Part shown: piece after piece, positions 1-64,000 of the stretch
Layout of the letters: the number at the start of each line of letters is the position of its first letter
Position numbering within the stretch: position 1 is the first letter of the stretch
Assembly (NCBI RefSeq): GCF_012910705.2
Contig: NZ_WTVG02000038.1
Span: forward strand, 248,001 to 312,000
Length of the DNA stretch: 64,000 nt
From: Aromatoleum anaerobium
GTDB taxonomy: Bacteria > Pseudomonadota > Gammaproteobacteria > Burkholderiales > Rhodocyclaceae
Reading direction: 5' to 3'
Notes under the pieces: generated by a model
Told to the model about the DNA's origin: nothing
Database searches by the model: none
The model's input: only the letters and a program-made list of their open reading frames with translations
Translations under genes and position numbers: made by a program

Positions 1-4669
<4,669 letters not shown>

Positions 4670-4735
4670 CTCGTTGTTCCTCGACACGACACGTTTGCCG
4701 GACAAAACCGGCGTTCATCGGCGACGGGTGCCGCA

Positions 4736-4751
4736 CGCAAAAAACGCACCA
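4736..4751 (-). promoter_or_regulatory. Candidate sigma-54 promoter of gltB
   Basis: Read on the minus strand, the bases are TGGTGCGTTTTTTGCG. GG and GC dinucleotides are separated by exactly 10 bases, matching the -24/-12 consensus TGGCACG-N4-TTGC in most positions. It lies between the terminator that ends dgt transcription and the gltB start at 4669, giving a leader of about 55 nt. RpoN control of glutamate synthase would suit nitrogen regulation. No experimental support is visible. Confidence 0.4.
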
Positions 4752-4767
4752 AAACTGTGCAGACGTC

Positions 4768-4798
4768 AAAAAAAGCCGGGTGCACGCGCACACCGGCT
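4768..4798 (-). terminator. Rho-independent terminator after dgt
   Basis: On the minus strand AGCCGG-T-GTGC, loop GCGT, then GCAC-CCGGCT form a stem of 10 base pairs with one bulged T. Seven T residues follow directly. It sits about 120 nt past the dgt stop and about 100 nt before gltB, so it ends the pil-aro-dgt transcription unit and separates it from gltB. Confidence 0.8.
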
Positions 4799-4916
4799 CT
4801 GTTCAGCCAGTGCGCACGCACACGGCCGCTACGTACCATTCAGGCGGACTGAAGAATATACCTGCGTGAAACTCGTGATTCAAGAGTTTTTTGCGCTGCG
4901 GTAAGACTATGATGAT

Positions 4917-6041
4917 TCAATGAATTTCGCCTACAGCGAAGAGCCGGCGATGCTCCTTGATCGCGTAGCGGTCCGTCATGCCGGCGATGTAGTCGGCGAT
5001 CGCGCGCGGCTGGTCGGCCCGGGCGCGGAGCTGGTACTGCGGTGGCAGCAGCCGGACGTCGCTCATGAATGCGTCGAACAGGTCGCGCACGATGCGCCGC
5101 GCCTTGTCGGTCATCCGCAGCACCTGGTAGTGCAGATAGAGCTTGTCGCGGAGAAAGGCCTTCAGTTCCCGAAGCTGCGGCAACAGCGCGTCGGAGTACG
5201 CGACGAGGCGCGGCGCCCGGTGCACGTCGGCAAGGGTGACGATGCCGGCGGCGGCGATGTTCGAGCGGGTCTTGTCGATCAGGTCGAGCGCCATCGCGTT
5301 GATCATGCGGCGGATGGTCTCGTGGATCAGCTTGCGCCCGGCGAGCCCCGGCCACTGCGCTTCGACTTCCCGCCTGCGGGTCGCGAAGATCCCGACCGAG
5401 TCGAGGTCGGCGAGCGAGATCAGGCCCGAACGCAGGCCGTCATCGACGTCGTGGTTGTTGTACGCGATCTCGTCGGCGAGGTTCGCCAGCTGCGCTTCGA
5501 GCGAGGGCTGGGTGCCTTCGATGAAGCGCCGCCCGAGCTCGCCGAGCTGCGCGGCGTTGGCCTGTGAACAGTGCTTGAGGATGCCTTCGCGCGTTTCGTA
5601 GGTGAGGTTGAGCCCGTCGAACGCCGCGTAGTGTTCCTCGAGCAGATCGACGGTGCGCAGCGACTGGAGATTGTGTTCAAACCCGCCGTGTGCCTTCATG
5701 CACGCGTTGAGCGCGTCCTGGCCGGCATGGCCGAACGGGGTATGTCCGAGGTCGTGCGCGAGGGCGATGGCTTCGGCGAGGTCCTCGTTGAGCGCCAGCA
5801 CGCGCGCGATGCTGCGCGTGATCTGCGCGACTTCGATGCTGTGCGTGAGCCGCGTGCGGAACAGGTCGCCCTCGTGATTGACGAACACCTGCGTCTTGTA
5901 TTCCAGCCGGCGAAAAGCCGTGCAATGGACGATCCGGTCGCGGTCGCGCTGGAACTCGCTGCGTATGCCCGGCGACGGCTCGGCGTGGGCGCGCCCGCGC
6001 GAATTGCCCTCGCTGACGGCGTAGGGCGCGAGGGCGATCAC
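4917..6041 (-). CDS. dgt: Deoxyguanosinetriphosphate triphosphohydrolase-like protein (HD domain)
   Basis: A 374-residue member of the dGTPase family, which hydrolyses dNTPs to deoxynucleoside and tripolyphosphate. The HD-domain metal ligands are visible: His67 in RLTHSIEV, His96-Asp97 in [13 protein letters not shown], and a later aspartate in [15 protein letters not shown]. Length is that of the shorter bacterial Dgt-like proteins rather than the 505-residue E. coli enzyme. The start is GTG at 6041, overlapping the aroB stop by 4 nt (GTGA), so translation is probably coupled to aroB. It is the last gene before the terminator at 4768-4798. The exact substrate cannot be told from sequence. 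Confidence 0.92.
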
Positions 6042-7120
6042 GCGCAGCGCGCCTCGATCGACGCGCCGATCACGTCCGGCGCCGCGCCTGCATGGATCAC
6101 GGCCTTGCCGATCGAGCGCAACAGGATCAGGCGCAGGCGCCCCTCCTCGACTTTCTTGTCGTTCGCCATCAGCTCGAGGTAGGTTGCGACCGGCAGCCGC
6201 GGCCCAGCCACCGGCAGCCCGGCGCGCACGTGCAGCGCTTCGATACGCACGACCTCGGCAGCCGTCAGCCAGCCCAGCCTGCGCGACAGCTCCGCGGCCA
6301 TCATCGTGCCGGCGGCGACGGCTTCACCGTGCAGCCAGTTGCCGTACCCCATGCCGGTCTCGATCGCATGGCCGAACGTGTGACCGAGATTGAGCAGCGC
6401 GCGCTCGCCCTGTTCGGTTTCGTCCGCCGCGACGACTTCGGCCTTGTTCGCGCACGAACGCTCGATCGCGAACGCGAGCGCTTCGGGTTCGCGCGCGAGC
6501 ACGCGCTCGATGTGCGCTTCGAGCCAGTCGAACAGCGACGGGTCGCGGATCAGCCCGTACTTGATCACTTCGGCGAGGCCGGCCTTCAGCTCGCGGTCCG
6601 GCAGCGTGTCGAGCGTCGCGGTGTCGGCGAGCACGACGCGGGGCTGGTAGAAAGCCCCGATCATGTTCTTGCCGAGCGGGTGGTTGATCGCGGTCTTGCC
6701 GCCGACCGACGAATCGACCTGCGACAGCAGCGTCGTCGGCACCTGGATGAACGGCATGCCGCGCTGATAGGTCGCGGCGGCGAATCCGGCCATGTCGCCG
6801 ACCACGCCCCCGCCCAGCGCGATCAGGGTCGTCGAGCGCTCGCAGCGCGTCGCCAGCAGCATGTCGAAGACGAGATTGAGCGTCTGCCAGTTCTTGTGCG
6901 ACTCGCCATCGGGAAGGATGACGGTGTCGACCCTGACGCCGTCCGCCTCGAGCGCGCGCTGCAACCGCGCGAGGTAAAGGGGGCCGACGACGTCGTTCGT
7001 GACGATCGCGACCCGCGCAGTCCTGAGGAAGGGGCGGATCAGGCCGGCGTCGTCGAGCACACCCCGTCCGATATGGATCGGGTAGGCACGCTCACCGAGG
7101 GCGACGTTCAGTGTTCGCAT
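6038..7120 (-). CDS. aroB: 3-dehydroquinate synthase
   Basis: A 360-residue cytoplasmic NAD-dependent enzyme converting DAHP to 3-dehydroquinate, the second step of the shikimate pathway. The open frame runs further upstream into aroK, but the family N-terminus [15 protein letters not shown] begins at the ATG at 7120. Hallmarks are [36 protein letters not shown] and the metal-binding histidine region [11 protein letters not shown]. It overlaps the aroK end by 13 nt and dgt by 4 nt. The pilQ-aroK-aroB order is widely conserved in beta- and gammaproteobacteria. Confidence 0.96.
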
Positions 7121-7638
7121 GTTTTCTTGTGGAAATTCTGGATTGCCTTCTCGATCTGCCTGACCATACCGCCGGGATTGCCGCGACCGCCGTCGACGAT
7201 GATGTCGGCGACCGCACGATACAGCGGATCCCGTTCGCGAAACAGGCTCTCGATGCGCTCGCGCGGGTTCGACACCTGCAGCAGCGGCCGGTTGCGGTCG
7301 TTGCGCGTGCGTTCCCACAGCACCTGCGTCGGCACGTTCAGGTATACGACGATGCCGCGCGCCGTCAGGACGGCACGGTTCGCAGGGTCGAGCACGACTC
7401 CGCCGCCGGTCGCCAGGACCAGCCCCGTCTCATGGGTGAGCTCGTCGAGGAGCTGGCTCTCGCGGCGCCGGAAACCCGCTTCTCCCTCGATTTCGAAGAT
7501 GGTCGGGACCTTCACGCCGGTGCGAGCCTCGATTTCGTGGTCGCAGTCCACAAAGCGCATCTGATGCCGCCTCGCATACTCGCGTCCCACGGTGGTCTTT
7601 CCGGCACCCATCATGCCCACGAGAACGACTAACACCAA
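7108..7638 (-). CDS. aroK: Shikimate kinase
   Basis: A 176-residue P-loop kinase phosphorylating the 3-hydroxyl of shikimate with ATP. Walker A is GMMGAGKTT near the N-terminus. [11 protein letters not shown] holds the conserved acidic residues, GFRRRE and LATGGGVV the shikimate-binding motifs, and RNDRNRPLL the lid arginines. The start is TTG at 7638; a GTG one codon downstream at 7635 is possible. The gene lies 56 nt after pilQ and overlaps aroB by 13 nt, so it is read as part of the pilus operon. Confidence 0.96.
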
Positions 7639-7694
7639 ACCAGCATCCGGTACGTTGCGGGATCGGGCCCGCGCCCAGTGACGAGCACGCGAGC

Positions 7695-9869
7695 CTAACG
7701 CAGCGTCAGTGAGTCCGCAACTATCCGCGGCGTGATGAAGATCAGCAACTCGGAGCGATTCGAGATCTTCTTCGTGTTGCGGAACAGCGCACCGACGACC
7801 GGGACTTCGCCGAGCAGCGGGATGCGCGCCACCGAATCGCCTTCCTCTTCCTCATAGATGCCGCCGATGACGACAGTTCCGCCATTCTCGACGAGCACTT
7901 CGGTTTGAATGTTCTTCGTGTCGACCGAGGGGACGGGAAAGCGCGAATCGAAAACCGGCCGGTCCTTGTGGACCAGAACGAAAAGCTGAACCCGCCCGTC
8001 CGGCGTGATCTGGGGTTTGACCTTCAGGGAAAGCACCGCCTTCTTGAACTTGACGCTGGTGGCCCCCGAACTGGTGGCCTCCTGATACGGAATTTCAGTG
8101 CCCTGCTCGATCGCCGCTTCGACCTGGTTCGCGGTCAGCACGCGCGGGCTCGAAATGACCCTGCCGCGCCCGTCCGACTCGAGGGCCGACAGTTCGAGAT
8201 TGAGGAAACGGGTCGCGGCGTTGTTCCACAACACTGCCGACAGGACGCCCGATCCGTCGGGCGCGGCGAGGTTCACGTTCAGGCCGCCCGGCACTGCCGT
8301 CACCGGACTCGCCGCTTCGAACGTCCCGGTGCCGACGACCTGCCCGGCGTTCGCGGCCGTGCCTTCGAGGCCACCGCCGACTGTCGCCCGCCGGATCGGC
8401 CTGCCGTTCGCGTCGAAGCCGACGGTCCTGCCGCCGACGCCGCCGACCCCGAGGCGCACGCCGAGGTCGCGCGCGAAGTCCTTGTTCGCCTCGACGATCC
8501 GCGCCTCGATCATGACCTGGCGCGGCAGCAGGTCGATTTCTCCGACCAGCCGCCGGATGGCGTCGAGGCGCGACACGACGTCGGTGACGAACAGCTTGTT
8601 GCTGCGCTCGTCCATCACGACACTGCCGCGCTTGGACAGCATCGTCTGGTCCTTGCTCTTCAGGAAATCGAAGATCTCCTTCGCCTTGTGGTAATTGATC
8701 TGGAAGCTCTCGGTCTGGACCGGCTCGAGGTCGCCGATCTGGGCCTGCGCCTCGAGCTGCAGCTTCTCGCGCATCGCGAGCTCTTCGCTGGGCGCGATCC
8801 AGATCACGTTGCCCGTCTTGCGCATGTCCAGGCCCTTCGCCTGCAGGATGATGTCGAGCGCCTGGTCCCACGGCACGTCCTTCAGGCGCAGCGTGAGGTT
8901 GCCCTGGACGGAGTCGCTGGTGATGATGTTGAAGTTCGTGAAGTCCGCGATGACCTGCAGCACCGACCGGACGTCGATGTTCTGGAAATTCAGCGACAGC
9001 TTCTCGCCGCTGTACTGGCCACGGCTGCCCTGGACCAGCTTGTTCGGGTCTTCGACGACGCGCCGCACTTCGAGGACGAACTGGGTGTCGCTCTGGTACG
9101 CGTTGTGTTCCCACGACCCGGTGGGCGCAACCAGCAGCCTGACGTTGTCGCCTTGCGGCTGGGCCGTCATCGATGTGACCGGAGTCGCGAAGTCGATGAC
9201 GTCCGAGCGCCGCCGCAGATGTTCGGGCAGCGACGTCCTGAGGAACTCGACGACGAGGTTTTCGCCTTGCCGGCGGATGTCGATGCCCGTGTCCGGACTC
9301 GACAGCTGCACGACGATGCGTGCCTCGCCGTCCTTGCCGCGGCGGAAAGTGATATCCCTGATGCTCTTGGTTTCAGCTGCGGCATCCTGCGCTTTCGGCG
9401 CCGCGAAGTTCGCGAGCGCCTGCGACACCGGCGTCGAGGCCACCGCATCGGGCGCGATCGGCGAAAGCGTGATGATGACGTTGCGCCCCTCGACGCGCGC
9501 CTCGTACGGCGTCGCACGGGTCAGGTTGAGCACGAGCCGCGTGCGATCGCCCGCCTGGACGATGTTCGCGCTGCGCAGTTCCCCCTGGCCGATGTCCTGC
9601 TGCGTGCGTCCGAGTCCGTTCGCGGTGCCGCGGAAGTCGAATGCGATGCGCGGCGGGGTGGCGACGCTGAAACTCGGCGGCGGGCTTGCCGGCGGTTCCT
9701 TGAGCGTGAGCCGGACATAGACGCTGCCGCCCTGTTGGGAAACCTCCATGTCCTCGATCCGGTTCGACATCTCGGCCACGGCTGCCGGCGCCTGGGCGAG
9801 CGCCATCGGGACAACCCCCACCAGCGCCATCACTGCGTAAAACAGCGCCATCATGCTCTTGCTTTTCAT
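7695..9869 (-). CDS. pilQ: Type IV pilus secretin PilQ
   Basis: A 724-residue outer-membrane secretin through which the pilus fibre leaves the cell. It begins with a signal peptide (hydrophobic run MALFYAVMALVGVVPMALA). Two AMIN peptidoglycan-binding domains (about residues 35-130 and 165-260) follow, then an STN/N0 domain (LSLNFQNIDVRSVLQVIADF), N-domains, and the C-terminal secretin domain with VPVVGALFRNTKK and LLIFITPRIV near the end. A glycine-rich stretch (GVGGVGG, about residue 475) lies inside the secretin part. The ATG at 9869 overlaps the pilP stop as ATGA. Last of the pilMNOPQ genes. Confidence 0.97.
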   Translation of the reverse strand: MKSKSMMALFYAVMALVGVVPMALAQAPAAVAEMSNRIEDMEVSQQGGSVYVRLTLKEPPASPPPSFSVATPPRIAFDFRGTANGLGRTQQDIGQGELRSANIVQAGDRTRLVLNLTRATPYEARVEGRNVIITLSPIAPDAVASTPVSQALANFAAPKAQDAAAETKSIRDITFRRGKDGEARIVVQLSSPDTGIDIRRQGENLVVEFLRTSLPEHLRRRSDVIDFATPVTSMTAQPQGDNVRLLVAPTGSWEHNAYQSDTQFVLEVRRVVEDPNKLVQGSRGQYSGEKLSLNFQNIDVRSVLQVIADFTNFNIITSDSVQGNLTLRLKDVPWDQALDIILQAKGLDMRKTGNVIWIAPSEELAMREKLQLEAQAQIGDLEPVQTESFQINYHKAKEIFDFLKSKDQTMLSKRGSVVMDERSNKLFVTDVVSRLDAIRRLVGEIDLLPRQVMIEARIVEANKDFARDLGVRLGVGGVGGRTVGFDANGRPIRRATVGGGLEGTAANAGQVVGTGTFEAASPVTAVPGGLNVNLAAPDGSGVLSAVLWNNAATRFLNLELSALESDGRGRVISSPRVLTANQVEAAIEQGTEIPYQEATSSGATSVKFKKAVLSLKVKPQITPDGRVQLFVLVHKDRPVFDSRFPVPSVDTKNIQTEVLVENGGTVVIGGIYEEEEGDSVARIPLLGEVPVVGALFRNTKKISNRSELLIFITPRIVADSLTLR

Positions 9870-10381
9870 TGTTTCGCCTCCGGGCGCTCCTGCAACAGCA
9901 ACTTGCTGGTGCGTTCCACCCAGTCGCCATCCAAGTCTTCAACGAGTTCTTTCAGGGTGAGTTCGGCATCGGAAATGCCGCTCACCACACCGAAGTTCTG
10001 TCCCATGTAGTTGCCGACCCTGACCTGGTAGAGGCTCTTGTCGACCCGGACCAGCGCGTGCACCCTCTCGCCCTGCCTCATCACGCCCACGAGTTCGAGC
10101 GATTCAAGCGGAAACGCCTCCAGCGGTTCACGGCGCCGGTTCAGGTCCGGCCCGCCGCTCAGCCCGCTTTTCGTTTCGGGCTCGAGCCGTTCCGGGGCAA
10201 ACGGCGACGTCTTGTCGGCTACGGCATATTCGACGACGGAAAAGGGCCTGACTTCGGGAAGCGGCTTGACCGAGCCGCGCATCCCTTTTTCCTGCTCCGT
10301 CATCCAGCTCCGGATGTCTTCCTGGCCGCTCGAACAGGCCGCGAGTGCCGCCGCGCTGGCGAGAATCAGAAGGCGCTTCAT
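9866..10381 (-). CDS. pilP: Type IV pilus inner-membrane lipoprotein PilP
   Basis: A 171-residue lipoprotein with signal peptide and lipobox LAAC (Cys16). PilP joins the PilN-PilO complex in the inner membrane to the periplasmic N-domains of PilQ. The C-terminal beta domain contains the family stretch VELVGVMRQGERVHALVRVD followed by YQVRVGNYMGQNFGVV. The ATG at 10381 lies 7 nt after the pilO stop, and its end overlaps pilQ by 4 nt. Confidence 0.95.
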   Translation of the reverse strand: MKRLLILASAAALAACSSGQEDIRSWMTEQEKGMRGSVKPLPEVRPFSVVEYAVADKTSPFAPERLEPETKSGLSGGPDLNRRREPLEAFPLESLELVGVMRQGERVHALVRVDKSLYQVRVGNYMGQNFGVVSGISDAELTLKELVEDLDGDWVERTSKLLLQERPEAKQ

Positions 10382-10388
10382 AGGCTTC

Positions 10389-11060
10389 TCACTTGCGTCC
10401 CTTGGCGCTCTCGGCGGCCTTGGCCTGCTGCCGCTGCCGGGCGAGTTCCTCCTCGTCCAGGTAGCGGTAGGTCGTGGCCCTGGCGTCGAGCTTGAGCGTT
10501 CCGTCCTTCTGCCCCTCGATGGCGATATTGTTCAGCGTCACGATGCGGGGCATGCTCGCCACGTCCTCCGCGAACGCGCCCAGGTCGTGATAGGCGCCGA
10601 CGATGCGGACTTCGATCGGCATCTCGGCGTAGAAGTCCTTGACCACCTCGGCGCCGGGCTTGAACAGTTCGAACTGCAGCCCGCGCCCGAGCCCTGCCTG
10701 GTTGATGTCGGACAGCAGCGAGTCCATTTCCGCGCGGTTCGGCAGCTGCTTGAGGAGCGCGCCGAACTGGCGATCGGTTTCCTCGAGCTGAAGCTTGTAG
10801 GCGTCGAGATTGACGGCCAGCTTCTTCTTCGAGATCCAGCTCTGCCGCAGCTCGGCCTCCTCGGCTTCACGCGTCTCGAGCAGCGCGGCCTGGTCGCGCC
10901 AGTCGAACCACCATGCCGCCGCGACCGTCGCGACCAGCAGCGCGACGAAGACCGCGACACACGGCGCGAGCGGCCAGGCGCCGGGATCGTTCGGGTCGAG
11001 CCCCTTGAAATCCTGGGCCAGGCGTTCGAAGTCGATCTGACGCAGGCTGTCGAGTTTCAC
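10389..11060 (-). CDS. pilO: Type IV pilus assembly protein PilO
   Basis: A 223-residue single-pass inner-membrane protein of the pilus alignment complex. It has a short cytoplasmic N-terminus, a transmembrane segment (about residues 28-50, CVAVFVALLVATVAAAWWF), a coiled-coil stretch, and a ferredoxin-like periplasmic domain with LPNRAEMDSLLSDINQAG and PIEVRIVGAYHDLGAF. The start is GTG at 11060, overlapping the pilN stop as GTGA, which suggests translational coupling to its partner PilN. Confidence 0.95.
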   Translation of the reverse strand: MKLDSLRQIDFERLAQDFKGLDPNDPGAWPLAPCVAVFVALLVATVAAAWWFDWRDQAALLETREAEEAELRQSWISKKKLAVNLDAYKLQLEETDRQFGALLKQLPNRAEMDSLLSDINQAGLGRGLQFELFKPGAEVVKDFYAEMPIEVRIVGAYHDLGAFAEDVASMPRIVTLNNIAIEGQKDGTLKLDARATTYRYLDEEELARQRQQAKAAESAKGRK

Positions 11061-11629
11061 CGCTTCGCCCCCTTGTCTTCTTCGGTCGACGGGCTTTCGA
11101 TGCCGATGTTGAGCGCGAACTCGCTGACGCGACGGTTGTTCAGCGTGGCCGATTTCACTTCGACCAGCCCCGGCTGCTCGAGAAACGGCGACCCGTCGAG
11201 ATTGCGCATCAGGTGCGAGACACGCGAGTTCGACTGTGCATACCCCAGCAGCGCGATCTTCGGCCCGTTCTGCTTGATCGACTTCAGATACACGCCCTCC
11301 GGCATTTGCACGGCGAGTTCGTTCAGCAGGTGCACGGACTGGGCGCGCGTGCCCTGGAGCGACTCGATTACCTGCTTGCGCGCCACGAGCGCGTCGATCT
11401 GCTCGCGCAGGCGCTTGATCTCGGCGATTTCGGCATCGAGCTTCTTGATTTCCGCGCTGAAGAAGGCGTTCCTTTGTTCCTGGCGCTCGACACGGTCGAC
11501 CATCACGACATGCACCAGCAGACCGATTGCCAGGCCGGCGGCCACCATCAGGGCCGAGAAGACGTAGAACTGCTGGCGCCGCTCGCGGCGCTTCAACTCG
11601 CGGTGCGGCAGCAGATTGATTCGAATCAT
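11057..11629 (-). CDS. pilN: Type IV pilus assembly protein PilN
   Basis: A 190-residue inner-membrane protein. The start at the ATG at 11629 is chosen because it gives the family N-terminus MIRINLLPHRELKRRERRQQ, the segment bound by PilM, and because it overlaps the pilM stop as ATGA. The open frame extends 10 codons further upstream, but that part is not PilN-like. One transmembrane helix (about residues 22-45) is followed by a coiled coil rich in Glu, Lys and Arg, then a ferredoxin-like domain. It forms heterodimers with PilO. Confidence 0.95.
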   Translation of the reverse strand: MIRINLLPHRELKRRERRQQFYVFSALMVAAGLAIGLLVHVVMVDRVERQEQRNAFFSAEIKKLDAEIAEIKRLREQIDALVARKQVIESLQGTRAQSVHLLNELAVQMPEGVYLKSIKQNGPKIALLGYAQSNSRVSHLMRNLDGSPFLEQPGLVEVKSATLNNRRVSEFALNIGIESPSTEEDKGAKR

Positions 11630-12702
11630 GGATCGAATCTCCGAAGCGCCAGACCGCATGCGACCATCAGCGACGGGGCATCGGCAAGCAGATTCCTGGG
11701 CCTCACGTGCGGCGACAACGACATGGCGGCGAAGGGATTGGCGACGCTGGTATCGACCTGTGTTCTGCCGCTCACGACCTCCGGCAGCCCCGGAATGACG
11801 GCACAGCCGCCCGCCAGCACGATCTGGTCGACCTGATTGTACTGGGTCGATGTGAAGAAGAATTGCAGCGCGCGCGAGACTTCGAGCGCGAGGCTGTCCA
11901 TGAACGGGCGCAGCAGGTCGCGCTCGTAATCTTCCGGCAGCCCGCCGGCGCGTTTCGCGGCTTCGGCGTCATCCGGGCTCATGCCGTACTGCCTGGCAAT
12001 CTCCTGCGTGAGCTGATTGCCGCCGAACGCCTGCTCGCGGAAATAGATCTGCTGGCCGTTGCGCAGCACCGTGACATTCATGACGTTGGCGCCGATGTCG
12101 ACGACTGCGACGATCAGATTCGCCGCGCCTCCGGGCAACTGCCGGGCGACGAGCTCGAAAGCCGCTTCGGCGGCAAAGGATTCGACGTCCACGACCACCG
12201 CCTTGAGGCCCGACGCCTCGACGACCGCGACGCGATCCTCGACTTTTTCCTTGCGCGACGCGGCGATCAACACCTCGACTTCGTCCGGACTGGCCGGCGA
12301 GGGGCCGACCGTCTGGAAATCGAGATTGACTTCGTCGAGCGCGAAGGGGATGTACTGGTTCGCCTCGGACTCGACATGGATCTCCATTTCCTGGTCCCGC
12401 AGCCCGGCCGGCAGAATCATTTTCTTCGTGATCACCGCGGACGCGGGCAGCGCGACCGCGACCAGCCTGACGCCCGAGCCCATGCGGCGCAGCGCGCGGC
12501 GGATCGACTCGCTGACGCCATCGATGCTGTTGATGTTGCCGTCGACGACCGCGTCGCGGGGCAGCGATTCGATCGCGTAGCGCTCGATCCGGTAGCCTTC
12601 CTTCTCGCCCCCCGACAGCTCGACCATCTTCACTGATGAAGATGAGATATCGAGCCCAGCCAACTGGCGTACCTTAGGACGAAACAGGGATAGGTCGATC
12701 AC
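11626..12702 (-). CDS. pilM: Type IV pilus assembly ATPase-like protein PilM
   Basis: A 358-residue actin/FtsA-fold protein, the cytoplasmic ring component that binds the N-terminus of PilN. It shows the phosphate-1 motif GLDISSSSVKMVEL, the second phosphate motif AVVDIGANVMNVTVL and the adenosine motif QIVLAGGCAVIPGL. The start is GTG at 12702, just after a poor ribosome-binding site. It is the first gene of the operon, which is transcribed away from ponA. Confidence 0.95.
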   Translation of the reverse strand: MIDLSLFRPKVRQLAGLDISSSSVKMVELSGGEKEGYRIERYAIESLPRDAVVDGNINSIDGVSESIRRALRRMGSGVRLVAVALPASAVITKKMILPAGLRDQEMEIHVESEANQYIPFALDEVNLDFQTVGPSPASPDEVEVLIAASRKEKVEDRVAVVEASGLKAVVVDVESFAAEAAFELVARQLPGGAANLIVAVVDIGANVMNVTVLRNGQQIYFREQAFGGNQLTQEIARQYGMSPDDAEAAKRAGGLPEDYERDLLRPFMDSLALEVSRALQFFFTSTQYNQVDQIVLAGGCAVIPGLPEVVSGRTQVDTSVANPFAAMSLSPHVRPRNLLADAPSLMVACGLALRRFDP

Positions 12703-12758
12703 AAGGAAAAAGCCTTGAATTTCTTCACGTTACGTACGATCGTCGAACAGATTCCAGG

Positions 12759-12787
12759 ATGCTAGCAACAAGGGTGAAAGGTGTAAA
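12759..12787 (-). promoter_or_regulatory. Candidate sigma-70 promoter of the pilMNOPQ operon
   Basis: On the minus strand TTTACA (12787-12782) and TAGCAT (12764-12759) are separated by 17 bases. Five of six -35 positions and four of six -10 positions match consensus. Transcription would start about 50 nt before the pilM GTG. Confidence 0.5.
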
Positions 12788-12847
12788 GAAGTGTAACCCG
12801 GAAGGTGGCGCAAGGGCAGCCGGAACCGGCGCGTAGGCGGGCGATCG

Positions 12848-12853
12848 TATAAT
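12848..12853 (+). promoter_or_regulatory. Candidate -10 box of ponA
   Basis: A perfect TATAAT lies 30 nt before the ponA ATG at 12884, in the divergent pilM-ponA gap. No good -35 hexamer sits 16-18 bases upstream (the DNA there is GC-rich), so the promoter may depend on an activator or an extended element. Confidence 0.4.
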
Positions 12854-12883
12854 CGTTTCCCCACACCCTAATCTGGACTTTCG

Positions 12884-15253
12884 ATGCGTTGGGTTTTCTA
12901 CCCCGTTGCCGCGCTGATCGTTTTGGTCATCCTCGGCGTTGCAACCCTGGGAGCGATGTCTGCACTGGTCTGGCCAAACCTCCCGTCGCTGCGGGCGCTG
13001 ACCGATTACCGCCCCAAAATTCCGCTCAGAGTATACACGGCGGACGGCCACCTCCTCGGCGAATTCGGCGAGGAACGGCGCGCGGTCGTGCGGATCGAGG
13101 CCGTCCCGATGCGACTCAAGCAGGCGATCCTCGCGGCGGAGGACGAGCGCTTCTACGAGCATCCGGGGATTGACGTGATCGGCATCGGCCGGGCAGCGCT
13201 GGCGAACGTGGTATCGGGCGGGCGCGGACAGGGCGCTTCGACGATCACGATGCAGGTCGCGCGCAACTTCTTCCTTTCGCGCGAAAAGACCTACAACCGC
13301 AAGCTGTACGAAATCCTGCTCGCGCTGAAGATCGAACGCAGCCTGGCCAAGGACCAGATTCTCGAGTTGTACATCAACCAGATCTACCTCGGGCAGCGGG
13401 CCTACGGCTTCTCGACCGCGTCCAGGACGTACTTCGGCAAGTCGCTGCAGGAGCTCACGCTTCCCGAGTCGGCGATGCTCGCCGGGCTGCCGAAGGCCCC
13501 TTCCGCGTACAACCCGATCGCGAACCTGCGCCGCGCGACGCTGCGCCAGCAGTATGTGCTGCGCCGCATGGTCGAAGCCGGCTACATCGACAACGAAACC
13601 TACGAAAAAGCCCGCGACACTCCGCTGCAGATCACGACTGCGCGCTCCGCAACGAACCCGATGCGCGGCGATTACGTGGCGGAGATGGCCCGGCAGATCG
13701 CCGTCGAGCAGTTCGGCGATGAGGCCTACCACGCCGGCATCCGCATCATCACGACGGTGATGCACGAGGACCAGGTCGCGGCGCATCGCGCGGTGCGCCA
13801 GGGCGTGCTCGATTACGACCGCCGCCGCGGCTACCGCGGCCCTGAAGGCTTCGTCGATCTCACCGGGGTCGCAGCCGGCGACGAGGAGCGCCTCGACGAG
13901 TTGCTGTCGGAGTTCGAGGAGTACGACGACCTGCTCCCGGCGCTGGTTCTCGAGGCTTCGCCGAAGCGCGTCCGCGTCTATCACCACAGCGAAACGATCA
14001 CGATCAGCGGCAGCGGACTGAGTTTCGCGGCGCCGATGCTCAACCAGCGCGCGCCCCAGAGCAGGCGGATCCGCCCGGGCGCCGTCGTTCGCATCCGCGA
14101 CAACGGCGAGAAAGGCTGGGAAATCCTGCAGGTGCCCGAAGTCCAGGCGGCGCTGGTGTCGCTCGACGCGAACACCGGCGCGGTTCGGGCGCTGATCGGC
14201 GGCTTCGACTTCGGCCACAGCAAGTTCAATCACGTGACGCAGGCATTGCGCCAGCCGGGCTCGAGCTTCAAGCCGTTCATCTATTCGGCCGCGCTGGAGC
14301 GGGGTTTTTCGCCGAGCAGCGTCGAAGACGACGCGCCGCTCTTCTTCCCCGCCGGCGTCACCGGCAGCAAGGACTGGGAACCGCGGAACTACGACGGCAA
14401 GTATGACGGACCGATGACGCTGCGCGACGGCCTGGCGCGCTCGAAGAACATGGTCTCGATCCGCCTGCTGCAGTCGATCACGCCGCGCTATGCGCAGGAC
14501 TACGTCACGCGCTTCGGCTTCGACGCGGAACACCATCCGCCGTACCTCACCATGGCCCTGGGCGCAGGCAGCGTGACGCCCTGGGAAATGGCGGGAGCCT
14601 ATGCGGTGTTCGCCAATGGCGGTTACCGCATCGATCCGTACATCGTGAAGGAGATCATCGACGGCGACGGCCGCGTGGTGGCGAAAGTCGATCCTCCGGT
14701 CGCCGGCGAAAGCGCCCCGCGCGTCATCGACCCGCGCAATGCGTGGCTGATGAATTCGATGCTGCAGGACGTGATCCGGCGCGGCACCGGCACCCGCGCC
14801 CTGGCGCTCAAGCGCGGCGATCTCGCCGGCAAGACCGGCACCACGAACGATTACGTCGATGCGTGGTTCACCGGCTACAACCCCGACCTCGTCGCCGTAA
14901 GCTGGATGGGCTACGACCAGCCGCGCAATCTCGGCCGAGGCGAAACCGGCGGTTCCGCCGCCCTGCCGATATGGGTGAACTACATGCGGACGGCGCTCAA
15001 GGGAGTCCCGGAAAAGGCCCTCGCGCAGCCCGACGGACTGCTCGCGATCCACTTGGCCGGCAGCGGCCGCGAAGAGTACATCTACCGCGAGAACCTGCCG
15101 TCGCAGCCGCTGGAGGTTCCGACGCTGCCCGTCGGGCTCTTCCCGCCGGCCGAAGCGCCCGACGAGGCCGTGCCGCTGGCGCCGCCGGCCCAGGCTACCT
15201 ACACCGCCCCCGCGCCGGTCGTCGAACGCACGCCGACGCCGGTGAAGCGCTGA
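12884..15253 (+). CDS. ponA: Penicillin-binding protein 1A, bifunctional transglycosylase/transpeptidase
   Basis: A 789-residue class A PBP that polymerises glycan strands and cross-links them in the periplasm. It has an N-terminal membrane anchor (about residues 7-28). The GT51 domain has catalytic Glu86 in EDERFYEHPG and the motif GQGASTITMQ. An inserted OB-like region follows at about 300-420. In the transpeptidase domain, Ser460 lies in GSSFKPF (SxxK), SKN at 520-522, and KTGTT from Lys650. The proline-rich tail is probably disordered. Divergence from pilM is the usual arrangement. Confidence 0.97.
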   Translation: MRWVFYPVAALIVLVILGVATLGAMSALVWPNLPSLRALTDYRPKIPLRVYTADGHLLGEFGEERRAVVRIEAVPMRLKQAILAAEDERFYEHPGIDVIGIGRAALANVVSGGRGQGASTITMQVARNFFLSREKTYNRKLYEILLALKIERSLAKDQILELYINQIYLGQRAYGFSTASRTYFGKSLQELTLPESAMLAGLPKAPSAYNPIANLRRATLRQQYVLRRMVEAGYIDNETYEKARDTPLQITTARSATNPMRGDYVAEMARQIAVEQFGDEAYHAGIRIITTVMHEDQVAAHRAVRQGVLDYDRRRGYRGPEGFVDLTGVAAGDEERLDELLSEFEEYDDLLPALVLEASPKRVRVYHHSETITISGSGLSFAAPMLNQRAPQSRRIRPGAVVRIRDNGEKGWEILQVPEVQAALVSLDANTGAVRALIGGFDFGHSKFNHVTQALRQPGSSFKPFIYSAALERGFSPSSVEDDAPLFFPAGVTGSKDWEPRNYDGKYDGPMTLRDGLARSKNMVSIRLLQSITPRYAQDYVTRFGFDAEHHPPYLTMALGAGSVTPWEMAGAYAVFANGGYRIDPYIVKEIIDGDGRVVAKVDPPVAGESAPRVIDPRNAWLMNSMLQDVIRRGTGTRALALKRGDLAGKTGTTNDYVDAWFTGYNPDLVAVSWMGYDQPRNLGRGETGGSAALPIWVNYMRTALKGVPEKALAQPDGLLAIHLAGSGREEYIYRENLPSQPLEVPTLPVGLFPPAEAPDEAVPLAPPAQATYTAPAPVVERTPTPVKR

Positions 15254-15275
15254 TCGGCCCAGGCCTTGTTCAGCC

Positions 15276-15599
15276 TCAGCCGGCCGAAAGGCTGACGGCG
15301 GCTCCGGACTGCTGCCGGACCAGCTCGGACAGCATCGCGTACAGTTCCGCCCCGTCGCGTGTCGCCAGCCAGCGACCGCCGTCGGGGCGGAAGTGGAAGC
15401 CACCCGACTTCGCCGCGACCCAGATCTCGCGCGCCGCCGTGTGGCGGTTGATGATCATCTTCGTGCCGTTCTCGAATTCGATCTCCAGCACGCCACCAGG
15501 CTTCGGTTCGATGTCGATGTCGGCGCCGCAGCTTTCGAGGGCGGCTTCGATGCGCGCGAGTTCCGCATCGGCAAGGGCGTTGAATGCGGACTCTTCCAT
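15276..15599 (-). CDS. cyaY: Frataxin-like iron-binding protein CyaY
   Basis: A 107-residue cytoplasmic frataxin homologue that modulates iron supply to iron-sulfur cluster assembly. The N-terminal helix MEESAFNALADAELARIEAAL with its acidic residues, the strand GVLEIEFENGTKMIINRH and the motif EIWVAAKSGGFHF are family signatures. The start at 15599 is chosen over longer frames because it fits family length and is preceded by GGAGAGATC. It converges on ponA with a 22-nt gap, and a small 6-bp hairpin (15276-15295) overlaps its 3' end. Confidence 0.94.
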   Translation of the reverse strand: MEESAFNALADAELARIEAALESCGADIDIEPKPGGVLEIEFENGTKMIINRHTAAREIWVAAKSGGFHFRPDGGRWLATRDGAELYAMLSELVRQQSGAAVSLSAG

Positions 15600-15645
15600 G
15601 ATCTCTCCTTCTGTTAGGATTCCCGTTTTTCCGATCGGCGACACC

Positions 15646-15816
15646 ATGCGAGCGACTCTCATTGCGGCCGTGCTGGGCAGCACGCTGTTCCTGTCCGGAT
15701 GCGGCATCAAGGGGCCGCTGTACCTGCCCGAGATTCCGGTCGCCCCGCCGCAGGCGGCGCCCGCGATCGACGCCGATCATAGCAAAGCCTCTTCCGCCCC
15801 GAGCGACTCGAAATGA
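15646..15816 (+). CDS. lptM: LPS translocon maturation chaperone LptM (YifL-like lipoprotein)
   Basis: A 56-residue lipoprotein. The signal peptide ends in lipobox LSGC (Cys19), and the following GIKGPLYLPE is the conserved LptM/YifL motif, important in other bacteria for assembling the LptDE outer-membrane translocon. A Pro/Ala-rich disordered tail follows. It sits directly before lysA with an ATGA overlap, the same neighbourhood as in many proteobacteria, and diverges from cyaY. Confidence 0.9.
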   Translation: MRATLIAAVLGSTLFLSGCGIKGPLYLPEIPVAPPQAAPAIDADHSKASSAPSDSK

Positions 15817-17075
15817 ATTCCGACTTTCCGATCCCCACGCTGCGCCCCGGCCCCGACGGGCTGCAGATCGAAGACGTTCCGCTCGCGGCGATCGCCGAGC
15901 GCTTCGGCACGCCGACCTACGTCTATTCGCGCCAGGCGCTCGAGCAGGCTTTCGACGCGTACCGTCACGCGCTCGCCGGACGCCGCGCGCTGGTGTGCTA
16001 CGCCGTCAAGGCGAACTCCAACCTCGGCGTGCTCGCAATGTTCGCAAAACTCGGCGCCGGGTTCGACATCGTTTCGGGCGGCGAGTTGTCGCGCGTGCTG
16101 GCGGCGGGCGGCGACCCGGGCAAAGTGGTGTTTTCCGGCGTCGGCAAGAGCGCAGGCGAGATGCGCGAGGCGCTCGCGGCCGGCATCCGCTGCTTCAACG
16201 TCGAATCCGAGGCCGAGCTGGAGCGGCTCGACATGCTCGCGGGCGAGCTCGGCACGCGGGCGCCGATCGCGCTGCGCGTGAACCCGGACGTCGACCCCAA
16301 GACTCACCCCTACATTTCCACCGGACTGAAGAACAACAAGTTCGGTGTCGCGTTCGACACCGCGCTCGCGCTGTACCGCCGTGCCGCGGGGATGGCGAAT
16401 GTCCGGATCAGCGGCATCGCCTGCCACATCGGGTCGCAACTCCTGGACTCCGGGCCGATCGCCGAAGCGGCCGAAAAAGTGCTGGGACTCGTCGATGAGC
16501 TCGCAGCGGAAGGGATCCACCTCGACCACATCGATCTCGGCGGAGGCCTCGGCATTCGTTACCGCGACGAGGCGCCGCCGTCGGTGGCCGCCTATCTCGC
16601 CCCGCTGCTGCGCCTGCTCGACGGCCGCAGCGAGGAGCTCTGTTTCGAACCGGGCCGCTCGCTGATCGGCAACGCCGGCCTGCTGCTGACCCGCGTCGAA
16701 TACCTGAAGCCGGGCGCCGAGCGGAATTTCGCGATCGTCGACGCGGCGATGAACGACCTCGCGCGCCCCGCCCTCTACGACGCCTATCACGAAGCGGTCG
16801 CGGTGGCGCCGCGCGACGTGCCGGAATGCAATTACGAGATCGTCGGGCCGATCTGCGAGAGCGGCGATTTCCTCGCGCACGACCGCCCGTTGGCCGTCGC
16901 GGCCGGCGACCTGGTCGCGCTGCTGTCGGCCGGCGCATACGGCATGGCGATGAGTTCTAACTACAACACGCGCCCGCGCGCCGCCGAAGTCATCGTCGAT
17001 GGCGCCCGCATGCACCTCGTGCGCCAGCGCGAAACGGTGGAGTCGCTCTACGCGCTGGAGTCGCCGCTACCCTGA
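15813..17075 (+). CDS. lysA: Diaminopimelate decarboxylase
   Basis: A 420-residue PLP enzyme of fold type III that decarboxylates meso-diaminopimelate to L-lysine. The Schiff-base lysine is Lys66 in YAVKANSN. Other motifs are HIGSQL, the phosphate-binding GGGLGIRY, EPGRSLIGNAG, and the catalytic cysteine (about 348) in CESGDF. The ATG overlaps the lptM stop by 4 nt. The last 9 nt overlap the end of a convergent gene. Confidence 0.97.
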   Translation: MNSDFPIPTLRPGPDGLQIEDVPLAAIAERFGTPTYVYSRQALEQAFDAYRHALAGRRALVCYAVKANSNLGVLAMFAKLGAGFDIVSGGELSRVLAAGGDPGKVVFSGVGKSAGEMREALAAGIRCFNVESEAELERLDMLAGELGTRAPIALRVNPDVDPKTHPYISTGLKNNKFGVAFDTALALYRRAAGMANVRISGIACHIGSQLLDSGPIAEAAEKVLGLVDELAAEGIHLDHIDLGGGLGIRYRDEAPPSVAAYLAPLLRLLDGRSEELCFEPGRSLIGNAGLLLTRVEYLKPGAERNFAIVDAAMNDLARPALYDAYHEAVAVAPRDVPECNYEIVGPICESGDFLAHDRPLAVAAGDLVALLSAGAYGMAMSSNYNTRPRAAEVIVDGARMHLVRQRETVESLYALESPLP

Positions 17076-17405
17076 AAGGGGGCCGCGCCGGGACTCTTCG
17101 ATCAGCGCCCGGCCGAACGCTTTCCAGGCCGGCCCGCCGTGCGTGTGCAGGCCCGTTTCGGCGCTCTCCGTCATCGTGCGCAGCATCAGGACCGCGAACG
17201 CGAACAGCTCTCCCCTCGCCTTGTGCTGCGGGTCCGGATCGTGCAACAGCGCGGTGGTATGCTCGGCGCCGCCGTCGAGCGCCTCGCGCGCGAGCTGCCG
17301 CATCGCCGCCGCGTCCGCCCAGTCGAGCCCGAGCAGGATGCCGCGCTTCAGGATCTCGCGCTCGAGCTCGATCGCATCGCGCGCAAAGTGCTCGAAGCCG
17401 CTCAT
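17067..17405 (-). CDS. Conserved hypothetical protein, last gene of the rhamnose operon
   Basis: A 112-residue soluble, mostly helical protein that I do not recognise. It has no signal peptide, membrane segment or obvious catalytic motif; charged and alanine-rich helices run through residues 1-100. The ATG at 17405 overlaps the rfbD stop as ATGA, so it is probably translated with the dTDP-rhamnose genes. Its 3' end overlaps the lysA end by 9 nt. The overlap, RBS-less coupling and normal codon use argue that it is real. Confidence 0.6.
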   Translation of the reverse strand: MSGFEHFARDAIELEREILKRGILLGLDWADAAAMRQLAREALDGGAEHTTALLHDPDPQHKARGELFAFAVLMLRTMTESAETGLHTHGGPAWKAFGRALIEESRRGPLSG

Positions 17406-18352
17406 CGCGCCGTCCTCCCGGTGACGCTTCCGTCACCGCGCGCGCCTCCCCGCCGCTCACCGCCCGCGAGATCATCGAGGCAGCGCGCGAGCGCATCGTC
17501 CCATCGCGGCATGACGATGCCGAAGCGCGCCTGCAGCTTGCCCGGGGAGAGGCGTGAATTGGCCGGCCGCGCGGCCGGCGTCGGATAGGCGGACGAGGGA
17601 ATCGGCGTCACCGCGGCGACTTTCAGGCCGATGCCGGGCAGTTGCGCTCGCGCGGCGGCGAAGATTGTCTCGGCAAAACCGTGCCAGCTGGTCTCTCCGC
17701 GGGACGCGAGATTGAACACTCCCGACGAGAAACTGTGCTGCTGCCGCTCCGCCTGCGCCCGGGCGACCGCAAGCGCCGTCGCATCGGCAATGTTGCGCGC
17801 CCAGGTCGGTGCGCCGATTTGATCCGCGACGACCTGCAGGCTGTCGCGCTCGGCCCCCAGGCGCAGCATCGTGCGCACGAAATTGCCGCCGCGCGCCGCG
17901 AACACCCAGGTCGTACGGAAGATCAGGTGGTCACAACCGCTTTCGCGAATTGCGAGCTCGCCCGCGAGTTTGCTGCGGCCGTAGGCGTTGATCGGCGCGA
18001 CCGGGTCGTCCTCGCCGTACGGCGCGGGCTTTGTGCCGTCGAACACGTAGTCGGTCGAGTAATGCACCAGCAGTGCACCGCTACGCTTCGCGACGCGGGC
18101 CAGTTCGCCCGGCGCGGCGCCGTTGATCAGCGTCGCCGCCGTCTCGTCGCTTTCGGCGCGGTCGACGGCGGTGTAGGCCGCGGCGTTGACGATGACGTCC
18201 GGCGCGAGCTCCCCAATCAGCGCTGCGAGCGCAGCCGGCCGGGACAGATCGCAGCGGCTGCGGTCGAGCGCGATCACATCGCCGAGCGGCATCAGGCTGC
18301 GCGCAAGTTCCCAGCCGACCTGGCCGTTCGCGCCGGTCACCAGCAGCTTCAT
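17402..18352 (-). CDS. rfbD: dTDP-4-dehydrorhamnose reductase
   Basis: A 316-residue short-chain dehydrogenase making dTDP-L-rhamnose with NAD(P)H, the last step of the pathway. The Rossmann motif GANGQVGWEL lies at the N-terminus, the catalytic YxxxK is in YGRSKLAGE, and STDYVFDG is typical. The ATG at 18352 overlaps the rfbC stop by 4 nt; the longer open frame upstream is an rfbC shadow. Confidence 0.96.
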   Translation of the reverse strand: MKLLVTGANGQVGWELARSLMPLGDVIALDRSRCDLSRPAALAALIGELAPDVIVNAAAYTAVDRAESDETAATLINGAAPGELARVAKRSGALLVHYSTDYVFDGTKPAPYGEDDPVAPINAYGRSKLAGELAIRESGCDHLIFRTTWVFAARGGNFVRTMLRLGAERDSLQVVADQIGAPTWARNIADATALAVARAQAERQQHSFSSGVFNLASRGETSWHGFAETIFAAARAQLPGIGLKVAAVTPIPSSAYPTPAARPANSRLSPGKLQARFGIVMPRWDDALARCLDDLAGGERRGGARGDGSVTGRTAR

Positions 18353-18891
18353 TCGAACACCTCGCACGCGGCGAGCGGCTTGCCTTCGCGGTCCTTCCCC
18401 GACAGCAGCGGGGCGTCGAGCGGCCAGTCGATGCCGACCGCCGGGTCGTTCCACAGCAAGCAGCGCTCGTGCTCCGGCGCGTAATAGTCGGTGGTCTTGT
18501 AGAGAAAATCGGCCGATTCCGACAGCACGACGAAGCCGTGCGCGAAACCGGGCGGAATCCACAGCTGGCGGTGGTTGTCCTCGGACAGCTCGACGCCTGC
18601 CCAGCGCCCGAAGCTCGGCGACGCCCGGCGCAGGTCGACCGCGACGTCGAACACCGCGCCGCGCACGACCCGCACGAGCTTGCCCTGCGGCTGGCGGATC
18701 TGGTAGTGCAGGCCGCGCAACACGCCGCGCGCCGAGCGCGAATGGTTGTCCTGCACGAAGGTCTCGTCGAGCCCGGTCGCGTCGCGAAAAGCCCGCGCGT
18801 TGAAACTCTCGAAGAAGAAGCCGCGCGCATCGCCGAACACTTTCGGCTCGATCATCAGCACGTCGGGAATCGAAGTGGGCGTTGCCTTCAT
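18349..18891 (-). CDS. rfbC: dTDP-4-dehydrorhamnose 3,5-epimerase
   Basis: A 180-residue cupin-fold epimerase acting on dTDP-4-keto-6-deoxyglucose. Visible motifs are the catalytic histidine region RGLHYQ, FVQDNHSRSARGVLRG, and IPPGFAHGF. The start at 18891 shares one base with the rfbA stop (TGATG), indicating coupled translation. Confidence 0.96.
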   Translation of the reverse strand: MKATPTSIPDVLMIEPKVFGDARGFFFESFNARAFRDATGLDETFVQDNHSRSARGVLRGLHYQIRQPQGKLVRVVRGAVFDVAVDLRRASPSFGRWAGVELSEDNHRQLWIPPGFAHGFVVLSESADFLYKTTDYYAPEHERCLLWNDPAVGIDWPLDAPLLSGKDREGKPLAACEVFE

Positions 18892-19775
18892 CAGAACACC
18901 CGCTCGTCGAGGAGCCGCTGCAGATACTGGCCGTAGCCGTTCTTCGCCAGCGGCCGGGCGAGCGCCTGAAGCTGGTCGGCATCGATCCAGCCCGCGCGCC
19001 ACGCGATTTCCTCCGGACACGCGATCTTCAGCCCCTGGCGCTTCTCGATCGTCTGGATGAACAGGCTCGCCTCGAGCAGGCTCTCGTGGGTGCCGGTGTC
19101 GAGCCACGCATGACCCCGCCCCATGACCTCGACGTCGAGCGCGCCGGCCTCGAGATACTCGCGATTGACGTCGGTGATCTCGAGTTCGCCGCGCGCGCTG
19201 GGCCTGAGCGAGCGGGCGATGTCGACGACGCGCTCGTCGTAGAAGTACAGGCCCGTCACCGCGTAACGGCTCTTCGGCCGCGCCGGCTTCTCCTCGAGGC
19301 TCACGGCCCGGCCGTCGGCGTCGAATTCGACGACGCCGTAGCGCTCCGGATCATGCACCGGATACGCGAACACCGTCGCACCCTGCGCCCGCTGGCCGGC
19401 TTGCCGCAGCGAGTCGGAGAACTCATGGCCATAGAACAGGTTGTCGCCGAGCACCAGCGCCGAGCGGCCGCCGGCGAGGAATTCCTCGCCGATCAGGAAG
19501 GCCTGCGCGAGCCCGTCCGGACTCGGCTGCACCGCGTACCGCAGGCTCAGCCCCCAGCGCTTGCCGTCGCCGAGCAGCTGCTCGAAACGCGGCGTGTCCT
19601 GCGGCGTCGAGATGATCAGGATGTCGCGGATGCCGGCCAGCATCAGTGTGCTGAGCGGGTAATAGATCATCGGCTTGTCATAGACCGGGAGCAGCTGCTT
19701 GGATACCGCGAGGGTGGCCGGATGCAGCCGGGTGCCGGAACCGCCGGCGAGGATGATGCCTTTGCGTGCGCTCAT
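18891..19775 (-). CDS. rfbA: Glucose-1-phosphate thymidylyltransferase
   Basis: A 294-residue nucleotidyltransferase joining dTTP and glucose-1-phosphate, the committed step of dTDP-rhamnose synthesis. The nucleotide-binding motif [11 protein letters not shown] follows the start, with [21 protein letters not shown] and the sugar-binding EEKPARPKS. It lies 21 nt after rfbB and overlaps rfbC by 1 nt. Confidence 0.97.
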
Positions 19776-19796
19776 CGCGTCAAATCCTTCCTATTT

Positions 19797-20855
19797 CTAT
19801 CGTTGGCCATAGTTGCGGTCGACCCACTCGCGGTAGGCGCCGCTCTGCACGTGCGCGACCCAGTCCTGGTGATCGAGGTACCACGCGATGGTCTTGCGGA
19901 TGCCCGACTCGAACGTCTCGACGGGCCGCCAGCCGAGTTCGCGCTCGATCTTGCGCGCGTCGATCGCGTAGCGCCGGTCGTGTCCGGGCCGATCCGCGAC
20001 ATAGGTGATCAGACGCGCATGCGGGCCGGCCGGGTCGGGGCGCAGCTCGTCGAGCAGCGTGCACACCGTATGCACGATGTCGAGATTGGGCTTCTCGTTC
20101 CAGCCGCCGACGTTGTAAGTCTCGCCTGCGCGCCCGCGCGCGAGCACTTCGCGGATCGCCGCGCAATGGTCGCCGACGTACAGCCAGTCGCGCACGTTCT
20201 GCCCGTCGCCATAGACCGGCAACGGCTTGCCGGCGAGCGCATTGGCGATCATCAGCGGGATCAGCTTCTCGGGGAACTGGTACGGACCGTAGTTGTTCGA
20301 GCAGTTCGTCGTCACCACCGGCAGGCCGTAGGTGTGGTGCCAGGCGCGCACGAGGTGGTCGGAGGCGGCCTTGCTCGCGGAATACGGGCTGTTCGGCTCG
20401 AAGCCTTTCGTCTCGGTGAACGCCGGGTCGGCGGGGCCGAGCGAGCCGTACACTTCATCGGTCGACACGTGCAGGAAGCGGAACGCCGCTTTCGCGTCGC
20501 TGTCGAGCCCCAACCAGTACGCGCGCGCCGCTTCGAGCAGCGTGAACGTGCCTTCGACGTTGGTGCGCACGAACGCGGCCGGCCCGTGGATCGAGCGGTC
20601 GACGTGGCTCTCGGCGGCGAAATGCACGATCGCGCGCGGGCGATGTTCGGCCAGCAGGCGGTCGAGCAGCGCGCGGTCGCAGATGTCGCCGTGGACGAAC
20701 ACGTGGCGTGCATCGCCCGCCAGCGAAGCGAGGTTCTCGCGGTTGCCGGCGTAGGTCAGCGCATCGAGATTGACGACCGGTTCGCCGCTCTGGCCCAGCC
20801 AGTCGAGCACGAAGTTGGCACCGATGAAGCCGGCGCCGCCCGTTACCAGGATCAT
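19797..20855 (-). CDS. rfbB: dTDP-glucose 4,6-dehydratase
   Basis: A 352-residue extended SDR enzyme, first gene of rfbBACD. It has the NAD motif [11 protein letters not shown], the active-site stretch [10 protein letters not shown], the catalytic YxxxK in [11 protein letters not shown], and [14 protein letters not shown]. The ATG at 20855 follows AGGGGAG. It diverges from dacB, so the operon promoter should lie in the 146-nt gap to 21002. Confidence 0.97.
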
Positions 20856-21001
20856 GGAACTCCCCTATGGACGGAATCGTCGTCCGCGCGGCCAGCGTAG
20901 AATGTCCGGCCCGCGAACGATCAGGAGGCCGAATTGTATCCTGCCGACAAGCGGCACGCGCCGGGCCGGGCGTCAAAGCACTGCGATCGGACGTTTTATC
21001 G

Positions 21002-22434
21002 ATGACAGTCGCATTGTTGCGCACGCTTTGCGCGCTGTTCCTCGCCGGCTGGATCGCCCTGCCCACCCCTCCCTGCTTCCACGCTGCCGGAGCCGGTCGC
21101 ACAGGCCCTCGCGGCCGCGCATTCCGCAATCGGCCGTCGCGCTGTGGGTGCAGGCCGTCGACGACGGCGAACCGCAACTGCGCGTGAACGCCGAGCGGCC
21201 GATGAATCCGGCGTCCGTGATGAAGCTCGTCACCGCGTTCGCCGCGTTCGAGCGCTTCGGCCCGGCGCACGTGTGGACGACTCGCGTCGCGGCGACCGGG
21301 CCGGTCCGCGCCGGCGTGCTCGAAGGGGACCTTTACCTGATCGGCGGCGCGGACCCGCTGCTGAGCGCCGAGCGGCTGTGGACGCTGCTGCGCAAGATCC
21401 GCGCGCTCGGCATCGAGACGATCCGCGGCGATCTCGTGCTCGACGGCTCGGCGCTGCGGCTGCCGCAGCACGACCCGGCGGCGTTCGACGATCGCGCGCT
21501 GCGCCCGTACAACAGCGGCGCGCACGGCCTGCTGGTGAATTTCAACACGCTGAACTTGACGCTGCTGCCCGCAGGCACGCCGGGCGAGCGCGTCACGGTC
21601 GCGGCCAGTCCGCCGCTGAAAGGGCTCGACATCGACAACCGCATCGTCATCGCAGCGGGCGAGTGCGGGGTGTGGCACCGCGACCTCGACGCGGCGCTCG
21701 AAGCCGCGCCGGGCGGTCCACGGCTGGTGCTGCTCGGCCGCCTGCCGGCGAGCTGCGGCCAGCGCGACTGGGCGACGGCGCCGCTGCCGCCGGAACGCTT
21801 CGGCATCGCCGCCGTCGCCGCGCTGTGGGCGGAACTCGGCGGCAAAGTCGAAGGCGTCGCGCGGCCGGGCACAATGCCCGTCGAGGCCACATTGCTGCTG
21901 ACCGGCAGCTCGCCGCCGCTCGCGAACGTCGTGCGCGAGATGAACAAATGGTCGAGCAACGTGATCGCGCGCGAGCTGCTCGCGACCCTCGGCGCCACCG
22001 ACGCGGCATCGCCCGACATGGTCGCCACGGGTGCCGCGCTCACGCGGGCGCTGCTCGACGCGGCGGGCATCAGCACGGCCGGGCTGCTCGTCGAGAACGG
22101 CTCCGGCCTGTCGCGCAGCGAAAGCGTCAGCGCCCGAACCCTCGGTGAAATGCTGCTCGCCGCGTGGCGCCGGCCGTACATGCCGGAATTCATCGCCGCG
22201 CTGCCGGTCGCCGGCCTCGACGGCACCGCGCGCGGCCGGCTCCACGACAGCCCGGCGCGCGGCCACGCGCATGTCAAGACCGGCTCGATCAACGGCGTGC
22301 GCGCAATGGCCGGCTACGTGCTGGACCGGAACGGCCGTCGCCATGTCGTCGCGATGCTCGTTAACGATGCCGCAGCAGGCAGCAGCCAGGCGGCGCAGGA
22401 CGCGCTGCTCGAATGGATGTGGGACGCGCGCTGA
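21002..22434 (+). CDS. dacB: D-alanyl-D-alanine carboxypeptidase/endopeptidase (PBP4), with two apparent frameshifts near the N-terminus
   Basis: Periplasmic class C PBP that trims or cuts peptidoglycan peptides. The catalytic core is intact in one frame: SVMK (Ser codon 21214, Lys 21223), SSN (21952-21960) and KTG (22276). A normal signal peptide, MTVALLRTLCALFLAGW, is read from the ATG at 21002 but in a different frame. A third frame between about 21084 and 21119 reads LPEPVAQALAAAH, which is PBP4-like and joins well to IPQSAVALW from 21121. Two separate one-base changes would restore one gene. Either there are sequence errors or the gene cannot be exported. The uninterrupted frame reaches back to 20770, but that upstream part is not a signal peptide. 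Confidence 0.75.
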
Positions 22435-22472
22435 GCCTCGCCTCCGGGCCGCCGCTTCATGGCCTCATGCTG

Positions 22473-22895
22473 TCACCCCGGCGGCATCGGCATCATGCCG
22501 CGATGCAGAAGGCTCCACCACCCGCGCGCGACGCGGTAGATGACCCACAGCCCGGCGAGGGCGACGAGCGCCAGCGCGAGCGGGATGCCGATGATCGTGA
22601 ACGCCAGCAGCAGGCCCGCGACGATCCACAGCGCCGCGAACCAGAACGTGCGGATCTGCCAGCGGAAATGGCTTTCCAGCCAGGTGCCGCGGACGGCGCC
22701 GCGCTTGAGATAGTTCAGCACCACGGCGACGATCGACGGCACGCTGGCAACGAAGCTGCCGATGATCGTCGCGCTGCCGACAACTCCGGTGACCACCGCG
22801 AACGCGTGCAGCGCGTAGATCAGGTGCGTCAGCGTAACGAGGTTGCCGAGATCGGCGCTGCGGAGCGGGCCACCGTCGGGCGAATACTGGGTCAT
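22473..22895 (-). CDS. DUF4870-type small membrane protein
   Basis: A 140-residue protein with three to four hydrophobic segments: around residues 17-38 (HLIYALHAFAVVTGVVG), 42-62, 78-97 and 98-118. The pattern and the motif SVPSIVAVVLNYLKRG resemble DUF4870 (Tic20-like) proteins of unknown role. The ATG at 22895 is preceded by AAAGGAG; the longer open frame upstream has no such support. It converges on dacB. Confidence 0.75.
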   Translation of the reverse strand: MTQYSPDGGPLRSADLGNLVTLTHLIYALHAFAVVTGVVGSATIIGSFVASVPSIVAVVLNYLKRGAVRGTWLESHFRWQIRTFWFAALWIVAGLLLAFTIIGIPLALALVALAGLWVIYRVARGWWSLLHRGMMPMPPG

Positions 22896-22978
22896 GCGGA
22901 ACTCCTTTGCTGTGGAAGCGCATCGAGGATGCGACTGCGGACGGCGCGGTCCGTTCGCGCAGGCGCCGGATTTGTCCG

Positions 22979-24469
22979 CTACAGGCCGAGCTCGTCCCAC
23001 ATCGCATCGACGCGCGCCTTCACCGCGTCGTCCATGACGATCGGCCGACCCCATTCGCGTGTCGTCTCGCCCGGCCACTTGTTCGTCGCGTCGAGCCCCA
23101 TCTTGCTGCCGAGGCTCGCGACCGGGCTCGCGAAATCGAGATAGTCGATCGGCGTGTTGTCGACGAGCACGGTGTCGCGCGTCGCGTCGACGCGCGTCGT
23201 CAGCGCCCAGATCACTTCCTTCCAGTCGCGGATCGCGACGTCGTCATCGACAACGATGATGAACTTCGTATACATGAACTGGCGCAGGAAGCTCCAGATG
23301 CCGAACATCACGCGCTTCGCGTGGCCGGGGTATTGCTTCCTGATGCTGACCACCGCGAGCCGGTACGAGCAGCCTTCGGGCGGCAGGTAGAAATCGACGA
23401 TCTCCGGATACTGTTTCTGCAACAGCGGCACGAACACTTCGTTCAGTGCGAGGCCGAGCATCGCCGGCTCGTCGGGCGGCTTGCCGGTGTAGGTCGAATG
23501 GTAGATCGGGTTGCGGCGCATCGTGATGCGTTCGATCGTGAACACCGGGAACTCGGAGACCTCGTTGTAATAGCCGGTATGGTCGCCGTACGGCCCTTCC
23601 GCCGCGGTGTCGTCCGGGTGGATCACGCCTTCGAGCACGATCTCGGCCGACGCCGGCACCTGCAGGTCGGAGCCTATGCACTTGACCAGTTCGGTCTTCG
23701 CGCCGCGCAACAGCCCGGCGAACTGGTATTCCGACAGCGAATCCGGCACCGGCGTCACCGCGCCGAGGATCGTCGCCGGGTCGCAGCCGAGCACGACCGC
23801 GACCGGGAACGCTTCGCCCGGATGCGCCTGTTGATGGTCGCGAAAATCCAGCGCGCCGCCGCGATGCGCGAGCCAGCGCATGATCACCCGATCGCGCCCG
23901 AGCACCTGCTGGCGGTAGATGCCGAGGTTCTGGCGCTTCTTGCCCGGCCCGCGCGTCACGACAAGGCCCCACGTGATCAGCGGCGCGACGTCGCCCGGCC
24001 AGCAATGCTGGATCGGCAGCCGCGCCAGATCGACGTCCGCACCTTCCCACACCACTTCCTGGCAGGGCGCCGAACGCACCTCCTTCGGCGCCATGTTCAG
24101 CACCTGGCGGAACACCGGCAGCTTCTCCCACGCGTCGCGGAACCCTTTCGGCGGCTCGGGCTCCTTGAGGAACGCGAGCAGCCTGCCGACTTCGCGCAGC
24201 GGCGTCTGCCAGTCGCCGTCCGCGAGCTCCTCGCCCATGCCGAGCGCGACGCGCTGCGGCGTGCCGAAGAGATTCGCGAGCACCGGCATCGCCTGCGCCA
24301 CGCCGCGCGTCACCGGCTGCTCGAACAGCAGCGCCGGCCCGCCGGCACGCAACACGCGGTCGGCGATCTCGGTCATTTCGAGATGCGTGTCGACGGGAAC
24401 GGTGATGCGTTTCAGCTCGCCGCGCTCTTCGAGTTGGGCGATGAAGTCGCGGAGGTCTTGGTATTTCAA
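22979..24469 (-). CDS. ubiD: 4-hydroxy-3-polyprenylbenzoate decarboxylase (prenylated-FMN dependent)
   Basis: A 496-residue enzyme of ubiquinone biosynthesis that removes the carboxyl of the prenylated ring and needs prFMN from UbiX. Family stretches are [40 protein letters not shown] and [15 protein letters not shown]. The TTG at 24469 gives the usual N-terminus (L/M)[13 protein letters not shown] and has AGGGAG 7 nt before it. An in-frame ATG at 24511 would add 14 residues and cannot be excluded. Confidence 0.95.
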
Positions 24470-24570
24470 TGGAAAACTCCCTGCCTGCTGTCCGGCCTGC
24501 GTAGCTTGCATCGAATGCCCCTCGATCGCGGAATCTGCGGGATGCGTTTCGGCCATGCGGTAACAGGCGG

Positions 24571-24957
24571 TCAAATCCGCTTCACCCGTTCCGGGTATTG
24601 CGCGACTTTCTCGTCCGCCGTCAGCAACGTGAAACCCTCGACAATGGCTTGGGCCACCAGCAGGCGGTCGAAAGGATCCTTGTGGATCGGCGGCAGGCGC
24701 CCGATGCCGAGCGCGTGCTCGCCGGAAATGACCAGCTCGCGATAGCCGTTGTCGAGCAAGCCTTTGCGCAGCCGGAACGGGTCGACGCGAAAATCCTCGC
24801 GCCCGAGGCCGCACTTGATCGCGATTTCCCACAAGCTCGCAGCGCTGAACCACAGCGCATTGCGCGGATCGTCGATCAACTCGCATGCCTCGCGCGAAAG
24901 CCGCTCCGGTGCGCCGGCAGCCCACAGCAGGACGGGGGTGTCCAGCAGCAGATTCAC
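24571..24957 (-). CDS. vapC: PIN-domain toxin (VapC-like)
   Basis: A 128-residue PIN-domain ribonuclease, the likely toxin of a toxin-antitoxin pair. The acidic quartet of the PIN active site is present: Asp6 (LLLDTPV), Glu44 (LWEIAIK), Asp97 ([12 protein letters not shown]) and Asp115 (LTADEKV). The start is GTG at 24957, overlapping the antitoxin stop as GTGA. Its RNA target cannot be told from sequence. Confidence 0.9.
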
Positions 24958-25199
24958 GCGCTGCCGCCGAAAAGAGCTTCGATCTCGGCGCTACCCATCG
25001 TGTCGAAATCCGCGGGCACGTCGATCTCGCCCGCGAGGAAACCGCGCCGCCGCATCGCCGAAGCCTCCGGCGCATCGATCGCGACCACCCGCACCAGCGG
25101 CTTGCCGGCCCGCGCGATAACGAACGGCTCACCGTTCGCGGCCTGCTCGACGAGGCGCGACAGATGGGTTTTTGCTTCGTGAATGTTGACGGTGCGCAT
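24954..25199 (-). CDS. vapB: Phd/YefM-family antitoxin of the PIN toxin (VapB-like)
   Basis: An 81-residue antitoxin. The DNA-binding N-terminus [19 protein letters not shown] is typical of Phd/YefM proteins, and the C-terminal half (residues 45-81) would neutralise the PIN toxin. The ATG at 25199 is preceded by GGAGATCCCC; the open frame extends 19 codons further but without family similarity. Autoregulation is expected for the family. Confidence 0.88.
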
Positions 25200-25283
25200 G
25201 GGGATCTCCGCTAAACCAACGTCAGTTAGTCTACCTGCCGTACCGACGCCCCGCAACTTCAGACGGCATCGCTCCCAAGAACT

Positions 25284-25316
25284 GAAACCCCACCTTCTTT
25301 CGAAGAGCGGGGTTTC
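25284..25316 (-). terminator. Hairpin downstream of the Ig-like lipoprotein gene (distal)
   Basis: Perfect 8-bp inverted repeat GAAACCCC / GGGGTTTC with a 17-nt loop, about 45 nt past the lipoprotein stop. It has no long T tract, so it may help termination or protect the 3' end of the mRNA. Confidence 0.4.
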
Positions 25317-25323
25317 GTTGAAG

Positions 25324-25348
25324 CGGCATGCGTCGGGAGCGCATGCCG
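25324..25348 (-). terminator. Hairpin downstream of the Ig-like lipoprotein gene (proximal)
   Basis: Perfect 9-bp inverted repeat CGGCATGCG / CGCATGCCG with a 7-nt loop, starting 12 nt after the stop at 25360. With the hairpin at 25284-25316 it forms a tandem stem-loop pair. No U run follows. Confidence 0.45.
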
Positions 25349-25359
25349 TATCGGATCGA

Positions 25360-26883
25360 TCAGTTGCTGATCGTGATGCTGATCATGCGGCTGGCGACCA
25401 GTCCGTCGGCGTCCTTGACCGTGAAAGCAACCGGATAGGTCTCCGCCGTACCGGTGGTGCCACTGATCACGCCGTCCGCGGTCACGGTCAGGCCACCGGC
25501 AAAGGGGGTCGACATCGCGCTCCAGGTGTAGGGCGTCTTGCCGCCCGACGCAGCCAGCAGCGCCAGGTACGACTGATTCGCGGTACCAGCCGGCAGCGCA
25601 GATGTTACAACCTGTGGCGCCGTAACGACCGGTTCTGGCACTGGCGCCGGCGTGATCGTGATCGAGAACTCCTTCATTGCCGTCTGTGGAAGCGTGGCCG
25701 AATCGGTCACTTTCAGTGCGAAGCGGAAAGTGCCATCGACGAACGGTGTTCCAGTGATCACCCCATCGGATGACAGCGTCAGCCCGCCCGGTAGCGTGCT
25801 GCCGCTGACGCGCTCCCACTTGTACGGCGGCACGCCTCCGGTCGCCGTCAGGATGGTCGCGTAAGATTTTTCTTCTTCTGCACTCGGCAAGTCGGTTGCG
25901 GTGGAAACAGCCAGCGCCTCCTGTCCGACCGAAAGAACCACAGGAACCGTGAAGAGATTCCGGACCGGCTCGGTAATGCCGTTATCGACGTTGTTGTCGA
26001 AGCGGTCGGTCATGATCTCGACCAGCAGACTGCCGGTGGCAACGCCGCTGACGAGTGTGAATTGCGCCTGGCCGTTCGTCGAACTCGACAACACCCACTT
26101 GCCGCTCGCGCCGCCCGCACGCAGCAGCGCGTCGTTGTCGGCGAGCCCCGGGGTCTCGACGATGCTCGCGTACAGGTTGTGCGTGCCGGCGGTCGGGTTG
26201 GGCACGCGCTGTCCGGCCTCGTCGAGCACCTGCGCCTGCACAATCAGTTGCGTCGTGCCGTTCGTGTTCTGCGCGAACAGGAATCCGGGCGCGCTCCGGT
26301 TGACGCGGATCTGCGAGGCCTTGCCGGTCGCCTGGCCGACGTTGATCTGCAGCTGCGTCGTCACGTCCTTGTTGCTTTGCGGGTCGGTGACTGCGCAAGT
26401 GATCGTCGCCGTGCCCGCGGTGTTGCCGGCGTGGAAATGGAAGCTCGCTGCGCCGGCGTTCGAGCCGAGCGTCACCGAGCGGAACGCCTTCGGAACCTTG
26501 ATCGTCGTGCCATCGATATCGACTTCGGTCTCGTGATCGGGATCCCCATCGAGGTAGTACAGAGCACCCTGCTCGAGGCCCTGCGGCACGACGTTGCAGG
26601 AGAAGATGTTTTCGCCACCTGGAATCGGGTCGTTCGTGCCAGCCCGGCGTGCCGACACGTACAGGGTCGTTGTATAAGGCGCGTCCACACCGATGCCCGG
26701 TCCGACGCCGGCGATGTTCAGCGGCAGCGAAGTATGGTCGGCGCGCAGCGAGATCTGATATTCGTTAGTCGGGGTGACGTTGCCCGCACCACCGCCGCCG
26801 CCTCCCCACCTCCGCCGCCACCACACGCAACCAGCAGCGACGCCGTGACGCCGAGCGCCAGACCCCTGAATATCCCTTGCCAT
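25360..26883 (-). CDS. Putative surface lipoprotein with Ig-like repeats, frameshifted near the N-terminus
   Basis: The long frame encodes about 480 residues of beta-rich extracellular-type sequence. It ends in two putative-Ig (He_PIG-like) repeats, each with a G-x-PY-x-W core followed by GL-T--DGVI-GT and a VTD/VKD strand. A lipoprotein signal (FRGLALGVTASLLVAC, then a glycine run) is present but in another frame. One extra G in the GGGG tract (26804-26807 on the plus strand) would join it to GGAGNVTPTNEYQ of the main frame. The ATG at 26883 follows AAGGGGG, yet it too is out of frame with the signal, so a second one-base difference is needed between start and signal. Function unknown; adhesin-like or carbohydrate-binding roles are only guesses. 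Confidence 0.6.
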   Translation of the reverse strand: MARDIQGSGARRHGVAAGCVWWRRRWGGGGGGAGNVTPTNEYQISLRADHTSLPLNIAGVGPGIGVDAPYTTTLYVSARRAGTNDPIPGGENIFSCNVVPQGLEQGALYYLDGDPDHETEVDIDGTTIKVPKAFRSVTLGSNAGAASFHFHAGNTAGTATITCAVTDPQSNKDVTTQLQINVGQATGKASQIRVNRSAPGFLFAQNTNGTTQLIVQAQVLDEAGQRVPNPTAGTHNLYASIVETPGLADNDALLRAGGASGKWVLSSSTNGQAQFTLVSGVATGSLLVEIMTDRFDNNVDNGITEPVRNLFTVPVVLSVGQEALAVSTATDLPSAEEEKSYATILTATGGVPPYKWERVSGSTLPGGLTLSSDGVITGTPFVDGTFRFALKVTDSATLPQTAMKEFSITITPAPVPEPVVTAPQVVTSALPAGTANQSYLALLAASGGKTPYTWSAMSTPFAGGLTVTADGVISGTTGTAETYPVAFTVKDADGLVASRMISITISN

Positions 26884-27034
26884 TGAACGCACTGAGCCCC
26901 CTTCGAGAAATTGCGCGCGGCCGACCTGTAACAAACCGTGAATCGGCCGAAATTGGACCGCATATTACCCACATTTGCAACCGCGATGGCAGCTGCATCA
27001 AGGCATGCGCGGTGATGCGGACCGGGGGCGGGGG

Positions 27035-27850
27035 TCAGCGATGGCGGTTGATGGCGTTTCGCGTGTCGAGGGCGGCGCGGCGGGCGGCGGCGGCGAAGTC
27101 GTCATCCGTGCCGGCGTACAGGATCGCGCGCGACGAGTTGATCATCAGCCCCGTGCCGTCCGCGCTGCGCCCGGCCTGCACCGTCGCGGCGATGTCGCCG
27201 CCCTGCGCGCCGATGCCGGGCACCAGCAGCGGCATGTCGCCGACGAGTTCGCGCACGCGCGCGATCTCGTCCGGGAAGGTCGCGCCGACGACCAGGCTGC
27301 AGTTGCCACTGGCATTCCACTCGCGGGCTACGAGGCGGGCGACGCGCTCGAAAAGGCGCTCGCCGCCGCCGACGTCGAGGAACTGCAGATCGCTGCCGCC
27401 GGGGTTCGACGTGCGGCACAGCAGGATCACGCCCTTGTCGGCGTAGTCGAGCCAGGGCTCGACCGAGTCGCGACCCATGTACGGATTGACTGTGATCGCG
27501 TCGGCGCCGAAGCGCTCGAACGCTTCGACGGCGTATTGCCCGGCGGTGCTGCCGATGTCGCCGCGCTTCGCGTCGAGGATCACCGGGGTGCCGGGATGGC
27601 GCGCGTGGATGTGCGCGATCAGCGCTTCGAGCTGGTCCTCGGCGCGCTGCGCGGCGAAGTACGCGATCTGCGGCTTGAAGCAGCAGACGAGATCGGCGGT
27701 CGCATCGACGATCGCGCTGCAGAAGCGGAAGATGGCGTCCGGCTGCCCGTGCAGGTGCGCGGGGAAGCGCGTCGGGTCGGGGTCGAGGCCGACGCACAGC
27801 AGGCTGTTGCGCGTGCGCCAGGCGGCCCGGAGGGCGGTCATGAAATGCAT
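27035..27850 (-). CDS. pyrF: Orotidine 5'-phosphate decarboxylase (type 2)
   Basis: A 271-residue TIM-barrel enzyme making UMP from OMP, the last step of pyrimidine synthesis. The type 2 signature [12 protein letters not shown] carries the catalytic Lys and Asp. [16 protein letters not shown] and [11 protein letters not shown] are also typical. Starts at 27850 (MHFMTAL) or 27841 (MTAL) are both possible. It lies about 50 nt beyond a hairpin that follows the next upstream gene. Confidence 0.95.
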
Positions 27851-27943
27851 GGATGCGTCCAGAATGGTCCGGGCCGAATGATAAGCCGCTCCGGCACACC
27901 GCGCGCACGGCCGACGCATCGTATCGGGCCACCATCGAGACGC

Positions 27944-27964
27944 TCGGGACCGCGCAACGCGGCC
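27944..27964 (-). terminator. Hairpin after the small exported protein gene
   Basis: On the minus strand GGGGCCGCG, loop TTG, then CGCGGTCCC pair over 9 positions, one of them G-U. It starts 26 nt after the stop at 27990 and lies before pyrF. It lacks a U tract, so it is a weak or Rho-assisted terminator at best. Confidence 0.35.
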
Positions 27965-27989
27965 CCGTTCGGCACGCGAGCCGGCCCGA

Positions 27990-28238
27990 TCAGGTTTCGA
28001 TCTTCAGGATTTTCTTCGCTTTTTCGAGCGAGTCGAGTGCTTCCTGATGCTTGCCGGCCTTGTGCAGGGTTTCGCCTTCGGCGCGCAGCTGCTTCACTTC
28101 GGTCATCTGTTCGGCAGCGAGCATCGGATTTTTCGCCAGCGCCTCGTCGATTTTTTTCATCTCGGCGGGACAGTGGAACGCGAACGCGCCGCCGGACAGC
28201 GCCATCGCCAACAGGCCTGCAACCAGGCTCTTTTTCAT
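27990..28238 (-). CDS. Small exported protein of unknown function
   Basis: An 82-residue protein with a clear signal peptide ([20 protein letters not shown], cleavage after AFA). A short helical periplasmic domain rich in Lys and Glu follows, with one cysteine ([14 protein letters not shown]). Similar small periplasmic proteins occur in many betaproteobacteria without known function. AGGAG lies 7 nt before the second of two adjacent ATGs, so 28238 is chosen; 28241 is equally possible. Confidence 0.75.
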
Positions 28239-28314
28239 CATGGGTCTCCTTGGGGATCCGCGCGGCAGGCCGCGCCGTCATTCGACCGTGTGATCGCGGT
28301 CGGTTCACCCTAGA

Positions 28315-29202
28315 TCAGGCCGCGGGAAACGCAACGTAGTCGATGACGAGGGCGACGAACAGCGCCGCACCGACCCAGTTGTTGTGCAGGAAAGCCCTGA
28401 AACAGCGCGCCCGGTCGCGGTGGCGGATCAGCGTGTAGTGGTAGATCGCGATCCCCGCTGCGACCGCGATCCCGCCGAAGAACCACGCGCCGCGTCCCGC
28501 GGCGACGCCGACCGCGGCGATCAGGCCGAACGCGACCGTGTAGCACAGCATCACTGCGGCGACGTCGAAGCGGCCGAACGTGATTGCGGAAGTCTTGATG
28601 CCGATCTTCAGGTCATCGGGACGGTCGACCATCGCGTATTCGGTGTCGTACGCGACCGCCCAGAAGATGTTCGCGAGCAGCAGGAGCCAGGCGAGCGCCG
28701 GCACTTCACCCTGCACTGCGGCGAACCCCATCGGGATGCCGAAACCGAACGCGATGCCCAGGTAGGCTTGCGGGATCGCGAGGAAACGCTTCGTGTAGGG
28801 GTAGCTCGCGGCGAGGAACAGCGCCGGCAGCGACAGCCACCGCACCAGCGGATCGAGCGGCAGGATCAGTATGAACGACACCAGCGACAGCCCGGCGGCG
28901 AGCAGCAGCGCCTCGCGGATCGTCACCGCGCCGGTCGCCAGTGGCCGCGTCCGCGTGCGCTCGACGTGGCCGTCGAAGTCGCGATCGGCGTAGTCGTTGA
29001 TGACGCAGCCGGCCGAGCGCATCAGCGCCGTGCCGAGGACGAAGATCGCGACCACGTGCAGCGGCGGAACCCCATCGGCGGCGAGCCACAACGCCCACAG
29101 CGTCGGCCACATCAGCAGCAGGATGCCGATCGGCTTGTCGAGGCGCATCAGGCGCAGGTACAGCGGCAGCCGGCCGGACAGCGTGGCGGGGGCAATCATC
29201 AT
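28315..29202 (-). CDS. ubiA: 4-hydroxybenzoate octaprenyltransferase
   Basis: A 295-residue integral membrane prenyltransferase with about eight transmembrane helices that attaches the isoprenoid tail to 4-hydroxybenzoate in ubiquinone synthesis. The two Asp-rich magnesium-diphosphate sites are [15 protein letters not shown] and [13 protein letters not shown]. The start at 29202 overlaps the ubiC stop as ATGA; the much longer open frame upstream is a shadow of ubiC. Confidence 0.96.
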
Positions 29203-29756
29203 GTCGGCAACTCCAGAATCGTGGGCAGGAACACTTCGCTGACCAGCAGCGTGCGGCCGCGCAGGCCGAACAGCGACCGGCGCGCCCACAGCGCGGGCGG
29301 CAGGCGGCGCGGCGCGACGGCGGCCGAAGCGCGATGATAGCGCGCGTCCCGGCGGTCGAGACAGGTGCAGGCCAACGGCTGGCGGCGGATGCGCGGGTCG
29401 GCGAACAGCGCGGCGCCGAGCGGACGGGAGCCGAGCCCCTGGAACAGGATCCATGCTCCGCGCAGGTTGTGCCGCGGCAGGATGCTGCGCGCGAACACCA
29501 CCGGGACGCCGTCGGCGACAAGCAGCACTTCGCGCAGCCACGCGAGTTCGCCGCGGCGCAGCCCGAGCAGCGCGGCCTCGTCCGGGTGCGGGACGGCGAG
29601 GCGCTGGGCGAGCACCTCGACCGAAAACAGGCTGCAGCGACTGCGGATGCGCGCGGTCAGCGAACCTGGATCGGTGAGCCAGGGGCGCAGCTGCGGGAGC
29701 ATCCGGGCGCGCGGCGGGCGTTCGAGCCAGGTTTCGGAGTGAGGTCGGATGCGCAT
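29199..29756 (-). CDS. ubiC: Chorismate pyruvate-lyase
   Basis: A 185-residue cytoplasmic enzyme releasing pyruvate from chorismate to give 4-hydroxybenzoate, the first committed step to ubiquinone. Family features include [12 protein letters not shown], the arginine in WLREVLL, and SEVFLP near the C-terminus. It overlaps ubiA by 4 nt, so product and next enzyme are made together. The ribosome-binding site before the ATG at 29756 is weak. Confidence 0.92.
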
Positions 29757-29878
29757 GGAAAAGGACGCCGGCAGGACGCCGCGGGGCTACGCATGATACC
29801 GGGAACGGCAGGCCGGCCCAATCGCGGGACGTCGCGGGACTTGGCGGCGGCGGCGGGACAGGGCGGCCGGCTGGCACC

Positions 29879-31837
<1,959 letters not shown>

Positions 31838-31959
31838 CAGGTCCTGCGGCCGGCGCAGATCGAGTTTGGCGAGCCGGCCCGCCAGTTGCGGACCGACGCC
31901 GGCCCATCCGGCCAGCGCCGGTCGCGTTGCAGCGTCAGGAGGGGACGGACCTTCGCGGA

Positions 31960-32340
31960 TCAGCCAAGCACCAGTATCGCGTCGGCCTCGACGAGCGCGC
32001 CTTTCGGCAATTCCTTCACCCCGACCGCGGCCCGGGCCGGGTACGGTTCGGCGAAGTAGCGCGCCATCACTTCGTTCACCTTGGCGAAGTTCGCGAGGTC
32101 GGTGAGGTAGATCGTCAGCCGCGTCGCGTCGGCGAGCGAGCCGCCGGCCGCTTCGGCGACCGCCTTGAGGTTCTCGAACACGCGCACGGTCTGCGCCTCG
32201 AAGCCCTCGACCATCTGCATCGTCGCCGGGTCGAGGCCGATCTGGCCGGAGCAGTAGACGGTGCTGCCGGTCCTGACGGCCTGCGAATAGGTGCCGATCG
32301 CGGCGGGGGCGTTGGGGGTCGAAACGATGCTGCGGCTCAT
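31960..32340 (-). CDS. ridA: RidA-family enamine/imine deaminase
   Basis: A 126-residue trimeric cytoplasmic protein that hydrolyses reactive enamines formed by PLP enzymes. Conserved stretches are [23 protein letters not shown] and the substrate-carboxylate arginine in [19 protein letters not shown]. The ATG at 32340 fits family length. It lies directly before recG, probably in one transcript. Confidence 0.94.
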
Positions 32341-32437
32341 GGGCGGAATCCTTGAGTAGTGGGTGCCGGGCGACTCACAATGAGGCGATTGTAAGCCAGA
32401 CCGGCCGGAGGCCATATCCTGAGCAGCTTTGCGGTGT

Positions 32438-32968
32438 TCACGGACGCTTCCGTTCGTTGCCTTTTTCGCCCTTTTCACCTTTTTCGCCCTGCGCGAGAGC
32501 GCGCACCAGCGCCGCTTCGGCAACCGTGATGCCGCAGCGTTCGGCGATCGCCTCGACGTCGAGTCCGCGTCGCGCAAACACCAGCGCCTCGTCGTATTCA
32601 GGCGATGCGCCTGCTTTGGCGACGCCGCCGTCGAACTGCTCCTGCTCCTGCTCCTGCTGCACCTGCAGCCGGGCAGTCAGGCTGGCGAGCTCCCGGCGCT
32701 GCTCGGCGAGTTCGGCGCGCAACTGGGCGACGTCCCGGCGCAGCTGCTGCACCTCCAGCTCGACCTGGAAACCGTCGCGTCGCGGCGACGGCGGCGGCCG
32801 CTCGAAGACGAATACCTCCTCATCGCCCGACGCGCCGGCGCCTGAAGCCGGAGGGCGCCGGGCGCCACGTGGACGGCGCAAGCGCCTTTGCAGCGCCTGG
32901 TACAGCCGGATTGCGACGTAGACGGCCAGCAGCGCAGCTGCGGACCACAGGATTTCGCTAATGCCCAT
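32438..32968 (-). CDS. DUF2802 membrane-anchored coiled-coil protein with a GEK repeat tail
   Basis: A 176-residue protein. Residues 5-24 form an N-terminal membrane anchor. A basic segment and a linker follow, then a coiled coil at about 68-108 rich in Gln, Glu and Arg. A C-terminal helix-turn-helix-like DUF2802 motif ([20 protein letters not shown]) comes next. The last residues are [16 protein letters not shown], a triple Gly-Glu-Lys repeat encoded by 9-nt DNA repeats. Function unknown; DUF2802 proteins are often found near flagellar or envelope genes, but nothing here shows that. Confidence 0.75.
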
Positions 32969-33100
32969 CGCGGACTACCTCGCCGCCCGTGCAGACGGCC
33001 GACGGCGCTCCGGCATGGCGCGGGCGGGGAACATGACGCGTGGATTGTCGCGGATAATACCCGCCTCACCCCCCCTGCAACGACGCAACTGCTGACTCAT

Positions 33101-33874
33101 ATGACTTTCGACCTCGCTCTGATGCTGCTCTTCTGGCTGAAGAAACTCGTTTCGGCCTTCATGCTGCCGCCGCTCGCCCCGCTACTGCTCATCGCACTCG
33201 GCCTGCTGCTCGTCCAGCGCTGGCGCCGCGCCGGCCTGGCAGTCGCGTGGACGGGGCTCGCCATAGCGCTGCTGCTCGTCTTGCCCGTCACCGTCGGCTG
33301 GATGCTCGACGGGCTGGAGACCGACCCCCTGACGGCGACACCCGCCCGCCGCGCCGAGGCGATCGTCATCGTCGGCGGCGGCAAGCGGCGCCACGCGCCC
33401 GAATACGGCGGCGAAACCGTGAACCGGCTGACGCTCGAACGGCTGCGCTACGGCGCGCGCCTCGCGCACGGACTGCGGCTGCCGGTGCTCGTCAGCGGCG
33501 GAGCGCCGATCGGCGAGCGCCCGGAAGGCGAGCTGATGAAGGCCTCGCTCGAAACGGACTTCGGCATCACCCCGCGCTGGGTCGAGGCGAGCTCGCTCGA
33601 CACCGGGCAGAACGCGGAATTTTCCGCGCCGCTGCTGAAAGCGGCCGGCGTGCGGCGTGTGCTGCTCGTCACGCACGCCGCGCACATGCGCCGCGCCCGC
33701 GCCGAGTTCGAGGCCCGCGGCATCGAGGTGATCGCCGCCCCAACCGCCTGGCTCGGCAAGCACGACGCGAACGACCAGGTGCTGAGCGCGCTGCCCAGCG
33801 CGACCTCGGCCTATGCCGGCTGGTACGCGGCGCACGAATGGCTGGGGCTGCTCGCGCTGCGCCTGTCGCGCTGA
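33101..33874 (+). CDS. YdcF/ElyC-like membrane protein (DUF218)
   Basis: A 257-residue protein with two N-terminal transmembrane helices (about residues 5-35 and 45-68). A DUF218 domain follows, containing EAIVIVGGGKRRHAPEYGG, LPVLVSGG and the stretch SLDTGQNAEFS. ElyC-type relatives affect envelope integrity and peptidoglycan precursor metabolism. The ATG at 33101 is chosen because it starts the first hydrophobic helix; the longer open frame upstream is not protein-like. Confidence 0.85.
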   Translation: MTFDLALMLLFWLKKLVSAFMLPPLAPLLLIALGLLLVQRWRRAGLAVAWTGLAIALLLVLPVTVGWMLDGLETDPLTATPARRAEAIVIVGGGKRRHAPEYGGETVNRLTLERLRYGARLAHGLRLPVLVSGGAPIGERPEGELMKASLETDFGITPRWVEASSLDTGQNAEFSAPLLKAAGVRRVLLVTHAAHMRRARAEFEARGIEVIAAPTAWLGKHDANDQVLSALPSATSAYAGWYAAHEWLGLLALRLSR

Positions 33875-34007
33875 ACGGCACGCGGGGGATTGTGGCGTTC
33901 CCGCGGCAACTTCGGCAAGCCCGATCCCGCGAAGGCGGCTGCCAGCCGGGCCGGTGCGCGGCGAGTCCGCAGGGGGCGTCGGTGATATTGTCCGGCGAGG
34001 GTTGTCG

Positions 34008-34631
34008 TCAGGCCGCCCTGCCCCGCACCAGCGCGCTCGCAATCTCGGCGACATGGCGGCCCTGGAACTTCGCCATCTCGAGCTCGAGCTGGCTCGGCAT
34101 GCGGCTGCCATCGCCGCCGGCGATCGTCGCCGCCCCATACGGCGAGCCGCCCAGGATCTCGTCCATCCCCATCTGCCGCTTCTCGCTGTAAGGCAGGCCG
34201 ACGAGGACCATGCCCTGGTGCAGCAGCGTGATGTGCGTCGACAGGATCGTGCTCTCCTGCCCGCCATGCTGCGTCGCGGTGCTGGTGAATACGCTGCCGA
34301 CCTTGCCGATCAGGCTCCCCTTCATCCACAGCCCGCCGGTCTGGTCGAGGAAGTTGCGCATCTGCGCACACATGTTGCCGAAGCGCGTCGGCGTGCCGAA
34401 GATGATCGCGTCGGCTTCGGGGAGCTGCCCGGTCTTCGCCACCGGCACGTGCGCGAAGGCCTGCTGCGCCGCCTTCGCCCCGGACTTCTCGAGCACCTCG
34501 TCGGGCACCAGTTCCGGGACGCGGAACAGGCCGACTTCGGCCCCGGCGACGCTGCGCGCGCCTTCCGCGACCGCTTCCGCCATGCGGAAAATGTGGCCGT
34601 ACATGCTGTAGAAAATGATCTGGACTTTCAT
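34008..34631 (-). CDS. wrbA: NAD(P)H:quinone oxidoreductase WrbA
   Basis: A 207-residue flavodoxin-like FMN protein that reduces quinones by two electrons. The FMN phosphate site is [14 protein letters not shown], and the family stretches [20 protein letters not shown] and [14 protein letters not shown] are present. The start at 34631 ([13 protein letters not shown]) fits the family; upstream codons do not. It diverges from the pirin gene across a 291-nt gap. Confidence 0.95.
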
Positions 34632-34805
34632 GTCGCAGCTCCAGGGGTGAAGGACAGGATGGCAGGGCACCGCTGCCGTTAGGCCAGCCTAGTCAACGGA
34701 TCCGCCGCGTTCAACCGCGGCAATGACGGGGCCGCAAGCGTGCCGCCGAGGTTTCAGCCTGCGGATCGCGCGAACCACACGCGGGCAGCGTGGGTCTTCT
34801 CAAGG

Positions 34806-34839
34806 ACGGCCGGGGCGCGCGAACGAGCGCCCCGGCCGT
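34806..34839. repeat. Very stable 13-bp hairpin between wrbA and the pirin gene
   Basis: Perfect inverted repeat ACGGCCGGGGCGC / GCGCCCCGGCCGT with an 8-nt loop, 84 nt before the pirin ATG. All but one of the paired positions are G-C. It may be a leader structure or a boundary between the divergent units; it has no U tract. Confidence 0.6.
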
Positions 34840-34863
34840 GCCCGCCGTAGCGCCGGGCCCCGC

Positions 34864-34894
34864 GCCCGTATCGCCGTATTGGCCCGTATCGCCG
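34864..34894. repeat. Direct repeat upstream of the pirin gene
   Basis: Two exact copies of GCCCGTATCGCCG (34864-34876 and 34882-34894), 18 bases apart start to start. They lie 28 nt before the pirin start codon and could be a regulator site. Confidence 0.4.
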
Positions 34895-34922
34895 CATCGT
34901 TATCTCACGTCGAGGAGAGCAG

Positions 34923-35852
34923 ATGAACCCGAATGCATCGACATCCCCGCAGGACCCGCTGCCCGTCGAAACCGTCGTCGTGCCGCACGCGAGCGATCTG
35001 GGCGGCGGCTTCAAGGTGATGCGCGCGCTGCCGTCCGTGCAGCGGCGCATGGTCGGGCCTTTCGTGTTTCTCGACCAGATGGGGCCGGTGGAGCTGGCCG
35101 CGGGCAGCGGCCTCGACGTCCGGCCGCATCCGCACATCGGCCTCGCGACGGTGACCTACCTGTTCGACGGCGAAATCCTGCACCGCGACAGCCTCGGCAG
35201 CGTGCAGCCGATCCGCCCCGGCGAGCTGAACTGGATGACTGCGGGACGCGGCATCGTGCATTCCGAGCGCACGCCGCCCGAACTGCGCCCGTCCGGCCCG
35301 CGTCTCGCCGGACTGCAGGCGTGGGTCGCGCTGCCGGCGCGCGACGAGGAGAGCGAACCCGCGTTCGCACACCACGGCGCGGCGGAACTGCCGGTCATCG
35401 ACGCGCCCGGCCTGAGCGTCCGGCTGATCGCCGGCGAGGCTTTCGGCGCGCGCTCGCCGGTCGCGACCCACTCGCCGCTGTTCTACGCCGACGTCACGCT
35501 CGCCCCGCCGGCGCGCCTGCAGGTGCCGAGCGAGCATGTCGAGCGCGCCGCCTACATCGTCGCGGGCGCCGTCGCCATCGACGGCGTGATGTATTCGGCA
35601 GGCCAGCTGCTGGTCCTGCGGCGCGGCACCGAAGTCGTCATCACGGCGTCGTCGGCAACCCGGCTGATGCTGCTCGGCGGCGAACCGCTCGACGGGCCGC
35701 GCCACGTGTGGTGGAACTTCGTGTCGAGTTCGCGCGAGCGCATCGAGCAGGCGAAGGCGGACTGGCGCGCCGGCCGCTTCGCGCCAGTGCCGGGCGAGAC
35801 CGAATTCATCCCGCTGCCGGACAATCACCCGTTCCCGGTGCGCTATCCCTGA
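34923..35852 (+). CDS. Pirin family protein (bicupin)
   Basis: A 309-residue bicupin. The N-terminal cupin has the pirin signature [26 protein letters not shown] with histidine metal ligands, followed by [19 protein letters not shown]. The C-terminal cupin runs from about 165 to 285. Pirins bind Fe(II), and some have quercetinase activity; substrate here is unknown. The start at 34923 is preceded by GAGGAGAG. It is followed 41 nt later by a cupin gene, probably cotranscribed. Confidence 0.93.
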
Positions 35853-35893
35853 CCCCGACCCCGAGCAGCCCGAATCGCGCAAGGAGCCCCGCA

Positions 35894-36338
35894 ATGTCCA
35901 GCGAACCCGGCCGCGCAGCCGGAGCCTCCGCCGCCCCCCCGCCCCGCCGCGGAACTCGTCGCCGTCCGCCCCGACCGCCAGGTCCTCACCCGCCAGCGCC
36001 TTCCCTACTTCCTCGGCATTTCCGCTGCGACCGCTGGCAGCAAGGGGCTGTCGATGCATATCGTCGTGATTCCGCCCGGAGGCGTCGCCCAGGCGCACAG
36101 CCATCAGGATTTCGAGACCGCGATCTACGTGCTCGAGGGGCGCGTCGAAACACGTTATGGGCCGGGCCTGCACCGGTCGGTCGTCAGTGAGGCCGGCGAT
36201 TTCCTGTTCATCCCGCCCGACGTGCCGCATCAGGCGTTCAACCTCAGCAGCACCGAACCCGCCCGTGCGATTGTCGCCCGCAACGACGCCGACGAGCAGG
36301 AGCGCGTGCTGCCGTACGATCCTGCGGCGGACGGCTGA
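35894..36338 (+). CDS. Small cupin protein, frameshifted at a C7 run
   Basis: The ATG at 35894 with AAGGAG before it starts MSSEPGRAAGASAA. After a run of seven C (35934-35940) the protein-like frame changes to one reading AELVAVRPDRQVLTRQRLPY, then straight into the cupin domain. Six C would keep one frame and give about 147 residues. The cupin core has motif 1 HSHQDFETAIYVLEG and motif 2 GDFLFIPPDVPHQAFN. As sequenced, an uninterrupted shorter protein could start at the ATG at 36054 (94 residues). Ligand unknown; it probably forms a unit with the pirin gene. Confidence 0.7.
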
Positions 36339-36370
36339 GTGCGGGGCGGTCGCATTCCGGAAAACAGGCG

Positions 36371-37183
36371 ATGACAGACGAGGCGACCCATCTGGTGCTC
36401 GGCGACGCCGCGGCGGGTGTCCTGCGCGACGCGATGACGGCGGGCATCCCGGCGGCGGCGCCGATCCTGCGCTTTCGAGACATCTACTGCATCGGCCCTC
36501 TTGGCGCGCTCGGTACCGCTGACGGCCCGGCAAGCCGCGCACGCTACTGGGCGCAGCTGCTGCCCGACGCGCCGCCGCCGGTCACCGGCTTCGACGAGGA
36601 GGAGACGCGTTACGCGCACGCGGCCGACGCTGTGCGCCACGGCACGGTGTTCATCTGGAGCGGCGCGCACAGCTCGTCGCAATTGTGGCTACAGCGTCTG
36701 TGCGCGACGTTTTCGCCGCAGGCCGCGGACGTCCGCCTTGTCGAGGCCGTCGACCCGGGGGCCGCTTCGGGCGGTCGGCGCGCGGTGAGCCAGTTCGACC
36801 CGGGCGATCTTGGAGAACTGCTTGCGCGCATGCGCGCCCTCGACCGCGGGGAGATCGCGCGGCGCGCAGGCGAATGGCAGCGTCACCGCAGCGTCCCGTC
36901 CGGCGTGCGGCGCTGGAGCGACGGCCGCATCACCCACCACGGCGACGACTTCTACGACGCTTTGCTGCTCGCTCAGTGCGATGACGACTGGCAAGCGGCC
37001 GATCAGGTGATCGGCGCGGCGCAGTGGGAATGCGACGAGTTCCTCGGCGACGTGTTCTTCGCGTGGCGACTGCGTTGCCTCACGAGAAGCGGACGCCTGT
37101 TGTGGCGCAGCCCGGACGGATCGCTCGCCGAGGCCGTGGTCAGGCTGCCGGGATCGGGCGGCGCACAGGGAACACTGCATTGA
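36371..37183 (+). CDS. DUF1835/DUF3658 domain protein
   Basis: A 270-residue soluble protein. The N-terminal part (THLVLGDAAAGVLRDAM, FRDIYCIGPLG) matches the DUF1835 pattern, and the C-terminal part (DDFYDALLLAQCDDDWQAADQVIG, FFAWRLRCLTRSGRL) the DUF3658 pattern usually found with it. No function is established for the family and no catalytic residues are evident. It starts 32 nt after the cupin gene, on the same strand. Confidence 0.75.
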   Translation: MTDEATHLVLGDAAAGVLRDAMTAGIPAAAPILRFRDIYCIGPLGALGTADGPASRARYWAQLLPDAPPPVTGFDEEETRYAHAADAVRHGTVFIWSGAHSSSQLWLQRLCATFSPQAADVRLVEAVDPGAASGGRRAVSQFDPGDLGELLARMRALDRGEIARRAGEWQRHRSVPSGVRRWSDGRITHHGDDFYDALLLAQCDDDWQAADQVIGAAQWECDEFLGDVFFAWRLRCLTRSGRLLWRSPDGSLAEAVVRLPGSGGAQGTLH

Positions 37184-37348
37184 AGCGCGCCGGCGGGCAC
37201 CGCCGACCGGCGCACCGAGGCGGTCGAACGCGATGATGCGCCATCGACGATCGTCCACGACCCATGCCGTCGCTTTGCCATTGGCAAATGACAGGTACGG
37301 AACCGACAGCGACTCTGTTACGGGGTACGGCGTGGGTTCGTTGAGACA

Positions 37349-37385
37349 TTGCGACGAGACCCTAAAAAGACTAAATTAAGTCTTT
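37349..37385 (+). promoter_or_regulatory. Promoter and palindromic operator of the Phd/ParE pair
   Basis: TTGCGA (37349-37354) and TAAATT (37372-37377) with 17-bp spacing form a candidate promoter. The inverted repeat AAAGACT-AAATTA-AGTCTTT (37366-37385, perfect 7-bp arms) covers the -10 box. This is the expected layout for autorepression by the antitoxin, which starts at 37407. Confidence 0.55.
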
Positions 37386-37406
37386 AACTGGTGTCCGGGC
37401 ACGACC

Positions 37407-37682
37407 ATGCGCTACTCATCTCAAGTCAAACCCATCAGCTACCTCAAGGCCAACGCAGCCGAGGTGCTGGCGCATCTTGCCGAGCAGCGGCAGCCCCTGG
37501 TCATCACGCAGAACGGGGAGGCCAAGGCCGTTCTGCAGGACGTCGCCTCGTTTGAGGAGACCCAGGAAACGCTGGCGCTGCTGAAGATCCTGGCTCTCGG
37601 CAATCAGGACGTGGAAGCCGGTCGTGTCAAGCCAGTGGCTGATGTCGTGGCTCGCCTGCGCGGCAAGCGTGCCACAGGCTGA
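37407..37682 (+). CDS. Phd/YefM-family antitoxin
   Basis: A 91-residue antitoxin with the DNA-binding N-terminal fold (SQVKPISYLKANAAEVLAHL, then PLVITQNGEAKAVLQD). The C-terminal helix should wrap around the toxin. The stop shares one base with the toxin ATG (TGATG). The AT-rich palindrome just upstream is the likely operator. Confidence 0.9.
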   Translation: MRYSSQVKPISYLKANAAEVLAHLAEQRQPLVITQNGEAKAVLQDVASFEETQETLALLKILALGNQDVEAGRVKPVADVVARLRGKRATG

Positions 37683-38023
37683 TGGGCGGCAAGCCGATCA
37701 GGTATGAGGTTTTGCTCACCCGGGGTGCAGAGCAGGACCTGGAATCGATTCACGATTACATCACCGAATTCGACTGCCTGGCGAACGCAAACTACGTGCT
37801 CGACCAGCTGATGGAAGTCGTGGAAAGCCTGGCACAGTTCCCCGAGCGAGGCAGCTATCCGAAGGAGTTGGTGCCGCTGGGCATCAAGGAGTACCGGCAA
37901 ACCGCGTTCAAGCCCTACCGGGTGATTTACCGCGTGACGGGCAGCCAAGTCGTCGTTTACCTGATCGTTGATGGCCGCCGAGATATGCAGTCGGTGCTGG
38001 CTCGCCGATTGCTCGGCGCGTGA
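37682..38023 (+). CDS. parE: RelE/ParE-family toxin
   Basis: A 113-residue toxin of the RelE/ParE superfamily: YEVLLTRGAEQDLESIHDYI, FPERGSYPKEL and the beta-sheet core KPYRVIYRVTGSQVVVYLIVDGRRD. The last stretch resembles ParE more than mRNA-cutting RelE, so gyrase is a possible target, but this is not certain. Translationally coupled to the antitoxin. Confidence 0.88.
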   Translation: MGGKPIRYEVLLTRGAEQDLESIHDYITEFDCLANANYVLDQLMEVVESLAQFPERGSYPKELVPLGIKEYRQTAFKPYRVIYRVTGSQVVVYLIVDGRRDMQSVLARRLLGA

Positions 38024-38063
38024 AGCTGCAGCAACCCGCGCCGCTCGACCCGCGGCCGGCCGG

Positions 38064-38864
38064 TCACATCCCGCGAAACGCGGGCTTGCGCTTCTCGAGG
38101 AAGGCGGTGATGCCCTCGACGAAGTCGTCGGTGGCGCTGCAGCGGCCGAACGCTTCGGCTTCGCTCTCCAGTTGCGATTCGATCTGGGCGTCGTAGGAAC
38201 TCGCCACCAGCCGCTTGATTTCGCCATAGGCTTCGCGCGGACCCGCCTGCAGCCGGGCGACGAGCTGGTCGGTCTCGCCGTCGAGCTCGGCGGATGGGAG
38301 CACGCGGTTGACGAGGCCGAGGCGCAGCGCTTCGGCGGCGTCGAAACGCTCGGCGAGCAGCAGCAGTTCCAGCGCCTTGCGGCTGCCGACGACGCGCGGC
38401 AGGAAATACGTCAGGCCGCCGTCGGCCGCGAGGCCGATCGATGAATACGCAGTCGTGAATTTGGCGCTGTCGGCGCACAGCGCGAGATCGCAGCCGAGCA
38501 TCAGCGACAGGCCGAAGCCGGCGCACGCGCCGCGCACTTTCGCGATGACAGGCTGGTGCAGCGACTGGAGCATCTCGACGGCCGGGTTGATGTGCTTCTC
38601 GATGATCGCGCGGAAAGCCACCATGCGCGCCTGCGGGCCGAGGTGGAACTGCGTCGCGAAGTCCTTCAGGTCGCCACCCGCCATGAAATGGTCGCCGGCG
38701 CCGGTGATGACGACGACGTCGACGTCCTTGAGATCGCGCAACTCCCGGACGACACCCAGCAGGTCCTGCATCATCTCGATCGACAAGGCATTGAGCTGCG
38801 CCGGACGGTTGAGCGTGAGCGTGGCGACGCGGTTCGAGACGTCGAGCAGTACGGTATTGGCCAT
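38064..38864 (-). CDS. Enoyl-CoA hydratase/isomerase family protein
   Basis: A 266-residue crotonase-fold enzyme, probably hydrating enoyl-CoA in beta-oxidation. The oxyanion-hole segments are GDHFMAGGDLKDF and GACAGFGLSLMLGCDLALC; the usual catalytic Glu positions lie around SSIGLAADGGLTYFLPR, where Ser/Ala replace one glutamate, so isomerase or other crotonase activity is possible. The ATG at 38864 is preceded by GGAG about 10 nt upstream. It is the last gene of the beta-oxidation cluster. Confidence 0.88.
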   Translation of the reverse strand: MANTVLLDVSNRVATLTLNRPAQLNALSIEMMQDLLGVVRELRDLKDVDVVVITGAGDHFMAGGDLKDFATQFHLGPQARMVAFRAIIEKHINPAVEMLQSLHQPVIAKVRGACAGFGLSLMLGCDLALCADSAKFTTAYSSIGLAADGGLTYFLPRVVGSRKALELLLLAERFDAAEALRLGLVNRVLPSAELDGETDQLVARLQAGPREAYGEIKRLVASSYDAQIESQLESEAEAFGRCSATDDFVEGITAFLEKRKPAFRGM

Positions 38865-38950
38865 CGGGTTGAATCTCCAGGACAGGCGCTCGCGGGTCTC
38901 CGGGTCTGCGGCCGCGGCGCGCGACATATCGGGTAAAAGGGGCGGAAAGT

Positions 38951-40150
<1,200 letters not shown>

Positions 40151-40162
40151 GTCATTCCCCTC

Positions 40163-42556
40163 TCAGTTGCGCAGCGGCTTGCCGGTTTCCAGCATGTGCG
40201 CGATGCGCTGCTGCGTCTTTTCGGTCTTCAGCAGCTCGACGAACAGCGCGCGCTCGACGTCGAGGATCCACTGCTCGCCGACCTGCGCATTCGTCTCGAC
40301 TTCGCCACCGCACAGCGCAGTCGCCGCCGCCTTCGCGACCTTGTAGTCGTGTTCCGAGATGAAGCCGCCTTCGGCCATGTTGACGAGCATCAGCTCGCAG
40401 GTCGCGATGCCGCTGCGCCCGGCGACCGTCACCGCGCGGTTGATCAGCGGCGGACGCCAGCCGGCCTCGAAAAGCGCCCGCGCGCGGGCAATCGCGACGT
40501 ACGGCAGCTCGCGCGCATGCATCACGACGTCGTCCGAAGGTTGGGCGAAGCCGAGCTGCACCGCCTCGAGCGCGCTTTTCGCGACGGTCGCCATCGCGAT
40601 CGTCTGGAAGCTCTGCTGGATGAACGGGAACACGTCGCGCCCCGCGGCGTGCTGTGCGCGCCGGTGCGCCTGCAGCGCGAATTCCTTGCTGCCGCCGCCG
40701 GCCGGAATCAGGCCGACGCCGGCTTCGACGAGCCCGACGTAGCTCTCGAGCGCGAGCACGCGGTGCGCCGCATGCATCGCGAACTCGCAGCCGCCGCCGA
40801 GCGCCATCCCCTCGACCGCGGCGACGACCGGCACCTGCGCGTGGCGGATCGCCATCGACACCTGCTGGAACTTCGCGACCTTGCCGTCGAGCAGCGCAAA
40901 CTGCCCGGCCTTGCACGCCTCGGCGACCTGCTGCAGGTTCGCGCCGACTGCGAACGGCGCGTCGTGCCACAGCACGAGGCCGTCGAGGTCGCGTTCGGCG
41001 CGCGCGATCGCCTCACACATGCCGTCGATGACTTCGTCGCCGATCGCGTGCAGCGTTGCCTTGAACGACAGGATGCCGATGCGGGCGTCGACGTCCGGGC
41101 GCGTCCATAGCCGTACGCCGTCTGCGTCGCCGCCGTTCTCCCACAGCGTCTCGCCGCGGTCGGCCGGCGCTTCGCCGAGCAGCGCGTCGGGGTAGAGCTG
41201 GCGGCGATAGACCGGCAGCGTCGGGCGGGCTTTAAGGAGGTTGTCGCGCGCGGAATACGAGCCTGCCGCCTCGTGCACGCTGCCGCGCAGGAACACCCAC
41301 GCCGGCAGCGGCTCCTTCGTCATTGCGCGGCCGGCGTCGATGTCCATCTGGATCGCTTTCGCGACGTCCGCCCAGCCCGCGGCCTGCCAGGTCTCGAACG
41401 GCCCGCGCGCCCAGCCGAAGCCCCAGCGCATCGCCAGGTCGATGTCGCGCGCGCTGTCGGCGATTTCGTCGAGATGCACCGCGCAGTAATGGAACAGGTC
41501 GCGGAAGATCGCCCACAGGAACTGCGCCTCGGGCAGCCCGCTCGCGCCAAGCCACGCGAACTTCTCGGCCGTGTTCAGCGTTTGCAGCGCGGTCGCGACT
41601 TCCGACACGATGTCGCTGCGGCTCGGGCGGTAGTCGCCCGTCCTGGGATCGAGCACGAGGATCTTCTTGCCGTCCTTGCGGTAGATGCCGGCGCGCGTCT
41701 TCTGCCCGAGCGCACCTTTCGCGATCAGCGCCTGCAGCCAGTCCGGCTGGCGGAACCAGGTGTGCCAGGGGTCGTCGGGCAGCGTCGCCTGCATCGTGTC
41801 GATGACGTGGGCGAGCGTGTCGAGACCGACGACGTCGGCGGTGCGATAAGTCGCGCTCTTCGGCCGGCCGATCAGCGGGCCGGTCAGCGCGTCGACTTCG
41901 TCGAAGCCGAGGCCGAGCCGCGCCGTGTGATGCATCACCGCGAGGATCGAGAACACGCCGACGCGGTTCGCGACGAAGTTCGGCGTGTCCTTGGCGCGCA
42001 CGATCGACTTGCCGAGCCGCGTCGCGAGCCACGCTTCGAGCGCGTCGAGCATCAATGGGTCGGTCGCGGGCGCCGGGATCAGCTCGACGAGCGCCATGTA
42101 GCGCGGCGGGTTGAAGAAATGCACGCCGCAGAAGCGCTGGCGCAGCGACTCGGGCAGCCCTTCGGCGAGCTTCCCGATCGGCAGGCCCGACGTGTTCGAC
42201 GCGAAGATCGCGTCGGCGCGCAGATACGGCGCGACTTTCGCGTACAGGTCGAGCTTCCATTCCATCTTCTCGGCGATCGCCTCGATGACGAGGTCGCAGT
42301 CACGCAGGCGTTCGAGATCGGTGTCGTAGTTCGCGGCGTCGATATGGCCGGCGAGATCCTTCGCCGCGAGCGGCGCCGGGTCGAGCTTCGTCAGGCCGGC
42401 GATCGCGCGTTCGATGACGCCGTTCGGCGGGCCGTCCTTCGCCGGCAGGTCGAACAGCACGACCGGCACATCGGCGTTCGCGCAATGCGCCGCGATCTGT
42501 GCCCCCATGACGCCGGCGCCGAGGACGGCGACCTTGCGGATGATCAGCTTGCTCAT
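40163..42556 (-). CDS. 3-hydroxyacyl-CoA dehydrogenase/enoyl-CoA hydratase, FadN-type domain order
   Basis: A 797-residue bifunctional enzyme. The NAD-binding 3-hydroxyacyl-CoA dehydrogenase half comes first (AVLGAGVMGAQIAAHCANADV, HFFNPPRYM with the catalytic His). The crotonase half is at the C-terminus (VEGMALGGGCEFAMHA, GLVEAGVGLIPAGGG). This order is that of FadN, the reverse of E. coli FadB/FadJ. The start at 42556 (MSKLIIRKVAVLG) is chosen over 11 upstream codons with no similarity. It is followed by its thiolase after 12 nt. Confidence 0.94.
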   Translation of the reverse strand: MSKLIIRKVAVLGAGVMGAQIAAHCANADVPVVLFDLPAKDGPPNGVIERAIAGLTKLDPAPLAAKDLAGHIDAANYDTDLERLRDCDLVIEAIAEKMEWKLDLYAKVAPYLRADAIFASNTSGLPIGKLAEGLPESLRQRFCGVHFFNPPRYMALVELIPAPATDPLMLDALEAWLATRLGKSIVRAKDTPNFVANRVGVFSILAVMHHTARLGLGFDEVDALTGPLIGRPKSATYRTADVVGLDTLAHVIDTMQATLPDDPWHTWFRQPDWLQALIAKGALGQKTRAGIYRKDGKKILVLDPRTGDYRPSRSDIVSEVATALQTLNTAEKFAWLGASGLPEAQFLWAIFRDLFHYCAVHLDEIADSARDIDLAMRWGFGWARGPFETWQAAGWADVAKAIQMDIDAGRAMTKEPLPAWVFLRGSVHEAAGSYSARDNLLKARPTLPVYRRQLYPDALLGEAPADRGETLWENGGDADGVRLWTRPDVDARIGILSFKATLHAIGDEVIDGMCEAIARAERDLDGLVLWHDAPFAVGANLQQVAEACKAGQFALLDGKVAKFQQVSMAIRHAQVPVVAAVEGMALGGGCEFAMHAAHRVLALESYVGLVEAGVGLIPAGGGSKEFALQAHRRAQHAAGRDVFPFIQQSFQTIAMATVAKSALEAVQLGFAQPSDDVVMHARELPYVAIARARALFEAGWRPPLINRAVTVAGRSGIATCELMLVNMAEGGFISEHDYKVAKAAATALCGGEVETNAQVGEQWILDVERALFVELLKTEKTQQRIAHMLETGKPLRN

Positions 42557-42677
42557 GCGAGTTCTCCAGATCCTGGCTCGCCCCGGCATGACCGGTGCGA
42601 CACGAGCCGATGCACGGGCGGAAATCCTGCCATTGCTTCAGGGGAACGGAACCGGCCGGCCGTTGCCCCTGCGGCGA

Positions 42678-43949
42678 TCAGAACGCCATCGAGTACTGCG
42701 CGCCGAAGATCCAGACGTCGGACTCGTATTCGCCGGTGACGCGCCCGCGTCCTGCCGCGCTCTGGTCGTTGTCGATCTTCGTGTCGCGCACGTAGAGATA
42801 AGCGCCGCCGACATCGAGCGTCGTCGTCTTCGTCGCTTTCCACTGCGCGCCGAGCGCATACCAGGTGCGATCGTTGTCCGGCAGCGCGACGAGCCGGCGA
42901 TCCCTGCCCCTCACCGGCGCCTGGTCGTAGGCGACGCCGAACTTCAGCTTCCAGGCATCGTTGAGCTTGTAGTTCGCACCGAGCGCGACGCGCCAGCTGT
43001 CGCGGTAGTCGGTGTCGAGCGTCTGCACCGTGACGCCCGACAGCGGCCCGGAGCGCCGGTCGATGTCGACTTTCTTGATGCTGCTCCAGCCCGTCCATGA
43101 CAGGTCGCCGAGCATTTCCCAGCGCTCGTCGAGCTGTTGCGCGACGCTCATGATCAGCGTGTCGGGCAGATCGACATCCGCGCGGGCCTTGCCGCTGGTC
43201 GTCTGCGGCACGGCGCCCGCGAGCGTGCCCTTGAGCTTCAGGTCGCCTTCGAGCTCGTGCTCGATCTTCGAACGGTACGAGACCCCGATTTTCATCGACG
43301 GCGACGGCGTGAACAACACGCCGATGTTCCAGCCCCACGCATCGGAGTCGACATCGAGCGTCGCGAACGTCGTGCTGAGGCCGGGGGCGACCGCGGCAAT
43401 GCGCTCGTACTCCGCTTCGGCGCGCTGCCAGTTCAGGCCGGCGCCGAGCGACAGCTTGTCATTGACGCGATACGCGATCGACGGGTTGATGTTGTAGGTC
43501 TTGATCTCGAAGTTCAGTGACTGGGCCGCGCCGACCCACGACTCGTCGTAATCGGTGACGAGGCCGAACGGGGCGCTCAGGCCGACGCCGACATACAGAT
43601 CCTTGTTCAGCGCCCACGACAGGTAGGCGTTCGGCAGTGCCGCCCACCCGCCCGCGTCGTCGCCTTCGCCGCGGAGCACGCCGCTCTGCGAGCCCTTGTC
43701 GCTGAACTCGAAGCTCGGCCGCACCGCCGCCACGCCGAACGACGCTTCGCGCGCCTGCAGCTGCGTCATGCCGGCCGGGTTGAAGAAGATCGTCGCGGCG
43801 TTCTCGGCGACCGCCGCCGAACCCGCGTAGGCGTTGCCGAGCCCGCTGGCGTTCTGCTCCAGCAGCTGGAAACCGGCAGCCGAGGCCAGCCCGGAAGCCA
43901 TCGTCAGCAGCGCCGCCGGGACTGCCCGGGCAATCATCGTCGTATGCAT
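42678..43949 (-). CDS. fadL: FadL/OmpP1-family outer-membrane hydrophobic-compound channel
   Basis: A 423-residue outer-membrane beta barrel importing long-chain fatty acids or other hydrophobic compounds. A signal peptide (cleavage around ASA at 23-25) is followed by the FadL N-terminal plug signature GFQLLEQNASGLGNAYAG and NPAGMTQL. It ends in aromatic FGAQYSMAF, a typical barrel-terminal phenylalanine. RBS AAGGAGG before the ATG at 43949. Its place inside a beta-oxidation cluster supports a fatty-acid role. Confidence 0.93.
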   Translation of the reverse strand: MHTTMIARAVPAALLTMASGLASAAGFQLLEQNASGLGNAYAGSAAVAENAATIFFNPAGMTQLQAREASFGVAAVRPSFEFSDKGSQSGVLRGEGDDAGGWAALPNAYLSWALNKDLYVGVGLSAPFGLVTDYDESWVGAAQSLNFEIKTYNINPSIAYRVNDKLSLGAGLNWQRAEAEYERIAAVAPGLSTTFATLDVDSDAWGWNIGVLFTPSPSMKIGVSYRSKIEHELEGDLKLKGTLAGAVPQTTSGKARADVDLPDTLIMSVAQQLDERWEMLGDLSWTGWSSIKKVDIDRRSGPLSGVTVQTLDTDYRDSWRVALGANYKLNDAWKLKFGVAYDQAPVRGRDRRLVALPDNDRTWYALGAQWKATKTTTLDVGGAYLYVRDTKIDNDQSAAGRGRVTGEYESDVWIFGAQYSMAF

Positions 43950-44025
43950 GGGTGTCGCCTCCTTGTCATGCCATCAGCAAGTCTAGCACTGCCTTCGCAC
44001 GGTCGCGCCGGCTGCCCGGCGCCGC

Positions 44026-44436
44026 TCATTCGGCCGGCGGCACCGGTCGCTTGTTGCCGTGGTCGTCGAGCGCCACGTAAGTCAGCTTCGCCTCGGTGAC
44101 CTTCACGACGAACAGGCTCTCGGGATTGCGCTCGGCGAACACCTGGACATCGACGGTGATCGAGGTGCGCCCGACCGACACCACGTCGGCATAAAAACTG
44201 ACCAGGTCGCCGACCGACACCGGCTGCTTGAACGTGAAGGCGTTGACCGCGACCGTCGCGCAGCGGCCGCGCGCGCGGTAGTGCGCGGCGATGCCGCCGG
44301 CGATGTCGACCATCGACATGATCCAGCCGCCGAACACGTCGCCGGCGGGGTTGAGGTCCCCCGGCATCGGCATCACCCGCAGCGCCGGCTGGCGGTTCTT
44401 CGGCAATTTCACGGCAGTCGTTGAAACATCGGACAT
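44026..44436 (-). CDS. Acyl-CoA thioesterase, YciA-like hotdog protein
   Basis: A 136-residue single hotdog-fold thioesterase. The motif GDLNPAGDVFGGWIMSMVDIAGG contains the conserved asparagine and catalytic aspartate region of the YciA/BACH family, followed by VNAFTFKQPVSVGDLVSF. The ATG at 44436 is preceded by GGAAAACAAGCTG; an upstream ATG at 44481 overlaps the fadJ-type gene and is less likely. It may control acyl-CoA pools. Confidence 0.9.
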   Translation of the reverse strand: MSDVSTTAVKLPKNRQPALRVMPMPGDLNPAGDVFGGWIMSMVDIAGGIAAHYRARGRCATVAVNAFTFKQPVSVGDLVSFYADVVSVGRTSITVDVQVFAERNPESLFVVKVTEAKLTYVALDDHGNKRPVPPAE

Positions 44437-44455
44437 CAGCTTGTTTTCCAGGAAT

Positions 44456-46489
44456 TCATCGGGCCGAAACGATAGCATCATCCCGGCGTGCCGATGCCGC
44501 GTCGAGCGGTTTTTCCCCGCCGGACGCCAGATAGTGCAGCGGGCCGCCGGTGAAAGGGGCGAAGCCGGTGCCGAAGATCACGCCGGCGTCGGCGAGATCC
44601 GCATCGGCAACGACGCCCTCATCGACGCAGCGGCGCGCCGCGGCGAGGAGCGGTGCGACGATGCGCGCGGCGAGCCCCGCGGGGACCGTGTCGACTGCGG
44701 TTTTCTGCGCCTTGCCGTCGCTCCAGCGGTAATAGCCCTGGCCGGACTTCCGGCCGAGATGACCGGCGGCAACGAGTTCCGCAAGCCGTTTCGGCACCGC
44801 GACCGCGCCCCCGCCGAGCGCCCTGCCGGCAGCCAGCGCGATGTCGAGCCCGACCGTGTCGACGAGCTCGACCGGCCCCATCGGCATGCCGAACGCGACC
44901 AGTGCCGCGTCGACGGCTTCCGGCGCGATGCCTTCCTCGACGCAGCGCAGCGCTTCGAGCATGTACGGCCCGAGCACCGCATTGACGAGGAAGCCGGGGG
45001 CGCTGCGGACCGGCAGCGGCAGCTTGTCGAGGCGGCGGACGAATGCCGCGGCGCAGCGCAGCGCACCTTCGTCCGACGCCTCGCCGGCGACGACTTCGAC
45101 GAGCGGCATCTGCGCGACCGGGTTGAAGAAGTGGATGCCGACGAGGCGCGCCGGGTTCGCGAGCCCGGCCGCGATGTCCTCGATGCGCAGGCTCGACGTG
45201 TTCGTCGCGAGCACGGCGTCGGGTGTCGCGCGGCGCTCGAGGTCCGCAAACAGCGCGCGCTTCGCGTCGAGATTCTCGAAGATCGCCTCGATGACGACGT
45301 CGGCGCGCCGCATGCCATGGCCGTCGGGGTCGGGGATCAGCCGGTCGAGCGCGAAGCGCACCTGCCTCGCTTTCGTTGCCGCATCGCCGCGCAGCTTGCG
45401 CTCGAAGAGCTTCGCGGCGCGGCCGATGGCCGGCGCGATGCGCTCGACAGTCTGGTCCTGCAGCGTCACCGTCATGCCCGCGAGCGCACATACCGCCGCG
45501 ATGTCGCCCCCCATGACGCCGGCGCCGACGACATGCACGTGGCGCGGCGCGAAGTCGCCGCGGTTGTCATCACTCTTGCCGAAACCTTTCAGCCGCTCCT
45601 GCAGGAAGAACACGCGAATGAGGTTCTTCGCCGTCGGCGAGCGGAAAATCGCTTCGAGCGATGCCGGGTGGCCGGCCGGCACTGCGAGCGCGTTGCCGCC
45701 GAAGCGCTGCCAGATGTCGACGATCGCGTACGGCGCCGGGTAATGCTCGCGCGGCGCCTTCGACGCGACCTGCTTCCTCGCCCGGTCGGCGACGATCGAC
45801 TTCAGCGGGCCGTTCATCAGCCGCAGCGTCAGGGCCGGCTTTTGTCGCCGCTGGCCGGACAGCACGAGCATGCGCGCGGCGTTCTCCATGACGCGCAGCG
45901 GCACGCACTCGTCGGCGAGCCCGATCTGTTTCGCGCGGCGTGCATCGACGCTCTTTCCGGTCAGCATCAGGTCGAGCGCCGCCGGCGCGCCGATCGTCGC
46001 CGGCAGCCGCTTCATGCCGCCCCATGCGGGCACGATGCCGAGCATCACTTCGGGCAGCGCGAGCTTCGTCGCGGGCTCGTCGACGACGACGCGGTAACGG
46101 CACGCGAGCGCGAGTTCCAGCCCGCCGCCCAGGCAGTGGCCGCGGATCAGCGCGAGCGTCGGAAACCGCAGGCGCGCGAGCCGGTTGAAAAGCTCCCAGC
46201 CACGGCCGACCAGCTCGCGCGCCGCCTGCGGCGAGTCGAGGCGCGTGAATTCCTCGATGTCGGCGCCGGCGATGAAGCCGGCGGGTTTCGCCGACGCGAT
46301 GACGAGCCCTTTCGGCGGCTGCGCTTCGAGCACAGTGAGAACGGCTGCGAGTTCGTCGAGCACGTCGCGCGACAGCGTGTTCGTCGCCGCACCGGCGCGG
46401 TCGAGGTACAGCCACGCGACGCCGTCTCCGCCCCCCTCTCCATCCCCCTCGTCGCGCACGAGGCGCAGGTGTTCGTAGTGCGTTCTCAT
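44456..46489 (-). CDS. fadJ: Enoyl-CoA hydratase/3-hydroxyacyl-CoA dehydrogenase, FadJ/FadB-type
   Basis: A 677-residue bifunctional beta-oxidation enzyme with the crotonase half first (SAKPAGFIAGADIEEF, GHCLGGGLELALACRYR) and the dehydrogenase half second (HVVGAGVMGGDIAAVCALAG, GIHFFNPVAQMPLVEVV). Domain order is the classical FadB/FadJ one, opposite to the gene at 40163-42556. The ATG at 46489 shares one base with the thiolase stop. Length lies between FadJ (about 714) and shorter relatives. The tail after about 650 is Ala/Arg-rich. Confidence 0.93.
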   Translation of the reverse strand: MRTHYEHLRLVRDEGDGEGGGDGVAWLYLDRAGAATNTLSRDVLDELAAVLTVLEAQPPKGLVIASAKPAGFIAGADIEEFTRLDSPQAARELVGRGWELFNRLARLRFPTLALIRGHCLGGGLELALACRYRVVVDEPATKLALPEVMLGIVPAWGGMKRLPATIGAPAALDLMLTGKSVDARRAKQIGLADECVPLRVMENAARMLVLSGQRRQKPALTLRLMNGPLKSIVADRARKQVASKAPREHYPAPYAIVDIWQRFGGNALAVPAGHPASLEAIFRSPTAKNLIRVFFLQERLKGFGKSDDNRGDFAPRHVHVVGAGVMGGDIAAVCALAGMTVTLQDQTVERIAPAIGRAAKLFERKLRGDAATKARQVRFALDRLIPDPDGHGMRRADVVIEAIFENLDAKRALFADLERRATPDAVLATNTSSLRIEDIAAGLANPARLVGIHFFNPVAQMPLVEVVAGEASDEGALRCAAAFVRRLDKLPLPVRSAPGFLVNAVLGPYMLEALRCVEEGIAPEAVDAALVAFGMPMGPVELVDTVGLDIALAAGRALGGGAVAVPKRLAELVAAGHLGRKSGQGYYRWSDGKAQKTAVDTVPAGLAARIVAPLLAAARRCVDEGVVADADLADAGVIFGTGFAPFTGGPLHYLASGGEKPLDAASARRDDAIVSAR

Positions 46490-47769
46490 CACACCGTCTC
46501 CACGAGCATCGCGCCGCCCTGTCCGCCGCCGATGCAGATGCTCGCGATGCCGCGCGAGAGATTGTCGCGGCGCAGTCGCTGCACGAGATGCAGCACGATG
46601 CGCGCGCCGCTCGCGCCGACCGGATGGCCGATGGCGATCGCGCCGCCATCGACGTTCAGGCGCTCCTCGTCGAGCCGGCCGAGCGGCGCCGCGAGACCGA
46701 GCTCGTCGCGGCAATAGTCGGCGTCGTCCCACGCGCGCAGGCACGCGATGACCTGCGCGGCGAACGCTTCGTTGATCTCCCACGCATCGACGTCATTCAG
46801 GCCGAGCCCGTGACGCGCAAGCAGCGGCGTCGCCGCGTGCACCGGGCCGAGCCCCATCTGCGCCGGGTCGAGCGCCGCCCATTCGCAATCGACGATGCGC
46901 CCGACCGGCGTCAGGCCGCGGCGCTGCACCGTCTCTTCGGACGCAAGGATCAGCCACGCCGCGCCATCGGTGATCTGCGAACTGTTGCCGGCGGTGACGC
47001 GGCCGTACTTGCGGTCGAAGAACGGCTTGAGCTTCGCCAGCTTGTCCACCGACGAATCGCGCCGCACGCCGTCGTCGTCCTTGTACAGCGTGCCGTCGCG
47101 GTCGATCAGCGGCACGATCTCGCCGAGACACCCGGCATCCTGCGCCGTGGCGACGCGGCGGTGGCTGCGCACCGCGTATTCGTCCATCGCGGCGCGCGAA
47201 ATGCCGAAGCGGTGCGCGAGGTTCTCGGCGGTCTGGCCCATCAGCTGGCCGACCACCGGATCGGTCAGGCCTTTCATGATGCCGATCACCGGCGCGAGAT
47301 CAACCGGGCGGAAGCTGTGCAGCGCAGCCGCTTTCTGACCGACTGTCTTCGCCGCATACCAGCCCGACAGCCAGCGCACCATCGCGTCGGAGAACAGCAG
47401 CGGCGCGCGGGACAGCGCGTCGACGCCGCCCGCGAGCACGAGGCCCGAGCGGCCGGTGCGGAGGTTCATCATCGCCGAATCCAGCGCCTGCATGCCGGAC
47501 GCGCAGTTCCTCATCACCGTCCAGCCCGGCACCTTGTGGCCGCAGCCGAGCCGCAGCGCGACGACGCGGCCGATATTGACCTCGTCCGGCGACGGGCTCG
47601 CGCAGCCGAGGATCACTTCGTCGAGCTCGTCGGGCGCGAACGTCTGGCGCATGAGCAGCGCCGCGCCGGCGGCGGTTGCGAGGTCCGACGCGGTAAATGG
47701 TCCCGGGCCGTTCCTCGCCTTGAGGAACGGCGTGCGGGCGCCGTCGATGATGTAGATGCCGGGGCTCAT
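46489..47769 (-). CDS. fadI: Acetyl-CoA acyltransferase (thiolase), FadI-like
   Basis: A 426-residue thiolase, probably the partner of the FadJ-type enzyme. Cys89 lies in MRNCASGMQALDSA. NEAFAAQ, the His in GGAIAIGHPVGASGARI and the Cys in CIGGGQGGAMLV are present. The start at 47769 (MSPGIYIIDGARTPF) has a GGAG about 10 nt upstream. It lies 14 nt after fadE and overlaps the next gene by 1 nt. Confidence 0.95.
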   Translation of the reverse strand: MSPGIYIIDGARTPFLKARNGPGPFTASDLATAAGAALLMRQTFAPDELDEVILGCASPSPDEVNIGRVVALRLGCGHKVPGWTVMRNCASGMQALDSAMMNLRTGRSGLVLAGGVDALSRAPLLFSDAMVRWLSGWYAAKTVGQKAAALHSFRPVDLAPVIGIMKGLTDPVVGQLMGQTAENLAHRFGISRAAMDEYAVRSHRRVATAQDAGCLGEIVPLIDRDGTLYKDDDGVRRDSSVDKLAKLKPFFDRKYGRVTAGNSSQITDGAAWLILASEETVQRRGLTPVGRIVDCEWAALDPAQMGLGPVHAATPLLARHGLGLNDVDAWEINEAFAAQVIACLRAWDDADYCRDELGLAAPLGRLDEERLNVDGGAIAIGHPVGASGARIVLHLVQRLRRDNLSRGIASICIGGGQGGAMLVETV

Positions 47770-47783
47770 GCGCAGGCAGCTCC

Positions 47784-50285
47784 TCAGGCGACCGCACACA
47801 GCGGGCGCGAATCGTTCGGCCCGACTTCGGCGAGCGCTTCGCGCAGGCCGAAATCGTACGGGAAATCGTCGACGCGAATGACCTTGTCGCGCAGCACGTT
47901 GCGCCGCTCGACGAGCGCGAATTCGGCGTCGCTGATGACGCCGGCTTCGAGCGCGCGGCGCCACACCGCATCGACGCCGCCGCCGACGATCAGGCCCGGG
48001 TCGAAGCGCCCGTGCCGGCGCGCCTCTTTCAGCTTCGCCTCGACCGGCTCGGCTGCGATCGTCGCGGCGAGCGCGGCTTCGAGCGCCGCGGCCGGCTCGT
48101 CGAGGTCGTCCGGCAGATAGACGTCGGCAGTCAGCCGGTCGCGCGTCGGCGACGGCTCGATCAGCAGCTTCGCCACTTCGTGGCCGAGCGCGTCGGACGG
48201 CACGACGTACGGCCGTCCGAGCGGGAACACGACGAGCCGGCGCAGCACCGTCGCGAAGAACCTGTTCGGGAAGTTCGCGATGACGCCTTCGAACGCGTTC
48301 TGCGCGCGGAACATGCAGTCCCAGATCGCCCAGTGCATCAGCGGCGCGTCCGCCGCCTGCCGCCCTTCGGCTTCGAAGCGCTTGAGCACCGCCGACGCGA
48401 GATACATCAGCGACAGGATGTCGCCGAGCCGCGCGGAGAGCTTTTCCTTGCGCTTCAACGCGCCGCCCATCGTCCCCATCGAGATGTCGGCGAGGAACGC
48501 GAACGCCGCCGAGAAGCGCGTCAGCTGCTGGTAGTAGCGCCGCGTCTCGGGCGCGATCTCATCGGCGTCACCGCCCGGCACAGCGACGAAATGCGAGCCG
48601 GTGAATCCCATCACCAATGCCCGCACCGCGGACGACAGGGTGTAGCCGATGTGCCCCCAGAACGCGCGGTCGAACGTCGCCAGATCGTTGTCCTGCGCGG
48701 CGTGCATCTCGTCGAGCACGAACGGATGGCAGCGGATCGCGCCCTGGCCGAACAGGATCAGGCTGCGTGTCAGGATGTTCGCGCCTTCGACGGTGATGCC
48801 GATCGGGATCTGCTGGTACGCGCGGCCGAGGAAATTCTGCGGCCCGAGGCAGATGCCCTTGCCGCCGATGACGTCCATCCCGTCATTGACCGTCTGGCGC
48901 GCGCGCTCGGTGACGTGGTACTTGACGATCGCCGACACCACCGACGGCTTCTCGCCGAGGTCGATCGCGCCGGCCGTCATGATGCGTGCCGCATCGGACA
49001 GGTAGGTGTTCGCGCCGATGCGCGTCAGCGCCTCCTCGACGCCCTCGAAGCGGCCGATCGCGGTCCTGAACTGGTGCCGCACGCGGGCATACGCGCCAAC
49101 GGCGCGCGCGGTCATTTTCTGCATGCCGGTGTTCGAACCCGGCAGCGAGATCGCACGCCCCGCCGCGAGGCACTCCATCAGCATCCGCCAGCCCTGGCCC
49201 GCCATCTTCGGCCCGCCGATGATGAAATCGAGCGGCATGAACACGTCGCGCCCGCGCACCGGCCCGTTCATCCACACCGCGTTGAGCGGCAGGTGGCGCC
49301 GGCCGACGTCGACGCCGGGGTGTTCGGCCGGCACCAGCGCACAGGTGATGCCGAGGTCCGGCTCGCCGCCGAGCAGGCCGTCCGGGTCGTACAGGCGGAA
49401 CGCCAGCCCGAACACCGTGCAGACCGGCGCGAGCGTGATGTAGCGCTTGTCGAACGTCACGCGCATGCCGGGCACTTCGCGCCCCTGCCACATGCCTTTG
49501 CAGACCACTCCGGAATCCGGGATGGATGCCGCGTCCGACCCGGCCCACGGGCTCGTCAGCGCGAACGCCGGGATGTCGACGCCGGCTGCGAGCCGCGGCA
49601 GGAAATGCGCCTTCTGCTCCGGCGTGCCGTAATGCAGCAGCAGCTCGGCAGGCCCGAGCGAGTTCGGCACCATCACCGTGACCGCCGGCGCCGACGAGCG
49701 CGTCGACAGCTTCGTCACGACCTGCGAATGCGCGAACGCCGAGAAGCCTTTCCCGCCGTATTCCTTCGGGATGATCATGCCGAGAAAGCCGCGCTCCCTG
49801 ATGTAGCGCCACACTTCGGGCGACAGGTCCTGGCGCTGCGTCGCGGCCCAGTCGTCGGTGAGCCGGCACAGCTCGCTCGTCTCGTTATCGAGGAACGCGC
49901 GCTCCTCGGCGGTGAGGGTCGGCCACGGATACGCAAGCAGCTTCGCCCAGTCCGGCCTGCCCGCAAACAGCTCGCCTTCCCACCACACGGTCCCCGCTTC
50001 GAGCGCATCCTTCTCGGTTTGCGACATCGACGGCAGCGCGCCGCGGAAAGCCTTGAAGATGCGCGCGGTGACGAGTTCCCGGCGCAGCGGCCGGATCAGG
50101 AACAGGCCGATCGGGAGGCTGTACAGGACGAGGGCGACGATCGTCGCATTCGACGACCAACCGAGCACCGCCGCGAACAGCACGAGCCACAGAAAGCCGA
50201 CCGCCGCCCAGACGGGAAACGCGGCGCGCCGGTACGCAAGCGCGCCGGCAATCGGCACGAGCAATACGATGAGCAACCAGACCAT
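47784..50285 (-). CDS. fadE: Acyl-CoA dehydrogenase, FadE-type
   Basis: An 833-residue flavoprotein catalysing the first step of beta-oxidation. Unlike small acyl-CoA dehydrogenases it has N-terminal membrane helices (about residues 1-18, 25-45 and 48-66) and a long C-terminal extension, as in E. coli FadE (814 residues). The core has GFLGMIIPKEYGGKGFSAFAHS, ALTSPWAGSDA, and DVIGGKGICLGPQNFLGRAY. The ATG at 50285 has a perfect AGGAGG. First gene of the cluster, so the operon promoter should lie in 50286-50569. Confidence 0.95.
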   Translation of the reverse strand: MVWLLIVLLVPIAGALAYRRAAFPVWAAVGFLWLVLFAAVLGWSSNATIVALVLYSLPIGLFLIRPLRRELVTARIFKAFRGALPSMSQTEKDALEAGTVWWEGELFAGRPDWAKLLAYPWPTLTAEERAFLDNETSELCRLTDDWAATQRQDLSPEVWRYIRERGFLGMIIPKEYGGKGFSAFAHSQVVTKLSTRSSAPAVTVMVPNSLGPAELLLHYGTPEQKAHFLPRLAAGVDIPAFALTSPWAGSDAASIPDSGVVCKGMWQGREVPGMRVTFDKRYITLAPVCTVFGLAFRLYDPDGLLGGEPDLGITCALVPAEHPGVDVGRRHLPLNAVWMNGPVRGRDVFMPLDFIIGGPKMAGQGWRMLMECLAAGRAISLPGSNTGMQKMTARAVGAYARVRHQFRTAIGRFEGVEEALTRIGANTYLSDAARIMTAGAIDLGEKPSVVSAIVKYHVTERARQTVNDGMDVIGGKGICLGPQNFLGRAYQQIPIGITVEGANILTRSLILFGQGAIRCHPFVLDEMHAAQDNDLATFDRAFWGHIGYTLSSAVRALVMGFTGSHFVAVPGGDADEIAPETRRYYQQLTRFSAAFAFLADISMGTMGGALKRKEKLSARLGDILSLMYLASAVLKRFEAEGRQAADAPLMHWAIWDCMFRAQNAFEGVIANFPNRFFATVLRRLVVFPLGRPYVVPSDALGHEVAKLLIEPSPTRDRLTADVYLPDDLDEPAAALEAALAATIAAEPVEAKLKEARRHGRFDPGLIVGGGVDAVWRRALEAGVISDAEFALVERRNVLRDKVIRVDDFPYDFGLREALAEVGPNDSRPLCAVA

Positions 50286-50464
50286 GTCGCCTCCTCGATT
50301 ACGCCGACCCGCTCGCGGCATTCCCGCGTCTCCCGCCGGGTCCCGTGGGAGCGCGCGCGGAAGACGGCAGGTTGCACCGGGCAAGTCGTCTGAAGTGTGA
50401 GCGCATGGGCGGAGCGGGGCAAGTCGGGCGACACGCGCGAGACGGTCCGATGCGCTCCGGATCA

Positions 50465-50491
50465 TGAATGCACGCTGAATGCGTTCTTCAG
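50465..50491. promoter_or_regulatory. Repeat and palindrome in the fadE upstream region
   Basis: TGAATGC occurs twice (50465-50471 and 50476-50482), 11 bp apart, one helical turn. The second copy is part of CTGAA-TGCGTTC-TTCAG (50475-50491). It lies between the divergent fadE and an exported-protein gene. It could be a binding site for a fatty-acid regulator; the regulator is not known. Confidence 0.3.
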
Positions 50492-50569
50492 TCGCCGTTC
50501 AGGCGACCTCATCGAAAATCGCCTCATGGTCGAGATCCGGCCATCAATGAACCATACCGGGAGACAATC

Positions 50570-51085
50570 ATGGCACGCACGAAACTTCATCTTTCCGCCT
50601 TTGCGATCGCGGCCGGGCTGGCGATTTTCGGGCCGATTCCCGTGTCGTCGGCCGCGGAAACCGCGACGGCCAGCACGACCGTCACTGCGCTGCAAACCGA
50701 GCAAGGCACGGCGAACGCGATCGACGCAGACAGAATGGCGACCGATCCGGCACTGCGGCAGGGAATGACGACGATCCGAAAGATCGTCGAACCGTATATC
50801 CCGCTGATTCGATCCGGCCAATTCGGCGACGGACATTACAACGCCGTCGGCACTGCGGTGACACACCAGATCGAATACATTGTCGGCAATTGCAAGCTCG
50901 ATCCGGAAGCGGACCGCGTGTTGCACGAACTCCTCGTCCAATTGCAGGATGGCGCAGACCGATTCGGCGGCAAGACGGCGGGCGCCGCGCGAGGTGAAGG
51001 CGTCGCGCCGATTGTCAGCGCGTTGAATGATTACGGCCGCTATTTCGATCATCCGGGTTGGCAGCCGGTGGGCGAGATTCAATAA
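50570..51085 (+). CDS. Exported protein of unknown function (DnrO-like)
   Basis: A 171-residue protein with a signal peptide (LSAFAIAAGLAIFGPIPVSSA). The mature helical domain contains ALRQGMTTIRKIVEPYIPLI, YNAVGTAVTHQIEYIVGNCKL and DRVLHELLVQLQDG. This pattern resembles small periplasmic proteins annotated DnrO-like, whose function is not settled. The ATG at 50570 follows GGGAGACAATC; the open frame extends upstream without signal-peptide sense. Divergent from fadE. Confidence 0.7.
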   Translation: MARTKLHLSAFAIAAGLAIFGPIPVSSAAETATASTTVTALQTEQGTANAIDADRMATDPALRQGMTTIRKIVEPYIPLIRSGQFGDGHYNAVGTAVTHQIEYIVGNCKLDPEADRVLHELLVQLQDGADRFGGKTAGAARGEGVAPIVSALNDYGRYFDHPGWQPVGEIQ

Positions 51086-51203
51086 CGGGCCGAAGGCCAG
51101 AGCCCGAATCGGCTCCGGCAATTTCTGCGGGCGCAAAGCTGTGGTTTGACTGCGGGATTCGGCGCCCCCAGAATTAAAGCCTCTTCACAGAAATGCCCTG
51201 AAC

Positions 51204-51839
51204 ATGCTGCCCTTCGACGTGCTGCTGGCCTTCCTTGCCGTGTCGGTCGCGATCACCCTCGCACCTGGCCCGGACAACCTGATGGTGCTTGGCCAGAGCC
51301 TCGCGCGCGGGCGCATCGCCGGCTTCGGCATCGCCGTCGGCTGCGCGCTCGGCTGCTTCACGCATACGCTGTGGGCGACGCTCGGCGTCAGCGCCTTGCT
51401 GCTCGCGTCGCCGAACGCGTTCTTCGCGCTCAAGCTCGCCGGCGCGGCGTATCTGTTCTGGCTCGGCGTGCAGGCGCTCAGGAGCGGCGGGATCGCGGCG
51501 GCCGAACGCGGTGAGGCGGCGGCGCTGCCGTGGCGCCGCTATGTCGCGCGAGGCTTCATCGCGAACGCTGTGAACCCGAAAGTCGCCCTGTTCTTCCTCG
51601 CTTTCCTGCCGCAGTTCGCGCGCCCCGAGGCCGGCCCGGCGTCGGCGCAGATGCTGGTGCTCGGTGCGGTGTTCGCGGCGCAGACGGTCGTCGTGTTCGG
51701 CGCGATCGCGTTCGCCGCCGGCGGCATCGGGCGCCTGCTCGCGCGCCGGCCGCGGCTCGGGCCGTGGCTCGACCGGGTCACCGGCATGATCTTCATCGGG
51801 CTCGCCGCGAACCTGCTGCTCGGCGGACGACGGGGGTGA
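51204..51839 (+). CDS. LysE/RhtB-family amino-acid exporter
   Basis: A 211-residue inner-membrane protein with about six hydrophobic segments. The family signature ITLAPGPDNLMVLGQSLARGRIAGFGIAVG lies at residues 17-46, and GFIANAVNPKVALFFLAFLPQF at about 117-138. Substrate (amino acid or derivative) is unknown. It begins 118 nt after the exported-protein gene and ends 29 nt before the ABC exporter gene. Confidence 0.93.
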   Translation: MLPFDVLLAFLAVSVAITLAPGPDNLMVLGQSLARGRIAGFGIAVGCALGCFTHTLWATLGVSALLLASPNAFFALKLAGAAYLFWLGVQALRSGGIAAAERGEAAALPWRRYVARGFIANAVNPKVALFFLAFLPQFARPEAGPASAQMLVLGAVFAAQTVVVFGAIAFAAGGIGRLLARRPRLGPWLDRVTGMIFIGLAANLLLGGRRG

Positions 51840-51868
51840 CGGCGCGGCGCGTGCAGTAGAATCGGGCC

Positions 51869-53683
51869 ATGAGACGCGCCCCCGCCACCGCCCTGCCCGG
51901 CCCCGAACCGACCCATCGCCACGACTGGCAGACCCTCAAGAGCCTCGTTCCGTACATCTGGGCCTACAAGGGCCGGGTGCTGTTCGCATTGAGCTGCCTG
52001 ATCGCGGCGAAAGGCGCGAACGTCACCGTCCCGATCATCTTCAAGCACCTTGTCGACACGCTGTCGCTGACGACCCAGCAGGCCTTCATCGTCGTGCCGG
52101 CGGCGCTGCTGCTCGCGTACGGCGCGCTGCGCTTTTCGAGCTCGCTGTTCACCGAACTGCGCGAACTCGTGTTCGCGCGCGTCACGCAGGAGGCCGTTCG
52201 CGAAATCGCGTTGCGCGTATTCCGCCACCTGCACGCGCTGTCGCTGCGCTTCCACCTCGAGCGCCAGACCGGGGGACTCACGCGCGACATCGAGCGCGGC
52301 ACGCGTTCGATCGGGTCGCTGATCAGCTACACGCTGTACTCGATCCTGCCGACGCTGATCGAGATCGGCCTCGTGATCGGCATCCTGCTCGCGCAGTACG
52401 ACGCGGTGTTCGCGATCATCACGCTCACGACGCTGGTGATCTACATCACGTTCACGGTGAAGGTCACGAACTGGCGCACCGCATTGCGGCGCCAGGCCAA
52501 CGAGCTCGATTCGGCCGCAAGCGCGCGGGCGATCGACAGCTTGCTGAACTTCGAGACGGTGAAGTATTTCAACAACGAGGAATTCGAGGCGCGCCGCTAC
52601 GACGAGCAGATGCAGAAATGGGCCAACGCGCAGGTCAAGAACCAGCTCTCGCTGTCGGCGCTGAACGTCGGTCAGGCGGCGATCATCGCCGTCGGCGTGA
52701 CGTTGATGATGTGGCAGGCCGCGACCCGCGTTGCCAGCGGCGCGATGACGATCGGCGACATCGTGCTCGTCAACGCCTTCCTGATCCAGTTGTACATCCC
52801 GCTGAACTTCCTCGGCGTCATCTACCGCGAACTGCGCCAGGCGCTGACCGACATCGAACGCATGTTCGGGCTGATGCACGAGCACCGCGAGATCGCCGAC
52901 GCGCCCGACGCGCTGATGCTGCCACCGGGTCCGGCGACGGTGCGCTTCGAGAACGTCAGCTTCGCGTACGACCCGAAGCGGCCGATCCTGCACGGCGTCG
53001 ATTTCGAGATTCCGGCCGGGTGCACGCTCGCGGTCGTCGGCCATTCGGGGTCGGGCAAGTCGACGCTCGCGCGCCTGCTGTATCGCTTCTACGATGTGCA
53101 GGGCGGCGCGATCCGCGTCAATGGCCACGACCTGCGCGCGCTCACGCAGGCGAGCCTGCGCGCGGCGATCGGCATCGTGCCGCAGGACACGGTGCTGTTC
53201 AACGACACGCTGTTCTACAACATCCAGTACGGCCGCCCGGAAGCGAGCTGCGAGGACGTCGAGGCCGCGGCGCGCGCCGCGCAGCTCACCGACTTCATCG
53301 CGCGGCTGCCGGACGGATTCGAGACGCGCGTCGGCGAACGCGGCCTGAAGCTCTCCGGCGGCGAGAAGCAGCGCGTCGCGATCGCCCGCGCGCTGCTGAA
53401 GAACCCGGCGATCCTGATCTTCGACGAAGCAACCTCGGCGCTCGACTCGAAGACCGAAAAGGCGATCCAGGCGCAGATGGAGCTTGCCGCCGCAGGCCGC
53501 ACCGCGCTCGTCATCGCGCACCGGCTATCGACGGTGATGAACGCGGACGAGATCATCGTGCTCGACCAGGGCCGCATCGTCGAACGCGGCACGCACGCCG
53601 CACTGCTCGCGCGCGACGGCGACTACGCGCGCATGTGGGCGCTGCAGCAGCAGGAAGGCGAGGAAGCCGCGAGCGCGGCATGA
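51869..53683 (+). CDS. ABC exporter of the Atm1/HMT type (fused permease and ATPase)
   Basis: A 604-residue half-transporter, homodimeric, exporting glutathione- or metal-related compounds in relatives. Six transmembrane helices occupy about residues 30-320. TM-domain stretches LRFSSSLFTELRELVFARV and SLLNFETVKYFNNE are Atm1 hallmarks. The ATPase domain has Walker A GHSGSGKST, signature LSGGEKQR, Walker B ILIFDEATSALD, and AHRLST. It may be cotranscribed with the upstream LysE-type gene. Confidence 0.94.
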   Translation: MRRAPATALPGPEPTHRHDWQTLKSLVPYIWAYKGRVLFALSCLIAAKGANVTVPIIFKHLVDTLSLTTQQAFIVVPAALLLAYGALRFSSSLFTELRELVFARVTQEAVREIALRVFRHLHALSLRFHLERQTGGLTRDIERGTRSIGSLISYTLYSILPTLIEIGLVIGILLAQYDAVFAIITLTTLVIYITFTVKVTNWRTALRRQANELDSAASARAIDSLLNFETVKYFNNEEFEARRYDEQMQKWANAQVKNQLSLSALNVGQAAIIAVGVTLMMWQAATRVASGAMTIGDIVLVNAFLIQLYIPLNFLGVIYRELRQALTDIERMFGLMHEHREIADAPDALMLPPGPATVRFENVSFAYDPKRPILHGVDFEIPAGCTLAVVGHSGSGKSTLARLLYRFYDVQGGAIRVNGHDLRALTQASLRAAIGIVPQDTVLFNDTLFYNIQYGRPEASCEDVEAAARAAQLTDFIARLPDGFETRVGERGLKLSGGEKQRVAIARALLKNPAILIFDEATSALDSKTEKAIQAQMELAAAGRTALVIAHRLSTVMNADEIIVLDQGRIVERGTHAALLARDGDYARMWALQQQEGEEAASAA

Positions 53684-53808
53684 CCGCGAAATTGCATGTA
53701 CTTGACCATGCATGCATTCGTCTTGCGCACCGGTTTGCACTGGCTTGACCAGCATTTGTCGGGGTCGCCGTACAAAGTACAGCGGCCGTGCACCGCAACT
53801 GCCGCCCG

Positions 53809-54129
53809 TCAGTCCTCGAACAGCTCAGAATGCGTACCCGCACGCACGAAGATGATGACATCGCCATTCAGCCGGTAGATCAGCAGAAAGTCGCCGCCGA
53901 TGTGACATTCCCGGTGATCAGCCCAGTTCCCCTTCAGCGGATGATCGAGCCACTCGGGGCCCAGAGGCGAGTCATTGGCGATGAGCAGCAGCATCGCCTC
54001 CTTCAGCCGCTTGAGGTCGTAACGGCCCGAGCGGGAAAGGCGGTCCCAGTCCTTGAGGAAGGTCTTCGTGTAGTCGCACGCCTTGGGCGGCGTGGCCCGC
54101 TTACTGCCGGCGGGCCTTTTCAAGGTCAT
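53809..54129 (-). CDS. RelE/YafQ-family mRNA interferase toxin
   Basis: A 106-residue toxin of the YafQ type: YTKTFLKDWDRLSRSGRYDLKRLKEAM at the start of the fold and PLKGNWADHRECHIGGDFLLIYRLNGDVIIFVRAGTHSELF at the end, with the YafQ-like His/Asp and Phe pattern for ribosome-dependent mRNA cleavage. Overlaps the antitoxin by 29 nt. Left border of the low-GC island. Confidence 0.9.
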   Translation of the reverse strand: MTLKRPAGSKRATPPKACDYTKTFLKDWDRLSRSGRYDLKRLKEAMLLLIANDSPLGPEWLDHPLKGNWADHRECHIGGDFLLIYRLNGDVIIFVRAGTHSELFED

Positions 54130-54379
54130 CGATCAGGGCATCAGCAGAGTCAAAACGCGCAGCGCGGGCCGTCATCATCGCGCGGGCTTCTTCCATCGCC
54201 TCACGGGTTTTCGCGTTCGGAACCTTGAGTTCCAACGGGAAAGCCTGATCGTTGACCACGCGCTTGAGCAGGATACGCACCGCATCGGACACCGACAGCC
54301 CCATGGCTGCCAGAGCCTCGCTGGCTTGCGTCTTGATTTCGTTGTCCACCCGGACATGCAGCATCGTGGAATGGGCCAT
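54101..54379 (-). CDS. RelB/DinJ-family antitoxin
   Basis: A 92-residue antitoxin with a ribbon-helix-helix N-terminus (MLHVRVDNEIKTQASEALAAMGLSVSDAVRILLKRV). The C-terminal helix (DSADALIDDLEKARRQ) should bind the toxin. The ATG at 54379 is preceded by GGAGG; another in-frame ATG at 54400 is possible. Confidence 0.9.
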   Translation of the reverse strand: MAHSTMLHVRVDNEIKTQASEALAAMGLSVSDAVRILLKRVVNDQAFPLELKVPNAKTREAMEEARAMMTARAARFDSADALIDDLEKARRQ

Positions 54380-54458
54380 AGCCGGATCCTCCATTTCCAC
54401 GCATTCTGTATCTCTGATGCGATACAGTCAAGTGACCAGACGGACGAACGGTAGGTCG

Positions 54459-54490
54459 TGGCCGTTATGCACAGCTGTTCATAACGGCCA
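54459..54490. repeat. Near-perfect 32-bp palindrome at the island edge
   Basis: TGGCCGTTATG and CATAACGGCCA (11-bp arms) flank ACAGCTGT, itself a palindrome; only one central position pair mismatches. It lies 80 nt upstream of the relB start and 79 nt before the IS5 remnant. It could be the RelBE operator, a recombination or IS-derived site, or a terminator stem. Confidence 0.65.
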
Positions 54491-54568
54491 GGAGGAGTCC
54501 TTCGCTAGTTCGACTGACCAGCCATTCGAACAGCCCTTCTAACCTGAAACCTGCCCGACAGCATTTGC

Positions 54569-54960
54569 GTGCAAGTCACCGCCAAGAAGGAGCAGACGCG
54601 GCGCAACCGCTTCCTCGCCGAGATCGCGGCGGTGACGCCGTGGGTAAGGTTGGTGGCCGAGATCGAGCCGTTCTACCCGAAGGTGACGGCGCGCGGCCAA
54701 CCGCCGATTGGGGTGGCGCGGATGCTGCGAATGTATGTCGCCCAGCAGTGGTTTGGATTGTCGGACGGAGGGATCCAGGACGCGATCTACGACAGCTAGG
54801 CGACCCGCGCCTTCGTCGGCATCGATCTGCCCGCGAGACCGCGCCCGACGCGCCCCCCTGTTGAAGTCTCGCCGCCTGCTGGAGACGCACGAGCTCACGC
54901 GCAAGATCTTCGAGGCGATCAAAGCGCACTGGGCGATGCGGGCCAACAGGGCGTCGAGAA
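54569..54960 (+). pseudogene. Decayed IS5-family transposase fragment
   Basis: From the GTG at 54569 the frame reads an IS5-type N-terminus (FLAEIAAVTPWVRLVAEIEP, MLRMYVAQQWFGLSD, IQDAIYDS). It then meets an in-frame TAG at 54797, continues ATRAFVGIDL, and shifts frame in a C-rich stretch to LLKSRRLLETHELTRKIFEA. The catalytic middle and end of the transposase are missing, so this is a dead relic. It marks past mobile-element activity at the left edge of the island. Confidence 0.85.
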
Positions 54961-55056
54961 GCGCGAAGAACGCTATAATTCCTGCAGGATACTGACCGCG
55001 TTAAGCATTACGCATTTGTCATTTGCGCGAAAACAAACTAAGAAGGGAAAGTTCAT

Positions 55057-55326
55057 ATGTTCAAGCTGGTCACGGCTAGAGTTCTCTTCGCTATTGGCCT
55101 TGTTGCCATAGTCTTCTTGAGTGGTGGCGGTTTCATTCCAGCCTTCATGACGCTGTATGTGATAATCGGGTACATCCTATTCTGCGAGTTTACAATTGCC
55201 CGTTTCATCAAGGCGCGCATAACACCACCGCTAAGCATTTCTCAAAAGAGCCTGGCATTACTGCCTTGGTTTTTCCCTTTTGCAGCTATGGCTCTTGCCG
55301 TCCTAATTCCGTTGCTTCGTGGGTAA
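55057..55326 (+). CDS. Small membrane protein at the head of the defence-like operon
   Basis: An 89-residue hydrophobic protein with three likely transmembrane stretches (about residues 5-24, 26-48 and 66-86) and few charges. I recognise no family. The start at 55057 has a good RBS (AAGAAGGGAAAGTTCAT). Its base composition is clearly less GC-rich than the neighbours outside the island. It ends 53 nt before the HEPN-like gene on the same strand. Confidence 0.65.
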   Translation: MFKLVTARVLFAIGLVAIVFLSGGGFIPAFMTLYVIIGYILFCEFTIARFIKARITPPLSISQKSLALLPWFFPFAAMALAVLIPLLRG

Positions 55327-55379
55327 GCAATCTAAAAAAACAATTTGCTCGGCCGAGTTTCGTCCATCTGAAGCCCATA

Positions 55380-56017
55380 ATGCCTATCTCTAGTCCGGTG
55401 ACCCACGTGGCAGTTGGTGGTGACTTCGCGCGAGTTTTCGACCATGAAGACTACCTAGTCATGTTCAACTCGCTCGACGAGGCCAGCGTCGTATTGCGAG
55501 CTCACCTCATCCTTGAGGAGTTTCTCAACATCTGGTGTGGCCGACTAACGGGGACCGATGACTTGTTCGCTGGAACCTTTGTGCCGTTCAAGACCAAGCT
55601 TGTCGTCGCACGCAACCTGGGCATGGCTTCGGAGTATGTCGAGATTCTGGAGAAGGTTAACGAAGTTCGAAATCGGTACTCGCACAGGCGCAAGTACGTG
55701 CTTGAGCAATCGACACTTGACGGGCTGAAGAACAAGGTCAACGCGCTTCCGTCAGATCCCCCTTGCTTCCGTGCGAGCAGTACCACATCTTCGCGCAGGG
55801 AAAGGATCAATTCGGCCGGCCGCAAGAGGTTCGGCACGAGTGGTCAACCACAGACATCAAGAAGAGAGTCCTCCTGGTCTTCGTCCAGTTGGTCATGAAG
55901 TTCGTTCAGTGGATGCAAGCAGAGTTCACGCGCCGGGGCGTGAACTACAACCTAGTGGTATGGCCAGCTGCTGGTGGCACCGATTTCGCTAAGGAGATTG
56001 AATGGCTTCAGACTTAA
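55380..56017 (+). CDS. HEPN-like helical protein, frameshifted at a C5 run
   Basis: From the ATG at 55380 about 127 residues of helical sequence lead to EVRNRYSHRRKY, which has the RxxxxH pattern of HEPN-superfamily RNases and related helical domains. At a run of five C (55758-55762) the reading frame changes. The second frame continues LLPCEQYHIFAQGKDQFGRP to a TAA at 56017. One more C would give one protein of about 212 residues. The end overlaps the McrB-type start by 16 nt, so the two were evolved as coupled genes. HEPN assignment is inferred from the motif only; an MtlR-like helical protein is an alternative. Confidence 0.6.
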
Positions 56018-58146
56018 CTATAGAGCATGCTTTCGATGTTACCCGCGGAGACAGGTCTGACCAGGAGCCGCCATCGCTCACCTGGTCAGAGGCGGATCTG
56101 CGGAAATATCTTGCCCGAGAATGGGATCAATATGACCCCGCGCATATTAGAGTCATTGGCCGGTTGAGACTGGCCGAAGCGGAATCTTTTGGGTTCCTGG
56201 AGGAGTTGCATCATGCCGAGACAGGTACCAGGCTTGGATCTCCGTTAGGCAATTCCAGAGTGCACCAAAGGGTGTTTGTGCCGGCATCGGAGATCAAGGA
56301 TCTTCAGAACCGCTGGGGAACCACGACCTACACGGTTGCCGAATTGGATCTGTCGCCACTTGAAGAAAGACGGAAGAGAGGCGATCCATTCGCTTGCAAG
56401 GTCCGTCGCGGTACTCTGGTGGCGCTGAGCCATACCCCTGAAAGCTGGGGGATCCGTAGCATTGACTCGGAGTCGGTGCCACTGCTCGTGGAGATAGCTC
56501 GCCAGGCCATTGACGAACGCTTGGCCGATGAGACGGCCGAGGCCAACGAGAAGTTGTGTGCGGCACGTTCGATGCTCGAAGAGGTCGCCTCGGAGAAGCA
56601 GTTGCTTGGCGACGAAGTCGGCCGACTAAAGCGCGAAGTCAGCGAGCGGATGGAGTGCATCGAAGCGCTCAATTCGCAATTCATGCATAGGAGAGATGCG
56701 TTGGAAATAAGGGTCCGGGAACTGGAAGCCCTACTCAGGGAGAGAGGCGAACGCATGATCGCTCTCGATCTCGTTGACAAGGCTGATCTAGAAAAGGTGT
56801 TTCCGCACATAGGGAAGCCCGACGAACGTAAAGGGCATTGTTACGGAGAGGTGATTGCAGGAAACTTCCAGCGGCTGGCTTCGTATATCCAGACGCATCT
56901 TTGGCACAAGGGCATCCGCTATACCCGTGCGCAACTGCTCGACTTCATCACCCTGTTGCGTACCAACGACCTGATCGTGCTCGCGGGGGATTCGGGCTCC
57001 GGAAAGAGTAGCCTGGTGAAGGCTGTTGCCGCCGCTGTTGGGGGGCGCTGCACAATTGTGCCGGTGAAGCCCAACTGGACCGGCTCGGACGACCTGCTGG
57101 GCTACTACAATCCGATTGAGCGACGCTACCACCCGTCACAGTTCTTGCTGGCACTGCTAGAAGCTGCCCGCGAGCCAGAGATTCCCCATTTCATCTGCCT
57201 CGACGAAATGAACCTCGCGCGCGTGGAGTACTACTTCGCCGACTTCCTGAGTTTGCTTGAAACGCGCGGCGAGGCACCGTGGATCCACCTGTACTCAGCG
57301 GCGGAAGAGCGGCAGGCCGTTATCGACAACAAAATCTTCCTGGCACTGGAGGAAGAGGCCAGGAGGCGCGCTGGTTTGCCGGGCGACGCCTCGTTCAACG
57401 ATATCTTGATGCATGACGAGGCCAACCTTGAGCTTCGCAGGTTAGCGGGCTTTCAAGAGGCTGATACTTTACTCAATCACCACGCGAAGATCAGGCGCGC
57501 GATCTCGGGGCTAATCGACATTCCCGCCGGATTCAGGTTTCCATCGAACGTCTGGATTATCGGTGCGATCAACGTGGACGAGACCACGCACTATCTCTCG
57601 CCCAAGATCCTCGACCGTGCGCACATTATGCGGTTCCGCAATCCGGTGTTATTGGACTGGGATGAGGTTGAGGGCGAACTGGAGGAGTTCGAGCTGGATC
57701 TGGGCCTGCCGATGAAGCTGCTGGCCACTGACATCGGTACCCGCGAAGAGTATCCGAACTTCGATCAGGCCGATCCGCATGTAAGACTGTTGGTCGGTTT
57801 GGCGCGGAACTATCTCGACCCGCTGGGCGTCGAGTTCGGCCTGCGGGCAATCCGGCAATCGCTCAACTACATCCGGAGGGGAGAGGAAGCGGAGATTGGA
57901 GCCGTGACTGCTTTGAACAATGTCGTGCTACACAAAATTCTCCCAAAAATTATCCTCGATGTGGAGAAGGTTGCGACCAATGGCCAGAAACGACGGAATG
58001 TGCTGATCAGTCTCAGGGATTCACTGGCACAAGCCTTGGATGGTCTTGACCAGAGCAAGGTGACCGAGTCTGCTGTCGAGGCCTTGGACCAACTGATCGC
58101 GCGCTCAGAAGGCAACAACGGCATCGCCAACTTCTGGGCCCGATGA
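56002..58146 (+). CDS. mcrB: McrB-type AAA+ protein with long coiled coil
   Basis: A 714-residue protein. Residues 1-160 form an uncharacterised N-terminal region. A coiled coil of charged heptads follows at about 165-255. The AAA+ motor has Walker A GDSGSGKSS (329-337), Walker B FICLDEMNLARVEYYFADFLSLLE (397-420), and the sensor motif IIGAINVDETTH (519-530). INVDE stands where McrB GTPases have MNxxD, so nucleotide choice is uncertain. A conserved Arg539 follows in SPKILDRA. It overlaps the HEPN-like gene by 16 nt and the original nuclease start by 4 nt. It would act with the DUF2357 nuclease as an McrBC-like restriction complex. Confidence 0.85.
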   Translation: MASDLTIEHAFDVTRGDRSDQEPPSLTWSEADLRKYLAREWDQYDPAHIRVIGRLRLAEAESFGFLEELHHAETGTRLGSPLGNSRVHQRVFVPASEIKDLQNRWGTTTYTVAELDLSPLEERRKRGDPFACKVRRGTLVALSHTPESWGIRSIDSESVPLLVEIARQAIDERLADETAEANEKLCAARSMLEEVASEKQLLGDEVGRLKREVSERMECIEALNSQFMHRRDALEIRVRELEALLRERGERMIALDLVDKADLEKVFPHIGKPDERKGHCYGEVIAGNFQRLASYIQTHLWHKGIRYTRAQLLDFITLLRTNDLIVLAGDSGSGKSSLVKAVAAAVGGRCTIVPVKPNWTGSDDLLGYYNPIERRYHPSQFLLALLEAAREPEIPHFICLDEMNLARVEYYFADFLSLLETRGEAPWIHLYSAAEERQAVIDNKIFLALEEEARRRAGLPGDASFNDILMHDEANLELRRLAGFQEADTLLNHHAKIRRAISGLIDIPAGFRFPSNVWIIGAINVDETTHYLSPKILDRAHIMRFRNPVLLDWDEVEGELEEFELDLGLPMKLLATDIGTREEYPNFDQADPHVRLLVGLARNYLDPLGVEFGLRAIRQSLNYIRRGEEAEIGAVTALNNVVLHKILPKIILDVEKVATNGQKRRNVLISLRDSLAQALDGLDQSKVTESAVEALDQLIARSEGNNGIANFWAR

Positions 58147-58186
58147 TGTTTCCGGAAATCGAAGCTCGCTACCTGATGATCGACTG
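58143..58186 (+). pseudogene. Original 5' end of the DUF2357 nuclease gene, cut off by the IS
   Basis: ATGATG at 58143-58148 overlaps the mcrB stop (ATGA) and reads MMFPEIEARYLMID, ending at the IS target site. If the IS and one target copy are removed, this joins in frame to WQSEGVARKIEVAPL of the downstream nuclease frame. So the ancestral nuclease started here and was translationally coupled to mcrB. Confidence 0.85.
58177..58186. repeat. Left target-site duplication of the ISAs1 element
   Basis: TGATCGACTG, identical to 59469-59478. In the original gene it encodes part of MIDW. Confidence 0.93.
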
Positions 58187-59468
58187 CAGGGCAATTGCAC
58201 CGTTTTGTCATAACCCGAGGCGCTCATATGGCCAGCCCGAGTAACTCTTCGCGAAAGTCATCCTCCATGCAGGCGAGCAGTCGCTTGGACTTGATGCTGG
58301 CCTTGCGGGTGGTGTTGTGGCGCAGCAGGTTCAGTACGATGTGGCGCAGCACCACGAAGTTGTTGGCCGCATAGCCTCGGCGCACACGGGACTGATCATC
58401 GTTGAACTGCACATCGAGCGACCAGTGAAGCTGATTTTCGACCGCCCAATGGCTGCGCACGGCCTGCGCAATTCTGGCGGCATCTGCGGGCAGGGAACTG
58501 ATGTAGTAATGGCGCTCGACGCTGGTCTTGCCGTCGACGGTGCGTTCGCGCTCGACGAGCGCAAACGATTGCAGCCCGGCCCACTGCTCGGACTTGTACA
58601 ACTGGCTGACCGCATCATAGGCCCAGCAGCGGCGCACCTCCACACGGCCGTGGCCCTTGGTTTGTTCTTCGAAATGCGAAGCCGGCGCGATCTTTTCCGC
58701 CACGCCGGCCAGGGTGAGCAGAATCGAGTCGGTCAGCGTGGGGTGGTTGTCTTTGACGCACAACACGTAGTCTGCGCCACGACTACGGATGGTGCGGGCA
58801 ATCGCTGCCTGGGTGCCCATCGCATCGATCGTGACGATGGTGCCTTCGAGCGCCAGCATGGCGAGCAACTCGGGAATCGCTGTTATCTCGTTGCTCTTCT
58901 GATCGGTGGCGCGCTGCCCCAGCACCAGACCCATCCCGGCGGCAAAGGCGCTGACCATGTGCAACGGCCCCGACGTATCCTTGCCGCCACTGCGCCGACT
59001 GGTCTTGCCATCGATGGCCACCACGCTGTCCGGCGCCAGCGCCGGCACCAGCACGCCCACCCAGCGCAGAAAGGCCGCCTCGAAGGCCGCGGGATCGATC
59101 ATCGCGAGCACCCGGCAGAACGTGTCATGCGAGGGCACGCCCGCCTTGAGCTTCAGGAACTTGCGCAGCCAGGCCAGGTTGGACTTGCCCCACAGCGCCA
59201 CATCCACGAAATCGTTCGCCCCGCACAGCACCGCGCACACCGCCACCGTCAGCAACTCGGACAGATCGTGCCTGGCCTGCCGCTTGCTGCGCGGGTCGGG
59301 TACCGACACGAACACTTCGCTCACGGGCATCAACTGGCCTGTCTTCATGGGAGTCCCAAAAAGACAGTAAGCTACACAAAATATGACGTTGTGAACAGGG
59401 GCTCGCTAAGCGCATGATCGTAAACGGTTTACCTGTATCGGTTATGCATTTTAGGTGCGATTGCCCTG
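58187..59468 (-). mobile_element. ISAs1-family insertion sequence, complete, 1,282 bp
   Basis: Ends are CAGGGCAATTGCACC on the left and its near inverse GGTGCGATTGCCCTG on the right (14 of 15 identical). The direct repeat TGATCGACTG flanks both sides (58177-58186 and 59469-59478), a 10-bp target duplication typical of the family. One intact transposase is encoded on the minus strand. The element splits the nuclease gene of the McrBC-like operon. Intact ends, duplication and ORF point to a recent insertion. Confidence 0.95.
58224..59348 (-). CDS. ISAs1-family transposase
   Basis: A 374-residue DDE transposase. The N-terminal part (PDPRSKRQARHDLSELLTVA, CGANDFVDVALWG) is the associated domain typical of ISAs1/H-repeat proteins. 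Catalytic residues are Asp113 (VVAIDGKTSRRS), Asp175 (VTIDAMGTQ) and Glu304 (HWAVENQLHWSLDV). The frame is intact, so it may be active. It reads against the interrupted nuclease operon. A start at the Met of MPVSEVF (residue 7) is also plausible. Confidence 0.95.
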   Translation of the reverse strand: MKTGQLMPVSEVFVSVPDPRSKRQARHDLSELLTVAVCAVLCGANDFVDVALWGKSNLAWLRKFLKLKAGVPSHDTFCRVLAMIDPAAFEAAFLRWVGVLVPALAPDSVVAIDGKTSRRSGGKDTSGPLHMVSAFAAGMGLVLGQRATDQKSNEITAIPELLAMLALEGTIVTIDAMGTQAAIARTIRSRGADYVLCVKDNHPTLTDSILLTLAGVAEKIAPASHFEEQTKGHGRVEVRRCWAYDAVSQLYKSEQWAGLQSFALVERERTVDGKTSVERHYYISSLPADAARIAQAVRSHWAVENQLHWSLDVQFNDDQSRVRRGYAANNFVVLRHIVLNLLRHNTTRKASIKSKRLLACMEDDFREELLGLAI

Positions 59469-61981
59469 TGATCGACTGGCAGTCGGAAGGCGTCGCCAGG
59501 AAAATCGAGGTTGCACCGCTTCCGCTGGAGATTGAGTCGTACGCAGAAGGTGGGTTTGTTGTTGAAAGCACGATCTTCAACGACTTTCATCCGTGGCTCG
59601 GTATTCGCCTCGGGACTGAGTTCGAAGAAATTGTGCCTGTGTTCATGACGGCATCGGGGCAGGAAACCCCTATGTTGCGGGTTGCAGATCCGCGTGGCGA
59701 TGGATTCTGGTGGTTGCGAAATGATGGTTGGGATCATGCCGACAAGCGTCACCTGAGCGAGCTTCAACGGAGCTCAGGCATCTACAGCATCAGGATAGGC
59801 GATGTAATGCTGCGGGTTGAAAATCGCCTGTCGACCTTCGGTCGCGCCGATATCCAGGCGTATGTCGACGACTTTCGGGGCGATCTTCTCTGGATGATCA
59901 TGAACGATGCCGCCGGCGCCACAGCAACTGGTAAAGGTGCCGGGGTTGGGGCTGGGACCGAGCTCGCTGACGCGCTGGAGGAGTTGCATGCTGCGTCGCA
60001 AAGGGTCCTGGCATCTCCCGCTGTCACCATTCGGGAGGGGCAGGCGCCTCGGCCGATCGCGAAGGTGCGCTACAACATGGCGAGTTTTCGCGAGTATGCG
60101 CGTAATCCAGCAGCCCGCCAGCTGACGGGCAGGGTCTTCGACGAGTCGGCGAACACAGCCGAGAATCGCTACCTACGACACATGTTGGCGGTTTCCGTGA
60201 AAGTGGCCGATGCGTATGTTTCGGCTGCGTCGCTGCAGGCGGGCTTTCTTGACAGGCTGGCTTCACAGGAGATTGAGCGCGCCCGACGCAATCGTGAAAT
60301 GGAGATGCGCCCTGTTGATCCCGACGTGTTCGATCAGCAGACGGAAGAGATTAAACGGAAGCTGGATGCGCTTGCGGACTTCGAAGAGCTGCCGGGCTGT
60401 GCGTTTGGTCGACTTGGCCAGATTCCGATTCGCATTGGGCACAGATATTATGAGAATTTTTCTTTTTATTATTCTCGACAGAATGGCAGCGGGAGCAACG
60501 CAGATGATGAGGTCGACTACAGAGTTGTTGTGCTGCCTGAAGGTTTTTTCGAGCTAATTCTGGGGAGTCTTCACTTCTGCCGAAACTTTACAATCATAGG
60601 TGGTGTGGACTCCCGCGTGCAGGAGACGGCAAAAAAGAAGCGGTTTCGAAAGCTCACATTCACCTCGGTACATGAAGTTGTACCGCAAACGGATGTGCTT
60701 GAGAAAAGAACGGAGAAGAGACGGGGCTTGGAAAAGAGCAACTGGCTTGTTCGTCTCTCTGGTAATGAACGGCGCGAGCTTAAGCGCGAAGCAGACGCAG
60801 GTGAGCGACGAGTTGAGCGATCTCTCAAAAGAAGGAAATCTATTTCTTCGTCAATTGATGAAATAGGATGGGGAGCGCGAAGGTTGGCGGAAACCGACGC
60901 TGGACTCGACCGCTTGGGAGTTTCAAGCAACTCGAGCTTTCCGACCGGAATGCGATTTGTCTCCAACCCCGATTACGCAGCCTGTTTGTCAGCATTCAAT
61001 AAGTTTTGCGAGCTCTTTGAGCGCGGCGGACTGGATCTGTCGAAACTGGAAGAGATCAGCAGCATCGGGATTCTTCATGCGAGTGATATATATGAAAAAT
61101 GGTGCCTGCTGAAGATCTTCATGCTGTTGACGCATGACTTCAAGTTCGAGCCCGAATGTGGCTGGGAAGAAAAGCTGGTCGCGGCCTCGCTCGCTCGCAC
61201 TAGCAACGCCAGGTTCGAGTTTTCGCGCGATGACCTGGAAATGAAGGTAGTCCTCACCTGCCAGGCAGACATGCCAACGGGGCGCCGGCCCGATTTTGTT
61301 CTGGAGGTAATCTCTTCGGGAAAGGAGCGGTCCAGGCGTTTCGATCAGAAAAGTGGGCGGCTCGGCGGCATCGTGATGGACGCCAAGTTCAGGAGCACTT
61401 GGAAGAACGGTGGCCTACGCAGCATGCTGGACGAGTTGGTTCTGGCGAAGGGCTATGACAAGGCTGTGGAAAGCGGAAGGGTCTTTATCCTGCAACCCTG
61501 TGAGTCCACAGTACATCCCGCGACTTCACCGCTCGAATGGGGGGCACATTGTGACTACGGTAGTACGCAATCCCATCGTCAGGGCTGGATACAGACGGGG
61601 GTGGCATCTTCCGGCGCGCACGCGACCCAGCACCTCAGACGCCTGCTGACGATAGTATTCCAGAATGCATTCACTGTACCGCAGGAAGGGCGCGATGATT
61701 ATGGCAACATCACCTGGACATCCCACAGCTTCTGCTTTGGTTGTGGCGAACGCCATGTTTCTTCCGCAGTCCAAGCAAAGTATACAAAAAGTGGGGCACC
61801 GAGTTGGCTTCTCGATTGCAAACACTGCGGCGTCAGGACTGAAAGAACCCACTGTTACAACTGTGCGGCACCGCTGTTTAAGAACGGTACGATGTGGACG
61901 TACCACAACACCGTCGCCGATCAAGTGACTAATGTGATTTGCCCTGGCTGTGGCTCCTATTTTGATGCAGAGTTCAATTGA
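59414..61981 (+). CDS. DUF2357/PD-(D/E)XK nuclease with C-terminal zinc ribbons (McrC-like), 5' end replaced by IS sequence
   Basis: An 855-residue frame. Residues 1-18 come from the IS end; the real protein resumes in the target site (VIDWQSEG). The DUF2357 region runs to about 300. A central basic stretch (about 405-475) is rich in Lys, Arg and Glu. The nuclease domain follows, with Glu561 in DIYEKWCLLKI, Asp627 in RRPDFVLEV, and Asp656-x-Lys658 in IVMDAKFRS, the expected PD-(D/E)XK core. Four CxxC pairs (774/777, 802/805, 814/817, 843/846) at the C-terminus probably bind two zinc ions. No ribosome-binding site is strong before the ATG at 59414, the ATG at 59444 or the GTG at 59468, so expression may be low. 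Confidence 0.88.
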   Translation: MIVNGLPVSVMHFRCDCPVIDWQSEGVARKIEVAPLPLEIESYAEGGFVVESTIFNDFHPWLGIRLGTEFEEIVPVFMTASGQETPMLRVADPRGDGFWWLRNDGWDHADKRHLSELQRSSGIYSIRIGDVMLRVENRLSTFGRADIQAYVDDFRGDLLWMIMNDAAGATATGKGAGVGAGTELADALEELHAASQRVLASPAVTIREGQAPRPIAKVRYNMASFREYARNPAARQLTGRVFDESANTAENRYLRHMLAVSVKVADAYVSAASLQAGFLDRLASQEIERARRNREMEMRPVDPDVFDQQTEEIKRKLDALADFEELPGCAFGRLGQIPIRIGHRYYENFSFYYSRQNGSGSNADDEVDYRVVVLPEGFFELILGSLHFCRNFTIIGGVDSRVQETAKKKRFRKLTFTSVHEVVPQTDVLEKRTEKRRGLEKSNWLVRLSGNERRELKREADAGERRVERSLKRRKSISSSIDEIGWGARRLAETDAGLDRLGVSSNSSFPTGMRFVSNPDYAACLSAFNKFCELFERGGLDLSKLEEISSIGILHASDIYEKWCLLKIFMLLTHDFKFEPECGWEEKLVAASLARTSNARFEFSRDDLEMKVVLTCQADMPTGRRPDFVLEVISSGKERSRRFDQKSGRLGGIVMDAKFRSTWKNGGLRSMLDELVLAKGYDKAVESGRVFILQPCESTVHPATSPLEWGAHCDYGSTQSHRQGWIQTGVASSGAHATQHLRRLLTIVFQNAFTVPQEGRDDYGNITWTSHSFCFGCGERHVSSAVQAKYTKSGAPSWLLDCKHCGVRTERTHCYNCAAPLFKNGTMWTYHNTVADQVTNVICPGCGSYFDAEFN
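59469..59478. repeat. Right target-site duplication of the ISAs1 element
   Basis: TGATCGACTG, identical to 58177-58186. It follows the right inverted repeat directly. Confidence 0.93.
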
Positions 61982-62457
61982 GCGAATGAGCGAGGTAGGT
62001 CATTTGCATGCCATTGCGTTCCCCGAGGAAGCCAATGGTTGCAATTGGCCGAAGCCGTGTAAAAACTCGCCGGTGCGCCGAGAATCAGACATCCCCAGCG
62101 GCAAGCCAATGAATTTGAACGCGACAAATCAGTTCAACTGAGCTTCACCAAAAGGGGTCGAGTCCTCAATGACCGGTCGGGCCGACGAGCCGCAGCACAG
62201 TGCTCGTCGGCAGACGGCGACTCTCCCCAGAAAGCTGCCGTAGAACCCGCGAGCGGTCGATCGTCCGGAGTGGGTCGTCTGACACATCCGGGCAGTCCCC
62301 CTCCAGCGATCATCACCTTTGCACAGCCTGATCGCATCGAATGCCAGTGACTGACCAGTAGCAATGCAAAATGGTGATCACGTGCCGCGCAATTTCGCGG
62401 CATGACGATACTGTTCCGCTAAACTCGCGCGTCGCCCACCACTACAAGTCCCGGGTA
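61982..62457. other. Gene-poor right edge of the island
   Basis: 476 bases between the nuclease stop and the Kef-type gene. I see no confident gene: two short frames (61950-62141 plus, 62134-62403 minus) lack recognisable protein pattern. The only structure noted is a 7-bp inverted repeat, TGCCGCG / CGCGGCA with a 6-nt loop, at about 62383-62402. Base composition shifts back toward high GC here, so the island border probably lies in this stretch. No tRNA or direct repeat was found. Confidence 0.5.
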
Positions 62458-64000
62458 ATGGACGCCCACGCCGCTCCCGCCTTCCTGCGCGAAATCATCC
62501 TGTTCCTCGTCCTGGCCGGAGTACTGATCCCGCTGCTGCAGCGCAGCCGCATCAATCCGGTGCTCGGCTTCCTCGCCGTCGGCATGGTCGTCGGGCCGTT
62601 CGGCCTCGGGCGGTTCACCGCGGCGACGCCGTGGCTCGGGTACCTGACGTTCGGGCGCACCGAGGACGTCGAGGTCTTCGCCGAGTTCGGCGTGATCTTC
62701 CTGATGTTCATGATCGGGCTCGAGATGTCGGTCGACCGGCTGTGGGCGATGCGGCGGCTCGTGTTCGGGCTCGGCAGCCTGCAGGTCGGCATCACTGCGC
62801 TTGTCATCGGCGCCACCGCGTACGCGTTCGGCAACGGCCTGGAAGCGTCGGTCGTGCTCGGCGGCGTGCTCGGCTTCTCGTCGACCGCGGTCGTCATGCA
62901 GTTGCTGTCGCAGCGGCGCGAACTGGGCACGCCTCTGGGCCAGGCGACGTTCTCGGTGCTGCTGCTGCAGGATCTCGCGGTCGTGCCGCTGCTGGTGCTG
63001 GTGACGATTCTCGCGCAGGACGCGGGCGGCAACTTCGCCGGGCTGCTCGGCCTCGCCGCGGCGAAAGGGGCCGCGACGATCGCGCTGATCTATGTCGTCG
63101 GCCGGCGCGTCGTGCGCCCGCTGTTCCACCAGATCGCCGCAAACCGACAGGCGGAATCCTTCATGGCGCTGACGCTGCTGACGACGCTCGGCGTCGCGCT
63201 GCTGACCCGCGCGGCGGGGCTGTCGATGGAACTCGGCGCGCTGCTCGCCGGCCTCCTGATCGCCGAGACCGAGTTCCGCCACGAAGTCGAAGTCACGATC
63301 GAGCCGTTCAAGGGCCTGCTGATGGGGGTTTTTTTCATGTCGGTCGGCATGGGCATCGACGTCACGGCGATTCTCGCCGAACCGCTGCTGCTGCCGCTCT
63401 CGGTCGTCGGCCTGATGGCGCTGAAGGCCCTGATCGTGCTCGCCCTGTTCAGGATCTTCGGCCTGACGTGGGGACGGGCGGCCGAAGGCGGCATCATGCT
63501 GTGCCAGGGCGGGGAATTCGCGTTCATCGTCATCGGCATGGCCCTGGGGCTGGGGATCATCGCGCACCCGATCGGCCACTTCATGCTGCTGGTCGTCAGC
63601 CTGTCGATGCTCGTCACCCCGCCGCTGTCGCTGCTCGGGCGCAAGCTCGGCGACGCGATCGATGCACGGCTCGGCAGGAACTCGACGATCGCCGCGGAGA
63701 ACCTCGTCGAACTCAGCGGCCATGTCGTCATCGCCGGCTACGGCCGGGTCGGACAGATGATCGGCGAACTGCTCGACGAACAGGGCATCCCGCACGTCGC
63801 GATCGAAACCGATGCCAGGCTCGTCGCCCGCCAGCGCGCGAAAGGCGCACCGGTGTATTTCGGCGACGCGAGCCGGCCCGAGCTGCTGCGCAAGTTCCAC
63901 CTCGAACGCGCCGTCGCGGTGGTGCTGACGATGGACCACACGGCGGCGGCCGTGCATGCGGTCAAGGGCATACGGGCGACGTCGCCGAACATCCGCATCG
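62458..64000 (+). CDS. Kef-type monovalent cation:proton antiporter with RCK/TrkA-N domain, 3' end outside the window
   Basis: 514 codons of a CPA2-family transporter. About 12 transmembrane helices occupy residues 10-390, with typical stretches AVGMVVGPFGLG, EFGVIFLMFMIGLEMS, VLGFSSTAVVMQLL, LLLQDLAVVPLL and LGALLAGLLIAET. The cytoplasmic Rossmann domain starts at about 420 with HVVIAGYGRVGQMIGELL and the acidic end of the second strand (IETDARLV), as in RCK domains that bind NAD(H) or AMP. The ATG at 62458 follows the island. Likely K+/H+ efflux, but ion choice cannot be told. Confidence 0.93.
   Translation, partial: MDAHAAPAFLREIILFLVLAGVLIPLLQRSRINPVLGFLAVGMVVGPFGLGRFTAATPWLGYLTFGRTEDVEVFAEFGVIFLMFMIGLEMSVDRLWAMRRLVFGLGSLQVGITALVIGATAYAFGNGLEASVVLGGVLGFSSTAVVMQLLSQRRELGTPLGQATFSVLLLQDLAVVPLLVLVTILAQDAGGNFAGLLGLAAAKGAATIALIYVVGRRVVRPLFHQIAANRQAESFMALTLLTTLGVALLTRAAGLSMELGALLAGLLIAETEFRHEVEVTIEPFKGLLMGVFFMSVGMGIDVTAILAEPLLLPLSVVGLMALKALIVLALFRIFGLTWGRAAEGGIMLCQGGEFAFIVIGMALGLGIIAHPIGHFMLLVVSLSMLVTPPLSLLGRKLGDAIDARLGRNSTIAAENLVELSGHVVIAGYGRVGQMIGELLDEQGIPHVAIETDARLVARQRAKGAPVYFGDASRPELLRKFHLERAVAVVLTMDHTAAAVHAVKGIRATSPNIRI

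Follow-up and report, generated by a model that had tools for sequence, protein, structure and literature searches.

A probable Type I-A CoCoNuT gene pair of Aromatoleum anaerobium, probably impaired by an insertion sequence and preceded by a HepS-family HEPN-like gene

The window, that is the whole stretch of 64,000 nucleotides analysed here, belongs to a genome sequence of 4.56 Mb in 40 contigs. The locus under study contains a small hydrophobic ORF, a HEPN-like gene in two pieces, an McrB-type gene and a nuclease gene interrupted by an insertion sequence (IS), with a broken transposase in front:

about 54569-54995: broken IS5-type transposase (DUF772 match; frames read)
55057-55326, + strand: hydrophobic (membrane) ORF of 89 aa (ORF list, hydropathy)
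55380-55766, + strand: N-terminal piece of a HEPN-like gene assigned to the HepS family, with RNRYSH; the frame is lost near its end
55763-56017, + strand: remaining, C-terminal piece of the HEPN-like gene, read in a different frame and overlapping mcrB by 16 nt
56002-58146, + strand: McrB-type NTPase (CnuB-like; PADLOC PDC-M26A, profile PDLC04547, E 2.8e-276)
58143-58186, + strand: nuclease gene, 5' stub cut off by the insertion; contains a copy of the 10-bp duplicated target
58187-59468, - strand: ISAs1-family insertion sequence of 1282 bp (NF033564, E 7.2e-122), flanked on both sides by TGATCGACTG
58224-59348, - strand: ISAs1 transposase
59414-61981, + strand: nuclease ORF (CnuC-like; PADLOC PDC-M26B, profile PDLC04549), which takes its first 18 codons from the IS end

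The broken transposase with the DUF772 match is presumably of the IS5 type. According to the ORF list the ORFs at 55057-55326, 56002-58146 and 59414-61981 all lie on the plus strand, as had been described before. The G+C content of 1-kb windows is 0.51-0.63 at 55000-61999 compared to 0.64-0.69 at 50000-53999 and 62000-63999, and such a dip is expected of acquired DNA.

The ISAs1 element, with the inverted ends CAGGGCAATTGCACC and GGTGCGATTGCCCTG, entered the nuclease gene about 14 codons from its start and left the 10-bp duplication behind. The genome holds three ISAs1 copies of exactly 1282 bp, including the one in the nuclease gene, and as all three are identical the insertion is probably recent. 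The ORF from 59414 begins within the element and reads on in frame into the nuclease; due to the insertion the first 11 positions of the PDC-M26B profile remain unmatched. The fused ORF stays open and some product might be made from it. The preliminary description had postulated an ancestral 4-nt overlap between mcrB and the nuclease gene without giving a cause for its loss. The former overlap is the ATGA at 58143-58146, the insertion now follows it, and the cause is the ISAs1 element. We conclude that the pair is probably impaired in this genome by an insertion within the first nuclease codons.

To characterize the McrB-type protein and the nuclease they were searched against defence-system profiles, and both match the PADLOC candidate PDC-M26, a name that was not met in any paper in our literature search. 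The match of the McrB-type protein covers nearly its full length; that of the nuclease ORF reaches an E-value of 0 and 1386 bits (profile positions 12-844 of 845). The mcrB gene is open across its full length, and the Shine-Dalgarno-like AAGGAG before it sits inside the HEPN ORF. The protein contains GAINVDE, an NxD instead of an NxxD motif, and the earlier reading of INVDE in place of MNxxD was correct. In an alignment of the window protein with 48 sequences hand-chosen from 66 long ORFs, the Walker A and Walker B residues and the NxD motif (N524, D526) are invariant in 49 out of 49 proteins. Walker B and NxD are separated by 121 residues in the window protein. This spacing recurs in 57 out of 79 related McrB ORFs, ten have 117-122 residues and one has 83; 11 ORFs, mostly distant ones, were not read by the pattern (ten without a motif match, one misread). 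The predicted model (mean pLDDT 83) places helices at 433-457, 465-470, 472-482 and 490-506 between Walker B and NxD. It further comprises a beta domain near the N-terminus (49-134), which is putatively OB-like, and a single helix of 94 residues (161-254) as a candidate coiled coil.

The predicted model of the nuclease (mean pLDDT 86) shows the order beta-sandwich, helical bundle with an insert, PD-(D/E)xK domain and zinc ribbons, the insert being composed of a coiled coil (249-321), a beta barrel (333-424) and a second coiled coil (428-500). All 49 aligned nucleases (the window protein and 48 hand-chosen from 61 ORFs) share the residues P626, D627, D656 and K658. Together with four CxxC motifs at residues 774, 802, 814 and 843 they agree with the PD-(D/E)XK nuclease with zinc ribbons named in the preliminary description. 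The proposal that the four-CxxC tail marks a distinct variant does not hold, as each of the eight zinc-ribbon cysteines is conserved in 42 to 49 of the 49 sequences. In Pfam both DUF2357 (E 0.056) and PDDEXK_7 (E 0.0043) stay below the cut-off. A Foldseek comparison of the nuclease model with the PDB gave no match at E ≤ 0.001; SSB proteins, as weak matches to the OB-like insert, appear from 0.05 and McrC (6ut7) at 0.069. For the McrB model dynein, MCM and NorQ rank above McrB (6hz4, rank 26, E 8.5e-5). Since these ranks are weak, the domain names used here rest on the order of elements.

These features allow a tentative comparison with a described class. According to Bell et al. 2024 (PMC11090510), NxD marks the CoCoNuT clade, Type I-A is distinguished by helices inserted between Walker B and NxD, and CnuB of this type carries a cold-shock or OB-like domain at its N-terminus. 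The Type I-A nuclease is described there as a beta-sandwich, DUF2357 with a coiled-coil and OB insert, PD-(D/E)xK and a zinc ribbon, and Type I-A CoCoNuTs as consisting of McrB and McrC homologues only. Our filing of the pair under Type I-A would follow such features of sequence and model, apart from the published GTPase tree, and by the same features we infer that PDC-M26 corresponds to the Type I-A class. The reading which we hold to be highly probable is thus a Type I-A CoCoNuT pair (PDC-M26), probably impaired, with a separate, mobile HepS-family gene in front.

The HEPN-like gene is not open throughout in a single frame: the frame 55266-55898 holds its first part and the frame 55763-56017 its last, and the alignment with the relative L118 suggests a start at 55380, where no clear Shine-Dalgarno sequence is present. 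L118, a protein of 204 aa from a Xanthomonas campestris plasmid, and L126, a protein of 208 aa from a viral contig, are both encoded by single ORFs that match the two window pieces. The N-terminal piece is 51% identical to part of L118 and 56% to part of L126, and with the C-terminal piece tblastn finds the C-terminal parts of both (L126 E 4e-13, L118 E 6e-9). A HEPN profile from three close members matches the window twice in different frames (profile positions 3-130 and 127-190). As the relatives are single ORFs and the profile match is split in two, the ORF overlapping mcrB is only a C-terminal fragment. The 16-nt overlap of the two genes that had been noted is therefore real in its coordinates (56002-56017), but it involves a fragment of a split gene. 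An error in the assembly might account for the frame break.

The broken state of several genes raises the question whether the locus is merely a relic, i.e. a defence island that decays after IS activity and has no function left. The ISAs1 element inside the nuclease gene, the frame break of the HEPN-like gene and the broken IS5-type transposase agree with this, and we regard it as quite possible, if short of probable. On the other hand mcrB is intact in frame, the remaining nuclease ORF is open and keeps its catalytic residues, and the identical ISAs1 copies speak for a probably recent insertion.

The family of the HEPN-like protein can be narrowed down. The RxxxxH motif of the preliminary description was recovered as RNRYSH (R-x4-H), which falls under the R-x4-6-H pattern of HEPN RNases. 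While no Pfam family was matched by the window HEPN piece, two of its relatives give sub-threshold matches to DUF4145 (0.047) and HEPN pEK499_p136 (0.03). The N-terminal piece matches phrog_5483 with E 1e-12. The family profile finds HepS (PDB 9oij, E 3.5e-12) with the R-x4-H motif aligned, and it is this homology to HepS that points to a HEPN protein. Our literature search found no paper on HepS. In PMC9879122 a Gifsy-1 gene is mentioned whose product is predicted to contain a HEPN domain. The L126 protein has one weak PADLOC match, to the 'Effector 2TM' model (E 3.1e-4).

The HEPN relatives occur in diverse surroundings, among them phage phi80 (gene 63), a Salmonella phage, a plasmid with phage genes, plasmids of 2.2 kb and gene arrays in which a 181-aa ORF is repeated (L158, L165). 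One lies at a contig end and adjoins an ORF that we take to be integrase-like (L174). An intact relative of 208 aa is located between hsdS and hsdR of a Type I restriction-modification operon (L126/L173, one contig). We regard the family as mobile and HepS-related; its members turn up in phi80, in Salmonella prophages, on small plasmids and in one case within a Type I R-M operon. Among viral contigs, searching with a single HEPN protein found none and the family alignment found 22 loci, 20 of them with nearly the same match of 30-31%. The family is scarce, with 2 out of 349, 4 out of 369, 5 out of 398 and 1 out of 150 genomes, the source genome being counted each time and the samples possibly overlapping.

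The PrrC anticodon nuclease adjoins its Type I enzyme and shuts the cell down when restriction fails. By analogy a HepS-family module could settle recurrently beside or inside restriction operons and serve as such a back-up. The intact copy between hsdS and hsdR, the position of the window copy directly before the CoCoNuT pair and the kept R-x4-H motif are hints in this direction. We nevertheless consider this unlikely, as there are only these two cases (L126/L173 and the window), the other relatives inspected stand alone as prophage, phage, plasmid or cassette-like genes, and the window copy is broken. Its wider form, a movable suicide switch that is plugged into unrelated restriction operons and fires when those are inhibited or overwhelmed, appears slightly less likely still.

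To investigate which genes belong together we scanned 84,980 species genomes for the McrB-type protein. This yielded 259 confirmed loci, the best 80 of which were used for all neighbour counts; they include relatives with 66-77% protein identity, and in 67 of them the sequence extends 2 kb or more upstream. A nuclease relative is found by profile in 76 out of 80 loci and by clustering in 77 out of 80 (best 80 of 259). The loci without a nuclease profile match are L084, L085, L112 and L114, of which L084 ends with McrB. In 74 out of 80 loci (best 80 of 259) a plus-strand ORF of more than 200 aa begins no further than 120 bp from the McrB stop. By a first-start rule the 4-nt overlap between McrB and nuclease occurs in 10 of the 80 (best 80 of 259), and in the relative L008 the nuclease ORF likewise opens at a 4-nt overlap with McrB. 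The most frequent of the other gene clusters are present in 12, 7, 7 and 7 of the 80 loci, and the upstream genes vary.

This constancy of the pair does not extend to the genes in front of it. No HEPN-like or membrane relative was detected near McrB in the 80 loci by tblastn (E 0.01; best 80 of 259). Since single-sequence tblastn with the HEPN piece misses six of the nine loci L158-L166 that the profile finds, the test was repeated with profiles. Again none of the 80 contained HEPN (profile) or the membrane protein (phmmer) at E 1, and as a positive control the HEPN profiles recovered 16 out of 16 known HEPN loci. Conversely, 39 HEPN loci, many redundant and several only 2-6 kb long, show no McrB or nuclease profile match (E 0.001) and no membrane protein (E 1). 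The tabulation of neighbours proposed in the preliminary description thus contradicts its central claim, that membrane protein, HEPN, McrB and nuclease form one distinct system. Such a four-gene system would agree with the common strand, the close spacing, the HEPN fragment overlapping mcrB and the AAGGAG within the HEPN ORF, but with either gene absent from all 80 McrB loci (best 80 of 259), with McrB, nuclease and membrane gene absent from all 39 HEPN loci (many redundant, several 2-6 kb) and with a frame-split HEPN gene we hold it to be most improbable, and the neighbourhood data rule it out within the 80 loci. A second HEPN family before McrB was also considered, based on a 268-aa ORF with a WRNPAMH stretch (L051, 6907-7713), and rejected: the ORF has no match in Pfam (E 0.01), PADLOC (0.1) or NCBIfam (0.01) and one PDB match at 0.89.

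In the membrane ORF, 19-residue windows that begin at residues 1-35 and 65-71 are hydrophobic, which makes three helices plausible within its 89 residues. The ORF matches no family in Pfam, PADLOC or NCBIfam at E 1 and none of the plasmid records at E 0.01. Within the order it was found in 2 out of 250 genomes, the source itself and one weak match (E 1.7e-4). None of its relatives lies beside McrB or HEPN relatives (80 McrB and 39 HEPN loci), and we place it outside the conserved McrB-nuclease pair.

A further hint towards the origin of the arrangement arises from three Pseudomonas mcrB genes, to which the window DNA is 78-79% identical from 56045-56070 on and not upstream of it. This onset at the start of mcrB fits a recombination point there. 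The missing upstream similarity is weak evidence of a junction, because part of what lies upstream in the relatives is non-coding, where a poor match would be expected anyway. If there was such a point, the overlap between HEPN and mcrB would be a by-product and no proof of coupling. A hand-picked set of 20 upstream neighbours of the relatives was searched in Pfam. Defence-type proteins account for eight of them (BrxL, three Type I S subunits, one M subunit, GmrSD, PIN and a YhcG nuclease), four have no match and the others are transposases or unrelated. The pair is rare nearby. Of 60 relatives examined, one congeneric genome holds a clear relative (42% identical), and two further genomes give marginal matches (E 5e-4 and 8e-4); at class level 18 out of 274 genomes match at E 0.001, the source included and most only in part. 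In viral contigs a single-protein search for the pair found none and an alignment search found seven partial relatives.

From the observed gene pairing, family, motifs and domain order of the predicted models a mechanism can be proposed by analogy to McrBC, Type I-A CoCoNuTs being a branch of McrBC-type (Type IV) restriction. The McrB-type protein would form a nucleotide-driven ring, and its OB-like domain and coiled coil may sense nucleic acid; for CoCoNuTs, Bell et al. predict RNA, perhaps DNA, as the target (PMC11090510). Hydrolysis would be stimulated by the DUF2357 stalk of the nuclease as it inserts into the ring, and cleavage would fall to the PD-(D/E)xK domain, presumably in defence. 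The HEPN-like gene may have come to precede mcrB by recombination.

The best reading of our data is that the HEPN-like gene is no conserved part of the CoCoNuT pair. A false four-gene system is thereby struck off: the genes look operonic, yet neither the HEPN-like nor the membrane gene is found beside any of the 80 checked relatives. In addition the PADLOC candidate PDC-M26 is, by its features, probably tied to the Type I-A CoCoNuT class, and the related intact McrB-nuclease pairs in environmental bacteria are candidates for a test. The HEPN gene inside the R-M operon of L126 provides a small lead on how HepS-type genes may combine with restriction.

Compared to known systems, the HEPN-like family shares a domain and the R-x4-H motif with HepS (9oij, 9oik), whose chains have 212 and 228 residues, whereas the window gene is split into two frames. 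With E. coli McrBC the pair shares the AAA+ motor (phmmer, 6hz4, E 0.02) and a partner of the DUF2357/PD-(D/E)xK type; it differs by NxD in place of NxxD, and Walker B lies about 70 residues further from this motif, as counted from the alignment. The domain of E. coli McrBC that binds DNA bases appears to be replaced here by the coiled coil and the OB-like domain, in agreement with PMC11090510. In the HEPN-bearing CoCoNuTs (Types II and III-A) HEPN resides, according to the same paper (PMC11090510), on CnuE beside the helicase CnuH. These operons with CnuH and a wHTH-HEPN CnuE differ from the lone HEPN-like type of about 180-210 aa in the window, and the McrC-type nuclease of the window keeps its catalytic residues. 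A Type II/III CoCoNuT was ruled out, as no helicase or CnuE ORF is present among the ORFs around the pair. Of the earlier suggestion of a McrBC-like, coiled-coil system of the CoCoNuT class the classification thus stands, whereas HEPN as a partner of the pair does not. From PADLOC PDC-M26 the core pair is no different, except that the M26A and M26B neighbours are now separated by the IS. With Type I-A CoCoNuTs (CnuB/CnuC) the pair shares the NxD motif, the beta N-domain, the putative coiled coil, the helical insert and the two-gene format, and on the side of CnuC the beta-sandwich, the DUF2357-type bundle with its insert, PD-(D/E)xK and the zinc ribbons. What sets the window apart from them is the IS that interrupts the nuclease gene, along with the foreign HEPN-like gene that precedes the pair. 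The kind is already described, and the window pair represents a further, probably impaired example of it.

The small hydrophobic membrane ORF that opens the gene set is immediately preceded by a transposase remnant, which we take to be of the IS5 type and whose reading is interrupted by a stop and by frame changes. Immediately beyond the edge of the island lies a toxin-antitoxin pair.

53809-54400, minus strand: YafQ-RelB type toxin-antitoxin pair (YafQ E 8.9e-30, RelB E 4.1e-16)
54569-54995: broken transposase (DUF772 E 4.2e-6)

When the neighbour genes of the McrB relatives were clustered, a recurrent gene cluster was found downstream of the McrB-nuclease pair, occurring in 12 of the 80 best loci. 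Its example in locus L101 (12272-14404) contains the stretch FVDESG, which is also present in DUF3800 proteins. At another locus, L051 from a Sphingomonadales MAG, a 268-aa ORF with a WRNPAMH stretch (6907-7713) sits 141 bp upstream of the McrB relative, and searches of Pfam, PADLOC, NCBIfam and the PDB returned no useful match for it. McrB relatives were further observed in 173 plasmid records (129 from Klebsiella), and the 40 listed among these records (H1-H40) show 34-42% identity.

HepS-family HEPN genes occur in other contexts as well. On a viral contig, such a gene sits inside a Type I restriction-modification operon, flanked by hsdS and hsdR (L126:78-6354, also recorded as L173). Two further relatives from a single genome (L158 and L165) each lie within an array of small ORFs, and a 181-aa ORF is repeated in these arrays. 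As a guess, the arrays could resemble integron cassette arrays.
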